Source of the DNA: Bifidobacterium pseudolongum subsp. pseudolongum DSM 20099
Lineage (GTDB): Bacteria; Actinomycetota; Actinomycetes; Actinomycetales; Bifidobacteriaceae
Assembly: GCF_000771225.1 (NCBI RefSeq)
Contig: NZ_JDTZ01000005.1
Span: forward strand, 124,001 to 188,000
Length of the DNA: 64,000 nt
Reading direction: 5' to 3'
Position numbers and translations under genes: made by a program. Shown here one piece after another: positions 1-64,000 of this stretch (position 1 is the first letter of the stretch; each line of letters opens with the position of its first letter). The notes beneath the pieces are model-generated. The model ran no database searches, had not been told where the DNA came from, and was given only the letters and a program-made list of their open reading frames with translations.

Positions 1-1401
1 CTCCCCACGCTTCATGTTCCCCTCTTCTTCCATGCCTCCATCACCGGCCCGAGACTTGGAATCGCGTCGCATATAGCGGCTCCACAGTTCCTGATAGCGC
101 CGCTTCACGTTGTCCGAATCTTCATCAAGAGGCTCCCGAGCAATGCGCGCCATATGGGACAACACATCACGCCCGCGGTCAGCATCGCGGATCATCTCGA
201 ATATGCGGGCGTTCCGCCACCATCGATCGGCGCCCAGCGCATAGTTGTTGACGGTGGCAAACCGCAACGAGCGCATGGCGAGTCTCATATACGCGGCATG
301 CAGGAACGCCATTCTGGCGGCTTCGACGGCGTCGCCATCGCCGAATCGATCCCGGTAATATAGCAGGATGGTATGGAAGAGTTCGGTCATGTAACGGTAC
401 CGCCACTCGTCCACAAAGGGCACGACATCGGCGCAGGCTTCCTTCCACGGATCCTCATCATGCATGAGCTGCTGCCGGAGCAGCGTCCGATAATGCTCCG
501 CGAAGCAGAAAAACGCCTCGCCGTTGATCACCGGCTGATCGATCTGGAACGCATATGACGTCTCCGACCCGTCATCGGCGCGCTCCTTGCTCGCATACCA
601 GGCCGTGACATAATTGCGCTGCCACGGCGCGCATTGCCGCTCGTTGCCGCGGCCCGGCAGATCGACGCCTTTGAACATGGCGATGGAATCCGAATCCAGA
701 CCGCCGGGCTTCGCCTTCTCCCCTCGGCTCCAGCATGCGATGCGATAGAGATATGTGCCGAAGAGCGGCTGGATAGCATCCTGATGCAGCTCCCACCGCC
801 GCACCAGCTGTTGTTTGCAGCTTTCATCCACGCCGTCGGCATCCATGCGGCGAAGATGGAACGCCTTGAGCAGATCGGTGGGGTCGAGTTCCTTGCCGCG
901 CGCATTCTGCGAATCGAACATCTGGAACGCTTCGGACAGATGGTCTGACCTAACCTTCAGTACCTCGCAGCCATCGAGCAGGCGACCCGCAAATTGCGAG
1001 CGCCGATCGCCCTCCCACGAATCCATTAATTGCCGTATCGCATGATCGTTCTCGTACAGATGCCGGCGAGTCTGCTCGTCATCGCGCATATCCAGCCGCA
1101 TACCATCCTTACGCTCCCCCAGCACGGCCAGAATCAGATGCAACGTGATCACCCGCTGCTGCCCGTCGACGATGTCGAGCGACGTCCCGTCTTCGTTCCG
1201 ATAGACGATGACGGTGCCGATGCGATATCGGGATTCATCCGGCGCGGGATCGGCCTGCGCCGAGTGCTCGATATCCTCGATCAGCTGGAGCACGTTGGAC
1301 GCCTGCCAGACGTAGGGGCGCTGATAGGGAGGCACCTGCAACGGGCGGCGCAGTAGTTCGCGAATGCTGCAGACCTCCACGTTGATCGCATCGCCGCCCA
1401 T
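1..1401 (-). CDS. DUF262 (GmrSD-like) protein, 3' end off window
   Basis: The reverse strand stays open for 467 codons from an ATG at 1401 to the left edge, so the 3' end lies outside the window. A GAGGGAGA ribosome site precedes the ATG. Near the N-terminus are PPYQRPYVW and then IVDGQQR. Around residue 155 is FDSQNARGKELDPTDLLKAFHLR-type sequence, the conserved DUF262 pattern. DUF262 is the N-terminal NTPase/nuclease-like domain of GmrSD type IV restriction enzymes, which cut modified phage DNA, but many single DUF262 proteins have no tested role. Whether a DUF1524 HNH domain follows cannot be seen. It stands alone, convergent with nothing and read leftward like the sucrose genes to its right. 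Confidence 0.8.
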   Translation of the reverse strand, partial: MGGDAINVEVCSIRELLRRPLQVPPYQRPYVWQASNVLQLIEDIEHSAQADPAPDESRYRIGTVIVYRNEDGTSLDIVDGQQRVITLHLILAVLGERKDGMRLDMRDDEQTRRHLYENDHAIRQLMDSWEGDRRSQFAGRLLDGCEVLKVRSDHLSEAFQMFDSQNARGKELDPTDLLKAFHLRRMDADGVDESCKQQLVRRWELHQDAIQPLFGTYLYRIACWSRGEKAKPGGLDSDSIAMFKGVDLPGRGNERQCAPWQRNYVTAWYASKERADDGSETSYAFQIDQPVINGEAFFCFAEHYRTLLRQQLMHDEDPWKEACADVVPFVDEWRYRYMTELFHTILLYYRDRFGDGDAVEAARMAFLHAAYMRLAMRSLRFATVNNYALGADRWWRNARIFEMIRDADRGRDVLSHMARIAREPLDEDSDNVKRRYQELWSRYMRRDSKSRAGDGGMEEEGNMKRGE

Positions 1402-1550
1402 CACGTCTCCCTCACCATGCGTGAGACGGAACGCCAGACCACATATCGTTCCGCCGGATACCCACGTCCATCATAGGCGACGTCATGCGTACGCATCGCC
1501 GACGCGACACCATGCGACGGCGGCGGCATCTCGCGATCGGCATACGAGAA

Positions 1551-1580
1551 AAGGCCGGCGACATGAACGTCGCCGGCCTT
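1551..1580 (-). terminator. Terminator of the sucrose transporter gene
   Basis: A perfect 12-bp stem (AAGGCCGGCGAC / GTCGCCGGCCTT) with a 6-base loop lies 27 bases after the transporter stop. On the minus strand it is followed by TTTT. The rest of the 205-bp gap between 1402 and 1606 shows nothing else recognisable. Confidence 0.85.
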
Positions 1581-1606
1581 GGCAATGTGACGATGAAGGG
1601 AAAGCG

Positions 1607-3208
1607 TCACTTGACGTTGCGGATGCGCATGACGAGCGCGGCCGCGATGAGCACGATGACGATCGCGACGACGAACACCCACGCATAGGCGGCCGCCGGC
1701 GTATCGGACGCGTGCATCGCCGACTTCGCAATCGAGACGACGATCGACGTCATCATCGTGCCGATGACCGTCGAAAGCGTGTTCGCGAGGTTGAGGATGC
1801 CCAGATCCTTGCCCGCCTCCTTCGGATTCGGCAGCACGGCCACGTTGAGCGCCTGGTCGATCGCGTTGTAGACGCCGTAGCCGAGGCCGGCGATCGCGGC
1901 GAACAGATACATGCCCATCGGCGAGCGGAACAGCAGCGGCATCGCGGCGCCAACGGCGAACAGGCAGCTCGCGAGCGCGACCGGCAGCTTGCGGCGGCCG
2001 ATGCGGTCGGTGATCGGACCGGCCGTGACAGCGGCGATCAGCGACACGACGAGCGTGATGACGCCCATCGTCGCGATGATCGCGGCGGCCTTGTCGGTGG
2101 CGTGCGGATCGCCGGCGTAGATGTAGTCCTGTGCGATGTACAGCTGGTAGGTCGTGATCATCCAGTAGCCGCCCATCATCAATGTGCGGCCGACGAGCGC
2201 GTAGTAGAAGTCGGGCGCGTGGCGCGGCGGGCGGAAGTTGCGCAGAATCGCCTTCGCACTCAGCTTCTCGCCGTCGGCTTCGAATTTGCTCGACTTCTCG
2301 CGCGGCCACACGACGACGACGAAGATGCCGACGAGCGAGAAGACGGCGAGGCCCATCATCCACGCCTGGAACAGCCCTGCGTCGCCGCGCGTGAGGAACG
2401 CGGCGCCGACGACCGAGCCGAGCGTCTGTCCGACGGCGATGCCGGCGCCGTAGAATCCGGAGATCGTGCCGCGCACCTTGTCGGGGACGCGGTCGGACAT
2501 GACGGCGACGTACGGCGCGAGCATCATGTTGTAGCCCATCTGCGCGACGCACCACAGCGTCACGATGAGCGCTTCGGAGCGCGTGAACGCGACCGCGCCG
2601 ATGCTCAGGCCGGTGATGAGGCCTCCGATCACGATCCACGGCGTACGCTTGCCGAAACGCGAGCGCGTCTGGTCGGAGAGCGTGCCGAAGACGATGTTCG
2701 CGACGAGGGCGACGAACGCGCCGATCGAGTTGACGAGGCCGAGCATGAACACCTTGCTGCCGGCGTCGATCTGCTCGAACACGCGCGGCAGGATGACGGT
2801 GCTCAGCGCGACCCACGGGATTGCGCAGGCGATTGCGGACACCGTGAAACCGACGCCGAGCCGCACGATCTCCGTCTTCGTCGGGCGGTGGCCGTCGGCC
2901 GACACCATCGGGTCGCGCATGTCCATGAACGCCGAGTCCTCGTCCGGCACCGCCGTGTCGACGGCGGCGAGCGCGGCCATGCCGGAGCCGGGGACCTGCG
3001 AATCGGTGGCGAGCTTGACGCTCTGCGTCTGCTCGTCGTCGACGCTGCTTTCGGCGGCGCGTTTCTTCGGCATCGGCGCGGCCAGACGCGCGATGTTCTC
3101 CTTGTCTTCGGCGCTCAGTGCCTTGTCCAGGTCGGGTCGGTCGTCGATGCCCGGACGGATGTAGCCGTTGCCGGCCGGCTTGCCGCCGGCTCCCTGTTCG
3201 TCCACCAT
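1607..3208 (-). CDS. scrT: MFS/GPH sucrose transporter
   Basis: The protein has 533 residues with about 12 hydrophobic segments and a charged N-terminal cytoplasmic tail of about 100 residues. The core resembles the sucrose-type MFS permeases that sit beside sucrose phosphorylase in bifidobacteria (ScrT), which import sucrose by proton symport. I chose the ATG at 3208 because AAGAGGAG precedes it; the reading frame extends further upstream without a good ribosome site. It is 44 bp downstream of scrP on the same strand, so the two are likely cotranscribed and both controlled by ScrR. A terminator follows at 1551-1580. Substrate is inferred from context. Confidence 0.85.
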   Translation of the reverse strand: MVDEQGAGGKPAGNGYIRPGIDDRPDLDKALSAEDKENIARLAAPMPKKRAAESSVDDEQTQSVKLATDSQVPGSGMAALAAVDTAVPDEDSAFMDMRDPMVSADGHRPTKTEIVRLGVGFTVSAIACAIPWVALSTVILPRVFEQIDAGSKVFMLGLVNSIGAFVALVANIVFGTLSDQTRSRFGKRTPWIVIGGLITGLSIGAVAFTRSEALIVTLWCVAQMGYNMMLAPYVAVMSDRVPDKVRGTISGFYGAGIAVGQTLGSVVGAAFLTRGDAGLFQAWMMGLAVFSLVGIFVVVVWPREKSSKFEADGEKLSAKAILRNFRPPRHAPDFYYALVGRTLMMGGYWMITTYQLYIAQDYIYAGDPHATDKAAAIIATMGVITLVVSLIAAVTAGPITDRIGRRKLPVALASCLFAVGAAMPLLFRSPMGMYLFAAIAGLGYGVYNAIDQALNVAVLPNPKEAGKDLGILNLANTLSTVIGTMMTSIVVSIAKSAMHASDTPAAAYAWVFVVAIVIVLIAAALVMRIRNVK

Positions 3209-3252
3209 GATCTCCTCTTTTCCGTTTCGTCGTCCGTTGCGTCCGGCTGCGC

Positions 3253-4776
3253 TCAGTGCTTGCGCGCGACCGGCGGGTTCGCGATCAGGTCGTCGCTGAC
3301 GTGGTCGCCGTCGGCGTCCTGCCATGCGAGCGTCGCCACCGACTGCGTGTTGTCGACGCCGATGCCCTTCGACGGCGTGAAGGTCAGCGTCGCCGACGTG
3401 TCGTCATCGTTCCACGTGAAACTGATCGTCTTGCCGTCGTCGCTCGTCGCGTAGCTGAAGTCGCCGTCGAAGGCCGACAGTTCGTTGCGGAAGCGCGCGA
3501 GCGCGTTGAGCGCCCGCACGACCGGGCGTTCGAGGTTCTCATCGATTTCGGCGGTCGTGTAGTAGTGGCGGTTGATGTCGCGTCCGACGTTCGTGCGCTT
3601 GAGCAGCGCCATGTCGTTGGCTCCGGCGAGCGCGCCGACGTAGTAGACCTGCGGCACGCCGGGCAGGAAGAACTGCACGGCGCGCGCGGCGATGTAGTGC
3701 TGGTCGTTGCAGCCGAGCGCCGAATAGTAGGTGGAGTTCACCTGGTAGAGGTCGAGGTTCGACGCGGCGGCGCCGGTCGCGGCCTTCGACTCGCCGTGCG
3801 TGTTCTTCGCGATCGTCTCGACCATGTTGTCAACGTCCTCGTCGGGGACGAGCCCCTTGAGCGAGCGGTCGAGCTGATCGGAGCCGATATCGATGACGCC
3901 GATGCCGTCGTGCGTGTCGAGCACGGTGACGGCGTTGTTCGGGCGGATCTCGGTCCAGTGCGCGAGCGCGTCCACACGGCCGGTGAACAGCGAGTGGAGC
4001 AGGAGCGGGGGCAGCGCGAAGTCGTAGACGCGGTCCACTTTCGCGGCGATCTCCACCTGCTTCTTGTAGTACGAGTGCACTTCGATGAGGATCTCGAGCC
4101 CGCGCTTGGCGCCCTCCTCGCGCAGCCGGGAGATCAATTCGAAGGTCTTCGGCGTCATGAAGCAGCTCGTGCCGGCCTCTTTTGCGCCGTAGCCGACGGC
4201 ATCGAGGCGAATGTACTTGACGTGCGATGTGCCCATCCGGTCGAAGATCGACATCAGGTACGCCCAGCCTTCGGCGGAGTCGGTGTCGATGTCCACCTGC
4301 TGCGGCGTGAACGTGACCCACACCAGGCGCGTCTTGCCGGCGAAGGTGTAGTGGGTGAACGGCAGGCCCGGGCGCGGGCGGTAGATCCCGGCGAGCTCCT
4401 CTTCGGTCGCACCGTCCGGGAAGACCGAGCTCATCGTGAGGAACATCGGGTAGTATTCGGACTCCTCGCCGTGCGCGAGCACGTCCTGGAACTGGCGCGA
4501 CTGCCAGCTCATGTGGTTGACGATCGCGTCGACCATGATGTCGTGCGTCTTGGAAAGTTCGGCAACGTCGTCCCAGTCGCCGAGGCGCGGGTCCACTTTC
4601 GTGTGGTCGATGGGGTCGAATCCGGCGTCCGCGCCGTCGAACGGCGTGAAGAACGGCAGGATATGCACGCCTTCGTACGCACCGGCGAAACGGGTGCGCA
4701 GGATGTCGGTCAGGGATGCGAGATTGCCGTCGCCAAGACGGTCCGCATAGGTGATAAGTTGCACTTTGTTCTTCAC
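3253..4776 (-). CDS. scrP: Sucrose phosphorylase (GH13)
   Basis: The 507-residue product converts sucrose and phosphate to alpha-glucose-1-phosphate and fructose, feeding the bifid shunt without spending ATP on glucose activation. It aligns without gaps through the catalytic region with the well-studied 504-residue B. adolescentis enzyme. The nucleophile Asp192 (in RLDAVGYG), acid/base Glu232 (in ILIEVHS) and stabiliser Asp290 (in LDTHDG) fall at identical numbers. It is cytoplasmic and lacks a signal peptide. The gene is first in a scrP-scrT operon whose promoter lies between two ScrR operators at 4902-4917 and 4964-4985. Confidence 0.97.
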   Translation of the reverse strand: MKNKVQLITYADRLGDGNLASLTDILRTRFAGAYEGVHILPFFTPFDGADAGFDPIDHTKVDPRLGDWDDVAELSKTHDIMVDAIVNHMSWQSRQFQDVLAHGEESEYYPMFLTMSSVFPDGATEEELAGIYRPRPGLPFTHYTFAGKTRLVWVTFTPQQVDIDTDSAEGWAYLMSIFDRMGTSHVKYIRLDAVGYGAKEAGTSCFMTPKTFELISRLREEGAKRGLEILIEVHSYYKKQVEIAAKVDRVYDFALPPLLLHSLFTGRVDALAHWTEIRPNNAVTVLDTHDGIGVIDIGSDQLDRSLKGLVPDEDVDNMVETIAKNTHGESKAATGAAASNLDLYQVNSTYYSALGCNDQHYIAARAVQFFLPGVPQVYYVGALAGANDMALLKRTNVGRDINRHYYTTAEIDENLERPVVRALNALARFRNELSAFDGDFSYATSDDGKTISFTWNDDDTSATLTFTPSKGIGVDNTQSVATLAWQDADGDHVSDDLIANPPVARKH

Positions 4777-4901
4777 GGGTTCCTCCTCGTCGAGTCAGTT
4801 ATGGTCGATCTCACGCCGTTGGGATCAAACGGCCCAGTAGTCCGGGGTCTGGTTCGCCTCATGGCACCCACCGAATGTTCCGCCGGTACGCGACACTGTG
4901 T

Positions 4902-4917
4902 TGAACCGGTTCGATAG
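4902..4917. promoter_or_regulatory. ScrR operator O1 (downstream of scrP -10)
   Basis: TGAACCGGTTCGATA is an imperfect palindrome with the CCGG centre typical of LacI-family operators. It overlaps the likely start of scrP transcription, just after the -10 box. Confidence 0.75.
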
Positions 4918-4919
4918 GG

Positions 4920-4948
4920 ATTATGGCACCGATTCCACAGACGCGCAA
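4920..4948 (-). promoter_or_regulatory. scrP promoter
   Basis: On the minus strand a -35 TTGCGC (4943-4948) and a -10 CATAAT (4920-4925) are separated by exactly 17 bp. It is flanked on both sides by palindromic operators, so ScrR binding could block polymerase directly or by looping between the sites. Confidence 0.65.
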
Positions 4949-4963
4949 CTCCTCTTCCTTCGG

Positions 4964-4985
4964 CGTGTCGAACCGGTTCGACACG
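4964..4985. promoter_or_regulatory. ScrR operator O2 (upstream of scrP -35)
   Basis: This is a perfect 22-bp palindrome whose central 20 bases are GTGTCGAACCGGTTCGACAC. It starts 15 bp upstream of the scrP -35 box. It is the best match to the consensus shared by the three sites in this intergenic region, centred 65 bp from O1 and about 340 bp from O3. Confidence 0.8.
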
Positions 4986-5306
4986 GCAATCGCACCGCCC
5001 CTCCGAATCCTCGCGCAAGCATCCCCTCCCGCGCCGCAGCCCCTGTCTCCTCTCCATTTCCCCCACCCCTGGCCGTTGGCGTCTATCCCCCAGACACCAA
5101 CAGCCGAGCGCAAGCGAACAGACGACCACATGTGACTAGCACCCAGACACCAACGCCACCCACGGCAACATAGACATCCGTCGGCGCCTACCGCATAGAC
5201 ACGGCCGGTGATACAACCGGTCGTTTCAGTCGCTCACAGGCAGCACATCCACCGCCAACGCTCCGTATAATCGACATATTCAGGCAGCGTGTCTACAATA
5301 TTGGGC

Positions 5307-5322
5307 ATCAAACCGGTTCGAC
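5307..5322. promoter_or_regulatory. ScrR operator O3 (upstream of scrR)
   Basis: ATCAAACCGGTTCGACG shares the central AAACCGGTTCGA with the two scrP operators and ends 26 bp before the scrR start codon. It lies just after candidate -10 boxes TATAAT (5266-5271) and TACAAT (5294-5299). This fits autorepression of scrR. Confidence 0.7.
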
Positions 5323-5348
5323 GGCGAAACAGCAGTGAGGAGGCACAG

Positions 5349-6380
5349 ATGGTGGGCATGCGCGATGTCGCAAAAAGGGCAGGAGTCTCGGTAAGCAGCG
5401 TCTCGCTCGTCATCAACGGCACCGGTTATGTGTCGCAGGATATGCGCGACAGGGTCGAACAGGCGATGCGCGAACTCGACTATGTGCCGAACGAGCTCGC
5501 GCGGCATTTCTACCGGGGCAAAACAGGCATCGTCGGCGTCATCGTGCCGACGATCCAACATCCATTCTTCGCGACGCTCACCGCGCACCTGCAGCGCGAG
5601 TTCGCACGCCGCTCATTGCGTACCATGCTGTGCTCGACCGCCGACTCCGCGAGCGGCGAGGCGCAGTATGTCGAGATGCTGCGCCAACGCAGCCTCGACG
5701 CGCTCGTCGTCGCCGCGCACACGACGCACGACACCGACTACTGGACGTCGATCGGGCGGCCCGTCGTCGCCTTCGACCGCAATCTCGGCGCGCGCATCGC
5801 GCAGGTGAGCTCCGACCACGCGTATGGTGGCGAACTGATCGCCGACCTGCTGACCCGCACCGGCGCGCGCAATGTGGCGATTGTCGGCGGCCCGCGCGCG
5901 CAGTTCACCGACCTCAGCGGCACCAACACGACCTTCCCCACCGTGCGCTACGTGCAGACGCTGGAAACGCGCCTCACCGAGGCCGGCATCGCGCACATGT
6001 ACGCCGAATCGGGCGAGGTGTTCGACCTTGACGGCGTGCGGCGCACCGTTCGCGAGGCGTTCGACGCGCTTCCGGACATGGACGCGTTCGTGGGCGCCGA
6101 CCTGGCCGCCGCGTTTGCGGTGCAGGAGGCCACCATGCGCGGCATTGCAGTGCCAGGTGATCTGCAGATCGTCGCGTATGACGGCACAATGGCAGCGGAT
6201 TGTGCGGGTCTGCCATTGACCGCGGTACGTCAGGATTTTGTGTGGATTGCGCGCGCCATCGCAGGCAAAATCGAATCGGAGATCACCCGGTTCGCGGGCG
6301 ATGTGTCCCAGACGGCGTCACCGGATCCGGGCCCGGAAACCATCCCAGTCGTGCTTGAGCGGCGCGCCACGACGCGGTGA
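5349..6380 (+). CDS. scrR: LacI-family regulator of sucrose genes
   Basis: The 343-residue protein has an N-terminal LacI helix-turn-helix (MRDVAKRAGVSVSSVSLVINGTGYVS) and a periplasmic-binding-protein-like sensor domain. That is the usual length for the family. I chose the ATG at 5349, preceded by GTGAGGAGG; an upstream in-frame start would place the operator inside the gene. It is divergent from scrP-scrT and the intergenic region holds three matching palindromes. The likely job is sucrose- or raffinose-relieved repression of scrP-scrT and of itself; the inducer is inferred from the neighbours. It ends 15 bp from the convergent crcB gene. Confidence 0.92.
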   Translation: MVGMRDVAKRAGVSVSSVSLVINGTGYVSQDMRDRVEQAMRELDYVPNELARHFYRGKTGIVGVIVPTIQHPFFATLTAHLQREFARRSLRTMLCSTADSASGEAQYVEMLRQRSLDALVVAAHTTHDTDYWTSIGRPVVAFDRNLGARIAQVSSDHAYGGELIADLLTRTGARNVAIVGGPRAQFTDLSGTNTTFPTVRYVQTLETRLTEAGIAHMYAESGEVFDLDGVRRTVREAFDALPDMDAFVGADLAAAFAVQEATMRGIAVPGDLQIVAYDGTMAADCAGLPLTAVRQDFVWIARAIAGKIESEITRFAGDVSQTASPDPGPETIPVVLERRATTR

Positions 6381-6395
6381 ACGCGTGCTAGGCGG

Positions 6396-6770
6396 TCAAC
6401 GCCCCATCGAGCCGATCCACCAGCCCACAATCACCATGCCGAATGGGATGACGAGCGTGACGAGGAAATAGAAGGCCGCCATTGCGAATTGTTTGCTTTT
6501 GGCAAGCGAGACCATCTCGTTGACCGCCGTGGAGAACGTGGAGAAACCGCCGAGGAAGCCGGTCACAAACAGCAGATAGGTGTAGTAGCTCACCGTCTGG
6601 TATGTGTAGGCGGCCGCCGCCACTCCCGCCAGCAGCGAGGCGAGCACGTTGATGATGAACGTGGAAAGCGGGAACAGCCTGCGCCAGCTGCGTTGGATCG
6701 ACGTGTTGAGCACAAAGCGCGCCACGGCGCCAACACCGCCGCACGCGCAGATCAGCAGGAACTGGCCCAT
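6396..6770 (-). CDS. crcB: Fluoride channel FluC/CrcB, short subunit
   Basis: This 124-residue protein has four hydrophobic segments and the CrcB signature GFLGGFSTFSTA plus a conserved Asn in INVLAS. FluC channels are dual-topology dimers that let cytoplasmic fluoride leak out. The ATG at 6770 overlaps the stop of the upstream crcB by one base (TGATG), so the pair is translationally coupled. A GTG one codon earlier is also possible. Paired crcB genes in Gram-positives usually make one heterodimeric channel. Confidence 0.93.
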   Translation of the reverse strand: MGQFLLICACGGVGAVARFVLNTSIQRSWRRLFPLSTFIINVLASLLAGVAAAAYTYQTVSYYTYLLFVTGFLGGFSTFSTAVNEMVSLAKSKQFAMAAFYFLVTLVIPFGMVIVGWWIGSMGR

Positions 6771-7645
6771 CACTTCACCTCCCCAGTCATCGGATTGGCC
6801 ACCACGGGGATCTCGTCGGTGTCCGGGTCGGGGTCACCGGGGTGCGTTGTGGCCGCCAGCGCGGCGAGCGAAGCCGATTGCAGCTCGTCGTTCGGATTGG
6901 TGGGCGCTCCGCCGGCCACGTCCGGGTCGGTCGGCACGCGCACGCCGATCGCCGGCTTGGCGCGCGTCTGCATGCGCATCACGTCGGCCACAGCCTGCTT
7001 GGTGGAACGTTTCTTGGTGAGCTGCAGGCCGAGCCACGAGCCGAACCATGCGACCACGATGCCCACGATGAACGTGACCATGGTGTACAGGAAGAATCCC
7101 CAATAGCCGCCGTTGTGCATGGCGGTGATGTCTTCGATCATCATGGCCGAAAGCGTGGAGAACCCACCACACATGCCCATGCCGACGCCTCGGCTGATCA
7201 GCTGGCGCGTGCGTTTGCGGAGCCAGATCGCCTGGGTCATGTATGAGGAGAGCAGCGCAAACCCGAAGGTGGCGATCATATTGGCGATGAACGTGGCCGG
7301 GTGGAACGCCATGAGCAGGTGGTTCGTGGTGCCTTGGTACGGCAGCCACAGCCACAGCCCGTAGCGCAGCGCCGTGCCGAAACATCCTCCCAGGAACACC
7401 ACCAGATACATCAAAGCGTCGGCGAGGGGATTGAACCGCGCCTGCATGCGTTTGAGCGGCGCAAGCGGCACGCTGGGCGGTTTGCGCGCTGCCGCGGCAC
7501 CCGTGGGGTGCGGGCGCAGCAGTTCCTGCTCGAAATCGTGGGTCAGCGGGTTGTCGGAATCCGAACTCTCCGCCGGTTCACTGTATGGTCCGACTTGCGT
7601 CGTCTGCGACTGACCGCGAGAGCCGCCGTCGTCATACGTGTGCAT
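6770..7645 (-). CDS. crcB: Fluoride channel FluC/CrcB with long tails
   Basis: The 291-residue protein has a CrcB core (IANMIATFG and GMCGGFSTLSAM) flanked by a hydrophilic N-terminal extension of about 75 residues and a C-terminal tail of about 60. A standard FluC is about 125 residues, so the extensions are unusual. It is the first gene of a two-gene unit with the short CrcB and probably forms its partner subunit. The ribosome site before the ATG at 7645 is weak. I see no fluoride riboswitch in the 100 bp upstream. Confidence 0.9.
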   Translation of the reverse strand: MHTYDDGGSRGQSQTTQVGPYSEPAESSDSDNPLTHDFEQELLRPHPTGAAAARKPPSVPLAPLKRMQARFNPLADALMYLVVFLGGCFGTALRYGLWLWLPYQGTTNHLLMAFHPATFIANMIATFGFALLSSYMTQAIWLRKRTRQLISRGVGMGMCGGFSTLSAMMIEDITAMHNGGYWGFFLYTMVTFIVGIVVAWFGSWLGLQLTKKRSTKQAVADVMRMQTRAKPAIGVRVPTDPDVAGGAPTNPNDELQSASLAALAATTHPGDPDPDTDEIPVVANPMTGEVK

Positions 7646-7747
7646 TGTGGGGTGTCACCGCCTCGGTACTTCTTTGGGCTTGGGCGCGTGCCGTCCGTGA
7701 TATCCCTATAAGGCAGGGCCAGGGCGGCGCACACCACGTAGTGGACA

Positions 7748-9034
7748 TCAGTCAATGAGTGAATGGATCTCGATGATGTGGTCGCGCTGCGGGCCGGTGC
7801 CAATGACCGAGATACGGCAATTGGACAGCTCTTCGAGACGCTTCACATACGCCTGGCAGTTGGCCGGCAGGGCATCGAAGCTGTGCACCTGCGAGATGTC
7901 CTCGGTCCAGCCCGGCATGGTCTCGTAGATCGGTTTGGCGGCGGCGAACGCCGTCTGGTCGGTCGGCATGTCGTCGTAGCGCACGCCGTCCACGTCGTAG
8001 GCGACACAGATCGGAATCCGCTCAAGCCCAGTGAGCACGTCAAGCTTGGTGAGCACGATGTCAGTCAGACCGTTGACCTGCGTGGCGTAGCGGTTGACCA
8101 CCGCGTCGAACCAGCCGCAGCGGCGCGGGCGGCCGGTCGTCACGCCATATTCGTGGCCTTGCGCGCGCAGCCAATCGCCCCACTCGTCAAACAGCTCTGT
8201 GGGGAACGGGCCTTCGCCCACGCGCGTCACATACGCCTTGGAAACACCGATCACTCGGTCGATCTTGGTGGGGCCCACGCCGGTGCCGGTGCATGCGCCG
8301 CCCGCCGTGGGGTTCGACGACGTGACGAAGGGGTAGGTGCCATGGTCCACATCGAGCATCGTGGCCTGGCCACCTTCGAACAGCACGGTCTTGCCATCGT
8401 CGAGGGCGTCGTTGAGCACGAGCGACGTGTTCGCCACATACGGCTTGAGGCGCTTGCCCAGTTCGAGCAGCTCCTCCACGGTCTGGTCCACGTCGATGGG
8501 CCTGCGGTTGTACAGTTTGACGAGTATCTGGTTCTTCTGGTGCAACGCGCTGGCCACTTTGTCGCGCAGATGCTCCTCGTTGAACAGGTCGTGCACGCGG
8601 ATGCCCACGCGGTTGATCTTGTCGGCGTAGGCCGGGCCGATGCCGCGGCCGGTCGTGCCGATCTTCTTCTTGCCGGCGAACCGTTCGGTGACCTTGTCGA
8701 TCGTGCGGTGGTACGGCGCGATGATGTGCGCGGATTCGCTCACGAGCAGGCGCGAGCAATCGATGCCACGGCTTTCGAGCCCGTCGATCTCCTGAAACAG
8801 CACTTCGGGGTCCACCACAACGCCGTTGCCGATGACCGGCGTGGCCCGCGGGCTGATGATGCCGGACGGCAGCAGGTGCAGCGCATACGATTCGTCGCCC
8901 ACGACCACGGTGTGTCCTGCATTGTTGCCGCCGTTGAACCGGGCAACGTAATCCACCTTGGTGCCGATCAAATCAGTGGCTTTGCCTTTGCCTTCGTCGC
9001 CCCACTGGGCGCCGATCAATACGATTCCAGGCAT
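7748..9034 (-). CDS. purA: Adenylosuccinate synthetase
   Basis: The 428-residue enzyme joins IMP and aspartate using GTP to make adenylosuccinate, the first committed step to AMP. It begins [18 protein letters not shown], which holds the GDEGKGK phosphate loop and the catalytic aspartate. It also contains the family signature around NGGNNAGHT and [11 protein letters not shown]. Length matches the family. The ATG at 9034 follows AGAGGAGC; the frame continues upstream but without family similarity. It is probably monocistronic, between fba and the crcB pair. Confidence 0.98.
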
Positions 9035-9132
9035 GTCTGCTCCTCTGGGTCGCCGTATTCCCGCCGAGGCAAGGTTACCCCACGCCCTGCCCGTTTGGCT
9101 AGAGGCGGCGGCGCCAGAGGTGCGAAACCGCG

Positions 9133-10197
9133 CTACTTGAGCGCGCGGCCGGCCGATCCGAGCTGCTCGCACGCCTCGACGACGCGCGCCGCCATCGAAT
9201 CCTCGGCTTCGCGGCCCCACGAACGCGGGTCGTACATCTTCTTGTTGCCGACCTCACCGTCCACCTTGAGCACTTCGTCGTAATGGCTGAACATGTGGCC
9301 CGCCACCGCACGCGTGAACGCGTACTGTGTGTCGGTGTCGACGTTCATCTTCACCACGCCGTACGAGACGGCTTCGGCGATCTCCTGCGCGGTGGAGCCG
9401 GAGCCGCCGTGGAACACGAGTTCGAACGGCTTGCCCTCGGGCGCATCGGCGTCGAGCACCGCGTGCACAGTGCCGTCCTGCACACCGCTCCACACACCCT
9501 GCTGGATCTCGTGGAGCAGTTCGGGGCGCAGCTTGACGACGCCTGGCTTGTATGCGCCGTGCACGTTGCCGAACGTGAACGCCGCCATGTACCGGCCGTG
9601 CTCCCCCAGCCCGAGCGCGTTGGCCACTGCGATGCCGTCTTCGACCGTGGAATACAGTTTTTCGTTGATTTCCGCGCTATGGCCGTCCTCTTCTCCGCCC
9701 ACCGCGCCGATCTCGATTTCGAGCACGGTGTGCGCCTGCACGGACTTGTCGAGCAGCCGGCGCGCGATCTCGATGTTCTCGCGCAGCGGCACGGTCGACC
9801 CGTCCCACATGTGCGACTGGAACATCGGCTCGCGGCCGTGCTTGACTTCGTCGATCTCGATGTCGAGCAGCGGCTCGACCCATTCGCCGAGGTACTGCTT
9901 GGCGCAGTGGTCGGTGTGCAACGCCACGGTGACGTTCGGGTATTTGCGCGCCACTTCGTGCGCGAACGCGGCGAACGCGAGCGACCCGGTCACGCGGTCC
10001 GCCACGCGCTGGCCGGAGAAATATGCGGCGCCGCCGACCGACACTTGGATGATGCCGTCCGATCCGGCGTCCGCAAGCCCCTGCAGGGCCGCGTTGAGCG
10101 TCTGGCTGCTCGTCACATTGATCGCGGGGTACGCGTAACCGCCGCGGCGGGCGGCGTCGAGCATCTGGGCATATCGTTCCGGCGTTGCAATAGTCAT
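9133..10197 (-). CDS. fba: Class II fructose-bisphosphate aldolase
   Basis: The 354-residue zinc aldolase interconverts fructose-1,6-bisphosphate with dihydroxyacetone phosphate and glyceraldehyde-3-phosphate. Visible family features are [10 protein letters not shown] near residue 100 (zinc ligands), [15 protein letters not shown], and [11 protein letters not shown] near residue 260. I place the start at the ATG giving [13 protein letters not shown], as in other bifidobacterial Fba proteins. An ATG three codons earlier (10206) is also in frame, and neither has a strong ribosome site. It is transcribed away from the deacetylase gene, with a shared 210-bp upstream region. Confidence 0.97.
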
Positions 10198-10407
10198 ACG
10201 CACCATTATCCCGCGCACCGCGCATGGCCGTGCGTAAAAACACGCCCTGAGCGTGGAATTGTTGCTTACATCACGCCAATTGTGAAGAGTGGTGCGCGCA
10301 CGTGCATATAAGGATGCGTCTGCGCGCGACTCTGCTAGGCTGGCTTACAGCAGACCAACCCCACCGATACCCGCACCAGGCATCTCAATTCACACGAAGA
10401 AAGCGTT

Positions 10408-11694
10408 GTGACCACGATGAACAGCACAGACCCGCGCCCCGACGACGATTGGAATCTCGAAGATGCGGCAGACTCCGCAGACACCGGCGATGTCGAAGAG
10501 CTGGATATCGCCACGGACAAGCGCGGCATGGGCCCGGTGGCCACGGCGCTCGTCACCGTGGCGGTGGCGGTGCTCGTAGTGGCGGGTGCAGGGTTCGGCT
10601 GGTGGATGTGGCAGAACCACTGGCGGCAGGTCAGCATCACCGTGGACGGCGATCAGCTGCACGCACGCGCCGACACGACCGTGGCGCAGTTCCTGGCGGA
10701 CCACGGCGATTTCCAGCGCAAACCGGGCAGGCTCGTCTCGCTCAAAGGCGATGTGCTCGAACCGGCCGGCGGCACCGCCGTGCAGGTCAAGCTCGACGGC
10801 ACGGTCATCCCGGTAAGCGAGTACGGCAGCACAACGCTCGCCCGCGCCACCACGATGACGGTCACACCGGGCACCGACCGCACCGAGGAACACACCGTGG
10901 AACAGCGCAAAGTGCCGTTCACCACCGACATCAACCTCAACAACGGACCGATCCAAGTGGTCACGCAGCAGGGCAAAGACGGCACGGACGAAATCTGGAT
11001 CGGCAAACGGTCGAAGCAGGAAATCAAGAAGCGCACGGTGGAGCCGATGAAGAAGCTCACTGTGCAGTCGTTCTCGCCGCATCCCGAAGGCAAGAAGGTC
11101 ATCGCATTGACGTTCGACGATGGGCCGAGCCAATATACGGGGCCGATTCTCGACATCCTCAAACAGAAAAAAGTGAAGGCCACGTTCTTCGATCTGGGTG
11201 AGGAGGCGCTCGCGATGCCCGCGCTCGAACAGCGCATGGTCAAGGAGGGGCACCAGGTGGCCTCGCACAGCGTTTCGCACCCATACTTGCCCAACATGAA
11301 TGCGGAAGAGCTGCGCAAGGAGATCACCACGAGTTTCGCCGACCTCAAAGAGGCCTCCGGCACCGTCACACGCACGATGCGCGCGCCCTACGGCGCGTTC
11401 GGCGTGCAGCAGTGGAAGGACGCCGCCACGGTGCTCGACCGGAACGTGCTGTGGACGATCGACACCTTGGATTGGAAGCGGCCCGGTGCCAAGGCGATCC
11501 ACGACGAGGTGATGAAGAACGCCTACAACGGCGCGATCGCGCTGATGCACGACGGCGGCGGCGACCGCACGCAGGACATCCAGGCGCTGCCCGGCATCAT
11601 CGACGACCTCAAGAAGCAGGGCTATTCGTTCGTCACGATCGACGAGCTGTGCGAGATGGGCGGCGTGCCGAACGCCGCGCAAGGAGAGGAGTGA
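10408..11694 (+). CDS. Membrane-anchored polysaccharide deacetylase
   Basis: The protein has 428 residues. A 41-residue acidic cytoplasmic tail leads to one membrane helix (about 42-68), then an extracellular DUF348/G5-like beta region (about 70-200) and a NodB deacetylase domain (about 225-415). NodB motifs are present: TFDDGPSQYT, SHSVSHPYL with the two metal histidines, and RAPYG. The likely substrate is peptidoglycan N-acetylglucosamine or N-acetylmuramic acid, inferred from the domain pair. The start is GTG at 10408; an ATG at 10417 is an alternative. Confidence 0.9.
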   Translation: MTTMNSTDPRPDDDWNLEDAADSADTGDVEELDIATDKRGMGPVATALVTVAVAVLVVAGAGFGWWMWQNHWRQVSITVDGDQLHARADTTVAQFLADHGDFQRKPGRLVSLKGDVLEPAGGTAVQVKLDGTVIPVSEYGSTTLARATTMTVTPGTDRTEEHTVEQRKVPFTTDINLNNGPIQVVTQQGKDGTDEIWIGKRSKQEIKKRTVEPMKKLTVQSFSPHPEGKKVIALTFDDGPSQYTGPILDILKQKKVKATFFDLGEEALAMPALEQRMVKEGHQVASHSVSHPYLPNMNAEELRKEITTSFADLKEASGTVTRTMRAPYGAFGVQQWKDAATVLDRNVLWTIDTLDWKRPGAKAIHDEVMKNAYNGAIALMHDGGGDRTQDIQALPGIIDDLKKQGYSFVTIDELCEMGGVPNAAQGEE

Positions 11695-11719
11695 GCCCGC
11701 GCATGGGCAATTCAGGGAA

Positions 11720-12094
11720 ATGGGGCATCCAGGGATGACAGGACAACCGGACCAACAGACACATCGCATGGCACTCATTGCGGAAGCCGTGCTCCTCATC
11801 CTCGGCTATGCACTGGTGATGCCGGTGCTGCTGTCGTCATTCGACGGGGCGCCGAATGATGCGATCCGCGCATGGCTCAACCAATCCCCGGCCAACCTGT
11901 GGCTGCTCGTCGGCGGCACGATCGTGGGCCTTGCATGCTGGATCGGTGCGGCGGCAGTGGAAAAGAAACACCGCAGGCAAGGGCGTATGGGCGGGTGGAA
12001 ATCGTTGGTCCGCCCCACGGTCACCGTAGTGACCGGCCTATGCGGATTCTGTGTGTGCTTCAGCCTGCCCCTGCTGTGCATGGCGCATCTGTGA
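11720..12094 (+). CDS. Small membrane protein, unknown
   Basis: This 124-residue protein has three hydrophobic stretches (about residues 18-39, 58-78 and 96-124) separated by short charged loops. I do not recognise the family. It begins 26 bp after the deacetylase stop on the same strand, so the two may be cotranscribed. An internal ATG at 11736 is another possible start. Function is not inferable beyond membrane location. Confidence 0.6.
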   Translation: MGHPGMTGQPDQQTHRMALIAEAVLLILGYALVMPVLLSSFDGAPNDAIRAWLNQSPANLWLLVGGTIVGLACWIGAAAVEKKHRRQGRMGGWKSLVRPTVTVVTGLCGFCVCFSLPLLCMAHL

Positions 12095-12178
12095 TCAGGC
12101 GGTACTGCGCATCACCGCAAGGAACCGGTCGACGAAGCCGAATACGCACAACTCAAATAACCGGAAATCAGGCTCATC

Positions 12179-12898
12179 ATGACGAATCAGAACACGAACA
12201 TCAACAGCGATCCCAACAGCGATCTGCGCCGCACCGACCCGGGTTTCGCCGAGCGCATGCTGCATTTCGCGGACGTCGAAGTGGCGCAGGACCCCGACAC
12301 ACAGCTCGATGCGGAGACGCGCTATCTCGCGATTCTCGCGACACTGCTCGGCTGTCAGGGCACTGACGAATTCCGCATCCAGCTGGCGCGCGCACTCGAC
12401 GCGGGACTCACACCCGTGCAGGTGAAGGAGGTCGTGTATCAGGCGGTGGATTACCTCGGCATCGGCCGTGTGCGCCCGTTCCTCGGCATCACGAATGATG
12501 TGCTCGAAGCTCGCGGCGTGGAACTGCCGCTTTCCGACCAGGGCACAACGACGATGGACGACCGTCTCGAGGCCGGCAACGCGAAGCAGGTGGAACTGTT
12601 CGGTTCCGGCATGGACAAGAGCTACGAACGCAGCAAAGTCAACTATTGGCTCGCAGACAACTGCTTCGGCGACTACTACACGCGCACCGGGCTGACCAAC
12701 GCGCAGCGCGAGATGATCACGTTCTGCTACCTCGCCGCCCAAGGCGGCGTCCAACCACAGCTGCTCGCACATGCCAAGGCGAACATCGGCGTTGGCAACA
12801 GCGCCGATGTTCTGCGCAAGGTTGTGCTGCAGTGCCTGCCGTACATCGGCTACCCCCGCACGCTCAATGCGCTACATGTCGTCGGGGAATTTGAGTGA
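12179..12898 (+). CDS. Tandem carboxymuconolactone decarboxylase-like protein
   Basis: The 239-residue protein has two CMD-type helical domains, about residues 25-105 and 140-235. CMD folds occur in gamma-carboxymuconolactone decarboxylase and in AhpD-type antioxidants. The AhpD CxxC pair is absent: the second domain has a single Cys in FCYLAAQGG. A redox peroxidase role is therefore unsupported, and small-molecule or unknown chemistry is more likely. The ribosome site before the ATG is weak. The 84 bp in front of it contain a short open segment ending EYAQLK, which may be a remnant of a lost gene. Confidence 0.8.
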   Translation: MTNQNTNINSDPNSDLRRTDPGFAERMLHFADVEVAQDPDTQLDAETRYLAILATLLGCQGTDEFRIQLARALDAGLTPVQVKEVVYQAVDYLGIGRVRPFLGITNDVLEARGVELPLSDQGTTTMDDRLEAGNAKQVELFGSGMDKSYERSKVNYWLADNCFGDYYTRTGLTNAQREMITFCYLAAQGGVQPQLLAHAKANIGVGNSADVLRKVVLQCLPYIGYPRTLNALHVVGEFE

Positions 12899-12932
12899 AT
12901 CACACATAAACCAGCTCTTTGACCGCGCGGTT

Positions 12933-12961
12933 TGTGGCATATGTGCCCAATATATGCCACA
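12933..12961 (+). terminator. Hairpin after CMD gene
   Basis: A perfect 10-bp stem (TGTGGCATAT / ATATGCCACA) with a 9-base loop lies 34 bases after the CMD stop. There is no clear U-tract, so it is a probable but not certain terminator. Confidence 0.5.
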
Positions 12962-13316
12962 CCTGTACTCCAAAACCAGCCGCAACACAGAACAGGGTAG
13001 CTAAAAAAGCAGCAAATTTTCTTTTATATATGATTTCCTTCCGACCACTTCATTGCAATCAGTAATCTTCTTGCATTCACGATAATATCAGATTTATTCA
13101 TCATCAGCGCAGAATATCGCAATAGCAATAGATGAGACGCGAGCGTCGTGGTGTACGGCAAGGAACGCGATGAGCATATCGACTATCCACGCACGATCAA
13201 CGCCCGGAACACAATCGGGATGGTGGACCAGACGGCCATAGCCACCAAGCAACGGCACGAATTGTGTGAATCTTGCGCAGAGCACAACGCGTACCGGCAT
13301 GTTGCCCTACCCCCCA
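12962..13316. other. Gene-free region with AT-rich patch
   Basis: No convincing gene is seen in either strand here. The stretch 13000-13110 is strikingly AT-rich compared with its surroundings, with runs such as TTTTCTTTTATATATG. Short open frames near 13150-13330 on both strands look unlike any family I know. The segment may be the eroded remains of an acquired gene. Confidence 0.4.
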
Positions 13317-13354
13317 CGTTCCTGCTGCCCATATAATCATGGGCAGCAGGAACG
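13317..13354 (+). promoter_or_regulatory. 15-bp inverted repeat around a TATAAT box
   Basis: CGTTCCTGCTGCCCA and its exact complement TGGGCAGCAGGAACG enclose TATAATCA. The loop therefore holds a consensus -10 box (13332-13337), 55 bp before the alkyltransferase start. It could be an operator overlapping the promoter or an RNA hairpin in the leader. No good -35 box is visible. Confidence 0.55.
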
Positions 13355-13391
13355 CCCGCATTGCCGCGGGCCGATGGTAAAGGAGAGTGCA

Positions 13392-13871
13392 ATGGCGGGA
13401 TTTGCAGTATACACAAGCCAATACGGGCCGATCCGCGTGGACTGGAACGACGGCGCGATTACCGGACTGCGCATCGTGACGCAGTCTGACAATGCAGCGG
13501 ACGGGCCGGGCGAGCCGACCGAACTGACCGATTTGGCGTTCCATGAGCTGGAGCGGTATTTCGCCGGCGATCTGCGGCAGTTCACCGTGCCGATCGCATT
13601 CACATACGGCACGCCGTTCCAGCAAGCCGTGTGGCGCGCACTCCTGCAGATCCCCTATGGCGAGACGCGCACTTACGCGCAGATCGCCGAGGCCGTGGGG
13701 CAGCCGAAAGCGGTGCGCGCGGTGGGATCGGCGAACAACCGCAATCCGATCCTGTTCATCGTGCCATGCCATCGCGTGATTGGCGCCAACGGCAATCTCG
13801 TCGGGTATGCGTACGGCGTCGAGATGAAACGCGCACTGCTGCAACTCGAGCAGCGCGTCGCGCAGGCCTGA
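13392..13871 (+). CDS. ogt: Methylated-DNA-protein-cysteine methyltransferase
   Basis: The 159-residue protein removes alkyl groups from O6-alkylguanine by transferring them irreversibly to its own cysteine. The acceptor is Cys126 in the family motif PCHRVI. The helix-turn-helix and arginine-finger region, YAQIAEAVGQPKAVRAVGSANNRNP, precedes it. Length is that of the stand-alone Ogt/MGMT type without Ada regulatory domains. The ATG at 13392 follows AAAGGAGAG. A palindrome with a -10 box lies upstream, so expression may be controlled by an unseen regulator. Confidence 0.95.
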   Translation: MAGFAVYTSQYGPIRVDWNDGAITGLRIVTQSDNAADGPGEPTELTDLAFHELERYFAGDLRQFTVPIAFTYGTPFQQAVWRALLQIPYGETRTYAQIAEAVGQPKAVRAVGSANNRNPILFIVPCHRVIGANGNLVGYAYGVEMKRALLQLEQRVAQA

Positions 13872-13996
13872 ACGCAAGTTTTCGTGCAGTGGCCTGAGCG
13901 GTCCGACGTGACCGCCCAGACCACTTTTTTATTCTTCGATGAGCATGCACCCGCAGACAGCATCGGCTCAGCACAAGCCGGGGTCTCATCTACTCG

Positions 13997-14038
13997 TCGC
14001 ACAAATCGATTTTTGCCCGGTATCTGCGATTTGTGCGA
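13997..14038. repeat. Hairpin repeat copy 1
   Basis: A 12-bp perfect stem TCGCACAAATCG / CGATTTGTGCGA encloses 18 bases. It is related to the hairpin at 14171-14215, sharing CACAAATC(G/A)ATTTT on the left and CTGCGATTTGTG on the right. It lies in the 365-bp gene-free gap between the alkyltransferase gene and the SMR gene. Confidence 0.7.
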
Positions 14039-14170
14039 TTGGCGCCATACGCGGATCAGCGGGGACTGCCACAAAACACACAAAATCACACAAAACAGTC
14101 CTGAAATCACACATATATTACATGTTTTAACCCAAATACGACCACGCGCGCAGCAGCGGCACCATTGCCC

Positions 14171-14215
14171 GCCACACAAATCAATTTTGGGGTCCATAAC
14201 TGCGATTTGTGAGGC
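14171..14215. repeat. Hairpin repeat copy 2
   Basis: GCCACACAAATC and GATTTGTGAGGC pair over 11 of 12 positions, with one A-A mismatch, around a 21-base loop. It is the second copy of the module at 13997. Between the copies is an AT-rich stretch with three CACA(C)AAAA repeats. It starts 22 bp beyond the SMR stop codon and could end that transcript. Confidence 0.65.
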
Positions 14216-14236
14216 AGGCGCGCCGAGCAGCACATG

Positions 14237-14551
14237 TCAGTTCGCCAATTTGAGACCGGCGATGCACGCGACCATGCCGATGAGGTACAGGATCTTGAGC
14301 AGCGACACGGATTCTTCGCCTACAACCATGCCATACACCACGGTGATCGCCGCACCGATACCGACCCAAATCAAGTAAGCGGTGCCGACACTGACCGAAC
14401 GCATCGCATACGACAGGCCAGCCATGCTTGCGGCGAGCCCGCAGAAGAACACAATCACCGGAACGATTTTGGTGAATCCTTGTGATTTATCGAGCGCAAT
14501 CGCCCACACCGCTTCGCAGATACCGGACAGAACAAGAACACCCCACGCCAT
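14237..14551 (-). CDS. SMR exporter, SugE/Gdx-like
   Basis: The 104-residue protein has four membrane helices and the essential glutamate in helix 1 (SGICEAVWA). The W-A after the glutamate and SYAMRSVSVGTAY..W.GIGA in helices 2-3 match the SugE/Gdx branch rather than the EmrE drug-pump branch. Gdx proteins export guanidinium by proton antiport as antiparallel dimers. I chose the ATG at 14551 because GGAGGCG precedes it. I found no recognisable guanidine riboswitch in the leader. No second SMR gene is adjacent. Confidence 0.9.
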   Translation of the reverse strand: MAWGVLVLSGICEAVWAIALDKSQGFTKIVPVIVFFCGLAASMAGLSYAMRSVSVGTAYLIWVGIGAAITVVYGMVVGEESVSLLKILYLIGMVACIAGLKLAN

Positions 14552-14635
14552 GACGCGCCTCCACTGGCAAGTCTTTGCGAGTACCTGGTACTTGACCATC
14601 GTCAGGGAACTGGAGCCTTTCACCGATCCAACGCA

Positions 14636-15847
14636 CTACTGTAGCAAACCGCGCTCATACCGCAACGCGTACAGTGCGAGCAGCAGCACTGCAACCGCGG
14701 CGAATGGCACACCGCTGAGTGCCGGATAATGGTAGTTCATCGCGGTGGCGTCCAACATCGCGCCGCCGACGAACGAACCGACCGCGTTGCCGAAGTTGAA
14801 CGCGATCTGCACAGTGGCACCGCCAATCAGTTCGCCGCCACCCTTGCCCGCTTCGGCCATCAGCAGCTGTTGCGGTGCGGAGACGAAGAACAGGCCAAAC
14901 GCGATCACGAAGGTCAGCAATGCGGTGCTCCAGCGCGAACCCGGAATCAGGAATACGGCGAGAAGCCCCGCCCCGGCCACGGCCTGCCCGACGGCGGACG
15001 CGGCGCCGGGGTGCCAACGGTCGGCGATGCGCCCACCGCACAATCCACCCACGACCATGCCGAAACCGGCGAGCATCATCATCAGCGAAACCATATTCGA
15101 CGGCCAGCCGCCCACTTTCTGCAGCCACGGACTGACGTAGCTCCACCAGCAGAAAATGCCGGTATTGCCGACGAACACGGCGATGAGCACCATCCACGGT
15201 CCGGGCTTGCGCAGAAAGCGGAACTGCCCGCGCAGTCCGGCGTCTTCCACCGGCTGAATGTACGGGATCCACAGGCGCGCCAGTAGCGCGGTGAGCGCGG
15301 CAACGGCGGCGAGCAGGCAGAACGCAAGCCGCCACGTCATGTGTTCGGCGAGCAGTGTGCCCGCGGGCACGCCGAGCATATTCGCCACGGTCTGCCCCGT
15401 GACCATGGCGGAGACGGCGCGCGCCTCCTTGCCTTTCTGCGCGAGCAATTTCGCGATCAGGGTCGCCGTGCCGAAGAACGCGCCGTGCGGGAAGCCGGCG
15501 ATGAACCGCGCGGCGATGAGCATCGGCGCATTCACCGAGACCGCGCTCAGCGTGTTGCCGGCGAGCGCGATGAGCATGAAGATGACGATGAGTGTGCGCG
15601 GCGGAATCCTGCGGCCGAACACGAGGATGAGCGTGCCGACGCACACGCCGATCGCATATGCGGAGATGAAATTGCCGGCGAACGGGATGCTCACGTGCAT
15701 CGTCTGTGCGGTTTGGGGCAGGATGCCCATCATCACGAATTCAGCCGCGCCGAGCACGAACGCGCCGGAGGCGAGCGCGAGCAGGCCGAGCGCGTTATGG
15801 GATTGTGCACCGCCACTGCGTTGGGCGGCCGAGGCGTTGTTCGGCAT
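14636..15847 (-). CDS. MFS exporter, DHA1/AraJ-like
   Basis: The 403-residue protein has 12 predicted membrane helices with GAAEFVMMGILP in helix 1, typical of the AraJ/DHA1 branch of drug or sugar efflux MFS proteins. ISAYAIGVCVG and FGRRIPPRT form the conserved loop 2-3 region. The ATG at 15847 has GAGGAG five bases upstream, better placed than the GTG two codons earlier. It reads into the SMR gene region on the same strand with an 84-bp gap. Substrate is unknown. Confidence 0.88.
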   Translation of the reverse strand: MPNNASAAQRSGGAQSHNALGLLALASGAFVLGAAEFVMMGILPQTAQTMHVSIPFAGNFISAYAIGVCVGTLILVFGRRIPPRTLIVIFMLIALAGNTLSAVSVNAPMLIAARFIAGFPHGAFFGTATLIAKLLAQKGKEARAVSAMVTGQTVANMLGVPAGTLLAEHMTWRLAFCLLAAVAALTALLARLWIPYIQPVEDAGLRGQFRFLRKPGPWMVLIAVFVGNTGIFCWWSYVSPWLQKVGGWPSNMVSLMMMLAGFGMVVGGLCGGRIADRWHPGAASAVGQAVAGAGLLAVFLIPGSRWSTALLTFVIAFGLFFVSAPQQLLMAEAGKGGGELIGGATVQIAFNFGNAVGSFVGGAMLDATAMNYHYPALSGVPFAAVAVLLLALYALRYERGLLQ

Positions 15848-15935
15848 ATTCACTCCTCATCTGTGTGTGCCCATGCGGCGTCGCGCGTCCGCACATAATG
15901 CATCGCCTGAATTAAGTCGGTATCAAGTATAGTGC

Positions 15936-16613
15936 TCAGCGCACCGGCTGCGCGGTGAGCGGCACGGCGGAACGGTCCGCCAGCCGCATGTAGTCCGGGC
16001 CGAGCCATGTGGTGAGCTCGGTGGGGTGCAGAATGAGCGGCATGCGCGGGTGCACCGGCGCCATGCTCGCATTCGCGCGCGTCGTCACCATCGAATACTC
16101 GTGACTGCGGTGGATGCCGCCGATGAAGATGACCGGCATGCGCGGAATCGTGAACATGTACTGCTGTTTGATCGTGCGGCCGGTGCGCTCGCTGATGCGC
16201 GTCTCCGTGCCGCTTGACTCGTAGAACCAACGGCAGGCGATGATGCAACGGTCGTGCTCCATTGACGCGCGCCAGATTGGCTTATCGGCGCTTTCGATGC
16301 GCGTGTTGAAGATCGGCTGCGGATTCCACTGTGAGCTGTAGCCCCACTCGAGGTCCGCACGTTCCAGTGCGCCTGGCGCGAGCCGATCAACGCCGACCGC
16401 CGTGTCGAACGTGGGGACGATCACCGGCCCAACTGACTTCGGATACACGTCGATCCGCTGCTTGGTTTTGGAATCCTCCAGTTCTGGATAGTCCAACTCC
16501 AGCTGCCCGTATTCCTTTGGCCGTTCTGGCTCTGCCGCCGACTGCTCACCGGTCAGCTGCGCGATGAGCAGATCAATCTGCTCATCCCGCAATCCCACGT
16601 AATGCGCACACAT
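15936..16613 (-). CDS. SRAP-domain DNA-protein crosslink protein (HMCES/YedK-like)
   Basis: SRAP proteins shield abasic sites in single-stranded DNA by forming a stable link through Cys2, which must be exposed by Met removal. I therefore set the start at the ATG giving MCAHYVG, although the frame is open seven codons further up. Other family positions are present: NTRIESADKPIW, RCIIACRWFYES, and HPRMPLILHP with the conserved His. The usual MCGRY opening is changed to MCAHY. Length is 225 residues, normal for the family. The ribosome site is weak. Confidence 0.88.
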   Translation of the reverse strand: MCAHYVGLRDEQIDLLIAQLTGEQSAAEPERPKEYGQLELDYPELEDSKTKQRIDVYPKSVGPVIVPTFDTAVGVDRLAPGALERADLEWGYSSQWNPQPIFNTRIESADKPIWRASMEHDRCIIACRWFYESSGTETRISERTGRTIKQQYMFTIPRMPVIFIGGIHRSHEYSMVTTRANASMAPVHPRMPLILHPTELTTWLGPDYMRLADRSAVPLTAQPVR

Positions 16614-16958
16614 GGTTTCACGGTACATCGGCATGCCTGGACCCGTCTTGTATCTATTCTTTCGGCGTCATGGGTTGGGCGGCACAGCCCCTTTCGCCGC
16701 TACAGGTAGTGCTTCTTCCGCTACGGGTAGTGCTTCCGCAGGCAAATTCCATCTACAAACGTTGAAAAATAGCGGTTTTTAGGGTTGGCTCGGCTGGAAA
16801 AGCACTACCCGTAGCAACGGCGTGGTCCTCGGAAGTATGTTGCCAAATAATTCTCAAAATGGCTCGCACTTCATGTGATTCATGAGGTTCACAAGATTCA
16901 TGAGATTCTAGAATCGGCCATTTTCCAAGGGTTCAGACCAGAGGGTTGGTATATAAAA
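16614..16958. other. Gene-free, repeat-rich left flank of the island
   Basis: No gene is supported. The stretch holds a CTAC(A/G)GGTAGTGCTTC direct repeat (16701-16735), its inverted partner at 16800-16815, two GATTCATGAG repeats near 16880-16900, and a GATTCTAGAATC palindrome. TTTCCAAGGGTTCAG at 16922-16936 recurs inverted inside the island at 17018-17032. Confidence 0.6.
16720..16815. repeat. GCTACGGGTAGTGCTT inverted-repeat element, copy A
   Basis: GCTACGGGTAGTGCTT (16720-16735) and its exact complement AAGCACTACCCGTAGC (16800-16815) enclose 64 bp. A degenerate extra copy of the left end lies at 16699-16714. The same 12-base ends frame a different core at 36850-36913, which suggests a dispersed element family. 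Confidence 0.7.
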
Positions 16959-16983
16959 GAGCGGATGACGGGAGTCGAACCCG
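16959..16983. other. attL core
   Basis: These 25 bases are identical to 25002-25026, which form the 3' acceptor strand and most of the T arm of tRNA-Gly(CCC). Identity stops sharply at both ends, as expected for a site-specific integration core. Confidence 0.8.
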
Positions 16984-17036
16984 GCTAGGCACCCTTGGAA
17001 TAGAGCCGTTCCTACCGCTGAACCCTTGGAAACTCA
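16959..17036 (-). pseudogene. Partial tRNA-Gly-like sequence at attL
   Basis: Read on the minus strand, the sequence has a perfect D arm (GTTCAGCGGTAGGAAC), an anticodon-loop-like ATTCCAA, and the T arm and 3' acceptor strand copied from tRNA-Gly. The 5' acceptor strand is missing and the anticodon stem pairs badly, so it cannot make a normal tRNA. TTTCCAAGGGTTCAG at its 5' end is repeated in inverted form 80 bp away, outside the att core. Confidence 0.6.
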
Positions 17037-17086
17037 ACGTTTTAGAGTTTCGTTGAATAACGTGGATACGGCATGTTTTTCAGATA

Positions 17087-17107
17087 TTTGTTATCAATTT
17101 GTTATCA
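17087..17107. promoter_or_regulatory. Integrase arm-type site pair, left
   Basis: TTTGTTATCA occurs twice with an 11-bp period and overlaps the integrase stop codon. An identical pair sits at 24919-24939, and in each case CGCGGCC follows. In the circular form the two pairs would flank the att core in the same orientation, as arm sites of tyrosine integrases do. Confidence 0.6.
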
Positions 17108-18194
17108 CGCGGCCATTCTCGCATATGCGCCGTTCCACGTCCATCGCCACCGCGTCCAAGTCCGTATCGAACAAATCTGCATAGGTGTCGAGCGTCATGG
17201 CGGCTGTTTTGTGCCCTAGCATTCTTTGCACGGCCTTCACGTTCGCACCCGACGAGATCGCTATGGACGCGGCAGTATGGCGAAGGTCATGCATGGTCAG
17301 CGCCGGAACTCCCGCCACTGCGATCGCACGCGCATACCACCCCTTGCCCCGCGCCGACTGCTCACCGAGCCACCTGCCGTGCGCGTTGCCAGGGAACAGC
17401 AGATCGTCATGCTGCTTGCCGACACACTCGCCCAGTATCACGTTCATCACGGAAGGGGCCACAGGCACCTCGCGCCGCTCATGCGTCTTCGGCAACCCCT
17501 CGACGTAGACGCCATTGACACGCACGACGCTATGGCGCACCAACAGGCGCGAACGTTCAACGTCCACGTCCTCGACGCGCAACGCGCGCAGCTCACCGAA
17601 CCGCAGCCCACAGAAGCCAAGCGTGAGGATCACCGCGCGATGCTCGCCCGCCGCGTCCGCCAGGGCAAGCAACTGCTCGACCGTGAGATATGTGCGCGCC
17701 TTGTGTGTCTTCCTGGGCAACTGGACGCCCTCGCATGGATTCCTGCGCATCACGCCGTCCTTGACCGCGAGCTTGCACACGCCGTTGAGCACGTCATAGG
17801 CACGGCGCACGATCGTCGCGCTTCGCTCCGCACCCATGGCACTCACCCACGCCTGCACCTCGCTGTATCGGAGCTTGCCGACCTGCCGCCGCCCCCATTT
17901 GGGCTGCACATGCACACGCCATGAGCTTTCGAGATCACCCCAATACTTCGGCTTCACCGTCCCCTTCTTGCCTTCAAGCCATGTGGCCGCGAGATGGTTC
18001 ACGCTGACCTTGCCGAGTTGCGGGTCTATGTAGTCGCCGTCATTGACGCTGACCAACATACGCGCTGCGTAGTCCTCCGCGTCGCACTTGCGCGTAAAGC
18101 CGCGTTTGGTGTGCTGCACTTCTTCCGCGTCACGGTATGAGACATACCACCAGCGCTTGCCTTTTCGTGTCCGGTACTCATGCACGCTCGCCAT
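17094..18194 (-). CDS. int: Tyrosine recombinase/integrase of the island
   Basis: The 366-residue protein has an N-terminal arm-binding region (to about 60), an SAM-like core-binding domain (about 65-160), and a catalytic domain. The catalytic set is Arg in GLRFGELRAL, Lys in LPKTHERREVP, His and Arg in MHDLRHTAAS, His in MLGHK, and the nucleophile Tyr in LDTYADLF. The ATG at 18194 follows GGGAGGGAG; an ATG six codons upstream is less well placed. It starts 14 bp after the repressor stop, so the two are probably one unit. Its 3' end lies about 110 bp from the attL core, the usual place for an integrase. Confidence 0.96.
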   Translation of the reverse strand: MASVHEYRTRKGKRWWYVSYRDAEEVQHTKRGFTRKCDAEDYAARMLVSVNDGDYIDPQLGKVSVNHLAATWLEGKKGTVKPKYWGDLESSWRVHVQPKWGRRQVGKLRYSEVQAWVSAMGAERSATIVRRAYDVLNGVCKLAVKDGVMRRNPCEGVQLPRKTHKARTYLTVEQLLALADAAGEHRAVILTLGFCGLRFGELRALRVEDVDVERSRLLVRHSVVRVNGVYVEGLPKTHERREVPVAPSVMNVILGECVGKQHDDLLFPGNAHGRWLGEQSARGKGWYARAIAVAGVPALTMHDLRHTAASIAISSGANVKAVQRMLGHKTAAMTLDTYADLFDTDLDAVAMDVERRICENGRVITN

Positions 18195-18208
18195 GTGACT
18201 CCCTCCCG

Positions 18209-18790
18209 TCAATCCTCCAGCTTCGCCGCCACCTTGCGCATGTAATCCAGTATTTCATCTGCCAACACGCGCGTCACCCTCCCGCGTTTCTGCGGTGTCG
18301 CACCCTCGCCCGCGCGCATCGCGGCCTCTTCATCGAGACTATGGCCATATAGGGCCATGCACGCGCCGTGCAGCGCTTCGGCATCTACATCGTTCCGTTT
18401 CGCTAGCCGTGTCTCTGCAAGCGTCGCGTACAGCGGCATGAGCCGAGCGTGCTCAAATGGGTCAGCTATGTTCACTGGACGTCCGCCGAGTGCGTTGAAG
18501 AATCCATCTTCATCGATCTTGAACCCGTCGCCCACTTCTATCGCGGCACAGTCCGCGAACACGTCCGAGATCGTCAGATCGTCGCCCGCGAGATCGTTGA
18601 GTGTCGCGAGCAGGATCGTCAGCGTTTCGAGCGAATCAGCCTTGCTGCCGCCGCTTTCCATGTAGCTTAGTGTGCTTGCAGTCCAGCCGCTTTCATACTT
18701 GTGTGAGGCCGTGGCGATCTGGTCGAGCGTCAGCCCATGTTCCGCACGATAGCCTCGTAGCCACTTGCCGACAATCAAGTTCATCTTCAT
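18209..18790 (-). CDS. XRE-family repressor-like regulator
   Basis: The 193-residue protein has an N-terminal helix-turn-helix (LRGYRAEHGLTLDQIATASHKYESGWTASTLSYMESG-type, residues 11-46) followed by an acidic region of unknown fold. It occupies the immunity-repressor position: same strand as int and divergent from the excisionase and replication genes, with two matching palindromes in the 126-bp gap. The likely job is to hold the plus-strand genes off and set integrase level. The first ATG (18790) and one two codons later are both possible starts. Confidence 0.85.
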   Translation of the reverse strand: MKMNLIVGKWLRGYRAEHGLTLDQIATASHKYESGWTASTLSYMESGGSKADSLETLTILLATLNDLAGDDLTISDVFADCAAIEVGDGFKIDEDGFFNALGGRPVNIADPFEHARLMPLYATLAETRLAKRNDVDAEALHGACMALYGHSLDEEAAMRAGEGATPQKRGRVTRVLADEILDYMRKVAAKLED

Positions 18791-18836
18791 GTGAAAAATC
18801 CTAACCTTGAGACCCCGACACGCCGAAGCTGTGCAT

Positions 18837-18857
18837 AAGTTCGGTAATTACGAACTT
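18837..18857. promoter_or_regulatory. Operator 1 in the int/xis switch region
   Basis: AAGTTCGGTAATTACGAACTT is a near-perfect palindrome. It shares AAGTTCG..TAATT.ACGAA with the next site 37 bp away. It lies between the divergent repressor and excisionase-like genes. Confidence 0.7.
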
Positions 18858-18873
18858 GTGGTATGTTGATACT

Positions 18874-18897
18874 CAAGTTCGTTAATTTACGAATCTG
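18874..18897. promoter_or_regulatory. Operator 2 in the int/xis switch region
   Basis: CAAGTTCGTTAATTTACGAA is a second, less symmetric copy of operator 1. It ends 20 bp before the excisionase-like start codon, so binding would block the plus-strand transcript. Confidence 0.65.
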
Positions 18898-18916
18898 TGA
18901 ACGGAGGTTATTGAAA

Positions 18917-19183
18917 ATGGCTGCTCAAGTGAAAGACGTGGCGGCGTCTCTGCTCGTGGTGTGGAACACGCTTCAGGCGAAGCTATCCACCGCCGCGAAC
19001 CCTGATGAACTGCTGATGACGCCCGAGGAGGTCAGCGCATACACAGGCGTGAGCGTACAGGCGCTCGCGATGTTGCGATACAGGGGCAAGGGTCCGAAGT
19101 GCCTGCGCCCATCACAGCGCGTCATACGCTACCGCAAGCACGACGTCGATACATGGGTGAACGGACAGGAGGAATCGAAATGA
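18917..19183 (+). CDS. Excisionase-like HTH protein
   Basis: The 88-residue protein has a MerR/AlpA-type winged helix in its second half: LMTPEEVSAYTGVSVQALAMLRYRGKGPK, then YRKHDVDTWV. This is the usual shape of small recombination directionality factors and phage regulators. The ATG at 18917 has GGAGG nine bases upstream; an earlier in-frame start would overlap operator 2. It is the first gene of the plus-strand set and overlaps the next gene by four bases. A role in excision is inferred from position and fold. Confidence 0.8.
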   Translation: MAAQVKDVAASLLVVWNTLQAKLSTAANPDELLMTPEEVSAYTGVSVQALAMLRYRGKGPKCLRPSQRVIRYRKHDVDTWVNGQEESK

Positions 19184-19359
19184 GCGACAAGTGGGAGGAA
19201 CTCAAGCAATGGCTTGAGGAAGGCATAGAGGCCGAGACCCAACTGGTGAACATCACGAAAGCCGAAAACTACTTCGCCTACAACGAAGCGCTCGGACACC
19301 TTGAGGCCATGCGCAGCGTCCGCAACCACATGGACCTCATGGAACTCAAGGAAATCTAA
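19180..19359 (+). CDS. Small acidic protein, unknown
   Basis: This 59-residue, Glu- and Leu-rich, probably helical protein starts within the stop of the preceding gene (ATGA). GGAGGAATCG lies in front of it. It has no family I recognise. Tight packing within the plus-strand island operon supports it being a real gene. Confidence 0.65.
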   Translation: MSDKWEELKQWLEEGIEAETQLVNITKAENYFAYNEALGHLEAMRSVRNHMDLMELKEI

Positions 19360-19373
19360 GGAAGGAACCCGAC

Positions 19374-19727
19374 ATGAGCACTGTAACCGTGTTGCGTCTC
19401 ATCTTCGAGACGCTTACAAGCCGCCTGCACGCGGCAATCTCGCGCGTCTGTGAAGCCGACATGAACCCATTGGCCGAAACCGGCGAACTGTTGCGCATCA
19501 TGCAGATCATGCAACGCGAGGCAATCGGAAGCGAACACGACCGTGAAGGCGACAAGGACGCCAAACGACGCCGCCTGAGACGCCTACGCGAGAAGATCGC
19601 ACGCTTACGCGAGAACAACGAACACCAGGTAGGCAACAGCCACGAGGCCGCCTACCTCGCGAACGCGCGTATCAAGACCGATGACGTGGCGCTCGCCATG
19701 ATCGATGACGCATTGAAAGGACTATGA
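19374..19727 (+). CDS. Hypothetical helical protein
   Basis: The 117-residue protein is predicted mostly helical. A highly basic middle segment (DAKRRRLRRLREKIARLREN) suggests nucleic-acid contact or a coiled coil. A good AAGGAAGGA site precedes the ATG, 14 bp after the previous gene. The family is not recognised. Confidence 0.65.
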   Translation: MSTVTVLRLIFETLTSRLHAAISRVCEADMNPLAETGELLRIMQIMQREAIGSEHDREGDKDAKRRRLRRLREKIARLRENNEHQVGNSHEAAYLANARIKTDDVALAMIDDALKGL

Positions 19728-19730
19728 GCC

Positions 19731-19916
19731 ATGGCAATCATGTCACCGGCGCTCGCAGCCTCACCGCCCGTGCGCTTCACCCCCGACGAACTCGCCTACC
19801 GGGGCGATGGAATACCCCGGGACGCTTCAGGAAAACCCCTGCCATGGGTATGGGAGTACCTGACCGAAACACAACGCCGACAACTCGAACAGGAACGGAA
19901 GGAAGGCGACCGATGA
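19731..19916 (+). CDS. Small protein upstream of helicase, unknown
   Basis: The 61-residue protein has a Pro-rich middle and a charged C-terminal end. It begins three bases after the preceding stop and overlaps the helicase start by four bases, so translation is coupled. Function is unknown. Confidence 0.6.
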   Translation: MAIMSPALAASPPVRFTPDELAYRGDGIPRDASGKPLPWVWEYLTETQRRQLEQERKEGDR

Positions 19917-21061
19917 CACTGGCGATAGCGACAACCGAACGACAGGCCGCAATAGATGACGCTCTGATCGCCAACGTGGACAGGCTCGCGCAATCGCAGC
20001 ATGACGGGCGTCGTATCGCGCTCACGCGCGCCTGCGATGTGAAAGTGGAACGCCCCGTGTTCCTGCACAACCCACTCGTACCCGCCAAGGTGCTCACGCT
20101 CATAGCTGGACGTGCGGGCGTATCGAAGTCCACGCTGAGCATTGACATAGCCGCCAAGGCCACACTTGGCAAGCTCACGGGCGACTGGAACGGACGGCCC
20201 GCCACCGTCGCGTTCGCGGCCATCGAGGACGACGCGGGAATGCAGAAGGCACGACTACAGGCGGCGGGAGCGGACATGACGCGCGTGCTCTTCATCACCG
20301 TGGACGATACAAGGAACGGCAACACGGTGAGCACCGGCCTTAAACTACCCGACGACACCGCCACCTTGCGCGACACGCTTCGCGAGCATGACGTGAAGCT
20401 GCTTATCATCGACCCGATCACCTCGTGCATTGACGGCAACACCGACAAGCGCGACGACGTGCGCCGCAGCCTCGACCCACTCGCGGCGATCGCCCAAGAA
20501 CTCCAGATCGCCATCATAGGCATTCTTCACTTCAACAAGGGCGGCGGCTACGCTTCCGACAAGGTCAGCGGCTCGCACGCCTTCCGTGACACCGTGCGCT
20601 CGCTGATCCTCGTGGCCAAGGACGACGAGACGGGCGAATGCGTCGTGACGCTCGACAAAAGCTCGTACACGCCACAGCAAGGGCAATCGTACAAGTACAC
20701 GCTCGCCCCGCGCTTCATCACCGACGACGACGGCGAACGAATGGAAGTGCCCATCATCGCCAACTTCGCGCCGACCGACACCAACGTGAACGAGATCATC
20801 AACCGCAACATAAACGGAAGCGACAACGGCCCGAGAACCGCCGCACACGAGGTGGAGGAATGGCTTATGTCCTACTTGGCCGAGAACGGGCCGACGAACT
20901 TCAAACAGATCGCCGCAGACGCCAAGGAAGCCGAAGGATACACCGCCAAACAGCTCCAGCACGCCCGCGAACGCGCCGCCGAGCCGCGCATAGTCACCCG
21001 CAAGGACACCACCTACACCGGCCGTGGCCAACGTGCGCTATGGGAGATCGAGCAACTATGA
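19913..21061 (+). CDS. RepA-like hexameric helicase (AAA_25)
   Basis: The 382-residue protein has a RecA-type ATPase core of about 190 residues starting near residue 55. The Walker A region reads GRAGVSKST rather than the usual GxxGxGKS/T, with Ser in place of the last Gly. Walker B is LLIIDPI, followed by HFNK, matching RepA/AAA_25 helicases of phages and plasmids. The C-terminal 100 residues look like a winged helix. It probably unwinds the island's own origin during autonomous replication; the repeat-rich stretch directly downstream fits this. The ATG overlaps the previous stop. Confidence 0.85.
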   Translation: MTLAIATTERQAAIDDALIANVDRLAQSQHDGRRIALTRACDVKVERPVFLHNPLVPAKVLTLIAGRAGVSKSTLSIDIAAKATLGKLTGDWNGRPATVAFAAIEDDAGMQKARLQAAGADMTRVLFITVDDTRNGNTVSTGLKLPDDTATLRDTLREHDVKLLIIDPITSCIDGNTDKRDDVRRSLDPLAAIAQELQIAIIGILHFNKGGGYASDKVSGSHAFRDTVRSLILVAKDDETGECVVTLDKSSYTPQQGQSYKYTLAPRFITDDDGERMEVPIIANFAPTDTNVNEIINRNINGSDNGPRTAAHEVEEWLMSYLAENGPTNFKQIAADAKEAEGYTAKQLQHARERAAEPRIVTRKDTTYTGRGQRALWEIEQL

Positions 21062-21084
21062 CGCATTACTACCCACAAGCACAT

Positions 21085-21300
21085 GGGGAGAAATATGGGG
21101 ATAATTCAAAAACCCATATATTACAAGGGTTTACGATTACTTCCCATTATTCCCCAACTGGAACACGACACATGGGGAGCAATATTACTCCCCACCTTCC
21201 CCGCGTCTGAGCTGGGGAGTATTGGGGACTAATCGAAAACCATTGCAAACACTGGCGTTTGAATACTCCCCATATTACTACCCATCACCATTACAGGGGA
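21085..21300. repeat. GGGGA/TCCCC repeat array, possible island origin
   Basis: The gap after the helicase gene carries ten GGGGA or TCCCC pentamers in 216 bp in both orientations, set in AT-rich sequence. The clearest palindrome is GGGGAGCAATATTACTCCCC (21174-21193). Such clustered iteron-like repeats beside a replication gene are typical of a plasmid or satellite origin, though binding by a regulator is also possible. Confidence 0.55.
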
Positions 21301-21338
21301 GTAAAAACAGCCACCCGCACCCAACGAAGGACACTGCC

Positions 21339-21587
21339 ATGAAGACGCTTCCGAAGACGCTTCCGCTACTGATCCACACCGCCCAGGGCAACAGCACGCT
21401 ATGCGGCATGGACACGTCGCAAGGCGCACCGATCACACGCGCGCAGCTCACCGGACGGCAATGGCGCACATGCCCGATATGCGAACTCGCGGCCACATGC
21501 GCCCAGCTCGACGCCGCGAGGACACAGCGCCGCCGCACCATCGACACGGCCCGCAGCCGCTGGACACAGCCCACACTCTTCAACTAA
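21339..21587 (+). CDS. Small Cys-containing protein, unknown
   Basis: The 82-residue protein contains WRTCPICELAATC, a possible partial zinc site, and a basic C-terminal tail. Ribosome site CGAAGGAC precedes the ATG. It is the first gene after the repeat array. The family is not recognised. Confidence 0.6.
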   Translation: MKTLPKTLPLLIHTAQGNSTLCGMDTSQGAPITRAQLTGRQWRTCPICELAATCAQLDAARTQRRRTIDTARSRWTQPTLFN

Positions 21588-21608
21588 CACAACGAAGGAG
21601 ATCACCAC

Positions 21609-21941
21609 ATGAGCGCCATCAAACCCGTCTACAGCCGCCCCAGCGACGACGAACCCGCACCCGCACCCAAGAGGAAACGCCACCGCAAGCGCGCACACCG
21701 CAACAAGAGCGTCCACACCACGGACACCCTTGCAGCCGCCCCGGTGAAAGAGATCGCGGAACACGACCCACTTCACGAAAACGATGGGGTAGCGTTTCAC
21801 GACCCCACCACGGGCACCCACCACACGCGCAACCAGCGTACCCACCAACGGGCCAAACGCCGCGCCCGCGAACTACGCGACGAAAACGAGAAACTGCACC
21901 GAAGGCTCGCCGCGATCTACGACGCGCTCACCCTCGACTGA
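21609..21941 (+). CDS. Basic coiled-coil protein, unknown
   Basis: The 110-residue protein has a very basic N-terminal part (KRKRHRKRAHRNK) and a C-terminal helix (RELRDENEKLHRRLAAIYDAL) likely to form a coiled coil. AAGGAGATC precedes the ATG. It may bind nucleic acid, but this is only inferred from charge. Confidence 0.65.
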   Translation: MSAIKPVYSRPSDDEPAPAPKRKRHRKRAHRNKSVHTTDTLAAAPVKEIAEHDPLHENDGVAFHDPTTGTHHTRNQRTHQRAKRRARELRDENEKLHRRLAAIYDALTLD

Positions 21942-21951
21942 AGGAGACGAC

Positions 21952-22200
21952 ATGTCCACAAGGAAAACGGGTGTACCCGAACCCACAGCCAAACAGATCG
22001 CCTACAGCCGCATCGCCGCCGCACACCTCGCCATACGACTACTCAACGACGCCGCAGACGCGCTAATGACAGGCCACGACATGCCAGCCCCACGACTGCC
22101 GCGCGCAAGCCCCACCGACGACGCCGTAACCGCCCGAAGCCTCCAGATCATAACGAAGGCGCTCGCGGACTACGCGCGCACCAACACAAGCAACGAATGA
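21952..22200 (+). CDS. Hypothetical small protein
   Basis: The 82-residue helical protein follows GAAGGAGACGAC. It lies 10 bp after the previous gene in the same operon. No motif is recognised. Confidence 0.6.
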   Translation: MSTRKTGVPEPTAKQIAYSRIAAAHLAIRLLNDAADALMTGHDMPAPRLPRASPTDDAVTARSLQIITKALADYARTNTSNE

Positions 22201-22204
22201 AAAA

Positions 22205-22241
22205 GACGGCGTTCAGGCCTCGACCAGCCAAGAACGCCGTC
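22205..22241 (+). terminator. Hairpin within island operon
   Basis: GACGGCGTTC and GAACGCCGTC pair perfectly around 17 bases, directly after a stop codon and just before the next ribosome site. There is no U-tract, so it may shape expression between genes rather than end transcription. Confidence 0.45.
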
Positions 22242-22257
22242 AGAAAGGAAGTCCGAC

Positions 22258-22629
22258 ATGACCCCCACAACCAACACTAGCACCACGCCACGCAACCCGT
22301 GGACAGGCGAACCACTCCCGCCATTGCCCAAGGTCAGCCACCCCGAAAACTGGAGATTCCAATTCGAGGACGACGGAGACATGTTCTGCATCTACGACGA
22401 TCAGGACGCGCCCATAGCGCTCACCTTCAACGCCTACGCATGGAAAGACGGCCGCGTTGACTGCGGGGCCGCGAGCTGGACAAGCGACATACTCGACCTA
22501 GACCAACTCGAACAAGACGCCGCCCGCATACCCGCATGGATCGCGGAAATACGCGCCGTCACCCAATGGGCACACCAAGCGTTCGGTCACAAAACCGCGG
22601 GTGGCGATAAATGCCGCACAACCAACTGA
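22258..22629 (+). CDS. Hypothetical acidic protein
   Basis: The 123-residue acidic, Trp-containing protein looks soluble and globular (NWRFQFEDDGDMFCIYDD). A good AAAGGAAG site precedes the ATG. I do not recognise it. It belongs to the late half of the island operon. Confidence 0.6.
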   Translation: MTPTTNTSTTPRNPWTGEPLPPLPKVSHPENWRFQFEDDGDMFCIYDDQDAPIALTFNAYAWKDGRVDCGAASWTSDILDLDQLEQDAARIPAWIAEIRAVTQWAHQAFGHKTAGGDKCRTTN

Positions 22630-22665
22630 ACACTACGCGCACACCGCATGACAAGGGGAGGAACA

Positions 22666-22848
22666 TTGGACACGAAACGGCCACTGAGCGACTACACGCG
22701 CGGCGAACTCGAAGAACGGATAAGTCGGCTCAACGCGGAGGCGCGCGGCTACCGTCTGAAAGCGGCCGACTGGAAACGACAGGCACTGTTTTGGGAAACC
22801 TACGCCAAACGGCTGGAAAACAACGACGGCGCTCGCGGCACCGCTTAA
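22666..22848 (+). CDS. Small protein with TTG start, unknown
   Basis: About 60 residues, mostly charged and helical. The TTG at 22666 is preceded at ideal distance by GGGGAGG, so I prefer it to the in-frame ATG at 22648. It is followed by a hairpin and then the capsid gene. Function is unknown. Confidence 0.5.
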   Translation: MDTKRPLSDYTRGELEERISRLNAEARGYRLKAADWKRQALFWETYAKRLENNDGARGTA

Positions 22849-22924
22849 GAGGCTTGCGAAACCCGACACGGGGAGGTATATTCGCCGTGTAATTCTCACC
22901 TAAGCGTTTGGTCAGTATTACAGC

Positions 22925-22973
22925 AAGCGGCAGCAGACGCAACACATTGCACCTACTGCCGCTTCCAATTTTT
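22925..22973 (+). terminator. Terminator upstream of capsid gene
   Basis: AAGCGGCAG and CTGCCGCTT form a 9-bp stem around 22 bases, followed by CCAATTTTT. It separates the small-gene operon from the capsid gene, which suggests the capsid gene has its own expression signal or depends on antitermination. Confidence 0.6.
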
Positions 22974-23008
22974 CCGGCAGTCGGGTGCCACACCAAGAAA
23001 GGCACACC

Positions 23009-23836
23009 ATGTCTACCATCACCACCAGCGGCATTGAATCCGCCTACGGGGCAACCGCATTCCCCTCAACAACCGCGATCCCCGACGCGCTCGTACACTC
23101 GCAGTCGCGAGTGTCCGCCGTCATCGAAGGCGATTCACCCGCCCTGCATGTCCCCTATATCGCCACCCAGAGCACCGCGCAGATCGTCAAGGAGGGCGAC
23201 GCGATCCCCGAAGGCGGCGCGGCGGCAAGCGAGATGATCGTCTACACGCGCAAAGTCGCGAGCATCGAGACGATCACCAACGAGGCGAAATCGTCCGAAC
23301 AGATGACACAGATGCTCACCGCGTCGCTCAACACCGCCATCATGGACAAGGCGAACGCCGTGTTCCTCCAGAACCCCAAGCCCGACGGTAGCGAAACGTC
23401 CCCGACCGGACTGTTCAACCTCGAAAAAGTGAACGCGGGCACGCTCACCGGCTCGCTTGACGCCATCGTGGAAGGCATCGCCGCGATCAGCTCCAAGGGC
23501 GGCACGCCCACGTCAATCATCATGAACCACGGCACATGGGCGAAACTGCTGCTGTTGAAGTACACGGACGGCCGACCCATGATCGCGCCGAGCGTCGCGG
23601 ACAGCCCGACGCCCATGCTCTACGGCCTGCCGGTCGTGCTCACCAAGGCCGCCCCAGATTCCAAACTGCTGATCAACGACGCCAACGAGGTCATCAGCGC
23701 CGTAGGCAGCGTGAACCTCAACGGCAGCGAAGACGCCGAGTTCTCGAAAGACAAGTACATGCTACGCGGCACGTTCCGTCTTGGATGGGGCGTGATCCAC
23801 CCCGACCGCCTCGCAGTCATCACCGTAACCGAGTAA
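23009..23836 (+). CDS. HK97-fold phage major capsid protein
   Basis: The 275-residue protein matches the phage capsid family in order: an N-terminal arm, an E-loop region (VPYIATQSTAQIVKEGDAIPEGG), then the A and P domains with SPTGLFNL, MNHGTWAKLLLLKYTDGRPM and GLPVVLTKAAP, ending in FRLGWGVIHPDRLAVITV. There is no N-terminal delta/scaffold domain, so the length is that of a mature subunit, and no protease gene is nearby. AAGAAAGG lies ahead of the ATG. It is the only clear virion gene of the island. An encapsulin-like role cannot be excluded from sequence alone. Confidence 0.88.
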   Translation: MSTITTSGIESAYGATAFPSTTAIPDALVHSQSRVSAVIEGDSPALHVPYIATQSTAQIVKEGDAIPEGGAAASEMIVYTRKVASIETITNEAKSSEQMTQMLTASLNTAIMDKANAVFLQNPKPDGSETSPTGLFNLEKVNAGTLTGSLDAIVEGIAAISSKGGTPTSIIMNHGTWAKLLLLKYTDGRPMIAPSVADSPTPMLYGLPVVLTKAAPDSKLLINDANEVISAVGSVNLNGSEDAEFSKDKYMLRGTFRLGWGVIHPDRLAVITVTE

Positions 23837-23847
23837 GGACACCCACC

Positions 23848-24054
23848 ATGCTGAACACAACCCACACCACCACGACAACCCCAGCCACCGCCGAGAAGGC
23901 CACCCCCCTCGCCGCACGCCTGCGCGACGCATGGAAACAAGACCACTTCGCCGGGGAATCCGAGTTCATCAGGTTCGAGGCGATCGCACGCGCAGCCGAC
24001 GCACTCGAACGCATCGCGGACGCGCTGGAGGCGAACACCAATGGCCGACACTGA
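23848..24054 (+). CDS. Small protein after capsid gene, unknown
   Basis: The 68-residue protein has a Thr-rich start and a helical, alternately charged second half (FEAIARAADALERIADALEAN). It begins 11 bp after the capsid stop with AAGGACA ahead. Its 3' end overlaps the next gene by 14 bp. The family is not recognised. Confidence 0.6.
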   Translation: MLNTTHTTTTTPATAEKATPLAARLRDAWKQDHFAGESEFIRFEAIARAADALERIADALEANTNGRH

Positions 24055-24367
24055 AACCCTGGAACCAACCGACGAAGACGCGCAGCGCGCCGAACTCGAA
24101 CAGCTCAGGCAATTCAAGCAACAGGCCGAACAAGCCCAAGCACGCGAACAGATCATAGGCAAGGTCAGCGAGGCAAGCGGCATACCAGCCACACTGCTCA
24201 ACTACCTTCCAGCCGACGCCGACGAAGACACGCTCAACGCCTTCGCCTACGCGCTCGACCAGTTCGCACACCCAAAACCACAAGGAATGCCAAATCAGGG
24301 AATGCAGCCGAACATCACCCCGAACGCGACACTGCACGACATGCAAAACGCGCTATTCCACAACTGA
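24041..24367 (+). CDS. Acidic coiled-coil protein, possible scaffold
   Basis: The 108-residue protein is acidic and Gln-rich with a long helical stretch (AELEQLRQFKQQAEQAQAREQII) and a Gln/Asn-rich C-terminal tail. This make-up recalls phage capsid scaffolding proteins, and it sits one gene after a capsid gene that lacks a built-in scaffold domain. Scaffold genes usually precede the capsid gene, so the assignment is tentative. Confidence 0.55.
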   Translation: MADTETLEPTDEDAQRAELEQLRQFKQQAEQAQAREQIIGKVSEASGIPATLLNYLPADADEDTLNAFAYALDQFAHPKPQGMPNQGMQPNITPNATLHDMQNALFHN

Positions 24368-24376
24368 CATAGGGAA

Positions 24377-24399
24377 CCTAGGGGGAGCCACCCCCTAGG
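24377..24399 (+). terminator. Hairpin after possible scaffold gene
   Basis: CCTAGGGGG and CCCCCTAGG form a 9-bp G/C-rich stem with a 5-base loop, directly after the gene. No U-tract follows. Confidence 0.5.
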
Positions 24400-24474
24400 G
24401 TTCTCCCCAGCGACCACGGGCAAAGCGCTGATATATCCCCAGAAACCCACACTGTTACGTAATAGGAGGCCGGA

Positions 24475-24852
24475 ATGATCGTTTGCCAGCACTGTGGAAG
24501 GACATTCCGGCCCCATACCGGCGCGGGACGCAAGGCGCGCTATTGCAGCGCCGCGTGCAAACAGGCCGCCTACAGGAAACGCCACACGGAACGACGCACC
24601 GCCCTCGACCTCAGCCGCGAGGAGTTCGACGCGATGCAAGACGGCTCACTGATAGACCAACTGCGTTTCGTGCGCGACGTGCTGGGCAACGCGCTACGCG
24701 ACACCGCCACACCGGCCGGAGCGCTCGCAGCGATCAGCCGCACGTACATCGACGCATGTACCCAGATCGCGGCGATAAACAGCGCGGACGACGAAGACGA
24801 GCTGCTCACCGCTGCCGATGCCGAAGAACCCTTCACCCTGAACGACATCTGA
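24475..24852 (+). CDS. Zinc-ribbon protein, unknown
   Basis: The 125-residue protein begins with a CxxC...CxxxC knuckle (MIVCQHCGRTF, then ARYCSAACKQAAYRKRH). This N-terminal unit is common in small actinobacterial and phage proteins. The rest is acidic and helical. TAGGAGG precedes the ATG. Position at the right end of a capsid island could suggest packaging or regulation, but nothing in the sequence proves it. Confidence 0.65.
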   Translation: MIVCQHCGRTFRPHTGAGRKARYCSAACKQAAYRKRHTERRTALDLSREEFDAMQDGSLIDQLRFVRDVLGNALRDTATPAGALAAISRTYIDACTQIAAINSADDEDELLTAADAEEPFTLNDI

Positions 24853-24918
24853 ACCCGCGAAGAAAAATCGGTAAAAACGATGTTCGCGCCGACTGCAAGG
24901 GCGCTTCGTTTTCACATG

Positions 24919-24939
24919 TTTGTTATCAATTTGTTATCA
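24919..24939. promoter_or_regulatory. Integrase arm-type site pair, right
   Basis: Two TTTGTTATCA copies with an 11-bp period match the left pair at 17087-17107. The identity covers 28 bp in total, so it also looks like a copy of the last codons of int. It lies 55 bp from the attR core. Confidence 0.6.
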
Positions 24940-24961
24940 CGCGGCCGTTCTATGGCAAAGG

Positions 24962-24995
24962 AAAACCGCTAGAATCGTTGGAATCTAGCGGTTTT
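24962..24995 (-). terminator. Terminator of tRNA-Gly
   Basis: A perfect 12-bp stem (AAAACCGCTAGA / TCTAGCGGTTTT) with a 10-base loop lies just beyond the tRNA 3' end. On the minus strand it ends in TTTT. By position it is carried by the island, which restores both the tRNA 3' end and its terminator. Confidence 0.75.
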
Positions 24996-24999
24996 TCAG

Positions 25000-25073
25000 T
25001 GGAGCGGATGACGGGAGTCGAACCCGCCTCTAAAGCTTGGGAAGCTTTCGTTCTACCGATGAACTACATCCGC
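25000..25073 (-). tRNA. tRNA-Gly(CCC)
   Basis: The minus strand folds as a complete tRNA: a 7-bp acceptor stem (GCGGATG/CATCCGC), D arm GTTCATCGGTAGAAC, anticodon stem AAAGC/GCTTT with loop TTCCCAA, and a T arm ending in CCCGT, followed by an encoded CCA. Its 3' 25 bases are the attR core of the island, so the integration keeps a working tRNA. Confidence 0.95.
25002..25026. other. attR core
   Basis: The 25-bp core identical to attL at 16959-16983, inside the 3' part of tRNA-Gly(CCC). Confidence 0.8.
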
Positions 25074-25129
25074 AGGCAACCGCTCGCGCAGTCACAAGAA
25101 GATAGCGTACCACACGCGGTGACCCAGCA

Positions 25130-26116
25130 CTACCTCCGGTAGCCGGTCTGCGAATACGGCCGCGCGTAGCCCGGGCCCACCTCGCCGGTAGCCATGCCCG
25201 CGTTCACCCCCGGCGCGCCCATCGCCACGGCCATCTGCTGCAGGCGCGCGATGCGGTCCGCAGTCGGCGGATGCGTGGAGAACATCTTGGAGATCCCGCG
25301 CGCGGAGAACGGCGATTCGATCATCATCGCAGCCACGGAGCGGTCGGTCGCGGTCGGCGGCATCGGATTCGCCGCCACGCCGTTCTCGATTTTGTACAAC
25401 GCCGAAGCGAGCGCGTTCGGATCCCCCGTGAGCAGACTGCCGTCTTCGTCCGCGTCATATTCACGCGTGCGCGAAATCGCCATCTGGATGAGCGACGCCG
25501 CGATCGGCGCGAGAATGACGCTCAGCATTGCGCCGACCGCGCCCAACGCGCCCGCGCCGTTGTCCGAATCGCGGTTCGAGCGCGTGGAATTGCCGAAGTA
25601 CATGAGCGAATAGCCCAAGTACGAGATGACCGTGGCCATCGCGCCCGCGATCGCGGACGTGCGGATGTCGTGGTTGTACACGTGCATCAGCTCATGCCCG
25701 AGCACACCGCGGATCTCGCGCTCGTTGAGGATCTGCAGAATGCCCTGCGTGCAGCAGACGGCCGCATGCCGCTCGTTGCGGCCGGTCGCGAACGCGTTCG
25801 GCGTGGCAGTCGGCGCGATGTAGATGCGCGGCATCGGCTTGCCCGCCCTCTGCGAAAGCTCGCGCACAATGCGGTAGAGTTCCGGCGCCTGCTGTTCGGT
25901 CACCGGCTGCGCGTGCATCGAAGCGATCGCGAGCTTGTCGGAGAACCAGTATGAGACGAATGATGCAGCCAACCCGATGACCACGTAATATCCGAGCGTG
26001 TTGACGCTGGCGCCTGTGGCCCACCAGATGATCATGATGATCGCCCACATGATCGCAAAGAGCAGCGCGGTTTTCAGCCCATTGTAATGATTGTGCAGTT
26101 GCATTTTCCCGTTCAT
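25130..26116 (-). CDS. htpX: HtpX-like membrane metalloprotease
   Basis: The 328-residue protein has four hydrophobic segments and the M48 zinc motif HELMH (GVLGHELMHVYNHD) with a downstream glutamate ligand in SRTREYDADEDG. HtpX degrades damaged membrane proteins on the cytoplasmic side. Length fits the family, with a C-terminal Gly/Pro/Tyr tail. The ATG at 26116 follows CTGGGGCT; an ATG four codons later is an alternative. It is probably monocistronic, between tRNA-Gly and the beta-lactamase-like gene. Confidence 0.93.
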   Translation of the reverse strand: MNGKMQLHNHYNGLKTALLFAIMWAIIMIIWWATGASVNTLGYYVVIGLAASFVSYWFSDKLAIASMHAQPVTEQQAPELYRIVRELSQRAGKPMPRIYIAPTATPNAFATGRNERHAAVCCTQGILQILNEREIRGVLGHELMHVYNHDIRTSAIAGAMATVISYLGYSLMYFGNSTRSNRDSDNGAGALGAVGAMLSVILAPIAASLIQMAISRTREYDADEDGSLLTGDPNALASALYKIENGVAANPMPPTATDRSVAAMMIESPFSARGISKMFSTHPPTADRIARLQQMAVAMGAPGVNAGMATGEVGPGYARPYSQTGYRR

Positions 26117-26144
26117 AGCCCCAGTCTACGGCAAGGGCCCGCGT

Positions 26145-27263
26145 TCACGCGGCGCGCATGGCGCTGTCGACGGTCTGGGCGAGCGCGGTGAGCAGGTCGT
26201 CGCGCGCGCACGCGTTCGTGAGCATGGCGAGCACATACCCCTGTGGCTGTTCGGCCAGTCGCGTGGCGCCGACCGGAATCACAATGCCCGCGTCGTTGTA
26301 CGCGTACAGATTGCCTTCGCCGTAGATCCAGCCGGCCTTTGACGCCACAACCTCGTTTTCGCCGTGCACCGCGGCGATTGACGAGTTCAACGATCCACGC
26401 ATCTGCTGCGCGAGCCATGCCCGCCCCGGCGCATCGGCCGCATCCGCAGGCGCGCCGAACAGATACTCGTAACTGTTGACCCACATGCGCGCCATGTCGA
26501 TGGCGGTGACGTCGCCGTAATACCCGTTGAGCCCCGTGCCCGCGCCGGTTCCGTCGAGCCACTGCATGGTGGGCGCCGCACCGAACCGCTTGTAGAGCGC
26601 CTCGTACATGTCGTTGTCCGAGAACCGCAGTGTCTGTGTGATGAGCTGGTTGAGCCCGGCCGCATCGGCGGTCGCGGACGTGGCCACAGCATTGACATCG
26701 ACCGCGCCGGTCTGCGCGAGCGAGACGATGTACGGTGCTTTGATCGCCGACGCCGTGTACATGGGCGTGCCGCCGTATGACGCGATGGCTGCGCCGGTGC
26801 GCATGTCGACGACCACGAACGACGCCTGATAGCCTTGCGCGCGGAAATCCTCAATGCGCTCCATGAGCTGCGAGCGTTGCATCTCGTTGAGCTTCACGCC
26901 CGCAGCCGCGAGGGGCGATGAGCCGTCCAACTGACTGAGATTGGCGAACGCCGCCGGCACGACCTGCGCAAGCGTGGGCGCGGGTGTGATCGTGGGGGTC
27001 GGAGAGGGCGAAACGGTCGGCTGCGCCTGCGGCCGCATGGTCGCAGTGGCTGATGCGGACGGCGCGGCCGCCGAAGCGGTGGTCTGGTGCATCGCCACGC
27101 CCATGCTCGCAGCGGAAAGCGCGGCTACGAGCAGGGCGCTGAAACAGACGACCTTCCATCGCGAAGCCGATTGCGTATGCCGCACGATGGCGTTGTCGAG
27201 TTGCGCGTCGGTCATTGGAGGAATGCGGTCATGGCTCCGCGCCGACGGCTCACTTCGATGCAT
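26145..27263 (-). CDS. Exported class A beta-lactamase-fold serine hydrolase
   Basis: The 372-residue protein has a cytoplasmic tail, one membrane helix (about 38-60), a Pro/Thr/Ala linker (about 65-95), and a serine hydrolase domain. Motifs are SAIK (SxxK), SDN in RFSDNDMYEAL, and KAG in SKAGWIYGEG where class A enzymes have KTG/KSG. It could hydrolyse beta-lactams, act as a low-efficiency peptidase, or be catalytically weak. The start is uncertain: ATG 27263 or ATG 27215, neither with a clear ribosome site. Confidence 0.82.
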   Translation of the reverse strand: MHRSEPSARSHDRIPPMTDAQLDNAIVRHTQSASRWKVVCFSALLVAALSAASMGVAMHQTTASAAAPSASATATMRPQAQPTVSPSPTPTITPAPTLAQVVPAAFANLSQLDGSSPLAAAGVKLNEMQRSQLMERIEDFRAQGYQASFVVVDMRTGAAIASYGGTPMYTASAIKAPYIVSLAQTGAVDVNAVATSATADAAGLNQLITQTLRFSDNDMYEALYKRFGAAPTMQWLDGTGAGTGLNGYYGDVTAIDMARMWVNSYEYLFGAPADAADAPGRAWLAQQMRGSLNSSIAAVHGENEVVASKAGWIYGEGNLYAYNDAGIVIPVGATRLAEQPQGYVLAMLTNACARDDLLTALAQTVDSAMRAA

Positions 27264-27335
27264 CTTCCCGCACTCATTCCCATAACTACCTGGATGAAAT
27301 CTCTCGAGACAACTATAGGCAACGGGCGCGAAGAA

Positions 27336-28790
27336 TCAGTCCGCGATGCTGTGCGCGAGTTTGCGGAACTGCTCGGGTTCGATCACCTTCTTGTGCTCAC
27401 GGCCCTCCTTCGCGCCCTCGGCGCGCTCGTACGCGTCGATGCGCTTCCAGCCGGCGAAATCGATCGGCTTGATGCCACGCTCGGCGAGCAGGCGGTCGAT
27501 CGATTCGGGGTCGCGGTCGGCGGCGAGCTGCGCATGCTCCTTCGCCGCGGACAGGTCCTCGAGCATGTTCGTCACGATGAGCAGGGCGTCCGACTTCGTG
27601 GAGCCGATCAGGCCCACCGGGCCGCGCTTGGCCCAGCCGGTGGCGTAGAGGCGCTCGCGCACATCGGGCGTCTCATGGTCCACGGTGATGCGGCCGTCGC
27701 CATTCGCGTTGGCCAGATGCGCACCGCGTTCGTCGTAGGCGATACCAGGCACGGATTCCGGCTGGTAGCCGATCGCATGGTAGACGGCCTGCACCGGGTA
27801 GTCGGTGAATTCGCCGGTGCGGTGCATCACGCCGTCGGCACCTGTTTCGGTGCGTTCGACGCGGATGCCCACAACCTTGCCGTCTTCGCCGAGGATCTCG
27901 GTCGGCGCGCTGTTGAAGTGCACATAGTATTTGCGGTCGGCCGGATTGCCCTCGAAGTCGACGTCGCCATCGTCTTCCATGTCTTCGGCCATCTCGCGGA
28001 TCGCGAAGAGTTCCTCGACCATCTGGCGGGTCAGCTTGTCTTTGCCGGCCTCCTCGATCGTGTCGTCGTCGAGTTCGAAGTCGTCTTCGTCGATGATGAG
28101 CTGCACGCCGGGCAGTTTCTCCATTTCGCGCAGCTCCTGCACGGAGAACTTCGCCTGGGCCACGCCACGGCGGATGAACAGGTGCAGCGTCTTCGCTTTG
28201 TTTTGCGCGATGCCTTCATACACGTTGTCGGGAATGTCTGTGCGGGCCTTGAGGTCGTCGGCGTTGCGCATGAGCTCGCGCGCCACGTCCATCGCCACGT
28301 TGCCGCCGCCGATCACGGCGACTTCCTCGGCCTCGAGCGGCCATTCGCGCACGCCGGTCGGGTAGCCATCGTACCACTCGACGAACTTCGCGGCGCCGTA
28401 CACGCCGTCAAGGTCGGCGCCCGGGATGCGCAGCGGCTTGTCTTTGATCGCGCCGGTCGCGAAGAGCACGGCGTCGTAGCGTTCGAGCAGGTCCTCGAGC
28501 GTCACGTCTTTGCCGAACTCCACGTCGCAGTAGAGGTGGATGTTCGGGTTGTCGAGCGTCTTTTCGAGCGCCGACGCGATGAATTTGATCGACGGGTGGT
28601 CGGGGGCCACGCCGTAGCGCACCAAGCCGAACGGCACCGGCAGCTTTTCGAACAGGTCGATGCGCGCGCTCGTGCCCAGGCCCAGTTCGTCGCCGAGCTT
28701 GGCGAGCTGGCGCAGGAAGATATCGGAAGAGTAGACGCCGGCGGGGCCTGCGCCGATTACAGCAATGCGAAGTTCAGAATCTTGAGTCAC
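27336..28790 (-). CDS. fprA: Ferredoxin/adrenodoxin-type NADP reductase
   Basis: The 484-residue flavoprotein moves electrons between NADPH and ferredoxin-like partners. It has an N-terminal FAD site (IAVIGAGPAGVYSSD), PFGLVRYGVAPDH, and an NADP site (VAVIGGGNVAMDVAREL), in the order of the FprA/adrenodoxin reductase family. The final GWAKRGPVGLIGSTKSDA is the typical C-terminal FAD contact. It is cytoplasmic. The start is GTG at 28790 with a poor ribosome site. A 35-bp-stem hairpin lies upstream. Confidence 0.95.
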   Translation of the reverse strand: MTQDSELRIAVIGAGPAGVYSSDIFLRQLAKLGDELGLGTSARIDLFEKLPVPFGLVRYGVAPDHPSIKFIASALEKTLDNPNIHLYCDVEFGKDVTLEDLLERYDAVLFATGAIKDKPLRIPGADLDGVYGAAKFVEWYDGYPTGVREWPLEAEEVAVIGGGNVAMDVARELMRNADDLKARTDIPDNVYEGIAQNKAKTLHLFIRRGVAQAKFSVQELREMEKLPGVQLIIDEDDFELDDDTIEEAGKDKLTRQMVEELFAIREMAEDMEDDGDVDFEGNPADRKYYVHFNSAPTEILGEDGKVVGIRVERTETGADGVMHRTGEFTDYPVQAVYHAIGYQPESVPGIAYDERGAHLANANGDGRITVDHETPDVRERLYATGWAKRGPVGLIGSTKSDALLIVTNMLEDLSAAKEHAQLAADRDPESIDRLLAERGIKPIDFAGWKRIDAYERAEGAKEGREHKKVIEPEQFRKLAHSIAD

Positions 28791-28848
28791 GGAACTCTAG
28801 AGTAGTCGACGCGGGCGAACGATGGAAGAGCGGCGTACGGCGTTCTGT

Positions 28849-28941
28849 TTTCGCTGTTTTCGTCAGTGTTTTCGCCGTTTTGGTCACTTTTAGGCCAAAA
28901 AAGTGGCCAAAACGGCGAAAACACTGACGAAAACAGCGAAA
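28849..28941. repeat. Long hairpin element, left copy
   Basis: A perfect 35-bp inverted repeat (28849-28883 and 28907-28941) is extended by eight further pairs with one G-T, giving a 43-bp stem. It is built from GTTTTCGC units and lies 99 bp ahead of the nuclease-like gene. The same GTTTTCGC(T/C)GTTTTGGTCA sequence recurs in the hairpin at 30108-30162. Confidence 0.85.
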
Positions 28942-29040
28942 TTAGCGCGCTCTATCCACATTTGCGCAGGTTAGCGGCCGTCCGACCACAGCGGGCGGTT
29001 GGGCTGGCCACGGACGCAGAGGGTGCAGTAGCGTACCCGC

Positions 29041-30075
29041 ATGAGCAGAACGACCACAGTGCAAATCGACTCCCTGATACGGCAGGCGGCCACGGAACAG
29101 CGGTGCGTGATCGGTACCACGCGCCCTGTGCAACGCGGGCTGCAACGCATGTGCCGGCAGGGCCTGATGGTCAGCCCGTACATCAACCTGTATTGCCCCA
29201 CCGAACCATGGCAGACGATGAACGGCTGCGAGCGCCACCTCCATATATTGCGCGCCCTCCAGCTCACCCACGATTGGACCGCCGCCGGCGAATCCGCTGT
29301 GGAGGCGCACGGACTGCCGCACCCGTGGTCCATGCATGAAGGGTTGATCACCATCGCAAGCGCGCACACCAGCAGCAATCCATACGGCGGGAAACGTTAT
29401 GGCACCCGCCGCGACATGCCCGCCACCGCCCTGCCTGTGCGCAATTCGAGGCAACCGCTGCGCAGGATATTCGTGCGCGATGACGAGCCGGTCGTTGTCA
29501 ATGGCGTGCGCGCCACATCCCTGCCGCGCACGGTGGTGGACGCCGTGATGCTCGGCACGTTCGAATCGTCGATGGAAATCATCAACCATGTGCTGGCCCA
29601 CGGGCTGACGGAAAGCGAGCTGCGCACGTACTGCGCCGGCCGGCGCTTCGACCATGCGCGCATCGAAAGCGTGCTGACCTATGCGAATCCGCTCGCGGAG
29701 AATGGCGGCGAATCATTGGTGTACGCGACGATCATCCGTGCAGGTTTTGCGATTCCCGAATTGCAGTGCGAATTCGAGAACTTCGACCACCCGAAATATC
29801 CGCTCCGCGTCGATTTCCTGTGGCGCACCGATGACGGCATGATCGCGCTTGAATATGACGGGCTGCGCAAATACCAGGATCCGACGATGACCAGGCATGC
29901 GCTGCAGGAGAACATCACCCGGCAGGCGACCCGCGACCAGATACTGCTCGCTCAGCATGTGACGAAGATTGTCCATTGCTTCGCCGAAGACGTGTACCAA
30001 CCCGAGCGTCTCATCGCCAAACTGGAACAGGCGGGCGTGCCGCGGCTCCCCCAACCGCGAGCATTGCCCTTCTGA
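29041..30075 (+). CDS. DUF559/AbiEi-like protein with PD-(D/E)XK fold
   Basis: The 344-residue protein has an N-terminal winged-helix-like region as in AbiEi antitoxins, and a C-terminal domain recalling DUF559/Vsr-type nucleases. It contains ENGGESLVYATIIRAGFAIPELQCEF, then RVDFLWR, and ALEYDGLRKY. The spaced E, D and E-x-D-G-x-x-K residues are the catalytic pattern of PD-(D/E)XK enzymes. Similar orphan proteins are common in actinobacteria and their role is unproven; defence or toxin-antitoxin function is plausible. No cognate toxin gene is adjacent. Two related long hairpins flank it. Confidence 0.7.
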   Translation: MSRTTTVQIDSLIRQAATEQRCVIGTTRPVQRGLQRMCRQGLMVSPYINLYCPTEPWQTMNGCERHLHILRALQLTHDWTAAGESAVEAHGLPHPWSMHEGLITIASAHTSSNPYGGKRYGTRRDMPATALPVRNSRQPLRRIFVRDDEPVVVNGVRATSLPRTVVDAVMLGTFESSMEIINHVLAHGLTESELRTYCAGRRFDHARIESVLTYANPLAENGGESLVYATIIRAGFAIPELQCEFENFDHPKYPLRVDFLWRTDDGMIALEYDGLRKYQDPTMTRHALQENITRQATRDQILLAQHVTKIVHCFAEDVYQPERLIAKLEQAGVPRLPQPRALPF

Positions 30076-30107
30076 TCCTCCGCCCTGTTTTCGCCGTTTT
30101 CGGCAGG

Positions 30108-30162
30108 GTTTTCGCTGTTTTGGTCAATTTTTTGGCCCAAAAGTGACCAAAACAGCGAAAAC
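30108..30162. repeat. Long hairpin element, right copy
   Basis: GTTTTCGCTGTTTTGGTCA (30108-30126) pairs with its complement at 30144-30162 around an AT-rich loop. It lies between the convergent nuclease-like and P-type ATPase genes and can end both transcripts. It resembles the hairpin at 28849-28941. Confidence 0.8.
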
Positions 30163-30179
30163 ACTGGGGATGCTGCGTA

Positions 30180-32387
30180 TCAGTCCCGGTCGAACATGGC
30201 AGTGAGCGCCCACAGGATCGACACGACGTCGATGCCCTCCTGCAGGAACGCGCCCACAACGACCGGAATCAGATTGAACGCGGCACACACCATGCCGATG
30301 ATCGCGAGCGCAAGCCCCGTGCACACCGCCTGCAGCATGATGCGCTTGGTGCGGCGCGCAATCGAGATCGCCCGCGGCACACACGCGATGTCGTCGTTCA
30401 TGATGACGACCTGTGCGGATTCCGAGGCTGCGGTCGACGTGCCGTCGGTCATGGCCATGCCGATGTCGGCGACGGCGAGCACAGGCGCATCGTTCACGCC
30501 GTCGCCGACCATCATCGTGACCGGGCGGTGCATCGATTCGCCAAGCAGTTTCGTCATGATGCGGTCCCACCACGGGTCCTTGCCCTTGGCCGCCTCTTCG
30601 GAGGCTTCGCGCACGGCGTTCACCTTGTCTTCGGGCAGCAGCTCGTAACGCACGTCGGTGATGCCGACTTCGTTCGCGATAATCATGGCGGAGGCCTTCT
30701 TGTCGCCGGTGACCATCGTCAGGTCGGTGACGCCGAGCTTGTGCAGGCGGTCGATTGACTTGCGCGCGTTGGCCCGTGGAACATCGCGCAGCACGATGCG
30801 TGCCGCAAGCTTGCCGTCGATGGCGATGTAGGTGGCCATCTCGTCGGGCTCGAGTCGCGTGGGCCACAGTGCGACCGCCTTGCTGTCTTCGCGCTCCATC
30901 GCCTTTTCGTTGGCTTCGGTCTCTTGTGCGTTGTGCGCGGTGGCAACGGCGATATCCTCGCCGGTCACGTACGCGAAACGGCCGACGCGCACCGGGTGGC
31001 CGTCCACCGTGCCGGAGACGCCTTTGCCCGCGTCTTCCACGATGTTGCCCACCACTGGGTAGTTATCGATCGGGTCGGGCAGTTCACCGGCGGACGTGCG
31101 CGGGTTGCGGTGGCCGACGCGCGCGCTTTTCGGCACGCGGTGCAGGCGCTCCATCGCCTCTTTGCCCGCTTCGGTGATGCCTTTGGCGAGCACGTGCACG
31201 GAGTAGCTTTCGATCACGCCGGCCATGAGCAGGATCTCGTCTTCGGTGAGGTCAGCCGGGGCGTCCTGTGCCTTCTGCACGCCCACCACGCGCGGCTGTT
31301 TGACGGTCAGCGTGCCGGTCTTGTCGAAGAAGACGTGCGTGACGCGGCCGAGATTTTCCAGCACGTCCTGCGCTTTGATGAGGATGCTCGCCTTGGCGAG
31401 GCGTCCGGTGCCGGCCACGTATGCGACCGGTGCCGCGATCAGCAGCGGGCAGGGGGTGGCGAGCACAAGCACTTGCGCGAATCGCAGTGGCGTACCGGAG
31501 ACAGCCCATGCGATGCCGGCGATGAGGAACGAGATGATCGTGAACGGCACGGCGAGCATGTCGGCGGTGCGCACCACGGCCGCGCGCGAATCCTGCGCGG
31601 ATTGCACAAGCTTGAGGATCTGCTGGTATTGCGAATCCTTGGCGAGCGATGTGGAGCGGATCATCATCGTCGTCGACCCGTTGATCGAACCGGAGAGCAC
31701 CTTCGCGCCGGAGAATACCGTGCGCGGAACCGGCTCGCCGTTGATATTGCTCAGGTCGAGCGTGGCGGAACCCGACAGCAGCGTGCCGTCGACCGGCACG
31801 ATCTCGCCCGGCAGCACAAGCAGCACGGAGCCGAGTTTCACCTCATCCACGGGCACGGTGGTGAAGTGGCCGTTGCCCGCGCTGAGCGGCTCACCGGCGT
31901 TCTGCGCGTCGGCGATCGCCTGCTGCACCGCGCGGAATCCTTCGGAATCGGTGCTGGCGTCGGCGCCAGTCACGCCGGGCAATGTGACGACGTGCGCCTG
32001 TTGCGGAGCGGCCTTGATGAGCGCGGTCAGATTGCCGCGCGCCTTGGATTGCGCGTAGGACTCGATGGCGTCGCCCGACGCCACCATGAGTGTGACGGCC
32101 CAAGCCGCCCAATACTGCTGCACCGCCACGGTGGAGGCGAGCGCCACGACCGCAAGCAGGTCCACGCCCACATGGCCTTCACGCAGGCTCTTGAGCATTT
32201 CGTGGATGCTGGTGATGATGGTCCATGCCACGAGCAGGATTACAATCCATTCGCCCACACCGGGGTCGAATGCGGAAGGAATATGGCCCCATGGGCGCCA
32301 CGAGGGGATGAGCGCCATGGGAATCGCCGCCAGAATCACAATCGGCAGCAATGGCACTTCTTTACACAGATCGATGATTTTTTTCAT
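30180..32387 (-). CDS. P1B-type heavy-metal ATPase
   Basis: The 735-residue pump has eight likely membrane helices, a phosphorylation site DKTGTLT, the hinge GDGVNDAP, and an actuator loop that reads NINGEPVPR in place of TGESxP. The metal-site motif is CPLL in ATPCPLLIAAPVA instead of CPC or CPH, and the nucleotide-domain HP dipeptide is His-Val (SVHVLAKG). No N-terminal metal-binding domain is present. These point to an atypical P1B branch; the metal cannot be read off. AAGGAGATGCG precedes the ATG. Confidence 0.9.
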   Translation of the reverse strand: MKKIIDLCKEVPLLPIVILAAIPMALIPSWRPWGHIPSAFDPGVGEWIVILLVAWTIITSIHEMLKSLREGHVGVDLLAVVALASTVAVQQYWAAWAVTLMVASGDAIESYAQSKARGNLTALIKAAPQQAHVVTLPGVTGADASTDSEGFRAVQQAIADAQNAGEPLSAGNGHFTTVPVDEVKLGSVLLVLPGEIVPVDGTLLSGSATLDLSNINGEPVPRTVFSGAKVLSGSINGSTTMMIRSTSLAKDSQYQQILKLVQSAQDSRAAVVRTADMLAVPFTIISFLIAGIAWAVSGTPLRFAQVLVLATPCPLLIAAPVAYVAGTGRLAKASILIKAQDVLENLGRVTHVFFDKTGTLTVKQPRVVGVQKAQDAPADLTEDEILLMAGVIESYSVHVLAKGITEAGKEAMERLHRVPKSARVGHRNPRTSAGELPDPIDNYPVVGNIVEDAGKGVSGTVDGHPVRVGRFAYVTGEDIAVATAHNAQETEANEKAMEREDSKAVALWPTRLEPDEMATYIAIDGKLAARIVLRDVPRANARKSIDRLHKLGVTDLTMVTGDKKASAMIIANEVGITDVRYELLPEDKVNAVREASEEAAKGKDPWWDRIMTKLLGESMHRPVTMMVGDGVNDAPVLAVADIGMAMTDGTSTAASESAQVVIMNDDIACVPRAISIARRTKRIMLQAVCTGLALAIIGMVCAAFNLIPVVVGAFLQEGIDVVSILWALTAMFDRD

Positions 32388-32590
32388 CGCATCTCCTTAC
32401 GGTCCGGTATCTCCATGCATGCGGCACGAACCTCATGCACCAATCACGCCTTGTTAACCCATCGAATGACGCGTTGCGTGACCACTCGATACACGGCGTA
32501 AAAAGATTGCACTGTCTTCAATTATACGGGTCACCCTAGCAACATCCATGCGACAACTCAATTCGGGAGCGGGCCAAGGCCAAAATATGG
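32388..32590. other. Leader region of the P-type ATPase gene
   Basis: No gene is supported. A consensus TATAAT (minus strand, 32521-32526) lies 134 bp before the ATPase start, so the mRNA may have a long leader. I recognise no riboswitch or metal-regulator box. Confidence 0.4.
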
Positions 32591-32630
32591 CGAGTCCCGC
32601 CGCTCCCCGTGCGGGGGACGGCGGGACTCG
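32591..32630 (-). terminator. Terminator of the HtrA gene
   Basis: A 12-bp perfect stem (CGAGTCCCGCCG / CGGCGGGACTCG) with a further G/C-rich inner stem lies 35 bp beyond the htrA stop. There is little U-tract, which is common for high-G+C terminators. Confidence 0.7.
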
Positions 32631-32665
32631 TGTGGATCGGGATGCGGCTGAGCCGGCGTTCTGCC

Positions 32666-34552
32666 TTAGCGCAGCAGGCCCTCGAAGGGATTGATCAGCC
32701 CGTCACCGTCGCCGTCACCCGAACCATCGTTGCCATTGCCGTTGTCGTTCTGGTTGCGCTGCTGGTTCTGGTTGTTGGACTCCTGGCGGTTCGTGCCGTT
32801 CACGGCGTCTTCGGCCTTGTCGAACTTCACATTAAGTTCGAGCGTCTTGCCGTCGCGCACCACGGTGAGCTTGGCGGTCGAATCCATGGCAGCCGCGCGC
32901 ACAAAGCCGAGAAGCGAATAGTTGTCGCTGACGGCCAGGCCGTTGAAGCCTACGATCGTGTCGCCCACCTTGACGCCGGCTTCCTGCGCCGGGCCACCGT
33001 CCACCACCGCCTTGACGACGGCGCCGCCGCGTGTCACGCCGTCAGCCGTCACGGTGCCGCTCTGGATTGTGACGCCGAGCGCCACATGCTGCACCTTGCC
33101 GTTCTTGATGATCTCATCCGCCACGCGCTTGACGAGGTTGGACGGAATCGCGAAGCCGATGCCGATCGAGCCGGAGGACTGGGAGCCGGAGGCCATCGAA
33201 GCGATGGACGAGTTGATGCCGATCACTTGGCCGGCCGCATTGAACGTGGGGCCGCCCGAGTTGCCCGGGTTGATTGCGGCGTCGATCTGCACCGCGTTCG
33301 TGACGATCTGCGTGTTGTCTTCGTCCATCACGGTCACCGGTCGGTTGAGCGCAGAGACGATGCCAGTCGTCACCGTGCCGTCATAACCGAGCGGATTGCC
33401 GATCGCCATGACCGGCTCGCCTGGGGCCAGATTGTCGGAGTCCGCGAACTCGACCGCGGTCAGGTCCGCCGGCGGGTTCTCGAGCTTGATCACCGCCAGG
33501 TCGGTCGTGGTGTCGGTGCCGACGATCTTTGCTTCGTACAGGTCGCCGTTGTCGAGCGTGACCACGATGCGCTGCGCGCCGGAAACCACGTGGTTGTTGG
33601 TCACGATGTCGCCGTCTTTATCAAGGATCGCGCCAGTGCCCTGCGAAACGCCGTTCTGCAACTGCGTCTGGATCGAGACGACGGATTTCGAGACCTTGTT
33701 CGACACAGCGGTCCAGTCGGGCGTTTCACCGCCTTCGACCTTCGCCGTGCCTTCGCCGCCCTTGTTGGTGGTCAGGCTGGTCATCGAACCCGAGCCGGGG
33801 ATGTTCACCCAGCCGTTGGAGAGTGCCGCATACCCCAGACCGAGGCAGATCGCGGCGGTGACGACCGCGGCCACCACGGCCACGAGCACGTTGTTCGGCG
33901 TGCGCTCGGCCTGCTTCATCGGTGCGCTGTACGGGTTGTTCGGCCCGCCGAATGGGTTCTGCCCGTGCGGCGGCGTGGGGCCGTTGGGCGTCGCGCCGCC
34001 GGGCCACTGGCCCGTGGGCGCGCCATTGCCCGACTGCTGACCGGCCGGCCGTCCAAACAGACCGCCCAACGGCTGCGTGGGCTGTGATTGCGGCTGGCCT
34101 TGCTGCTGATGCTGGTTCTGGTCCTGATACGGCAGACCGAACGGCGGCATCTGTTGGGTCGGCTGTGCGGAGGGGTTCGCCGCGGGCTGATGCGCCGGCG
34201 TGGAAGTCGGGGTTTGCCCCGGGCGGAACGCGCCATACTGCGGGGCCGGGCGGTACGGGCCGTCTGGCGATTCGAGCGGCGAGAGGTCGCCGTCGTCCTG
34301 AATGACGGAGGTCGACTCACCGTCGGTGCCGGACGTGCCCGGCGCAGCGGTCACCGGCGATGGATTGCCAGCGTCGGAAGCGCCGTCGTACGCAGAAGTG
34401 TCATGCGCGTCCGTCTGCGCACCCGAAGTGGTGGGCGGCAGTGGCGCGGTGCCCTGCACGCCTGCGCTCGGCGACGTCGGCGCGGTCGGATCGATGCCAT
34501 GGTCCGCGGGGTCGCCGGGCGCGCCCCACGGGGTGTTGTGTTCGTCAGTCAT
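32666..34552 (-). CDS. htrA: HtrA/DegP-like membrane serine protease
   Basis: The 628-residue protein has a long Pro/Gln-rich cytoplasmic segment (about 1-225), one membrane helix (about 228-250), a trypsin-like domain and a C-terminal PDZ domain (about 505-590). The catalytic triad is visible as His in NNHVVSG, Asp in TTDLAVIKL, and Ser in GNSGGP. It ends in an Asn/Gly/Asp-rich tail. It would degrade or refold misfolded exported proteins. The ATG at 34552 follows ATGGAGC; the frame is open further upstream. A CCGTT...AACGG inverted repeat upstream (34630-34667) may be regulatory. Confidence 0.93.
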   Translation of the reverse strand: MTDEHNTPWGAPGDPADHGIDPTAPTSPSAGVQGTAPLPPTTSGAQTDAHDTSAYDGASDAGNPSPVTAAPGTSGTDGESTSVIQDDGDLSPLESPDGPYRPAPQYGAFRPGQTPTSTPAHQPAANPSAQPTQQMPPFGLPYQDQNQHQQQGQPQSQPTQPLGGLFGRPAGQQSGNGAPTGQWPGGATPNGPTPPHGQNPFGGPNNPYSAPMKQAERTPNNVLVAVVAAVVTAAICLGLGYAALSNGWVNIPGSGSMTSLTTNKGGEGTAKVEGGETPDWTAVSNKVSKSVVSIQTQLQNGVSQGTGAILDKDGDIVTNNHVVSGAQRIVVTLDNGDLYEAKIVGTDTTTDLAVIKLENPPADLTAVEFADSDNLAPGEPVMAIGNPLGYDGTVTTGIVSALNRPVTVMDEDNTQIVTNAVQIDAAINPGNSGGPTFNAAGQVIGINSSIASMASGSQSSGSIGIGFAIPSNLVKRVADEIIKNGKVQHVALGVTIQSGTVTADGVTRGGAVVKAVVDGGPAQEAGVKVGDTIVGFNGLAVSDNYSLLGFVRAAAMDSTAKLTVVRDGKTLELNVKFDKAEDAVNGTNRQESNNQNQQRNQNDNGNGNDGSGDGDGDGLINPFEGLLR

Positions 34553-34766
34553 GATGCTCCATTCTTCGAAGTTCTCATTCACGTATATCGTTCGCTTCCC
34601 TCGATCGTAACCGTCCAATCGTTGCAATTACGCCGTTAGTTGAAGCACTGTCTTTTAGTTAAAACGGCAGTGCTGGAAGTTTCCTGAACGTTTCTTGAAA
34701 ACTGCGAACATATCTTTTGAAGAAATCGTGGATGCCATCTACACCGGCCCATCTACAGTGGTCAGC

Positions 34767-36068
34767 ATGACCAGTCTTCTCGCACACCCACGCGGCGCGG
34801 AGCCCGGACAACCGGGCGACCGCAGCGCATTCTTCTTTGAACAGCACACCCGCCTCTCCGACTCCCCCACCGGCAAAGGGCGCGGCGGCGCGCGGTACGG
34901 CCGCACCGGCGTGATCCACACGCCGCACGGCGACATCCGCACGCCCGCGTTCGTGCCGGTGGCCACACAGGCCGCGATGAAGGCGGTGTTGCCTGAGTCG
35001 ATGGTGCAGCTCGGCGCGCAATGCCTGCTCTCCAACGCGTTCCATTTGTACGAGCGGCCGGGCGAAGAGGTGCTCGATGAAGCCGGCGGACTCGCGAAGT
35101 TCATGAACTGGGACGGCCCCACGTTCACCGACTCCGGCGGATTCCAGGTGCTTTCTCTCGGCGCGGGATTCAAGAAGACGCTGGCGATGGACACGACCGA
35201 CATGAAATCGGACGATGTGATCGCCAAAGGCAAGGAGCGCCTGGCGTTCGTGGACGAGGACGGCGTCACGTTCAAATCGCCGCTCAACGGGTCACTGCAC
35301 CGCTTCTCCGCGGAAATCTCGATGAACATCCAGCACAAGATCGGCGCCGACATCATGTTCGCGTTCGATGAGCTGACGACGCTCATGAACACGCGCCGCT
35401 ATCAGGAGAATTCCGTCGAGCGCACATTCCGCTGGGCGCGCCGGTGTGTGGACGAGCACAAACGCCTCACCGAATCGCGCGTGGGCAAGCCATACCAGGC
35501 GCTCTACGGCGTGGTGCAGGGCGCGAATTACGAGGACCTGCGCCGGCGCGCGGCCCAGCAGATCGCGTCGCTCGACTTCGACGGCGTCGGTATTGGCGGC
35601 GCGATGGAAAAGCGCATCATCGGCGACATCTGCGCGTGGATCTGCGACGAGATGCCACAGGAACGGCCGCGGCATGTGCTCGGAATCGCCGCGGTCGATG
35701 ACATCTTCGCGTGCGTGGAGAACGGCGGCGACACGTTCGACTGTGTCGCACCCGCGCGATGCGCGCGCAACGGCGCGATTTTCACACGCGATGGCCGGTA
35801 CAACATCAAACGCGCGCAGTTCAAGCACGACTTCGGCCCTCTCGAGGAGGGGTGCACGTGTTACACATGCACGCATTATTCGCGCGCCTACGTGGACCAT
35901 CTGCTGCGCGCGCGGGAGATGAACGGGTTCACGCTCGCCACGATCCACAACGAGTATTTCTTCGTGCATCTGCTCGACGACATCCGCGCGTCGATTGACG
36001 GCGGGTATTTCGACGAGTTCCGCGACGCGACGCTCGCGCGCTTCTACGCGAACGGCTCACGCGGGTGA
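34767..36068 (+). CDS. tgt: tRNA-guanine transglycosylase
   Basis: The enzyme of about 433 residues exchanges guanine 34 of GUN-anticodon tRNAs for a queuine or pre-queuine base. It shows FTDSGGFQVLSL, the substrate loop region VGIGG, and the zinc site CTCYTCTHYSRAYVDHL near the C-terminus. I see no queuosine biosynthesis genes nearby, so salvage is possible. I start at ATG 34767; a TACAGT -10-like box 7 bp before it suggests a leaderless mRNA, although no -35 box is obvious and a TTG further upstream is in frame. Confidence 0.93.
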   Translation: MTSLLAHPRGAEPGQPGDRSAFFFEQHTRLSDSPTGKGRGGARYGRTGVIHTPHGDIRTPAFVPVATQAAMKAVLPESMVQLGAQCLLSNAFHLYERPGEEVLDEAGGLAKFMNWDGPTFTDSGGFQVLSLGAGFKKTLAMDTTDMKSDDVIAKGKERLAFVDEDGVTFKSPLNGSLHRFSAEISMNIQHKIGADIMFAFDELTTLMNTRRYQENSVERTFRWARRCVDEHKRLTESRVGKPYQALYGVVQGANYEDLRRRAAQQIASLDFDGVGIGGAMEKRIIGDICAWICDEMPQERPRHVLGIAAVDDIFACVENGGDTFDCVAPARCARNGAIFTRDGRYNIKRAQFKHDFGPLEEGCTCYTCTHYSRAYVDHLLRAREMNGFTLATIHNEYFFVHLLDDIRASIDGGYFDEFRDATLARFYANGSRG

Positions 36069-36565
36069 AGGCGAACGGGCAACACCAGCACCAATGTACG
36101 CCGCGCTTAGGGTAAGACGCAGCGTACGGGTGTATCTCGCTTACATGAGTGCCATAATCGGCCACCTTCGAGTATCGATGTCCCATACCCTTGGAATTTC
36201 GCCATTGTCCGAAGCCAATACTCGTCGGCACCGCATATAAAGCACTCGCGTAAGTGAGATACAATCCGCCTCCCTGCAGGTTTCCGCCCAATCCGCTAAA
36301 AACGCCAATGCGGGCGAAATACACGTTCCGCCGAGAGTGCCCATACAAGGCGGAAATATGGGCCGGGCTATTCAGCGGTCTCCCACTGCCCACAAAACGC
36401 CCCACCTCAATGTGATGAACTATGTAGAATACCTCCGCAGCCCCACATCCTCTTCAGGAGCATCCCGTCTGGGCAAAAGCAGCCACCATGGTCAGCACCT
36501 TGCGGACCAACGCAACACGCCGAATTGCACTAATCGACGGTGTAGTGTAGGGTAGCTCTTTGTCT
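36069..36565. other. Gene-free region with nested inverted repeats
   Basis: No gene is supported in 497 bp. The left half contains the imperfect inverted repeat at 36132-36262 with a smaller one inside. The right half, up to the tRNA, shows no motif I recognise; the tRNA promoter must lie close to 36540. Confidence 0.5.
36132..36262. repeat. 131-bp MITE-like inverted-repeat segment
   Basis: GTATCTCGCTTACATGAGTGC at the left end matches the complement of the right end at 18 of 21 positions. Inside, CGAGTAT (36169-36175) and ATACTCG (36218-36224) form a second inverted repeat. No open frame is present. It could be a miniature mobile element or a structured RNA. Confidence 0.55.
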
Positions 36566-36648
36566 GCGAGCGTGGCGGAATGGTAGACGCGCTGTCTTCA
36601 GGTGGCAGTGAGCGTATGCTCGTGCGGGTTCAAGTCCCGCCGCTCGCA
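36566..36648 (+). tRNA. tRNA-Leu(CAG)
   Basis: A 7-bp acceptor stem (GCGAGCG/CGCTCGC), anticodon stem CTGTC/GGCAG with loop TTCAGGT, a long variable arm (TGAGCGTATGCTCG) and T arm GCGGGTTCAAGTCCCGC make a class II tRNA-Leu. CCA is not encoded. Confidence 0.95.
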
Positions 36649-36656
36649 CTCTTCAT

Positions 36657-36689
36657 AAACGGCTGATTTCCAACGAAGTCAGCCGTTTT
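36657..36689 (+). terminator. Terminator of tRNA-Leu
   Basis: AAACGGCTGA and TCAGCCGTTT form a perfect 10-bp stem around 12 bases and are followed by T residues. Confidence 0.85.
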
Positions 36690-36849
36690 GCGTTGGCGGA
36701 ACAGCCCTTCCAAAGGTACCAAACATCTGAAAAGCAACTGCGGTCTTTGGTTTCCATACGCCCATCCTTGGCGGCATCCACGCAAAGCACGGCGATGCTT
36801 GAACCCGTACGCCCAAGCACCGCCGCTCGCCTCCCGGAACCTTCAGAGC

Positions 36850-36913
36850 GCTACGGGTAGTGGAAAATGACCCAAAACATATTGTTTTTCGACAAACATA
36901 TACTACCCGTAGC
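36850..36913. repeat. CTACGGGTAG inverted-repeat element, copy B
   Basis: GCTACGGGTAGT (36850-36861) and ACTACCCGTAGC (36902-36913) enclose 40 AT-rich bases including CATATTGTTTTTCGACAAACATAT-type sequence. The ends match copy A at 16720-16815, but the core differs. Confidence 0.7.
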
Positions 36914-37035
36914 AATAAGGGACCAAGCGCAGGAAGCCGACCGTGGAGGAGCCGGAGGCCGAGACCACCCGTAGCAACATGGAATCCAATAAGGGATCAA
37001 GGCATATAGGAACCGGGCCGCCTCAGATGCGTATG

Positions 37036-37202
37036 AATTTTACGCGCAGCGGTAAGGGACGCGTACAATTCGCACGCCCATAGGGACGTTAGCGCAAGGA
37101 TTTTACGCAGGATACAGGTTTTGCGTAAAATTCTTACGGAAACAGCGTGGTTTGCGCAAGGATTTTACGCAACTCACGGCGAAGCGCGTACAATTCGCAC
37201 GC
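37036..37202 (+). promoter_or_regulatory. Duplicated ATTTTACGC-N18-TACAATTCGCACGC block
   Basis: The block occurs at 37036-37077 and 37161-37202 with identical 18-base spacing. In addition GCGCAAGGATTTTACGCA occurs at 37092-37109 and 37154-37171. ATTTTACGCA (37100-37109) can pair with TGCGTAAAAT (37122-37131). It looks like two tandem promoters or operator-promoter units 63 bp and more before the cupin gene. Confidence 0.55.
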
Positions 37203-37265
37203 TATTGACCCCATCTCCTCTGGCGTCCATGATGGAAATAGCAATCTACGCCAAGGAGGATCGCC

Positions 37266-37622
37266 ATGAACACCGACGAATCACAGATGCAAGTACTGCC
37301 AGACCTCACGAATATGGTGAGCGTACAACCGGAAGCCACGGTGTCGCGCACCGTGATGCATACCGAAGGGGGCAACGTGGTGCTGTTCTCGTTCGACACT
37401 GGCCAACAGCTGAGCGAACACACGGCCGCGATGCCGGTGTTTGTGCAGGTGCTGAGCGGACGTCTGCTCATCAAGGGCGGTGATGACGAACAGGAGGTGG
37501 CGCCAGGCGAGCTCGTCTACTTCCCCACCCGCTTGCCGCATGCGGTCACCGCGCTCGAGCCTTCGGTGATGATGCTCACGATGATCACCCCCGCCCGCGC
37601 ACGCAACGCCATCGACGCGTAA
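37266..37622 (+). CDS. Cupin-domain protein
   Basis: The 118-residue protein is a single small cupin barrel. Motif 1 is degenerate (LSEHTAAMPVFVQVLSGRLLI, with one His) and motif 2 is APGELVYFPTRLPHAV. Small cupins bind metals and act as enzymes or sensors; substrate is unknown. CCAAGGAGGATCGCC gives a strong ribosome site. The upstream repeated promoter blocks suggest regulated expression. Confidence 0.85.
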   Translation: MNTDESQMQVLPDLTNMVSVQPEATVSRTVMHTEGGNVVLFSFDTGQQLSEHTAAMPVFVQVLSGRLLIKGGDDEQEVAPGELVYFPTRLPHAVTALEPSVMMLTMITPARARNAIDA

Positions 37623-37662
37623 GCGCCGACCCCGTGACTCCCACAGCGGCTACTATGGCGGC

Positions 37663-38583
37663 ATGAATCCCGCACGACTCGCACGCTTCCACGATTGCGC
37701 ACGCTACTTCATCTGCCCGCTGTGCCACACCGAACTCGAACTTGACGGCACAAGCCTGCGCTGCCCGAACCGGCACACCTTCGACATCGCGAAGCAAGGC
37801 TACGTGAACCTCGCGCCCGCCGCCAAACAATCACAGTTCTACAGCAAAGAGTCGTTCGCGAACCGCGGGCGCATCCTCGACGCCGGCTACTACAGCCACA
37901 TCGCGAGCGCCGTGCTCGCCGCCGTGCACGCCCACTGCCCCGCCGAGCCGCACCCGGCGATCCTCGACGCCGGCTGCGGTGAGGGCTTCTACGCGCGCGC
38001 CGTGCAGCAGGCGCACCCGCACGTCGACGTGCTCGCCTTCGACATCTCCAAGGATTCCGTGCAGCAGGCGGCGCGCGAAGACACGAGCCTCGCCGTGCGC
38101 TGGTTCGTGGGCAATCTGGCCGACCTGCCGCTGCGCGACGCGGCGGTTGACTGCATCCTCGATGTGTTCTCCCCCGTGCACTACGGCGAGTTCCGCCGTG
38201 TACTGCGCCCCGGCGGCATCGTCGTCAAAGTGGTCCCCGGCGCACGCCACGACGAACAGCTGCGCGAGCTCGCGAGCGCGCAGCTGCGCCACACCGACTA
38301 TTCGAACGAGCAGACGGTCGACCAGTTCGCCCGGCATTTCGACGTGATGGACACGCGTCTCGTCTCGCAGACCTTCGCCATGCCGCCGGATGATGTGCGC
38401 GTCTTCGCGCATATGACGCCGCTGTTGTTCAATGTGGACATCGACACGCTCGACCTCAGCCAGATCAGCGAACTGACAATCGAGGCGCAAGTGATCGTCG
38501 GCAGGGACCGCCGTACATCAACTCCTGCGCAGCGACACCACGTAGCTGACGTCGTCGCACATGATGGCGAGGTAGAAACATAG
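37663..38583 (+). CDS. RlmA-type 23S rRNA guanine-N1 methyltransferase
   Basis: The 306-residue protein has an N-terminal zinc ribbon (CPLCHTELELDGTSLRCPNRHTF) and a class I SAM-binding domain (ILDAGCGEGFYARAV), the layout of RlmA-I/II enzymes. RlmA-II/TlrB methylates G748 and gives tylosin resistance; RlmA-I acts at G745. Which site is modified cannot be told here. The last 22 codons overlap the convergent membrane-protein gene by 66 bp. Confidence 0.88.
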   Translation: MNPARLARFHDCARYFICPLCHTELELDGTSLRCPNRHTFDIAKQGYVNLAPAAKQSQFYSKESFANRGRILDAGYYSHIASAVLAAVHAHCPAEPHPAILDAGCGEGFYARAVQQAHPHVDVLAFDISKDSVQQAAREDTSLAVRWFVGNLADLPLRDAAVDCILDVFSPVHYGEFRRVLRPGGIVVKVVPGARHDEQLRELASAQLRHTDYSNEQTVDQFARHFDVMDTRLVSQTFAMPPDDVRVFAHMTPLLFNVDIDTLDLSQISELTIEAQVIVGRDRRTSTPAQRHHVADVVAHDGEVET

Positions 38584-39987
38584 CGTCTCCTCGACGATCT
38601 CCTGCTCGCAATCCGCGCACCGCACGAGTTCCTTGAGCGCGCGCACATTCATTTTTGCGGTGTCACGCCAATCATGACGGCGCCTCACCGCACAGATCAG
38701 CGTGCGCAGCTCGCTTGAGGTGAACGCGACGAGCGGCACACCATGCTCCTCGGCTTGCGGAAAGAACATCGCCGCCCATTCCGGCACGAGTTCCACCGCG
38801 GATTCCCCCGCCTCCAGGACCTCGTGCACCACCCGCCACGGCACTGTCATCAACCGCAGGTTCATGCCGTATTCGCTCAGGTCGTGCTGCGCAATCGTGG
38901 AGGAATCCACCAACTGCGCGAACAGGTCGTAATGCTGCCACTGCATGGTCTTCTGCGTGAATTGCGCGTCGCGGAACAGCGCGCTCGTGGGGTGGATGGC
39001 CAGCCGGCATATCACGAACCGCGCGGCCGCCACGTTGACGAGGCTCCATACGGCGATCGCCTCCACAACCCACGGGCGCACCGCCTGCGCGCCGGTGAAC
39101 GCGACCCACAGAAGGACGCCCGCATACCACAGCACGACAAGCTCCACGACGGCAAGCACCGCAGCCGCGGCGGCGCCCCACATGCGGCTGGCGATCGCCT
39201 TGACGAACCGCTGCCGCACGTAGGCATACAACAGCACCATCACCGTGGCGAGCAATGCGGCGGCGAACAGCGCGGCCGCCGCCCATCCGCCATCCCGCAG
39301 GCGGCCCATCTGCCCACCCATGCCGGCAAGCGCGAGCCAGAACAATGCGTTGACGGCGCACACCGCGACCGCCCACACAGGCCAGCGTCCGCGCGTGCGC
39401 AAAGCGCGCATCTGCACGTATTGCCGCAAATCCACGTTGCGCGCCCGCTCATTGTGCGTCATGGTGCGGTGGGTGATGTAGATCTGGCTGCCGTAGTTGA
39501 GGATCCACCCCATCAACAGACACCCGGCCCCGGTGATGATGGCCATCTTGGCCGCGCCATTCGTGTGGTACATCTCAGGAAGCCAAAACCCGGTGATGAA
39601 GGCGGTCGCGAGCGAGGAGCACATGAGCAGCCCGCTGAAATCGCCGATCGCGTCCCTGTCGGACACGTAATGCTCGTTTTGGAACGCGACACCAAGGCAT
39701 ATCGTCACGACAACGCCCCATATGGCGGTGATGAAATCGACGGGGCTCGTGGTCTCCTCCCCCAATTGGAAGGTGTGGTTGAAGTCGTTGCCCAGCATGT
39801 CGGCGATACGGAACGAAAACGGCTCCTGATCGTTGAACAGGAGCCGCAGTACACATGCGAGGATGGTCGTCACCGTGACCGCGCCGACCATCCTGAACAT
39901 ACGGAACGTGGAAAAACGCTGCAGTTCCACAAGCGACTTGTAGACCTGCTTGATTGGAACCCGCCGTCTGGAGTCGTATGCGCCCAT
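38518..39987 (-). CDS. Multi-span membrane protein, unknown
   Basis: The 489-residue protein has about nine hydrophobic segments in the first two-thirds and a soluble C-terminal domain of about 170 residues with a CADC pair. I do not recognise the family. The ATG at 39987 follows GAGGAAGGGG; the frame is open upstream but without that signal. It overlaps rlmA tail to tail. Its neighbour to the right, on the same strand, is the EamA transporter, 50 bp away. Confidence 0.75.
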   Translation of the reverse strand: MGAYDSRRRVPIKQVYKSLVELQRFSTFRMFRMVGAVTVTTILACVLRLLFNDQEPFSFRIADMLGNDFNHTFQLGEETTSPVDFITAIWGVVVTICLGVAFQNEHYVSDRDAIGDFSGLLMCSSLATAFITGFWLPEMYHTNGAAKMAIITGAGCLLMGWILNYGSQIYITHRTMTHNERARNVDLRQYVQMRALRTRGRWPVWAVAVCAVNALFWLALAGMGGQMGRLRDGGWAAAALFAAALLATVMVLLYAYVRQRFVKAIASRMWGAAAAAVLAVVELVVLWYAGVLLWVAFTGAQAVRPWVVEAIAVWSLVNVAAARFVICRLAIHPTSALFRDAQFTQKTMQWQHYDLFAQLVDSSTIAQHDLSEYGMNLRLMTVPWRVVHEVLEAGESAVELVPEWAAMFFPQAEEHGVPLVAFTSSELRTLICAVRRRHDWRDTAKMNVRALKELVRCADCEQEIVEETLCFYLAIMCDDVSYVVSLRRS

Positions 39988-40037
39988 GCCGCGCCCCTTC
40001 CTCGCCATCCACGCGCGCCGCCCGCGCGCAACATATG

Positions 40038-41069
40038 TCAATGCACCAAGAATGCCATGATGAGGATCAGCGCGAAGCCCACAAAGTCGATGGGCGTAAA
40101 AATCGCCCCCGTCCACAGGACCGCCGTGACCGTGGCGGCCACCGGTTCGATTGTGCCGAACATCGTGGCGCGCATCGAACCGATGCGCACCACACCCGCC
40201 ATGTACAGCCAGAACGCCACGAATGTGCCGACGACCACGGTGAACGCGAGCAGCCACCATCCGCGCGCATCGAACGCGGGCACATGCGCCCACGGCCGCA
40301 CGAACGGTGTGAGGATGAGGCCGGAGAGCAGGAACGTGATGCCGTTGACGACGAAATTGCCGTATTTCGCAATGAGTTTGACAGGGATGATCGCGAGGCA
40401 CGCGCACGCGAACGCGTCGGCGAGGCCCCACAGCAGTCCGGGCAGCGGCAACGACAGTGCGCCGAAATCACCGCCGGTGGCGAGCAGCCACACGCCTGTG
40501 AACGCGAGCGCCACACCCACCACTTCGCGTGCGCTCGGCCGCCGACGCCCGCGCACGCACACATACCCGAGCACCATCAGCAGGTTCACCGTCTGCAGCA
40601 CGGTGGCGGTGCCCGCGTTCGTCCAGTGGATCGAGAACAGGTACGCCACTTGCACGAGCGTCACGCAGGTAAGCGCGGTGACGAGGTACATCGGGTAGTC
40701 GCGCACGGTCGTGAACGCTTTGCGCAGCGCTTTGGGCGAACCGGTCGCTCCGCATGCCAGAAAGACCAGCCCGGCGAAGATCTCACGCACGCACGCCACC
40801 CACATGGGGCTGGCGCCATACTGCTCCATGAGGATTTTGGAGACCGACCCGTTCACGCCCCACAGCACACCACCGACGAGTGTGCAGGCGATGCCGACCG
40901 CCATGCGCCGGGGCGTCTGCGCCACGTTCGGCTCCACTTGTGTCGCGGCGGCGAGCTCCTGCGCGGCGTCGCGCTGTTCCACGCGCGCGGACCGTTTGAG
41001 GATCTTCTCCACATTGCGCTGCGCTGGCCCTTTCTGCACCGGCCCGCCTGCGCCATGCTGCTGCGTCAA
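40038..41069 (-). CDS. EamA/DMT-family transporter
   Basis: The 343-residue protein has a cytoplasmic N-terminal tail of about 45 residues and ten predicted helices in two EamA repeats (GGVLWGVNGSVSKILM, then GLADAFACACLAIIPVKLIAKYG). DMT proteins export or import small metabolites; substrate is unknown. I choose a TTG start at 41069 because GAGG lies six bases upstream and only 14 bp separate it from the preceding hydrolase stop. A later ATG at MAVGIA (about residue 45) is an alternative. Confidence 0.85.
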   Translation of the reverse strand: MTQQHGAGGPVQKGPAQRNVEKILKRSARVEQRDAAQELAAATQVEPNVAQTPRRMAVGIACTLVGGVLWGVNGSVSKILMEQYGASPMWVACVREIFAGLVFLACGATGSPKALRKAFTTVRDYPMYLVTALTCVTLVQVAYLFSIHWTNAGTATVLQTVNLLMVLGYVCVRGRRRPSAREVVGVALAFTGVWLLATGGDFGALSLPLPGLLWGLADAFACACLAIIPVKLIAKYGNFVVNGITFLLSGLILTPFVRPWAHVPAFDARGWWLLAFTVVVGTFVAFWLYMAGVVRIGSMRATMFGTIEPVAATVTAVLWTGAIFTPIDFVGFALILIMAFLVH

Positions 41070-41083
41070 TTCACACCTCGCTT

Positions 41084-42157
41084 TTACGGCAGTACGCTGA
41101 CCACTTCGTCGGTTTGCAGAAAACGCAGCACATGCTGCAGATACGGCGCCACAATGCTGTTGGGCATCGAAAAGATCTCGTGCACGGATCCAGGCACGCG
41201 GATGAACCGCAGATCGCCGGCGTCGCGCCGTACGCGCTTGGCGAACTCGTTCTGCGCGCTGTTGCGCACCCAGTGGTCGGCGCCCGCCTGGAACATGAGG
41301 ATGGGCGTCTCGATCCGCTCGCACATGTCTTGCCGCAGCACGGCCGACGAAAGCCGCGCCGCCTGCCGCACCCACTCGTTCGCCGGCGCGGTGGTCTGGT
41401 AGTGCGTGTCCGCGTCGCGCAACGATTTGAACCATGTGACGCGTTCCATGCTCGCCCCGCGCTCCTCTTTCCAGTTGATCGCCGTGGTGAACCCGTGCTG
41501 GCCGGGTGCCATGCGCCTGCCCCTGCCCGCGTCGGCGAGCGCCCCGCACACCGTCGAGGCGAGCCATGTGGGCAGGCCCATGTTCGCCTCGATCATCGGC
41601 GACGAGAGCACGGCGCGGTCCACGATGTTCGGATAGCGTTCGAGCATGGCCGCGGCGATGCCGCCGCCCATCGAATGCGCGAAGAGCGTGAGCGGGTTGC
41701 CCTGCGCGTACCCGCGCCCCACTTCTCGCGTGAACTTGGCGAAGTCGGCCACGTACCGCCGCCAGTCATCGATGTACACCACCTGGTCGTCGCGCACATC
41801 ACGCTGCGAATAGCCGTGCCCGCGGTGCTCGAGGATGCACACGGAGAATCCGGCGAGCAGGAAATACCATGCCATTTCGGCGTATTTCGCGGCGAATTCG
41901 GAGAACCCGTGCGCAATGACGACGGCGCCATGGTTCCGCGTTGACGCGCCGGGCATGTGCAGCTGCTGGAATTCGTTCACGTCGTAGCACACGTAGTGCA
42001 GGTGCCCGGGTTCGGCGAGCGGCGGCAGCGGATGGCCCAGATGGTCCTCGGTGGCCGGCTGCATCGTGCCGCTGTGCCTGCAGCGCGCTATCGCCGGCAG
42101 CATGGTCTGCTCCACGGCGGCGCGGAAGTGCCGTTCGTCAATCATCGCGATTTCCAT
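41084..42157 (-). CDS. Lysophospholipase-like alpha/beta hydrolase
   Basis: The protein of about 357 residues has an oxyanion region (VVIAHGFSEF), a nucleophile elbow AHSMGGG, an Asp in MFQAGADHWV, and His in GSVHEIF, matching PldB/monoglyceride-lipase-like hydrolases. No signal peptide is seen. Start is uncertain: ATG at 42157, 42145 or 42166, none with a strong ribosome site. It probably forms a unit with the EamA gene 14 bp downstream and lies 52 bp from the S9 peptidase on the same strand. Confidence 0.87.
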   Translation of the reverse strand: MEIAMIDERHFRAAVEQTMLPAIARCRHSGTMQPATEDHLGHPLPPLAEPGHLHYVCYDVNEFQQLHMPGASTRNHGAVVIAHGFSEFAAKYAEMAWYFLLAGFSVCILEHRGHGYSQRDVRDDQVVYIDDWRRYVADFAKFTREVGRGYAQGNPLTLFAHSMGGGIAAAMLERYPNIVDRAVLSSPMIEANMGLPTWLASTVCGALADAGRGRRMAPGQHGFTTAINWKEERGASMERVTWFKSLRDADTHYQTTAPANEWVRQAARLSSAVLRQDMCERIETPILMFQAGADHWVRNSAQNEFAKRVRRDAGDLRFIRVPGSVHEIFSMPNSIVAPYLQHVLRFLQTDEVVSVLP

Positions 42158-42209
42158 ACCGACCATAGTAGGCAATGCGCGGCCTGTGCGCGCACAGCAG
42201 CACGCGCGC

Positions 42210-44594
42210 CTAGCGGGCGAGCGCTCGGGCGAGGAAGTCGCGCTGCAGCACGAGCAGGTTGCGCGCCACGGCCGGGTCGTTCGTCATGTGCGTGATGCCG
42301 GTGAGCGGCAAGAAGGTGTGTTCGCGGCCGGCTTCCATGAGCGCCTGGCTCAGGCGCAGCGAATGCGCGATCGTCACATTGTCGTCGGCGAATCCGTGGA
42401 TGAGCATGAGCGGGCGGCGCAGGCGCGGCGCGTCGGCGATGATGCTGTTGCGCGCGTAGACCTCGGGGTCGAGCCCCAGATACCGCTCGGTATAGCACGT
42501 GTCGTACAGCGTCCAGTCGGTGGGTGGGGCGCCGGCGCACGCCGCGGCGAACACGTCTGGCGCGCGGAGCACGGCGAGCGCGGAAAGGAACCCGCCGTAC
42601 GACCAGCCGATCATCGCCACACGTTCCAGATCCGGCTCGGGCAGCGCGCGCACGGCGGCATGCGCGTGGCGTGCGTGCGGCTGGCCGTCGTTGATCGCGC
42701 GCACGGCGCCGGCGAGCGCGTGCACGGCATCCACCTGATCAGCGAGCGTCACGTCTTTCATGCATTCATGGATCTCGCGGTCCCATCGCGGGCCGCGGCC
42801 GGTCGTGCCGCGCCCGTCGGCCACGACGACGAGATACCCCTGTTCGGCCCACCACTGCGCGTCCCAGTAGGCGGCCATGCTCATCGTGACCTCCTGGAAG
42901 CCCGGGCCTCCGTACGGGTGCATGAGCACGGGCAGCTGCCGCGCGGCGGCGTATTGCGCGCCGGTGGGCGCCACGATCGCTGCGTGCAGACCGCGCTCGC
43001 CAAGCCGCGCGAACCGCACGTTCATCGCGAGCCCGGGCACCGCCGCATGGTTCTTCACGTACACGCCGTTGCCGTGGAAATAGTGCATCATCTGCGCCTG
43101 CGGGTGCGCCATGTCGCGCCCGGCGATCATGAGGCCGTCGCCGCGGCGGGCCGCGCTCCACACACCCGGCTCGTCGGTCACCGGGTACACACGCCCTTCG
43201 TAATCGATCGCCACCACGTCGAAGCTGCGCGCGTCGTGGTCCGCCGCCGTGGCACGCCATGTCTTGGGCACGTCGGGCGCGAGTTCGGGCGTGCGCTGCA
43301 CGACGCACATCACCGTGCCGTCGTCGGCGTCGAGCAGCGCGCGCACCTGCCAGCCGGCCGGGGTGAATGGCACGCCGTCCACGGTGAGGCGGTTCGTGTC
43401 GGCGCGCATGTCGTTGACGGAGCAGATCAGCCGGCCGTCGGGCGTATATGCGGGCGTGCCGTCGATCAGGTCGATCCACTGGTCGTTGTGATGCGTCTCG
43501 AGCACACTGACAGGCAGCAGCGGCATCGTGCGCTCGTCGATCGACGTCAGATGCGCCCATTCGGATTCCTCGGGCACGTCCACGCGCAGGATCTGCTCGT
43601 CGGTCTGCAGGCGGTTCAGCACACGCAGCAGCGGGCGCTGACCGGACTGCCAGCGCACCACGGCCAGGTATTCGTAGGCGGTGTTGTCCCAATCCACAAG
43701 CGCCGTGCGGTCCACATGCAGGCGGTCATCGGCGAGGTGCACGGCGAACAGGTCCACCACGGCGTTCTGCGTCAACGCGCGCGGGTAGCGGTGGCGCATG
43801 CCCGGGTCGGCCGGGTTCGCCGGGTCGCTGATCGTCCACAACGGTTCGGCGGCGGAGTCGAAGCATTCCACGAGCAATGTGCGCGAATCGGGGCCCCACC
43901 AGAAGCCGCTGTAGCGGTCCATCTCCTCGGCAGCGGCGAATTCCGCCAGGCCAGCGCGCATCGTGGCGCGGTCCTGTTCGGCCACGGTGAACACGGCGTG
44001 CGCGCGGCCGGTCGCGGTCTCGGCAACCACGACCGCCGTGCCGGTCGCATACGCCACGCGCGTGCCGTCCGGGCTGACGCGCGGATTGAGGATCGGCGTG
44101 GCGTACTGCCGCTCGCCGTCATCGTCGAACGTGAGCTCCAGCCGGCGCGTTTCGGCGGTGACACCGTCCTCGCCGAGCTCGCAGACAAACAGCTCGCCGT
44201 TGATCGTGAACAGTACCGTGCGGCCCGCGTCGTCGACGCTGTACGCGACGATGCCGCTGCCGCTTTCACGCGCGCGCTCGCGGCGGGCGCGCTCCTCAGC
44301 CGGCACATCCTCGGCGTCGGCGTCGGCGAGCAGCGTGCGCGGGTCGGCGAGCATGAACTCACCCACCGCGTCGGTGCCGTTGTTCACGCTGACCCACAAC
44401 GCCGTCACCGTGTCCTCACTGCCGTCGGAACGCAGGAACAGCATGCGTTCGCCGTCGCCGAGCAGCGTGGCGCAACGCGGGGCGCCGCAGGTGAACCGGG
44501 TTGTGCGCGCCTTGTTGGCGGCGTATTCGCGCACGGCTTCGGACTGGATGGAATCAGCCGCCTGGCCGGCGGCGGGCTGCAATGGTTTCGTCAT
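42210..44594 (-). CDS. S9B prolyl oligopeptidase (DPP-IV-like)
   Basis: The 794-residue protein has an N-terminal beta-propeller (about 40-500) and a C-terminal alpha/beta hydrolase. The Glu pair in AEEMDRYSGFWWGPD is the DPP-IV family mark for binding a free N-terminus. The triad is Ser in GWSYGG, Asp in GFADDNV, and His in TGITHMT. It should remove X-Pro or X-Ala dipeptides. No signal peptide is visible, so it is probably cytoplasmic, working on imported peptides. AAGGCGG precedes the ATG. Confidence 0.92.
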   Translation of the reverse strand: MTKPLQPAAGQAADSIQSEAVREYAANKARTTRFTCGAPRCATLLGDGERMLFLRSDGSEDTVTALWVSVNNGTDAVGEFMLADPRTLLADADAEDVPAEERARRERARESGSGIVAYSVDDAGRTVLFTINGELFVCELGEDGVTAETRRLELTFDDDGERQYATPILNPRVSPDGTRVAYATGTAVVVAETATGRAHAVFTVAEQDRATMRAGLAEFAAAEEMDRYSGFWWGPDSRTLLVECFDSAAEPLWTISDPANPADPGMRHRYPRALTQNAVVDLFAVHLADDRLHVDRTALVDWDNTAYEYLAVVRWQSGQRPLLRVLNRLQTDEQILRVDVPEESEWAHLTSIDERTMPLLPVSVLETHHNDQWIDLIDGTPAYTPDGRLICSVNDMRADTNRLTVDGVPFTPAGWQVRALLDADDGTVMCVVQRTPELAPDVPKTWRATAADHDARSFDVVAIDYEGRVYPVTDEPGVWSAARRGDGLMIAGRDMAHPQAQMMHYFHGNGVYVKNHAAVPGLAMNVRFARLGERGLHAAIVAPTGAQYAAARQLPVLMHPYGGPGFQEVTMSMAAYWDAQWWAEQGYLVVVADGRGTTGRGPRWDREIHECMKDVTLADQVDAVHALAGAVRAINDGQPHARHAHAAVRALPEPDLERVAMIGWSYGGFLSALAVLRAPDVFAAACAGAPPTDWTLYDTCYTERYLGLDPEVYARNSIIADAPRLRRPLMLIHGFADDNVTIAHSLRLSQALMEAGREHTFLPLTGITHMTNDPAVARNLLVLQRDFLARALAR

Positions 44595-44674
44595 ACCGCC
44601 TTACGCTAGCACCCGCAAAAGCCGTCCTGTTGGCAACCCCGCGTAGGATAGGTGGAGTATAGAAAGGGACAACT

Positions 44675-45376
44675 ATGAGCGTTCTTGATCGTTTTGAGAA
44701 AAGCGTGGAGGGCGCGGTCAACGGAGTGTTCGCGAAATTCGGCTCCAAAGACCTGCAGCCCGTCGACCTCTCCAGCGCGCTCGAGCGCGAGATCGACGCC
44801 GAGGCGATGCCCGTGGGACGCGACCGCACGGTGGCGCCGAACGAATACCGATTCAAGCTGAGCACCCCCGATTTCGACCGCATCGAGCAGTGGGGGTCCG
44901 AGGCGCTCGCCAACGAACTGGCCGACAATCTCACGCAGTACGCGAAGAGCCAGCATTATGCGTTCGTGGGCCCGGTCGTGGTGATCTTCGAAGAGGACCT
45001 CGACCAGACAAAAGGCAACTTCAAACTCACGTCCGAGTCCGTGCAGGGCAATGCCGTGCCGGTCACGACCGACGCGCAGACCGAGGACTGCCCCATGCTC
45101 GAAGTGAACAACAGCCAGTACCTGCTCACGAAGGACAAGACGATCCTGGGCCGCGGCTCCGGCTGCGACATCGTGATCGACGACCCGGGCATCTCGCGCA
45201 AGCACCTCGAGATCGACATTACCGACAACGGCGTGATCGCACGCGACCTCGGCTCCACCAACGGCACGTACGTGGAGGGCCATCAGGTCCCCGCCGCCAC
45301 CCTGCTCGACGGCAACACGATCACGATCGGCCGCACGCGCATCCTGTACTGGGCCTCCTCCCAAGATCAGGAGTAA
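44675..45376 (+). CDS. fhaA: FhaA: DUF3662 and FHA domain protein
   Basis: The 233-residue protein has an N-terminal DUF3662 domain (about 1-125) and a C-terminal FHA domain (about 150-225) with GRGSGCDIVIDDPGISRKHLEI and DLGSTNGTYV, the phosphothreonine-binding residues. In mycobacteria FhaA binds phosphorylated MviN and regulates peptidoglycan synthesis. It is the first gene of the fhaA-fhaB-PP2C-rodA-pbpA-pknA-pknB operon and has GAAAGGGAC ahead of its ATG. Confidence 0.95.
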   Translation: MSVLDRFEKSVEGAVNGVFAKFGSKDLQPVDLSSALEREIDAEAMPVGRDRTVAPNEYRFKLSTPDFDRIEQWGSEALANELADNLTQYAKSQHYAFVGPVVVIFEEDLDQTKGNFKLTSESVQGNAVPVTTDAQTEDCPMLEVNNSQYLLTKDKTILGRGSGCDIVIDDPGISRKHLEIDITDNGVIARDLGSTNGTYVEGHQVPAATLLDGNTITIGRTRILYWASSQDQE

Positions 45377-45400
45377 TCCGGAAGACCACCACCACTCGTT

Positions 45401-45961
45401 ATGATTACCGAACTCACTTTCACGGTGCTGAAGTACGCGTTCCTCTTGCTGCTGTGGGTGTTCGTCTGGCTCATCTCGCGGTCGCTGTACCGCGACGTGG
45501 CCACGTTCAGCCCACGCAAGTCGCGTGCCAGCCGCCGCAAGGAACGCCAGGCGCGTAAGAAGGCCGAAGTGCCGGCCCCCGCCGCGCAGCCGCTGCGTTC
45601 GCCCCCATCCACCGCCGCCGGCGCCGCCGTGCCCGTCGCGGCGGCGCAGCCGCAGGCCGCCGAGCAGAAGCCGACCCTGCTCGTGATCATCGACGGCCCC
45701 CTCGCAGGTACGTCCGTGCCGCTCAACAATGGTGTGATCACGCTCGGCCGCGCCTCGTCCAACAATGTGGTGCTCGACGACGAATTCGTCTCGTCGCACC
45801 ACGCGCGCGTCTACCCCGACCCGACAACCGACTCGTGGGCCATCGAAGACCTGCACAGCACCAACGGCACCGTGGTCAACCAGCAGCGCATCAACGCCCC
45901 CACCATCCTGGCCCCGCGCGTCCCCGTGCGCATCGGCGCCACCACATTCGAACTGAGGTGA
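45401..45961 (+). CDS. fhaB: FhaB: membrane-anchored FHA protein
   Basis: The 186-residue protein has one N-terminal membrane helix (about 7-26), a basic then Ala/Pro-rich linker, and a C-terminal FHA domain (TLGRASSNNVVLDDEFVSSHHARV, HSTNGTVVN). This is the FhaB/FipA layout, which links PknB-type phosphorylation to the divisome. It starts 24 bp after fhaA and ends 10 bp before the phosphatase gene. Confidence 0.93.
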   Translation: MITELTFTVLKYAFLLLLWVFVWLISRSLYRDVATFSPRKSRASRRKERQARKKAEVPAPAAQPLRSPPSTAAGAAVPVAAAQPQAAEQKPTLLVIIDGPLAGTSVPLNNGVITLGRASSNNVVLDDEFVSSHHARVYPDPTTDSWAIEDLHSTNGTVVNQQRINAPTILAPRVPVRIGATTFELR

Positions 45962-45971
45962 TTGAGCACCG

Positions 45972-47594
45972 ATGACCTCTTCCGAAGAACCCACGTTGTA
46001 CATGTATTCGACGACCGTCTCCGATGTGGGCACCGTGCGGTCGAACAACCAGGACTCCACATTCGCGGGCGCGCATCTGGTGGCGGTCTGCGACGGCATG
46101 GGCGGCCACGCGGGCGGCGACACCGCCTCGACGATCGCGATCCGTTCCCTCGCGCACATCGAACAGGATTCCCCGAACGGCGACGTGGCGCGCGCCACGC
46201 AGATCATGGAGACTTCCGCGATGGCCGCGCACGACGCGATTGTGGGCAAGGCGAAGCGCGAACGCAAACTCGCCGGCATGGGCACCACAATCACCGCGAT
46301 CACGCTCGTAGCCGACTATTGGGTGCTCGCGCACATCGGCGATTCGCGCGCATACCTATTGCGCGACGGCCACCTGATGCGCCTGACGAACGACCACAGC
46401 TACGTGCAGCACCTCATCGACACCAAGCGCATCAGCCAATCCGAGGCACGCAACCACCCGCAGCGCAATGTGGTGATGCGCGTGCTCGGCGACTTCGACA
46501 TCGACGCGCGCCCAGACATTTCGATCCGCACGGCGCGCGCTGGCGACCGCCTGCTGCTGTGCTCCGACGGCTTGTGCGGCGTGCTCGAGGATTCGACGAT
46601 CGAAGAGACGATGCTGCACTTCACCGACCCCGAGGAATGCGCGCAAAAGCTCGTCTCGATGGCATTGCGCGCCGGCAGCACCGACAATGTGAGCGCGGTG
46701 ATCGCCGACGCGACACTCGCGCTGAACGCCGACGGCTTCGACCTGCCGCACCAGACGCCGATCGTCGGTGGCGCGGCGAGCGCGACGCTCGAAGCGGTGG
46801 CGGACATCATCCATGAACCGGTCGTCTCCGCGCCGCCGCTGATCTCCACATCGTCGCCGGCGGAACGCGCCGCTGCGCTGATCGCGTCGAGCAAAACGCA
46901 CCCGGACAGCGAGGACGAGCAGCCGAACCAGACCGTGGGCCAGCCGTCGGATGTGCGTGAAGAGGCCGGCGAGCGCACGACGCCGGACACCGGTGAAATC
47001 CCGGTGGTGCAGAAGCAGGACGGCAACTACAGCGCCGACCCGAACGACCCCGAAGTGGCGCGGGCGATCCATCAGGAACAGCTTGACCAGAAGAAGCAGG
47101 CGCGCACGAAGCGCTTCCACGGGCGCGTGGCCGCGGTCATCACGGCAGTCGTGGTGCTTGTGGCGTTGTGTGGCGGCGCGTGGGGCGCCTATGCGTGGAG
47201 CCAGAACCAGTATTACCTCGCCGCAGACGAAGGCAAGGTGGCGATCTACCAAGGTGTGCCCACGAACATCTTCGGCCTGCAGCTTTCGCACCCAATCGAG
47301 CAGACCTCCATGCACATCAGCGAGCTGCCCGAACAGTGGCGCAACCAGCTCAAGCAGGGCATCCCCGCCGACAGCTACAGCGACGCCCAGGCGCATGTGG
47401 ACCTGATCGAAGACCAGTTCAACCAGATGCAGCAGGAGCAGGAAGCCAAGAAGAAGGCGGCCGAAGAGGAGCGCAAGCGCCTTGAGGAGCAGGCCGGGAA
47501 GAGCAAATCCTCGCCGTCGCCGAGCCCCAGCGCGAGCACAGGTTCCAGCTCCAGTCCGAGCCCGAGCAAGAAGGCTTCGCAGGAGGATTCGTGA
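45972..47594 (+). CDS. pstP: PP2C-type Ser/Thr phosphatase
   Basis: The 540-residue protein has an N-terminal PP2C domain (about 8-245) with the metal motifs RSNNQD, VCDGMGGH and SDGLC..D, then a linker, one membrane helix (about 377-400) and an extracellular Glu/Lys-rich and Ser/Pro-rich tail. It would dephosphorylate PknA/PknB targets. The stop overlaps the rodA start by one base. Confidence 0.94.
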   Translation: MTSSEEPTLYMYSTTVSDVGTVRSNNQDSTFAGAHLVAVCDGMGGHAGGDTASTIAIRSLAHIEQDSPNGDVARATQIMETSAMAAHDAIVGKAKRERKLAGMGTTITAITLVADYWVLAHIGDSRAYLLRDGHLMRLTNDHSYVQHLIDTKRISQSEARNHPQRNVVMRVLGDFDIDARPDISIRTARAGDRLLLCSDGLCGVLEDSTIEETMLHFTDPEECAQKLVSMALRAGSTDNVSAVIADATLALNADGFDLPHQTPIVGGAASATLEAVADIIHEPVVSAPPLISTSSPAERAAALIASSKTHPDSEDEQPNQTVGQPSDVREEAGERTTPDTGEIPVVQKQDGNYSADPNDPEVARAIHQEQLDQKKQARTKRFHGRVAAVITAVVVLVALCGGAWGAYAWSQNQYYLAADEGKVAIYQGVPTNIFGLQLSHPIEQTSMHISELPEQWRNQLKQGIPADSYSDAQAHVDLIEDQFNQMQQEQEAKKKAAEEERKRLEEQAGKSKSSPSPSPSASTGSSSSPSPSKKASQEDS

Positions 47595-49162
47595 TGGCCA
47601 AAGTCCAGATCCGTTACCTGCTGCAGATCCTCTTCGCCATCGTGATCGCGGCGCTCGGCTTCTTCCAGATGTTCGCGCGCATCGACGGCGGGCTGCCGAG
47701 CAATGTGCTCGTGATGATGATCGCCACGGCGGCCATGTTCATCATCACATGGGCTCTCATCTACCGGTTCCAGCCGTATGCGAACCAGTCGATCATGGCG
47801 TGCGTGTTCATGCTCACCGCACTGGGCATCCTCATGATCGCGCGCATCGACGCGGAGTCGGACACGCGCGTGGCAAGCCGCCAGATGATTTGGATGTGCA
47901 TCGCGCTCGTGTGCTGCGACGTGCTGTTCGTGTGCATACGCGATTACCGCATTCTGCGCCGTTTTTCGTATGTGAGCATGGTCGTGGGCCTTGCGCTGCT
48001 GCTCTCGCCGATGGTGCCCGGACTGGGCCGCGAGATCGGCGGCGCGCGCATCTGGATTGGCATCGGCTCGTACCAGCTGCAGCCGGGCGAATTCGCCAAG
48101 CTGTTCCTCGCGTTCTTCTTCGCGTCGTACCTGTTCAACCACCGCGACCAGCTGGCCGTGGGCGGCAAGAAGGTGTTCGGCCTGCAATTGCCGCGCCTCA
48201 AGGACCTCGGCCCGATCATCATCGTGTGGATCACCTCGATGGGAGTGCTGATCGCGCAGCACGACCTGGGCACTTCGCTCATGTTCTTCGCGATGTTCGT
48301 GGCGATGCTGTACGTGGCCACCGGGCGGTCAAGCTGGATCCTGATCGGCGGCATCGCCTTCGCGATCGGCTGCATTGCGGCCGCGCGCATCTTCGCGCAC
48401 GTCGGCTACCGCGTGGAAGCGTGGCTGCACCCCTTCGACCCGGTGATCTACAACCGCTACCCGGGCGGGTCGAGCCAGATTGTGCAGGGCCTGTTCGGCC
48501 TGGCCGCCGGCGGCCTGTTCGGCACCGGCCTGGGACAGGGACATCCGGCCATCACTCCGCTCGCCAACTCCGATTTCATTTTCGCCTCCGCGGGCGAAGA
48601 GCTCGGCCTCGTCGGCATTTTCGCGATCCTGCTGCTCTACCTGCTCATCATCGCGGCCGGTATGGTCGTGGCGATGAAGATCAAGGACGGCTTCGGCAAA
48701 CTGCTCGCCTCGGGACTCGTGTTCACGATGGCGTTCCAGGTGTTCACCGTGGTCGGCGGCATCACGCTCGTCATTCCACTGACCGGCCTGACGATGCCAT
48801 ACATGGCGGCCGGCGGCTCGTCACTGATCGCGAATTATGTGCTCGCCGCACTGCTCGTGATCATGTCGAATGCCGCGAACAAGCCGCAGGTCGACACAAT
48901 GAGCGACACGTTCCGCATGGAGGCGCTTTCCGCGCTCCAGCAGCGCCAGCAGCAGAAAGACACGTCGCGCCACAGCGGCGCGACGGCCACGGCGCAGGTG
49001 GACGAGCCCGGCCACACCGCCGACATGCCCGTCGTGCCGCTGGCCCCGCGGCATGGCGCGCACGCGGCCCCGCCGGCGCCGCCCGTGCAGGACGGCGAGG
49101 CGACCGAGGTGGTGGCGCCGCTGCGTTCCACCGACGCCACCACGGGAGGTGACGAATCATGA
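47594..49162 (+). CDS. rodA: RodA/FtsW-family SEDS glycosyltransferase
   Basis: The 522-residue membrane protein has about ten helices and the SEDS signatures LGREIGGARIWIGIGSYQLQPGEFAKL and GHPAITPLANSDFIFASAGEELG with the catalytic-site Asp. It polymerises lipid II glycan strands with the PBP encoded next. About 100 hydrophilic residues follow the last helix. TGATG couples it to the phosphatase gene. Confidence 0.95.
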   Translation: MAKVQIRYLLQILFAIVIAALGFFQMFARIDGGLPSNVLVMMIATAAMFIITWALIYRFQPYANQSIMACVFMLTALGILMIARIDAESDTRVASRQMIWMCIALVCCDVLFVCIRDYRILRRFSYVSMVVGLALLLSPMVPGLGREIGGARIWIGIGSYQLQPGEFAKLFLAFFFASYLFNHRDQLAVGGKKVFGLQLPRLKDLGPIIIVWITSMGVLIAQHDLGTSLMFFAMFVAMLYVATGRSSWILIGGIAFAIGCIAAARIFAHVGYRVEAWLHPFDPVIYNRYPGGSSQIVQGLFGLAAGGLFGTGLGQGHPAITPLANSDFIFASAGEELGLVGIFAILLLYLLIIAAGMVVAMKIKDGFGKLLASGLVFTMAFQVFTVVGGITLVIPLTGLTMPYMAAGGSSLIANYVLAALLVIMSNAANKPQVDTMSDTFRMEALSALQQRQQQKDTSRHSGATATAQVDEPGHTADMPVVPLAPRHGAHAAPPAPPVQDGEATEVVAPLRSTDATTGGDES

Positions 49163-50625
49163 ACAAGAGCCTGAGGCAGCTGTTCACCGCTGTGCTCGTG
49201 CTGTTCGTGGTGCTCGGCATCTCGTCGTCGATCATCATGACCGTGCAGTCGAACTCGCTTTCGCACGACGCGCGCAACACGCGTTCGCTCTACCACATGT
49301 ACGGGGCGCCGCGTGGCGCGATCCTCGCCTCCGACGGCACCGTGCTCGCCAAATCGGACCCCGTCAACGACGCGTTCTCGTACCAGCGCTCGTACGCGAA
49401 CGGCGCGCTCTATGCACCGGTCACCGGGTATTTCTCGGTCACGCAGAACGCCGACCGTGGCATCGAAGCCTCCGAGAACGACCTGCTGACGGGTGAATCG
49501 AACGCCCTGTTCTGGCAGCGGATCAAAGCCGTGTTCACCGGTGAGGAGAACCGCGGCGCCTCGATCGAGACGTCGATCAACACCACGTTGCAGACCGTGG
49601 CGGCGCAGGAGCTCGGCGACCAGGACGGCTCCGTCGTGGCGATCGAACCGAGCACCGGCCGCATCCTGGCCATGGTCAGCTCGCCGAGCTACGACCCCAA
49701 CGCGTTGGCGACGCATGACACCGGTTCCGCGAGCAAGGCGTACACCGAACTGGTGAACGACGAGTCCAACCCGATGCTCAACCGCGCTACGAGCCAGCTC
49801 TACCCGCCCGGATCCACGTTCAAGACCGTGGTGGCGGCCGCCGCGCTCGAATCAGGCAAATACCAGCTCGATTCGCAGATCCCGGCCGGCTCCGCCTACA
49901 CGCTGCCCGGCACGCAGACCGAGCTGACGAACTCGTCGTCGCTCGGCGACGGCTCGGACGGCAAGATCTCGCTCAAGAGCGCCATGGCATATTCGTCGAA
50001 CACCGCGTTCGCGCAGCTCGGCGTGGCGCTCGGCGACGAGACGGTGTCGGACATGGCCAAGAAACTCGGCTTCGATTCGACGATCACGATCGACGGGTCG
50101 GATTCGACCGGCCTGCCGATGCGCGCCGTGGCTTCGCGCTTCCCGCAGAACGTGGCCGGCGACAAGCTCGCGCTCGCCTCGATCGGGCAGGGCGACACAC
50201 TCGTCACCCCGCTGCAGAACGCCATGGTGGCCGCGGCGGTGGCCAACAAGGGCAAGGTCATGAAGCCCACGCTCGTGGACCGTGTGCGGTTCAGCGACCT
50301 TTCGGTGCTGCCGGACACGAAACCGCAGGTGATGAGCACGGCGTTCAGCGAAGACACCGCCAAGAAACTGACCGAGGCGATGGAGGCCGTGGTGACGGAA
50401 GGCAACCCGAACCTCGAGATCCCCGGCGTGCGCGTGGCGGCGAAGACCGGCACCGCACAGATCGGCGTCGACAACAGTTCGATCGACGGCTGGACGATCG
50501 GGTTCGCGCCGGCGGACAACCCCAAGATCGCAGTGGCGGTCGTCGTACACAATGTGGATTTATATGGATCATTTGCAGCAGGACCAATCATGACGGCAGT
50601 AATGAAGGAGGCGTTGAAGCAATGA
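49159..50625 (+). CDS. pbpA: Class B-like penicillin-binding protein
   Basis: The 488-residue transpeptidase has a membrane helix (about 8-28), a short pedestal domain and a transpeptidase domain. Ser219 is the nucleophile in STFK, the second motif is SSN at 279-281, and the third is KTG in AAKTGTAQ. It crosslinks the strands made by RodA. It overlaps rodA and pknA by four bases each. Confidence 0.96.
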   Translation: MNKSLRQLFTAVLVLFVVLGISSSIIMTVQSNSLSHDARNTRSLYHMYGAPRGAILASDGTVLAKSDPVNDAFSYQRSYANGALYAPVTGYFSVTQNADRGIEASENDLLTGESNALFWQRIKAVFTGEENRGASIETSINTTLQTVAAQELGDQDGSVVAIEPSTGRILAMVSSPSYDPNALATHDTGSASKAYTELVNDESNPMLNRATSQLYPPGSTFKTVVAAAALESGKYQLDSQIPAGSAYTLPGTQTELTNSSSLGDGSDGKISLKSAMAYSSNTAFAQLGVALGDETVSDMAKKLGFDSTITIDGSDSTGLPMRAVASRFPQNVAGDKLALASIGQGDTLVTPLQNAMVAAAVANKGKVMKPTLVDRVRFSDLSVLPDTKPQVMSTAFSEDTAKKLTEAMEAVVTEGNPNLEIPGVRVAAKTGTAQIGVDNSSIDGWTIGFAPADNPKIAVAVVVHNVDLYGSFAAGPIMTAVMKEALKQ

Positions 50626-51649
50626 GACTCATTGAAGGACAGCTGATTCACCGCCGTTACCGCCTTGATTCGCGGCTCGCGCAAGGCGGCATGGGCGAAG
50701 TGTGGAAAGGGTTCGACATCCAGCTCGGGCGCCCGGTGGCCATCAAGGCGTTGCGCACCGACACGACGAACCAGGAATCGAAACTGCGCAGGCTGCGTGC
50801 CGAGGCGCGCAATTCCGCGAATCTGGCGCACCCCAACATCGCTGCGCTGTTCGAGTATTACGAGCACGACGGCATCGGGTTCCTCATCATGGAATACGTG
50901 CCGAGCAAATCGCTCGCCGACCTGTTCCACGAGCTCAACGGCCCGATGGACCCCACCGAACTGCTGCCGATCCTCGTGCAGGTGGCGCGCGGCCTGTTCG
51001 TGGCGCATTCGCACGGCGTGATCCACCGCGACGTCAAGCCGGCGAACATCATGGTCTCCGAGAACGGCGAGGTCAAGATCACCGATTTCGGCGTCTCGTA
51101 CTCCACGAACCAGGAGCAGATCACGCAAGACGGAATGGTCGTCGGCACCGCGCAGTACATCTCGCCCGAGCAGGCGCAGGGCAAGCACGCCACGCCGCAG
51201 TCCGACATCTATTCGCTCGGTGTGGTGGCGTACGAAGGCCTGTGCGGGCACCGCCCGTTCACCGGCGCCACGCCAGTCGACATCGCGGCCGCGCATGTGA
51301 ACAACCCGGTGCCGCCGCTGCCGGCGAGCGTCGACTTCCAACTGTCGCAATTCGTGATGTCGATGCTGTCGAAGGACCCGCTCGACCGCCCGAACGACGC
51401 GCTGACTGTGGCGCGCATCCTCACGCGCATCCAGCGCCGTCTGCTCGACCAGCAGACAAGCGCTGCGGACGCGACGATGATCACGTCGAGCGCGCGCATG
51501 CCGCGCCGCGTGGTGAGCGCCCCGCACCATGACCCGCTCACGACCGACCCGGCCGGCATGCTGCCGCGCACGACCGATGAGGACCACGCACAATCACTCT
51601 TCCATTCGACTCTACGACCTGGCACACGCCTGCAAGCGAAGGAGCAGCA

Positions 51650-51653
<4 letters not shown>
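50622..51653 (+). CDS. pknA: Ser/Thr protein kinase, soluble PknA-like
   Basis: The 343-residue protein has a complete Hanks-type kinase domain (about 12-275): GGMGEVWKG, VAIK, HRDVKPANIM, DFGVS and the activation loop ending GTAQYISPEQ. The C-terminal 65 residues are hydrophilic and lack a membrane helix, unlike the usual membrane-anchored PknA. It is likely to act with PknB on cell-shape and division proteins. Confidence 0.95.
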
Positions 51654-53740
<2,087 letters not shown>

Positions 53741-53760
53741 TCCGTTGGGGCTGCCAACAC

Positions 53761-53805
53761 TGTGATTGCGGGGCGTGTGCACACTGCACACGCCCCGCAA
53801 TCACA
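53761..53805. terminator. 20-bp stem terminator between pknB and the amidotransferase gene
   Basis: TGTGATTGCGGGGCGTGTGC pairs perfectly with its complement around ACACT. It lies 20 bp after pknB and 37 bp from the convergent gene's stop, so it can serve both. There is no U-tract. Confidence 0.8.
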
Positions 53806-53842
53806 TCGGGCCGCATTCGCGGACCCCGGACGAATCCGTCTG

Positions 53843-54529
53843 TCAGCGCACGATCTTGGGCTGCAGGCCGATGCTGCGCTCCACTGCGCTCTCCTGGCCG
53901 CACTCAGCGAGCCAGTTGGCGAACACACGGTAGCCGTCCTGCGTCATCACCGATTCGGGGTGGAACTGCACGGCGACCATCGGCAGTTCGCGATGGCGGA
54001 TGGCCTGCACGATGTGGTCGTCCACCGTCCACGCGGTCACCTCGAGCTCGCCCGTCACCGACTGCGGCTCCACGGCGAGCGAATGGTAGCGTGTGACGAC
54101 CATCGGGTTCGCCACGCCCGCGAAGATCTCGTCGTCCACATGCTCCACAAGGCTCGTCTTGCCGTGCATGATCGTCGGCGCGTGGCTCACCGTGCAGCCG
54201 AACACCTCGGCGAGCGCCTGCATGCCCAGGCACACGCCGAACATCGGCTTGCGTTCGCGCGCGCACAGCCGGATCACGTCTTCGCTCACGCCGGAGTCGG
54301 CGGGCGCACCAGGGCCGGGCGAGATCAGCACGCCGTCATAGCCGTCGAGCGCGCCGTCCGCCTGCACGTCGAAGGCGTCGTTGCGCACCACGGTCACCTC
54401 GGCGCCCAAGGTCTTCAGATACCCGACAATCGTGTATACAAACGAATCGTAATTGTCTATCACAAGGATGCGCGCGGCGTCATCCGCGGCTCCGGTGGTG
54501 TGGTCGTTGGCCTGTTCCATAGCATTCAT
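53843..54529 (-). CDS. Glutamine amidotransferase (PabA/TrpG type)
   Basis: The 228-residue class I amidotransferase has LVIDNYDSFVYTI, an oxyanion loop SPGPGAP, the catalytic Cys in GVCLGMQ, and the His/Glu pair in FHPES. It supplies ammonia to anthranilate or aminodeoxychorismate synthase. No synthase subunit gene is adjacent, so the choice between tryptophan and folate pathways is open. A hydrophilic stretch of about 20 residues precedes the core. Confidence 0.9.
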   Translation of the reverse strand: MNAMEQANDHTTGAADDAARILVIDNYDSFVYTIVGYLKTLGAEVTVVRNDAFDVQADGALDGYDGVLISPGPGAPADSGVSEDVIRLCARERKPMFGVCLGMQALAEVFGCTVSHAPTIMHGKTSLVEHVDDEIFAGVANPMVVTRYHSLAVEPQSVTGELEVTAWTVDDHIVQAIRHRELPMVAVQFHPESVMTQDGYRVFANWLAECGQESAVERSIGLQPKIVR

Positions 54530-54554
54530 CTTAGGGCTCTCTCTTGTCTGGTCG

Positions 54555-55652
54555 TCAGATCGTCACGTAATTCGACATCTGTTTGAGGAACTCGATATTG
54601 CCGGCGGCCCACGGGAATCCCCACTGGAACAGCGCGCACACCGCGGCGAACACGAGCAGCAGCACGAGCAGCCAGCGCACCGGCGCGGCGCCCGGCTGGT
54701 GGCGCAGCAGCCAGCCGTAGATGTCGGCGTCGGGCAGCGGCGTGCGGCCTTCTCGGATCGCACGCAGCGCCGGCCAGCGCCATGCGACGGCGGCGGCCGC
54801 GAACACGAGCGCGTAGACGGCGAGCGCGCCCCACACGTACGGCGCGAGCGAGCCGATCGATGTGAAGAACGACTGTTTCTCGTTGTTCACGAACTGCACG
54901 GCGCCGTCGGGGCCCTCCTTGGCGAGCTCCTGCGGAATGCCGTCGGCCACCTTGGCCCAGTATGCGAGTTCGCCGAAGCTGATCCAGCGGTGCGTGGGCG
55001 TCGTGTATTTCGGCTCGCATGTGGTCATCGTGATCATGCGCTTGGTCGGCGCTTCGCCCGGGTGTTCGGGGTTCGGCCCGATCACCGAACCGTCGTCCGG
55101 GGTCACGATTGTGTAGTTCGTGTATTGGTAGACGTACCAGTAGTCCTGCGAGCGGATCACGATCGCGTCGCCCGGCTGCAGCCGGTCCACGTCGCCGAGC
55201 GGCTGGCCGTAGCCGTTGCGGTGGCCGGCGATCGCGAAATTGCCCACTTGGCCGGGCATCTGCGAGATCTCGTAATGCCCCAGCCCGTGCTGGTTGAGTT
55301 CCACGAGCGACGTGCCCTGCACCAGGTTGCGCTCCCACTGGTCGCCGAAGCGCGGAATGTACACGCGCGCCATCAGCTCGCCCGCGCGCGCGGATTCGGG
55401 TTGCACAGGCGGCTCGCCTTGCTGCGGCTGCGCGATTGTGAGCGCGCCGCCGGCGTCGGGCTGCGCCCAGGCGACCTGTTGGCGCGTCTCTTCCTGCACA
55501 TGCGCGGATTCCACGCCCGTCCACCACTGCATCCATGCGACGTACAGGCCGCAGATCGCGGCGAAGGTGAGCAGGACCTCGGCGATGATTGTGACAATCG
55601 ACCGCGAGACGCTGTGGCGCGGCGCGGGCGCGGATTGCTGGCTGTGTTTCAT
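54555..55652 (-). CDS. Class E-type sortase
   Basis: The 365-residue protein has an N-terminal membrane helix (about 20-42), a sortase domain (about 95-260) with catalytic His in IAGHRNGYG, Cys in TMTTCEPKY and Arg in THRWISFGEL, and two more hydrophobic segments at the C-terminal end. It anchors exported proteins to peptidoglycan. No obvious substrate gene is next to it. GAGGGG precedes the ATG. Confidence 0.92.
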   Translation of the reverse strand: MKHSQQSAPAPRHSVSRSIVTIIAEVLLTFAAICGLYVAWMQWWTGVESAHVQEETRQQVAWAQPDAGGALTIAQPQQGEPPVQPESARAGELMARVYIPRFGDQWERNLVQGTSLVELNQHGLGHYEISQMPGQVGNFAIAGHRNGYGQPLGDVDRLQPGDAIVIRSQDYWYVYQYTNYTIVTPDDGSVIGPNPEHPGEAPTKRMITMTTCEPKYTTPTHRWISFGELAYWAKVADGIPQELAKEGPDGAVQFVNNEKQSFFTSIGSLAPYVWGALAVYALVFAAAAVAWRWPALRAIREGRTPLPDADIYGWLLRHQPGAAPVRWLLVLLLVFAAVCALFQWGFPWAAGNIEFLKQMSNYVTI

Positions 55653-55688
55653 GATTCCCCTCGTGTATCTCCCTGTTGATGTACGGGA

Positions 55689-56426
55689 CTACTCATCCAC
55701 GCGCGCGTACTGCAGCGGCTGCAGCAGCAGCGGTGTGCCCGCGAATTCCAGGCGCTCTTCGTCCTTGACCTCGTACCCCAGGCCGAACGCGCCCACATAC
55801 TGTTTGTAAATCTGCACGGCCTGCGAATTGTCGAGCGCGTACTTCATCAGTTCGGGCGGGCCGATCGCGGAGATCGTGAACGGCGGCGAATACTTCTTGC
55901 CCTGCAGCAGCAGCACATTGCCCGAGCAGATCACCGCGGACGTGGGCAGCAGGCGTTGCCCCATCACTTCCATCGATTCAGCGCCCCCGGCCCACAGCGC
56001 GTTGACCACGGCCTCCACATCCTGCTGGTGCACCACGTATTTGTCCCAGTCCACACTTGAGCCTGCGGTGTCGGCCACGCTTTGCCACATCGACGAATCG
56101 TTGAGCGTCACGGTGATACCGGGACCCTCCACCGCCGGGAGCATCGTGCTCGAGCCTGCGTTCTCGCTCGCCGTGGACTTGCGGCTGTCCTCCTGCGCGC
56201 TCAGGGCGCCCACCTGCGCACTGAGCTCATTGACCTCCTGCTGCAGCCTGTCGGCCTGTTTCACACGGTTCTCCACGAGTTCCGCGGCGTCGGATGAGAC
56301 CGTGGTCGTGCGGTTGACGCGCATGTTGGTGACGAGCAGAAAGCCCGCGAATATGATCACCAGGAACACGGAAATACTGCCGATCAGTGTTTTCCGTGTG
56401 CCGTGCTTGGGTGTACGCTTCGCCAT
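55689..56426 (-). CDS. DUF881 membrane protein
   Basis: The 245-residue protein has one N-terminal membrane helix, a coiled coil (VENRVKQADRLQQEVNELSAQVGALSAQ), and a DUF881 domain (GPGITVTLNDS ... VNALWAGGAESMEVMGQRL). DUF881 genes often sit beside crgA and sortases in actinobacteria and are thought to take part in division; no activity is established. CGGAGGCGGC precedes the ATG. The sortase gene follows 36 bp downstream. Confidence 0.9.
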   Translation of the reverse strand: MAKRTPKHGTRKTLIGSISVFLVIIFAGFLLVTNMRVNRTTTVSSDAAELVENRVKQADRLQQEVNELSAQVGALSAQEDSRKSTASENAGSSTMLPAVEGPGITVTLNDSSMWQSVADTAGSSVDWDKYVVHQQDVEAVVNALWAGGAESMEVMGQRLLPTSAVICSGNVLLLQGKKYSPPFTISAIGPPELMKYALDNSQAVQIYKQYVGAFGLGYEVKDEERLEFAGTPLLLQPLQYARVDE

Positions 56427-56531
56427 GCCGCCTCCGAAATATGGTGATTTTGCTCAAATGGCCGTTGTGGACTTCGCGTTTCGAGTGCAACCACTATGAT
56501 AACCAGTAGCCTATTAAAGGAGATAAGACAA

Positions 56532-57011
56532 ATGGCTGACGAAGAGCTGCACACAACACCCACGGATGGCCAGACTGAGGTTGAGGCGAGCGTGACGGTG
56601 GAGGAAGCCGAGCCAACCACTGCCGATCAGGGCAAGGGCGCGCACGACGACCACCCCACGCTGGCCGAGGCCGCCACCTATGTGGAGAACGACGAGATTC
56701 CGCTCGGCAAGATCCAGAGTGTGCTCGATTCCACGGTGGACGAATCCCAGCTGACCCCGCAGATGCGCCGCATGATGCAGCGCCAGAAGGAGAACTCCAA
56801 GCGTGTCGAAGAGAGCATCAAGGGCACCAAGGCCAACCCGAGCTGGTATGTGCCGCTGTTCTGCACGCTCATGGTGATCGGCCTCGTCTGGGCCGTGGTG
56901 TTCTACCTGACCAACAACACCTACCCGATTCCGGGCATCGGCTTCTGGAACCTCGCCATCGCGTTCGGCTTCATCCTGGTCGGGTTCCTGATGACCGTGG
57001 GCTGGCGCTGA
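56532..57011 (+). CDS. crgA: CrgA-like cell division protein
   Basis: The 159-residue protein has a long acidic N-terminal region and two C-terminal membrane helices in the CrgA pattern (NPSWYVPLFCTLMVIGLVWAV and PGIGFWNLAIAFGFILVGFLMTVGWR). CrgA recruits division proteins in actinobacteria. Typical CrgA is about 90 residues, so the N-terminal extension is long. AAAGGAGATAAG precedes the ATG. Confidence 0.9.
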   Translation: MADEELHTTPTDGQTEVEASVTVEEAEPTTADQGKGAHDDHPTLAEAATYVENDEIPLGKIQSVLDSTVDESQLTPQMRRMMQRQKENSKRVEESIKGTKANPSWYVPLFCTLMVIGLVWAVVFYLTNNTYPIPGIGFWNLAIAFGFILVGFLMTVGWR

Positions 57012-57023
57012 GCGCCCCCATAT

Positions 57024-58298
57024 TCATGTGGTTGCGGGCGGGGCTTTGTGCGCGAGGATCAGCACATGGCGCCCGCCCGCGTCCGTTGTGGCGAACAGAT
57101 AGTTGCTGCCACCGTCTTTGAGTTTGAGTCTCCTGCGCAGCTGCGGCGCGGTGAGCGGGAAATTGCGCACGGTGATGTTCGCGTGCGTCACGCCTTCCAG
57201 CAGCGCTTTGAGTTCGCGCTTGCCCATGCCGCCTGTGCGTGCGATCTCGAACGCGCGCCCGGGCACCGCCCCCACCGGCTGTTCGCCCACGAACAGGTGG
57301 CTGTTCGGGCCGATCTGCGCAAGGCCGGGGCATTGCCGTTGCAGTGCGGCGAACGCACCCGCCTTCATGATCGACGCGTTCGGCTCCACCAAATAGCGCA
57401 TCCGCTCGATTGACCCGGCCGGCGCGATCGACGGCCGCTGGTCCTCGGCGGTGGTGAATGTCACCGTATCGCCGTCATTGATGCAATCCACGCGCACATC
57501 ATCATGCGGCGCGCGCGTGAGCATGAGTAGCAGCTCCTTGCACTCGTTGCCCGTGGAGACCACGGCCACGCGCTGCACCGCCCCGCCGAAGTCCTCGACC
57601 GTCTTGCGCCAGTCGAGCATCGGCGAGAGTTTGACCATCACCACCGGCGCCTTGGCGAGCAGTTCGCCGCGCAGGGCGAGCACGTCCGGCGTGCAGTCCT
57701 CGATCGCATAGGTGCGCGATCCGTGTGCATCGCGGCGCGCGGGGTCCACATAGATCATGCTGGCGGGCGGCATGGCGCGCAGGAACTCCACGCCGTCGGC
57801 GCACTCCACGCGCACGTTGCGCACGCCGAGCGCGTGCAGGTTGTGTGCGGCGAGCGCGCACAGCTGCGGCTGGCGTTCCACATACACCGCCTCGTCGAAC
57901 TGCTGCGCGAGCGCCCAGAAATCCACGCCCAAGCCGCCCGTCAAGTCCACAAGCCGCGTGGGGTGCGGCAGGCCGGCGATGAGCTCACAGGCCAACCGGG
58001 CCTTGGTGCGCGCGGTGAACTGCGACGAGCACTGCTCCATCGGCACATGCGCGGGGTAGACCACACCGCTGCACGCCGCCCACGCGGGCAGTTTGGTACG
58101 TGCGATGCGCCGTCCGGCGATCTGGTCGAGCGCGAACGGCAGGTCGAGCCCCGGCTCGCCGCGTTTGGCGTGCAGGGCGAGGTCGTGAGGGTCCTCGCCG
58201 GCATGCGTGTCGATGAACGCGCGCGTGGTCTCGGATATGTGGATTCGCGCGATGTCGCTCGCGTGCGGCGCGGCATCACGGGGGATATGGTTCGGCAT
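57024..58298 (-). CDS. Class I SAM methyltransferase with THUMP-like domain
   Basis: The 424-residue protein has a Rossmann methyltransferase core (LVDLTGGLGVDFWALAQ, IYVDPARRD) and a C-terminal THUMP-like region. Such proteins are widespread in bacteria and probably modify RNA, but the target is not known. It is convergent with crgA with a 12-bp gap. The start ATG lacks a clear ribosome site. Confidence 0.85.
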   Translation of the reverse strand: MPNHIPRDAAPHASDIARIHISETTRAFIDTHAGEDPHDLALHAKRGEPGLDLPFALDQIAGRRIARTKLPAWAACSGVVYPAHVPMEQCSSQFTARTKARLACELIAGLPHPTRLVDLTGGLGVDFWALAQQFDEAVYVERQPQLCALAAHNLHALGVRNVRVECADGVEFLRAMPPASMIYVDPARRDAHGSRTYAIEDCTPDVLALRGELLAKAPVVMVKLSPMLDWRKTVEDFGGAVQRVAVVSTGNECKELLLMLTRAPHDDVRVDCINDGDTVTFTTAEDQRPSIAPAGSIERMRYLVEPNASIMKAGAFAALQRQCPGLAQIGPNSHLFVGEQPVGAVPGRAFEIARTGGMGKRELKALLEGVTHANITVRNFPLTAPQLRRRLKLKDGGSNYLFATTDAGGRHVLILAHKAPPATT

Positions 58299-58439
58299 AG
58301 CACCATTGTAGGAACATCATTCCCAGCATCATTCCCAGACGAACGTCATACGGAGAGCCACATAGCATGGCGTCCGCCTGGCTGGGGCAGACGGACGCCA
58401 TATACACAGGGCCAGCATGTCTTCTGACATAACGTGAAA

Positions 58440-58667
58440 TGTGGATAACTGAATTGCCACTATATATGGGATTCACTGTATTGAGAATCCCTAATTATAC
58501 TTGGAATTCCGCCGATTCTCAGTAATGTGGATAACTTCTGTCCACATTGTCCACAAGTGGAAAACCATAGAGATATCAACATTTGTGGATTATCCTGTGG
58601 ATAACTTTTGCCTGAATCCTCACGATATCCCCGACTTATCCACACAGTTTTCCACATCTGTGGATAA
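58440..58667. other. DnaA-box cluster, candidate oriC
   Basis: Five perfect DnaA boxes (TTATCCACA or its complement) occur at 58440, 58526, 58596, 58636 and 58659. Three with one mismatch occur at 58547, 58584 and 58648. An AT-rich stretch (58449-58510) separates the first from the rest and could be the unwinding element. No dnaA, dnaN or gyr gene is in the window. The rest of the 402-bp gap between the methyltransferase and rhomboid genes has nothing else visible. Confidence 0.8.
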
Positions 58668-58700
58668 CTACATGCGTGTAATTCCTTCACATTGCATCAT

Positions 58701-59504
58701 TCACCCCAGATTGGCGGTCCAGACCGCATTCTGCAACGCCGGATTCCCCGCGTTGCAGAATGCGAACATCACCACCATGATCCCCACGAACACACCGCCA
58801 TATATGCCGATGCGCACAAGCGTCGATTTGCGCCGCAGCGCGGGCACGCCGTCGATTGTGAGCAGCGTGAGCAGACCACCCACGACGAATCCGCCCAGAT
58901 GCGCCTGCCAGGCGATGTTCGGCGTGATGAGCGGCATCAGGAAGTTGATGCCCATCCAAATGAGCATCGAGCGCAGGTCCTCGCCCACCTTGCGGTAGAC
59001 CACGAGACACGCGGCGAACAGACCGAACAGCGCGCCCGACGCGCCATACGACGCGGTGAGCCAGTTGAACTGGTTGCCACTCAACGCGGCCCACACCATC
59101 ATGCCCATGCCGCCGCCGATGCCCGAGACGGCATACAGCACCAGATACGCCCAGTGCCCCATGAGGCGTTCGAGGAACGGCCCAACCGCCCATAATGTGA
59201 GCATGTTGAACAGGATATGGAATATCGACCGTGGTTCGTGCAGAAACATCGACGTGATGAACGTCCACGGCTCGCGGAACGCGGAAGCCGGCTGGAACAT
59301 GCCGAACTGCAGCAGTCCGTTGAGCAGCTGCGGCGCCAGGAAACTCAGCAGCAGCTCCACGATCCACAGCGCGATGCACACCAGCATGATCGCAACGGTC
59401 GCCACGGGGTCGTTGTTGCGCCAGCGGGTGCAGATGGATCGCGCGGAAAACACCTGCCGCATACGGGGGGAATCGGGGAACAGACTGAAACGTTGATGTG
59501 CCAT
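58701..59504 (-). CDS. Rhomboid-family intramembrane serine protease
   Basis: The 267-residue protein has six or seven membrane helices with the catalytic Ser in YGASGALFGL and His in WQAHLGGFVVG; an Asn in HILFNMLTLW matches the oxyanion region. It cleaves membrane proteins within the bilayer; substrates are unknown. The ATG at 59504 follows AGGGTGG. The frame is open 8 codons further. Confidence 0.93.
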   Translation of the reverse strand: MAHQRFSLFPDSPRMRQVFSARSICTRWRNNDPVATVAIMLVCIALWIVELLLSFLAPQLLNGLLQFGMFQPASAFREPWTFITSMFLHEPRSIFHILFNMLTLWAVGPFLERLMGHWAYLVLYAVSGIGGGMGMMVWAALSGNQFNWLTASYGASGALFGLFAACLVVYRKVGEDLRSMLIWMGINFLMPLITPNIAWQAHLGGFVVGGLLTLLTIDGVPALRRKSTLVRIGIYGGVFVGIMVVMFAFCNAGNPALQNAVWTANLG

Positions 59505-59701
59505 ACCCGCCACCCTACCAATGCGCACAGCCCGACCGGTTCCCGCGCGCGGATGGGGTAAGCTGGAAGGCGGGTGTACATGCCAGCCGAACCCGACTTG
59601 CCATCAGCACAATGCGGTCGCACAGATGCGGCCTTGGCTTTATGATGGAGAGCAGAGTTGGCTGGGGACACCGGTCAACGCCAACATGGAAAGGAGCCGT
59701 C

Positions 59702-59929
59702 ATGGAGAATCATAAGTCTTCAAACGGTTGGAAGTTCTTCGCGCTGCTCTTCGGCGCCCTGCTCGCCGCAGTCGTGGGCGTCTACGTCTACAAGCAGCAG
59801 AACCCAGATTACGATCCGTGGGAGGAACCGTGGGAGAACAGCTCTTCCCCCGTTGATCTGACGCTCGCGAAAGGCAAGACGGAAGACGACCGGAACAAGG
59901 CCGACGCCCCTGCCGCAGACGCCGCCTGA
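59702..59929 (+). CDS. Small single-span membrane protein
   Basis: The 75-residue protein has one membrane helix (about 11-29) followed by an acidic tail (DPWEEPWEN). A strong AAAGGAGCCG site precedes the ATG and a terminator follows. No family is recognised. Confidence 0.75.
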   Translation: MENHKSSNGWKFFALLFGALLAAVVGVYVYKQQNPDYDPWEEPWENSSSPVDLTLAKGKTEDDRNKADAPAADAA

Positions 59930-59978
59930 TGGTTCGGATACTGATTGGGGTGGCGCATAGCGCCAACGCCCCAGCATG

Positions 59979-60005
59979 AAGGCCGCACCGCTGTGGTGCG
60001 GCCTT
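59979..60005 (+). terminator. Terminator of the small membrane protein gene
   Basis: AAGGCCGCACC and GGTGCGGCCTT form a perfect 11-bp stem with a 5-base loop, followed by TTCG. Confidence 0.75.
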
Positions 60006-60190
60006 TCGCATTGCCCGCACATGCGGCGACAAGGACGTCGACATGCCACGGCGATGCAACCGTTTTCGGACACCGAATTGCCGCGAAAATCAGTGTGCCA
60101 TATACTCAGAACCACCATATTGCTGTGTTGCGATCATCGCTGTTTGCAAACGTTAGCGGCACTGTACAACACTGACACCAAGGAGAGCCA

Positions 60191-60994
60191 ATCAGGACCG
60201 ACCCGTTTGCCACGCCTGACCCGCAAGCGCCCCAGGAGCCGACCCCCGTGTACGACTCCGCGAATCCTGCAGGCAGCGCGCCGCGGGCGCCGCAGCCGAA
60301 CGAACCCGCGCCGGTTCTCTACGGTGAGTCCGTCACGTTCACGGAGACGAGCACGCCTGCACCGAACTCGTCGCCGGCGTACGGTGCGCCCGCAGACCCG
60401 TCTGCAGCGACGTTCAGCGCACCCGCGTACAGCGCGTCGGTGGATCCGAACGCCGCGGCATTCAACGCACCTGCTTACGGCGGCGCCCCTGCGGCTGAAC
60501 CGCCGATCAACATGCTGTGGTATGGCATCGACTTCCTGAACGCGATCAAGCGTTTCTTCACCAAGTACGCCACGTTCTCGGGCCGCGCCTCGCGGGGTGA
60601 ATTCTGGTGGGTCATGTTGTTCCTCTTCCTCGTCTCCTTCGTGTTCAACCTGCTCACCCGCGCGTCCAGCTTCTTCAACGTGCTGAGCGCGATCTGGGGC
60701 CTCGCCATACTCGTGCCGCAGATCGCGCTCGCCGTGCGCCGTGTGCACGACGCGAACCTGCCGGGCGGCTGGGTCGCGCTCCCCTACGGCATTGAGGTAG
60801 TGGGTGCCATGGTGATCTCTTTCTCGATGGTCGGCACCGTGGCGTCGGGCCTGAGCGGCAGCAGCAGCGGACTCGGCGGCGGCGTGGTTGGCATGCTGAT
60901 CGGCGCACTGATCGTGCTCGGCGGCGCGGTGACCGCGATCGTGCTCTTCGCCAAGCAGAGCGATCCGCAGGGCGCACGCTTCGACCGCCGATAA
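60191..60994 (+). CDS. DUF805 membrane protein
   Basis: The protein has a Pro/Ala-rich cytoplasmic N-terminal part and a DUF805 domain (KRFFTKYATFSGRASRGEFWWVMLF, then VRRVHDANLPGGW) with four helices. The start is odd. The best ribosome site (AAGGAGAG, 60180-60187) stands the right distance before an ATC at 60191, in frame, giving (M)RTDPFATPDPQAP. The first conventional start is GTG at 60248, preceded by AGGAG at a longer spacing. Length is 267 or 248 residues. Function of DUF805 proteins is unknown. Confidence 0.8.
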   Translation: MRTDPFATPDPQAPQEPTPVYDSANPAGSAPRAPQPNEPAPVLYGESVTFTETSTPAPNSSPAYGAPADPSAATFSAPAYSASVDPNAAAFNAPAYGGAPAAEPPINMLWYGIDFLNAIKRFFTKYATFSGRASRGEFWWVMLFLFLVSFVFNLLTRASSFFNVLSAIWGLAILVPQIALAVRRVHDANLPGGWVALPYGIEVVGAMVISFSMVGTVASGLSGSSSGLGGGVVGMLIGALIVLGGAVTAIVLFAKQSDPQGARFDRR

Positions 60995-61016
60995 GCGGCC
61001 AATCATACAATCAAGG

Positions 61017-61041
61017 GCGCATCCTTTGGGATGCGCTTTTT
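61017..61041 (+). terminator. Terminator of the DUF805 gene
   Basis: GCGCATCC and GGATGCGC form an 8-bp stem with a 4-base loop, followed by TTTTT. Confidence 0.88.
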
Positions 61042-61121
61042 CATGCCCCATGGACCACCCACCCCACTGTACCCCGCCCATTCCCTCCTAATTACGGGCA
61101 GTGCTCGTGCCGCCACATAAG

Positions 61122-61155
61122 AAGACGCCCCGGGCTTACAAACCCGGGGCGTCTT
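61122..61155. terminator. Terminator of glgP
   Basis: AAGACGCCCCGGG and CCCGGGGCGTCTT form a 13-bp perfect stem. It lies 24 bp beyond the glgP stop and can also end rightward transcripts, which meet TTTT. Confidence 0.85.
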
Positions 61156-61179
61156 TTCTCAGTCGCTAATGCGCACGGC

Positions 61180-63633
61180 TCACTTGAGCGGGCCAGTCAT
61201 CCACACGCGCTCGAGGTAATCCTCAATGGAGCGGTCGGAGCTGAAGTAACCGGAGTTGGCGACGTTGATGATCGCCTTGCGGTTCCACTCGAGCTGATCG
61301 CCGTAGAGGGTCTCGATCTCGGACTGGATGTCGTGGTACGCCGTGAAGTCGGCGAGCGTCATGAACCAATCCTTCGTCAGCCAGTCGGAGACGAGCGGCG
61401 CGTAGGTCTCTTCGTCGCCGTCCGAGAACGCACCCTTGGCGACCATGTCGATCGCGGCCTTCAGGCGCGGGTCAGCCTCGTAGTACTTCGCCGGATCATA
61501 GCCGTCGGCGTACATCTTCTCGACCTCGTCGACGGTCATGCCGAAGAGGAAGAAGTTGTCGGCGCCAACGCGCTCGCGGATCTCGACGTTCGCGCCGTCG
61601 AGCGTGCCGACGGTGAGCGCGCCGTTGAGGGCGAACTTCATGTTGGAGGTACCGGAGGCTTCCTTGCCGGCCTGCGAGATCTGCTCGTCGAGCTCGGTCG
61701 CCGGGATCAGGTACTGGGCCACGCGGATGTTGTAGTTCCACGGGAACACGACCTTGAGCTTGCCCATGACGTCCGGATCGTTGTTGACGACCTTGGCCAC
61801 GTTGTTGATGAGCTGGATCGTCATCTTGGCCAGATAGTAGCCCGGGGCCGCCTTGGCGCCGAAGATCACGGTGCGCGGGGTCACGTCTTCGATCTTGACC
61901 TTGCCGCTCTTGATGTCGGCGTAGGTGGCGATGACCTCGAGGATCTTCAGTGCCTGACGCTTGTACTCGTGGAGGCGCTTGATCATCGTGTCGAACATCG
62001 TGGTCGAGTCGATGTCGAAGCCATACTCACGCTTGGCGAAGTCGGCGAACTTGATCTTGTTGTCGTACTTGACCTGCGCGAACTTCTTCACGAACTCGTC
62101 GTCCTGGGCGAGTGGCTCGAGGTTCTTGAGCAGCTCGAGGTCCTCGAGCCACTTGTCGGTGCCGAGGCCCTCGGTGATGAGGTCCGAAAGGCCCGGGTTC
62201 GCGAGCTTCATGAAGCGGCGGGGGGTCACGCCGTTGGTCACGTTGGTGAACTTCTTCGGGAACAGGTCCGAGAAGTCGCGCAGTGTCACGTCCTTGAGCA
62301 GCTGCGAGTGCAGCTCGGCCACGCCGTTGACGTGCTCGCCGGCGTACGAAGCGAGGTACGCCATGCGCACCGACGGGTTCTCGCCGTCGGTCACGATGCG
62401 CATGCGCTCGACCTTGGCCTCGTCGTCGGTCATCTCTTCGAGTTCGTGCATGAACTGGTCGTTGATCTTGTTGATGATCTCCATGTGGCGCGGCAGCAGC
62501 TTGGAGATGAGGGCGACCGGCCAGACCTCGAGCGCCTCAGGCAGCAGCGTGTGGCAGGTGTAGTTGAAGGTCTTGGTGGTGATGTTCCACGCGGTGTCCC
62601 AATCGTAGCCGTACTCGTCGAGCAGGATGCGCATGAGCTCCGGAATGCCGATCACCGGGTGGGTGTCGTTGAGCTGGAAGCAGATCTTGTCCGGGAACGT
62701 GGTCAGGTCCGGCTTGTCCTGGTTCGGGTAGAACACGCGGATCGCGTCGTGAATCGAAGCGCTCGCGAAGAAGTACTGCTGCTCGAGACGCAGCTCCTTG
62801 CCGACCTCGGTGGAATCCTCCGGGTACAGGATCTTGGAGATGTTCTCGGCCTTGACCTGCGGCTTGACGGCGTCGAGGTACTCGGACTTGTTGAAGGTGA
62901 GCAGGTCGAACTCGTCGTAGCTGCGGGCCTGCCACAGGCGCAGCGTGTTGACACGGCCGGACTCGTAGCCCGGAACCATGTAGTCGACCGGGATGGCGCG
63001 GACCGACCAAGCCGGCTTCCACACGCGCTTGCCGTCCTCCTCGACGACCTCGCCACCGAAGCTCACGCGCTGGTCGCGCTCATAGTCGATGTGGCCCCAC
63101 GGGTCTTCGTTGGCCAGCCAGTAATCCGGACGCTCGACCTGACGGCCTTCCTCATCGAATTCCTGACGGAAGATGCCGTAGCGGTACTGGATGCCGTAGC
63201 CGAATGCCGGCACACCCAGCGAAGCGAGCGAATCGATGAAGCACGCGGCGAGACGGCCGAGGCCGCCATTGCCCAGGCCCGGCTCGTACTCGGCGTCGGT
63301 CACCTGCTGCGGGTCGAAACCGAGTTCCTTGACCGCGGCTTCGAACTGCTCGGTCAGGCCGGAGTTCAGCAGCGCGTTGCGCAGCTGCTTGCCCATCAGG
63401 AACTCCGCGGACAGGTAACCAACGGCCTTGGTGTTGCCGTTGACCATGTCCTGCTGGGTCTTCATCCAGGAATCCATCAGGTGTTTGCGCACGGCGGTCG
63501 CCGCCGCGACGTACACGTCTGCCGGCTTGGCCTGTTCGGGCGTGACGCCCTGCGTGTACTTAAGCTCATTACGGATTTCGTCCGCGAACTGCGCCGCGGT
63601 TACCGAGGACTTCGGTGCCGTAAGTTCGGTCAT
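61180..63633 (-). CDS. glgP: Glycogen/starch phosphorylase
   Basis: The 817-residue enzyme releases glucose-1-phosphate from alpha-1,4-glucans. Family features include GYLSAEFLMG near residue 70, NGGLGRLAACFIDS, and the PLP-lysine region EASGTSNMKFALNGALTVGTLDGANVEI. Length is normal. I use the ATG at 63633, which follows AGAGGAG and starts MTELTAPKSSV; earlier in-frame starts lack a ribosome site. It is monocistronic with a terminator just downstream. Confidence 0.97.
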   Translation of the reverse strand: MTELTAPKSSVTAAQFADEIRNELKYTQGVTPEQAKPADVYVAAATAVRKHLMDSWMKTQQDMVNGNTKAVGYLSAEFLMGKQLRNALLNSGLTEQFEAAVKELGFDPQQVTDAEYEPGLGNGGLGRLAACFIDSLASLGVPAFGYGIQYRYGIFRQEFDEEGRQVERPDYWLANEDPWGHIDYERDQRVSFGGEVVEEDGKRVWKPAWSVRAIPVDYMVPGYESGRVNTLRLWQARSYDEFDLLTFNKSEYLDAVKPQVKAENISKILYPEDSTEVGKELRLEQQYFFASASIHDAIRVFYPNQDKPDLTTFPDKICFQLNDTHPVIGIPELMRILLDEYGYDWDTAWNITTKTFNYTCHTLLPEALEVWPVALISKLLPRHMEIINKINDQFMHELEEMTDDEAKVERMRIVTDGENPSVRMAYLASYAGEHVNGVAELHSQLLKDVTLRDFSDLFPKKFTNVTNGVTPRRFMKLANPGLSDLITEGLGTDKWLEDLELLKNLEPLAQDDEFVKKFAQVKYDNKIKFADFAKREYGFDIDSTTMFDTMIKRLHEYKRQALKILEVIATYADIKSGKVKIEDVTPRTVIFGAKAAPGYYLAKMTIQLINNVAKVVNNDPDVMGKLKVVFPWNYNIRVAQYLIPATELDEQISQAGKEASGTSNMKFALNGALTVGTLDGANVEIRERVGADNFFLFGMTVDEVEKMYADGYDPAKYYEADPRLKAAIDMVAKGAFSDGDEETYAPLVSDWLTKDWFMTLADFTAYHDIQSEIETLYGDQLEWNRKAIINVANSGYFSSDRSIEDYLERVWMTGPLK

Positions 63634-63908
63634 ATCTATGACTCCTCTGAACATGTCATTTTTCTGTGAACGCACACTGGAATGGACCTGCTCTTGTCTT
63701 GTTCGTTTTCCAGACGGTCACTCCCGATATGCATACGTTCTCAAACTCAAAATCATAGCATAAGCCCGCAGCAAACCCACCCCATGCGCACACCAGTCCG
63801 CATTGCGGGACGAGCGACCTTGCATTGCGCCACAATGCGCGTCATATACAACGGTACCACGCGCGCTCAGGCCCCCCAACAATCCATGCCCGCGCGCACA
63901 ATGACCCC

Positions 63909-64000
63909 ATGGCAGTCATTCGCAAAACAGACATCACCACGGGCATGCAGGCGTTCGACGACTGGTGCGCCGCCGCGCGCGCGCTCGAAGGCACCGCCCC
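63909..64000 (+). CDS. Start of an unidentified gene (3' truncated by window)
   Basis: An ATG at 63909 opens a frame to the window edge coding MAVIRKTDITTGMQAFDDW and onward. The reading is protein-like, while the overlapping frame from ATG 63901 looks worse. Only 30 codons are visible and I do not recognise the family. Confidence 0.5.
   Translation, partial: MAVIRKTDITTGMQAFDDWCAAARALEGTA

Follow-up and report, generated by a model that had tools for sequence, protein, structure and literature searches.

The window analyzed here, a 64,000-nucleotide stretch of a Bifidobacterium chromosome, contained an island of about 8 kb (positions 16959–25026) that was a genuine mobile element and probably a minimal, capsid-encoding form of phage satellite, which would bring its own shell and small terminase (TerS) and would borrow large terminase (TerL), portal, tail, and lysis functions. 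Three groups of features placed it among phage satellites or PICI-like elements in the broad sense: (i) an integrase gene together with att repeats that mark a fixed site in the chromosome, (ii) its own replication gene with origin, a repressor gene (its match lying under the Pfam cut-off), and xis, all recognized by sequence only, and (iii) the lack of a full virion and lysis gene set in Pfam/PHROG scans of the open reading frames (ORFs) and in the gene census. A minimal capsid-encoding satellite had been proposed in the first-pass annotation; the evidence favored that reading, with the amendment that the island additionally encoded a scaffold homologue and a TerS homologue.

The island was bounded by a 25-bp exact direct repeat (E = 1e-9), with the left att core at 16959–16983 and the right att core at 25002–25026; another alignment gave a repeat of 28 nt with 96% identity. 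The right copy was the 3′ end of the attachment gene tRNA-Gly(CCC) (25000–25073, minus strand). A 43-bp repeat (93%) was located at 17077–17119 and 24909–24951, and each of its copies contained two TTTGTTATC sites, probably the arm sites of the integrase. Seven relatives having tRNA-Gly and an htpX-like neighbor were used for an empty-site comparison: six displayed no adjoining integrase match, the left flank was recognized in L159 only, and L163 ended at a contig end; the comparison yielded no clean empty site.

The minus strand carried the genes of a 366-aa tyrosine integrase (17094–18194; PF00589, E = 5e-20; phrog_1, E = 1e-63), for which an alternative TTG start at 18212 would give 372 aa, and of a repressor-like helix-turn-helix (HTH) protein (18209–18790; HTH_31, E = 5e-5, under the Pfam cut-off; phrog_3, E = 1e-4). 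The plus strand carried the gene of an excisionase-like (Xis-like) HTH protein (18917–19183; HTH_17, E = 2e-8; phrog_66, E = 1e-6; an earlier reader had its frame from 18863), three small genes with no function assigned (19180–19359, 19374–19727, and 19731–19916), and the gene of a 382-aa AAA_25 replication protein (19913–21061; PF13481, E = 3e-27; phrog_10729 polymerase/primase, E = 3e-33). A probable origin was located at 21065–21305 and was composed of 12 iterons TGGGGAGTAWT; with up to two mismatches, 21 copies of this motif were counted in the window, these 12 included, against about 10 expected across the whole 64 kb. Five further plus-strand genes (21339–21587, 21609–21941, 21952–22200, 22258–22629, and 22648–22848) remained functionally unassigned after Pfam, PHROG, and PADLOC scans; nine small island genes in all received no function from the Pfam and PHROG scans, and the PADLOC scan gave two weak matches only (E = 0.001 and 0.009).

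The major capsid gene (23009–23836, plus strand) encoded a 275-aa protein with the HK97 fold (PF05065, E = 2e-22; fold match), which aligned from its position 56 to mature HK97 gp5 in a profile comparison (E = 5e-11) and contained no delta domain, so that a protease would not be needed for the procapsid. The usable structure model of this protein was built from an alignment of 33 sequences (pLDDT 70), a model from six sequences being unusable (pLDDT 38); the Bifidobacterium vansinderenii capsid relative L043 was used only in structure alignments. The 25-bp att repeats, integrase, repressor, excisionase-like protein, RepA-like helicase, possible origin, and HK97 capsid gene named in the first-pass annotation were thus all recovered, the repressor as a repressor-like HTH protein and the helicase as the AAA_25 replication protein.

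Its statement that the capsid was accompanied by no other virion genes did not survive. A 68-aa gene with no function assigned (23848–24054) separated the capsid gene from that of a capsid scaffolding protein homologue (24041–24367; phrog_9857 head scaffolding, E = 3e-9), and a TerS homologue consisting of an N-terminal zinc-finger-like part and a TerS domain was encoded at 24475–24852 (phrog_1459, E = 7e-6), all on the plus strand. The scaffold homologue matched the Pfam scaffold family DUF4355 at E = 0.035 only and had no phage match found, and its counterparts in L025, L026, and L028 gave E = 9e-12, 5e-16, and 1e-14, respectively; 7 of the 15 capsid-adjacent genes tested matched scaffold families at E = 1e-5 or better, and that of L036 had a weak match to a minor-tail family. 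The TerS assignment was further based on homology to phage PMBT6, in which the gene before TerL was 38% identical to it (E = 8e-18), and on synteny: TerS relatives adjoined TerL at 21 phage-type (non-satellite) loci in Bifidobacterium genomes and lay directly before the large terminase also in phage ctl617, and in all 20 loci fetched (18 of these 21, PMBT6, and ctl617) the TerS homologue was directly 5′ of TerL. By encoding scaffold and TerS homologues, the island would bring part of its own packaging specificity. The Pfam and PHROG scans of the island ORFs and the gene census detected no portal, TerL, protease, tail, or lysis gene; the gene absences claimed earlier thus held for portal, protease, tail, and lysis, and that of terminase held for TerL and failed for TerS. 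In the host genome, searches for TerL (PF03354, phrog_2, and phrog_9), for a PF04860 portal, and for a second PF05065 capsid gave nothing, and no helper phage was found.

Of 112 Bifidobacterium genomes, 16 carried capsid relatives, with 18 loci in total (17 further loci in 15 other genomes); the genus yielded 24 capsid matches, six of which (E = 5e-6 to 1e-4) lay in longer ordinary phage capsid frames and were not counted. The ends of 15 islands were mapped, with att repeats of 21–52 bp at tRNA genes of seven anticodons and with lengths of 6949–8952 bp (mean 8243, SD 547), and the three other loci were broken by contig ends or had no tRNA found. All called genes of at least 250 aa in these 15 islands belonged to integrase, replication-type ATPase families, or capsid; the genes of the relatives were called with our own simple caller, which may have overlooked small genes or put them in the wrong place. 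The same gene set was recurrent in the genus; the first-pass annotation had suggested seeking the same gene order at tRNA loci. Its two counter-scenarios both failed: homologues existing only as truncated prophage parts disagreed with 15 of 18 loci being islands of 7–9 kb with att at tRNA and with the lack of phage rows in the capsid clade, and a capsid decayed in relatives disagreed with the capsid reading frames being open at all 18 loci and with the low dN/dS of one capsid pair. A database plasmid search gave no match. Sequence comparison showed that capsid and integrase modules were exchanged separately: L031, the sister island that shares the tRNA site, had an integrase 92% identical and a capsid 38% identical to those of the island, while L036 and L041, located at different tRNAs, shared capsids with 91% identity and integrases with 28% identity. 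Substitution estimates for the L036/L041 capsid pair (dN 0.079, dS 1.15, dN/dS about 0.07) showed purifying selection on this one pair.

In the capsid tree, one clade (100/100) comprised 26 satellite capsids, 18 from Bifidobacterium and eight from other actinobacteria, and included 0 of 32 phage rows. This tree had been reduced from 85 to 69 rows, with the long-branch L088 and most near-duplicate prophage rows removed and with 13 IMG/VR rows and one Salinibacter row added. Only L106–L113 of the non-bifidobacterial capsid loci, whose host genomes may belong to Mycobacteriaceae, were counted as the minimal type: five of them had mapped ends (8.7–10.1 kb), and no TerL or portal was found among their large genes tested, while L112 carried a tape-measure/endolysin-like protein, L106 and L110 each carried a head-tail adaptor, and L106 carried also a 515-aa protein with no assigned family. 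That all non-bifidobacterial capsid loci were satellites was rejected, because L119 had TerL and portal; these two gene families were common to L116, L120 (its TerL call being a fragment), L121, L123, and L124, and L115 had a portal, a TerL-family gene, and tail-like genes. The sister group of the satellite capsid clade (91/91) contained the small islands L114 and L118 mixed with L115 and L117, and the capsids of the richer elements with TerL and portal (L119 checked) in other actinobacterial genomes formed a group of their own. Four of the capsid queries run against IMG/VR retrieved no relative; the best 80 of 91 relatives from a fifth query (A7) were all distant (24–43% over matched segments), and the L106 capsid had no phage match found.

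Two alternative origins or roles of the island capsid found little favor. It is scarcely credible that a larger prophage lost most of its virion genes and left the capsid behind by chance: the capsid, scaffold, and TerS families are indeed common to prophages, and the sister group of the capsid clade includes L115 with its portal and TerL-family gene, but the same gene set recurred in 15 mapped islands that differed little in length, the capsids had their own clade, intact frames, and a low dN/dS in the L036/L041 pair, and no portal, TerL, or tail remnant was detected in the scanned ORFs, so this origin was rejected. It is also very improbable that the capsid of this mobile island, instead of packaging the island, acts in interference or has a cellular role, as an encapsulin-like shell or a decoy. 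A lone shell gene with neither protease nor portal does resemble encapsulins, and the virus-like particle 2e0z, which we take to be of encapsulin type, was a weak profile match to the capsid (E = 2e-4); phage HK97-type capsids, however, were the best sequence and fold matches, no encapsulin was named among the 50 fold matches listed, and the capsid gene is accompanied by TerS, HNH, and scaffold genes. An encapsulin was rejected on the basis of the search ranking and the adjoining TerS and scaffold genes, and the interference variant draws on Ccm of SaPIbov5, which, in the available text of PMC8569155 and PMC5052747, also blocks its helper.

The same Ccm offers the precedent for another reading, in which the island capsid forms no shell alone and co-assembles with the helper capsid protein (e.g., as pentamers), yielding small heads and a blocked helper. 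As described in the available portions of PMC8569155 and PMC5052747, Ccm, which is homologous to capsid proteins, takes the pentamer positions of the SaPI procapsid within a helper-capsid shell and makes no capsid alone, and SaPIbov5 resembles the island in being a small, integrated satellite that has a single capsid homologue and lacks protease, portal, and TerL. Since a portal is missing from the island, helper head parts would be mixed in anyway. This reading is nonetheless rather unlikely, because Ccm differs in having a delta domain, and SaPIbov5 is presented in that text with no TerS, while the island capsid has no delta domain and is encoded along with scaffold and TerS homologues; the island was therefore not assigned to the SaPIbov5/Ccm type. 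The island capsid was also far from that of PMBT6 (hhalign probability 6%; separate groups in the tree), which is a weak point given that Ccm and its helper capsid are, in the same text, also only distantly alike.

Under the preferred reading of a minimal capsid-encoding satellite, the island in tRNA-Gly would be controlled by the HTH repressor and, upon induction, would be excised by its own integrase and Xis and replicated from the iteron origin with its AAA protein. The shell protein and scaffold would then assemble into a dedicated small procapsid with no protease involved, and island DNA, once bound by TerS, would be passed on to TerL of a helper from the group carrying this TerS (PMBT6 and relatives), on which the island would depend for TerL, portal, neck, tail, and lysis; packaging by helper TerL would call for a borrowed portal that fits the island shell. 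Full-length TerS was found in only 3 of 18 relatives, which indicates that the packaging step would not be uniform.

A capsid-encoding island as such was not unique: candidate PICIs with integrase and capsid were already predicted in Mycobacterium, their mobilization being given as not yet shown in the available text of Abad et al. 2023 (PMC10654092). These likewise carry an integrase and a major capsid gene, some at tRNA and some with helicase, scaffold, or terminase genes, but in that text their definition is integrase plus capsid only, and no portal-less, TerL-less type is set apart. Judged from the accessible parts of PMC10690885, cfPICIs and the Streptomyces satellites MulchRoom and MiniFlayer likewise have their own major capsid protein and need helper parts; unlike the island, (i) cfPICIs have additional genes for a protease, a portal, connectors, and both subunits of the terminase, of which the island has only TerS, and (ii) MulchRoom and MiniFlayer encode TerS, TerL, portal, and scaffold, of which the island has only scaffold and TerS. 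Membership in cfPICIs was rejected, the island having only capsid, TerS, and scaffold and no portal, TerL, or protease. The pac-type SaPIs, as portrayed in the accessible text of PMC8569155, share a satellite TerS that would redirect helper TerL to satellite DNA, but they shrink the helper capsid through CpmA/CpmB, while the island carries a capsid gene instead. The literature search listed no paper that deals with capsid-encoding satellites in Bifidobacterium.

With about even confidence, these elements may represent a long-lived actinobacterial satellite lineage that encodes only a shell (capsid and scaffold) and TerS, that forms hybrid particles in which a small satellite shell sits on the portal, motor, and tail of a helper from a different capsid lineage, and that trades shell modules independently of integration modules. 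Such a lineage would represent an intermediate step between satellites reshaping the helper head and satellites making whole heads, in which shell, scaffold, and TerS are kept and portal and motor are borrowed; if the shells function on a portal of foreign origin, these 18 related shells would offer a natural series for testing how specific the portal-shell contact is.

The TerS comparison also named a candidate helper group for satellites of a major gut genus. Apart from the phage-type loci, the TerS search hit five places with the zinc-finger part only, one capsid-less element (L203), and three satellites. The satellite TerS proteins had the C-terminal ends PFTLNDI, EFNMNDI, or AFTQADL, and 17 of 20 phage TerS proteins ended in IV or VV; those of L200–L202 ended in PFDAE(T/A)(I/L), nearer to the satellite ends, so the helper may belong to the L200–L202 subgroup rather than be PMBT6-like. 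The HNH protein of the related island L027 was 70% identical to the HNH encoded just before TerS in PMBT6.

The island (16959–25026) was bounded by an exact 25-bp repeat, one copy of which was the 3′ part of tRNA-Gly(CCC) (25000–25073), and its sequence points to a genuine satellite of a minimal type that encodes its own capsid, conserved and apparently mobile. It carried integrase and repressor-like HTH genes on the minus strand, and on the plus strand, in order, an xis-like gene, three small genes, the AAA_25 replication protein (19913–21061), and 12 iterons packed into 241 bp. Five more small genes follow, then the capsid, a 68-aa gene, and homologues first of a scaffold protein and last of the small terminase subunit (TerS). 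The missing parts listed in the first-pass annotation were indeed missing for portal, large terminase, protease, tail, and lysis, but not for the small terminase; nor was the capsid the lone virion gene it had been taken for, the scaffold homologue having been overlooked.

Capsid relatives (31–54% identity) were found at 18 loci in 16 of 112 Bifidobacterium genomes, with open capsid frames at all 18. Island ends were mapped for 15 loci as 21- to 52-bp repeats at tRNA genes for Gly, Val, Arg, Phe, Lys, and Leu; of the remainder, L025 began at a contig end, L038 occupied a whole 8.1-kb contig, and a tRNA was looked for at L035 and none was found. The 15 mapped islands measured 6949–8952 bp (mean 8243, sd 547) and shared a recurring set, namely integrase towards one end, replication gene, and then capsid, whose order relative to the tRNA varied. 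Their called genes of at least 250 aa encoded only an integrase, a replication-type ATPase (AAA_25, DUF3987, or DUF3631 family), or the capsid, the large genes of L031 and L033 being assigned by similarity only; DUF3987 and DUF3631 are presumably replication helicases. Several tyrosine recombinase genes occurred together at some loci: three in tandem (985–4445 of L035, genome G073) beside the satellite there, and a second one between replication gene and capsid in two satellites (L028, gene at 8748–9716; L040, gene at 3966–4820).

A 69-row tree placed all 18 Bifidobacterium capsids together with eight from other actinobacteria in a single group (support 100/100), outside which fell every one of the 32 rows from phages, prophages, or viromes and of the 11 rows of other actinobacterial elements; the same group was recovered in an 85-row tree (96/91). 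Its sister group (91/91) included small islands and also L115, which had a portal and a gene of the large terminase (TerL) family. L119 and related elements, which encode both TerL and portal, formed a separate group. Within present sampling, the minimal type thus has the look of an old, distinct lineage. Among the non-bifidobacterial loci, the satellite-type island L112 encoded a protein of 963 aa (gene at 6375–9266) with matches to endolysin and tape-measure families, and in L109 the full capsid gene was adjoined by a second, partial one of 111 aa (10464–10799).

The capsid matched PF05065 (E 2e-22), and its family profile, from position 56 onward, aligned with mature HK97 gp5 (E 5e-11). A model built from 33 sequences (mean pLDDT 70, pTM 0.62) matched HK97-type capsids in PDB (best E 1e-10, TM-scores about 0.45–0.6) and phage capsids in BFVD. 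At 275 aa, against 282 aa for mature gp5 in PDB chains, the protein is as long as mature gp5 and thus lacks a delta domain, and a protease should be unneeded. Among 50,697 phage records, its matches were confined to 184 from Salinibacter phages (29% identity, E about 1e-6).

Compared with L031, the island of sister genome G062 at the same tRNA, the window island displayed about 90% DNA identity across flanks and integrase (integrases 92% identical), about 70–83% up to 19926, and short matching patches only from 19926 to 24855; the two capsids were 38% identical. L036 (tRNA-Lys) and L041 (tRNA-Gly) had integrases 28% identical and capsids 91% identical (dN 0.079, dS 1.15); since dS was close to saturation, the resulting ratio (about 0.07) is approximate. 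The capsid cassette is exchanged among islands and is maintained in functional form.

The last gene of the window island shared 38% identity (E 8e-18) with the immediate 5′ neighbour of TerL in Bifidobacterium phage PMBT6, and it also matched phage ctl617. Genus-wide, this TerS homologue was paired with a neighbouring TerL at 21 non-satellite places, and it lay directly 5′ of TerL at all 18 of these that were examined and in both phages, whose gene order was HNH–TerS–TerL. The satellites carried parts of this set with no TerL found in them: (i) full-length TerS in three of 18 (window, L025, and L027), and the TerS zinc finger only in L029 and L031, and (ii) an HNH gene sharing 70% identity with its PMBT6 counterpart in L027, other HNH genes in L028 and L040, and a weaker HNH match in L038. 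TerL (phrog_2, PF03354) adjoined none of the 18 capsid loci, the nearest being a weak match 33 kb off in G073. Satellite TerS proteins ended in PFTLNDI, EFNMNDI, and AFTQADL, and those of phage type in IV or VV in 17 of 20; the other three (L200–L202) ended in PFDAE(T/A)(I/L), nearer the satellites' ends, with a lower overall identity of about 29%. If the TerS tail contacts TerL, the helper may belong to the L200–L202 subgroup. Separately, L203 (6679–16347; G097:C14) is a relative of the satellites without a capsid: this element, close to a tRNA-Ser, carried two integrases, a primase, HNH, and TerS but gave no capsid match.

In the host genome (99.98% complete), three models detected no TerL, and neither a PF04860 portal nor a further PF05065 capsid was found; its tyrosine recombinases numbered just three, including that of the island. 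The helper is either absent from this genome or of a kind missed by the models used; known satellites are also found in genomes without a possible helper (PMC11389934). If a T=7 head were filled by the 36.6-kb genome of PMBT6, volume scaling would put the capacity of a T=4 head at about 16 kb and that of a T=3 head at about 10 kb. By arithmetic on this assumed helper head, a single copy of the 8.2-kb island is predicted to fit into T=3, or two copies into T=4.

The closest published description was that of candidate PICIs of Mycobacterium, which have integrase and capsid, some also helicase, terminase, and scaffold genes, with mobilisation not yet shown (PMC10654092). Other reports describe the SaPIbov5 capsid homologue Ccm, a well-studied lone one that forms pentamers while the rest of the shell is helper-made (PMC8569155), and a capsid homologue in PmCI172 of Pasteurella (PMC6092414), and an actinobacterial prophage survey suggests that many small elements <15 kb could be satellites (PMC10023795). 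The literature covered on satellites in Bifidobacterium, capsid-forming satellites, and mycobacterial ones, with few subscription papers, contained none on capsid-encoding Bifidobacterium satellites, which does not prove absence from print. The minimal type proposed in the first-pass annotation would stand as a variant of a satellite kind already known, with a concrete helper hypothesis.

A 43-bp repeat (93%) lay just within each island end, and the four TTTGTTATC sites of the entire window were all inside these repeats, two per end. L031 had TTTGGTACC sites in their place: two at the integrase end, one at the opposite end, and a fourth immediately beyond the integrase-side end. We infer that these are integrase arm sites changing together. 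Beside the left att core, a stretch at 16984–17033, which differed little in the sister island, was tRNA-like and could be read as resembling a D-arm and anticodon arm, so that attP of the element may look like a pseudo-tRNA. The left att site was also spanned by a perfect inverted repeat of 15 bp (chromosomal copy at 16922–16936, island copy at 17018–17032). In genome G052, the same tRNA-Gly was occupied by another island (L160, 2138–9877), whose integrase was 48% identical and whose remaining genes differed, being putatively FtsK-like and replication-initiator-like by reading.
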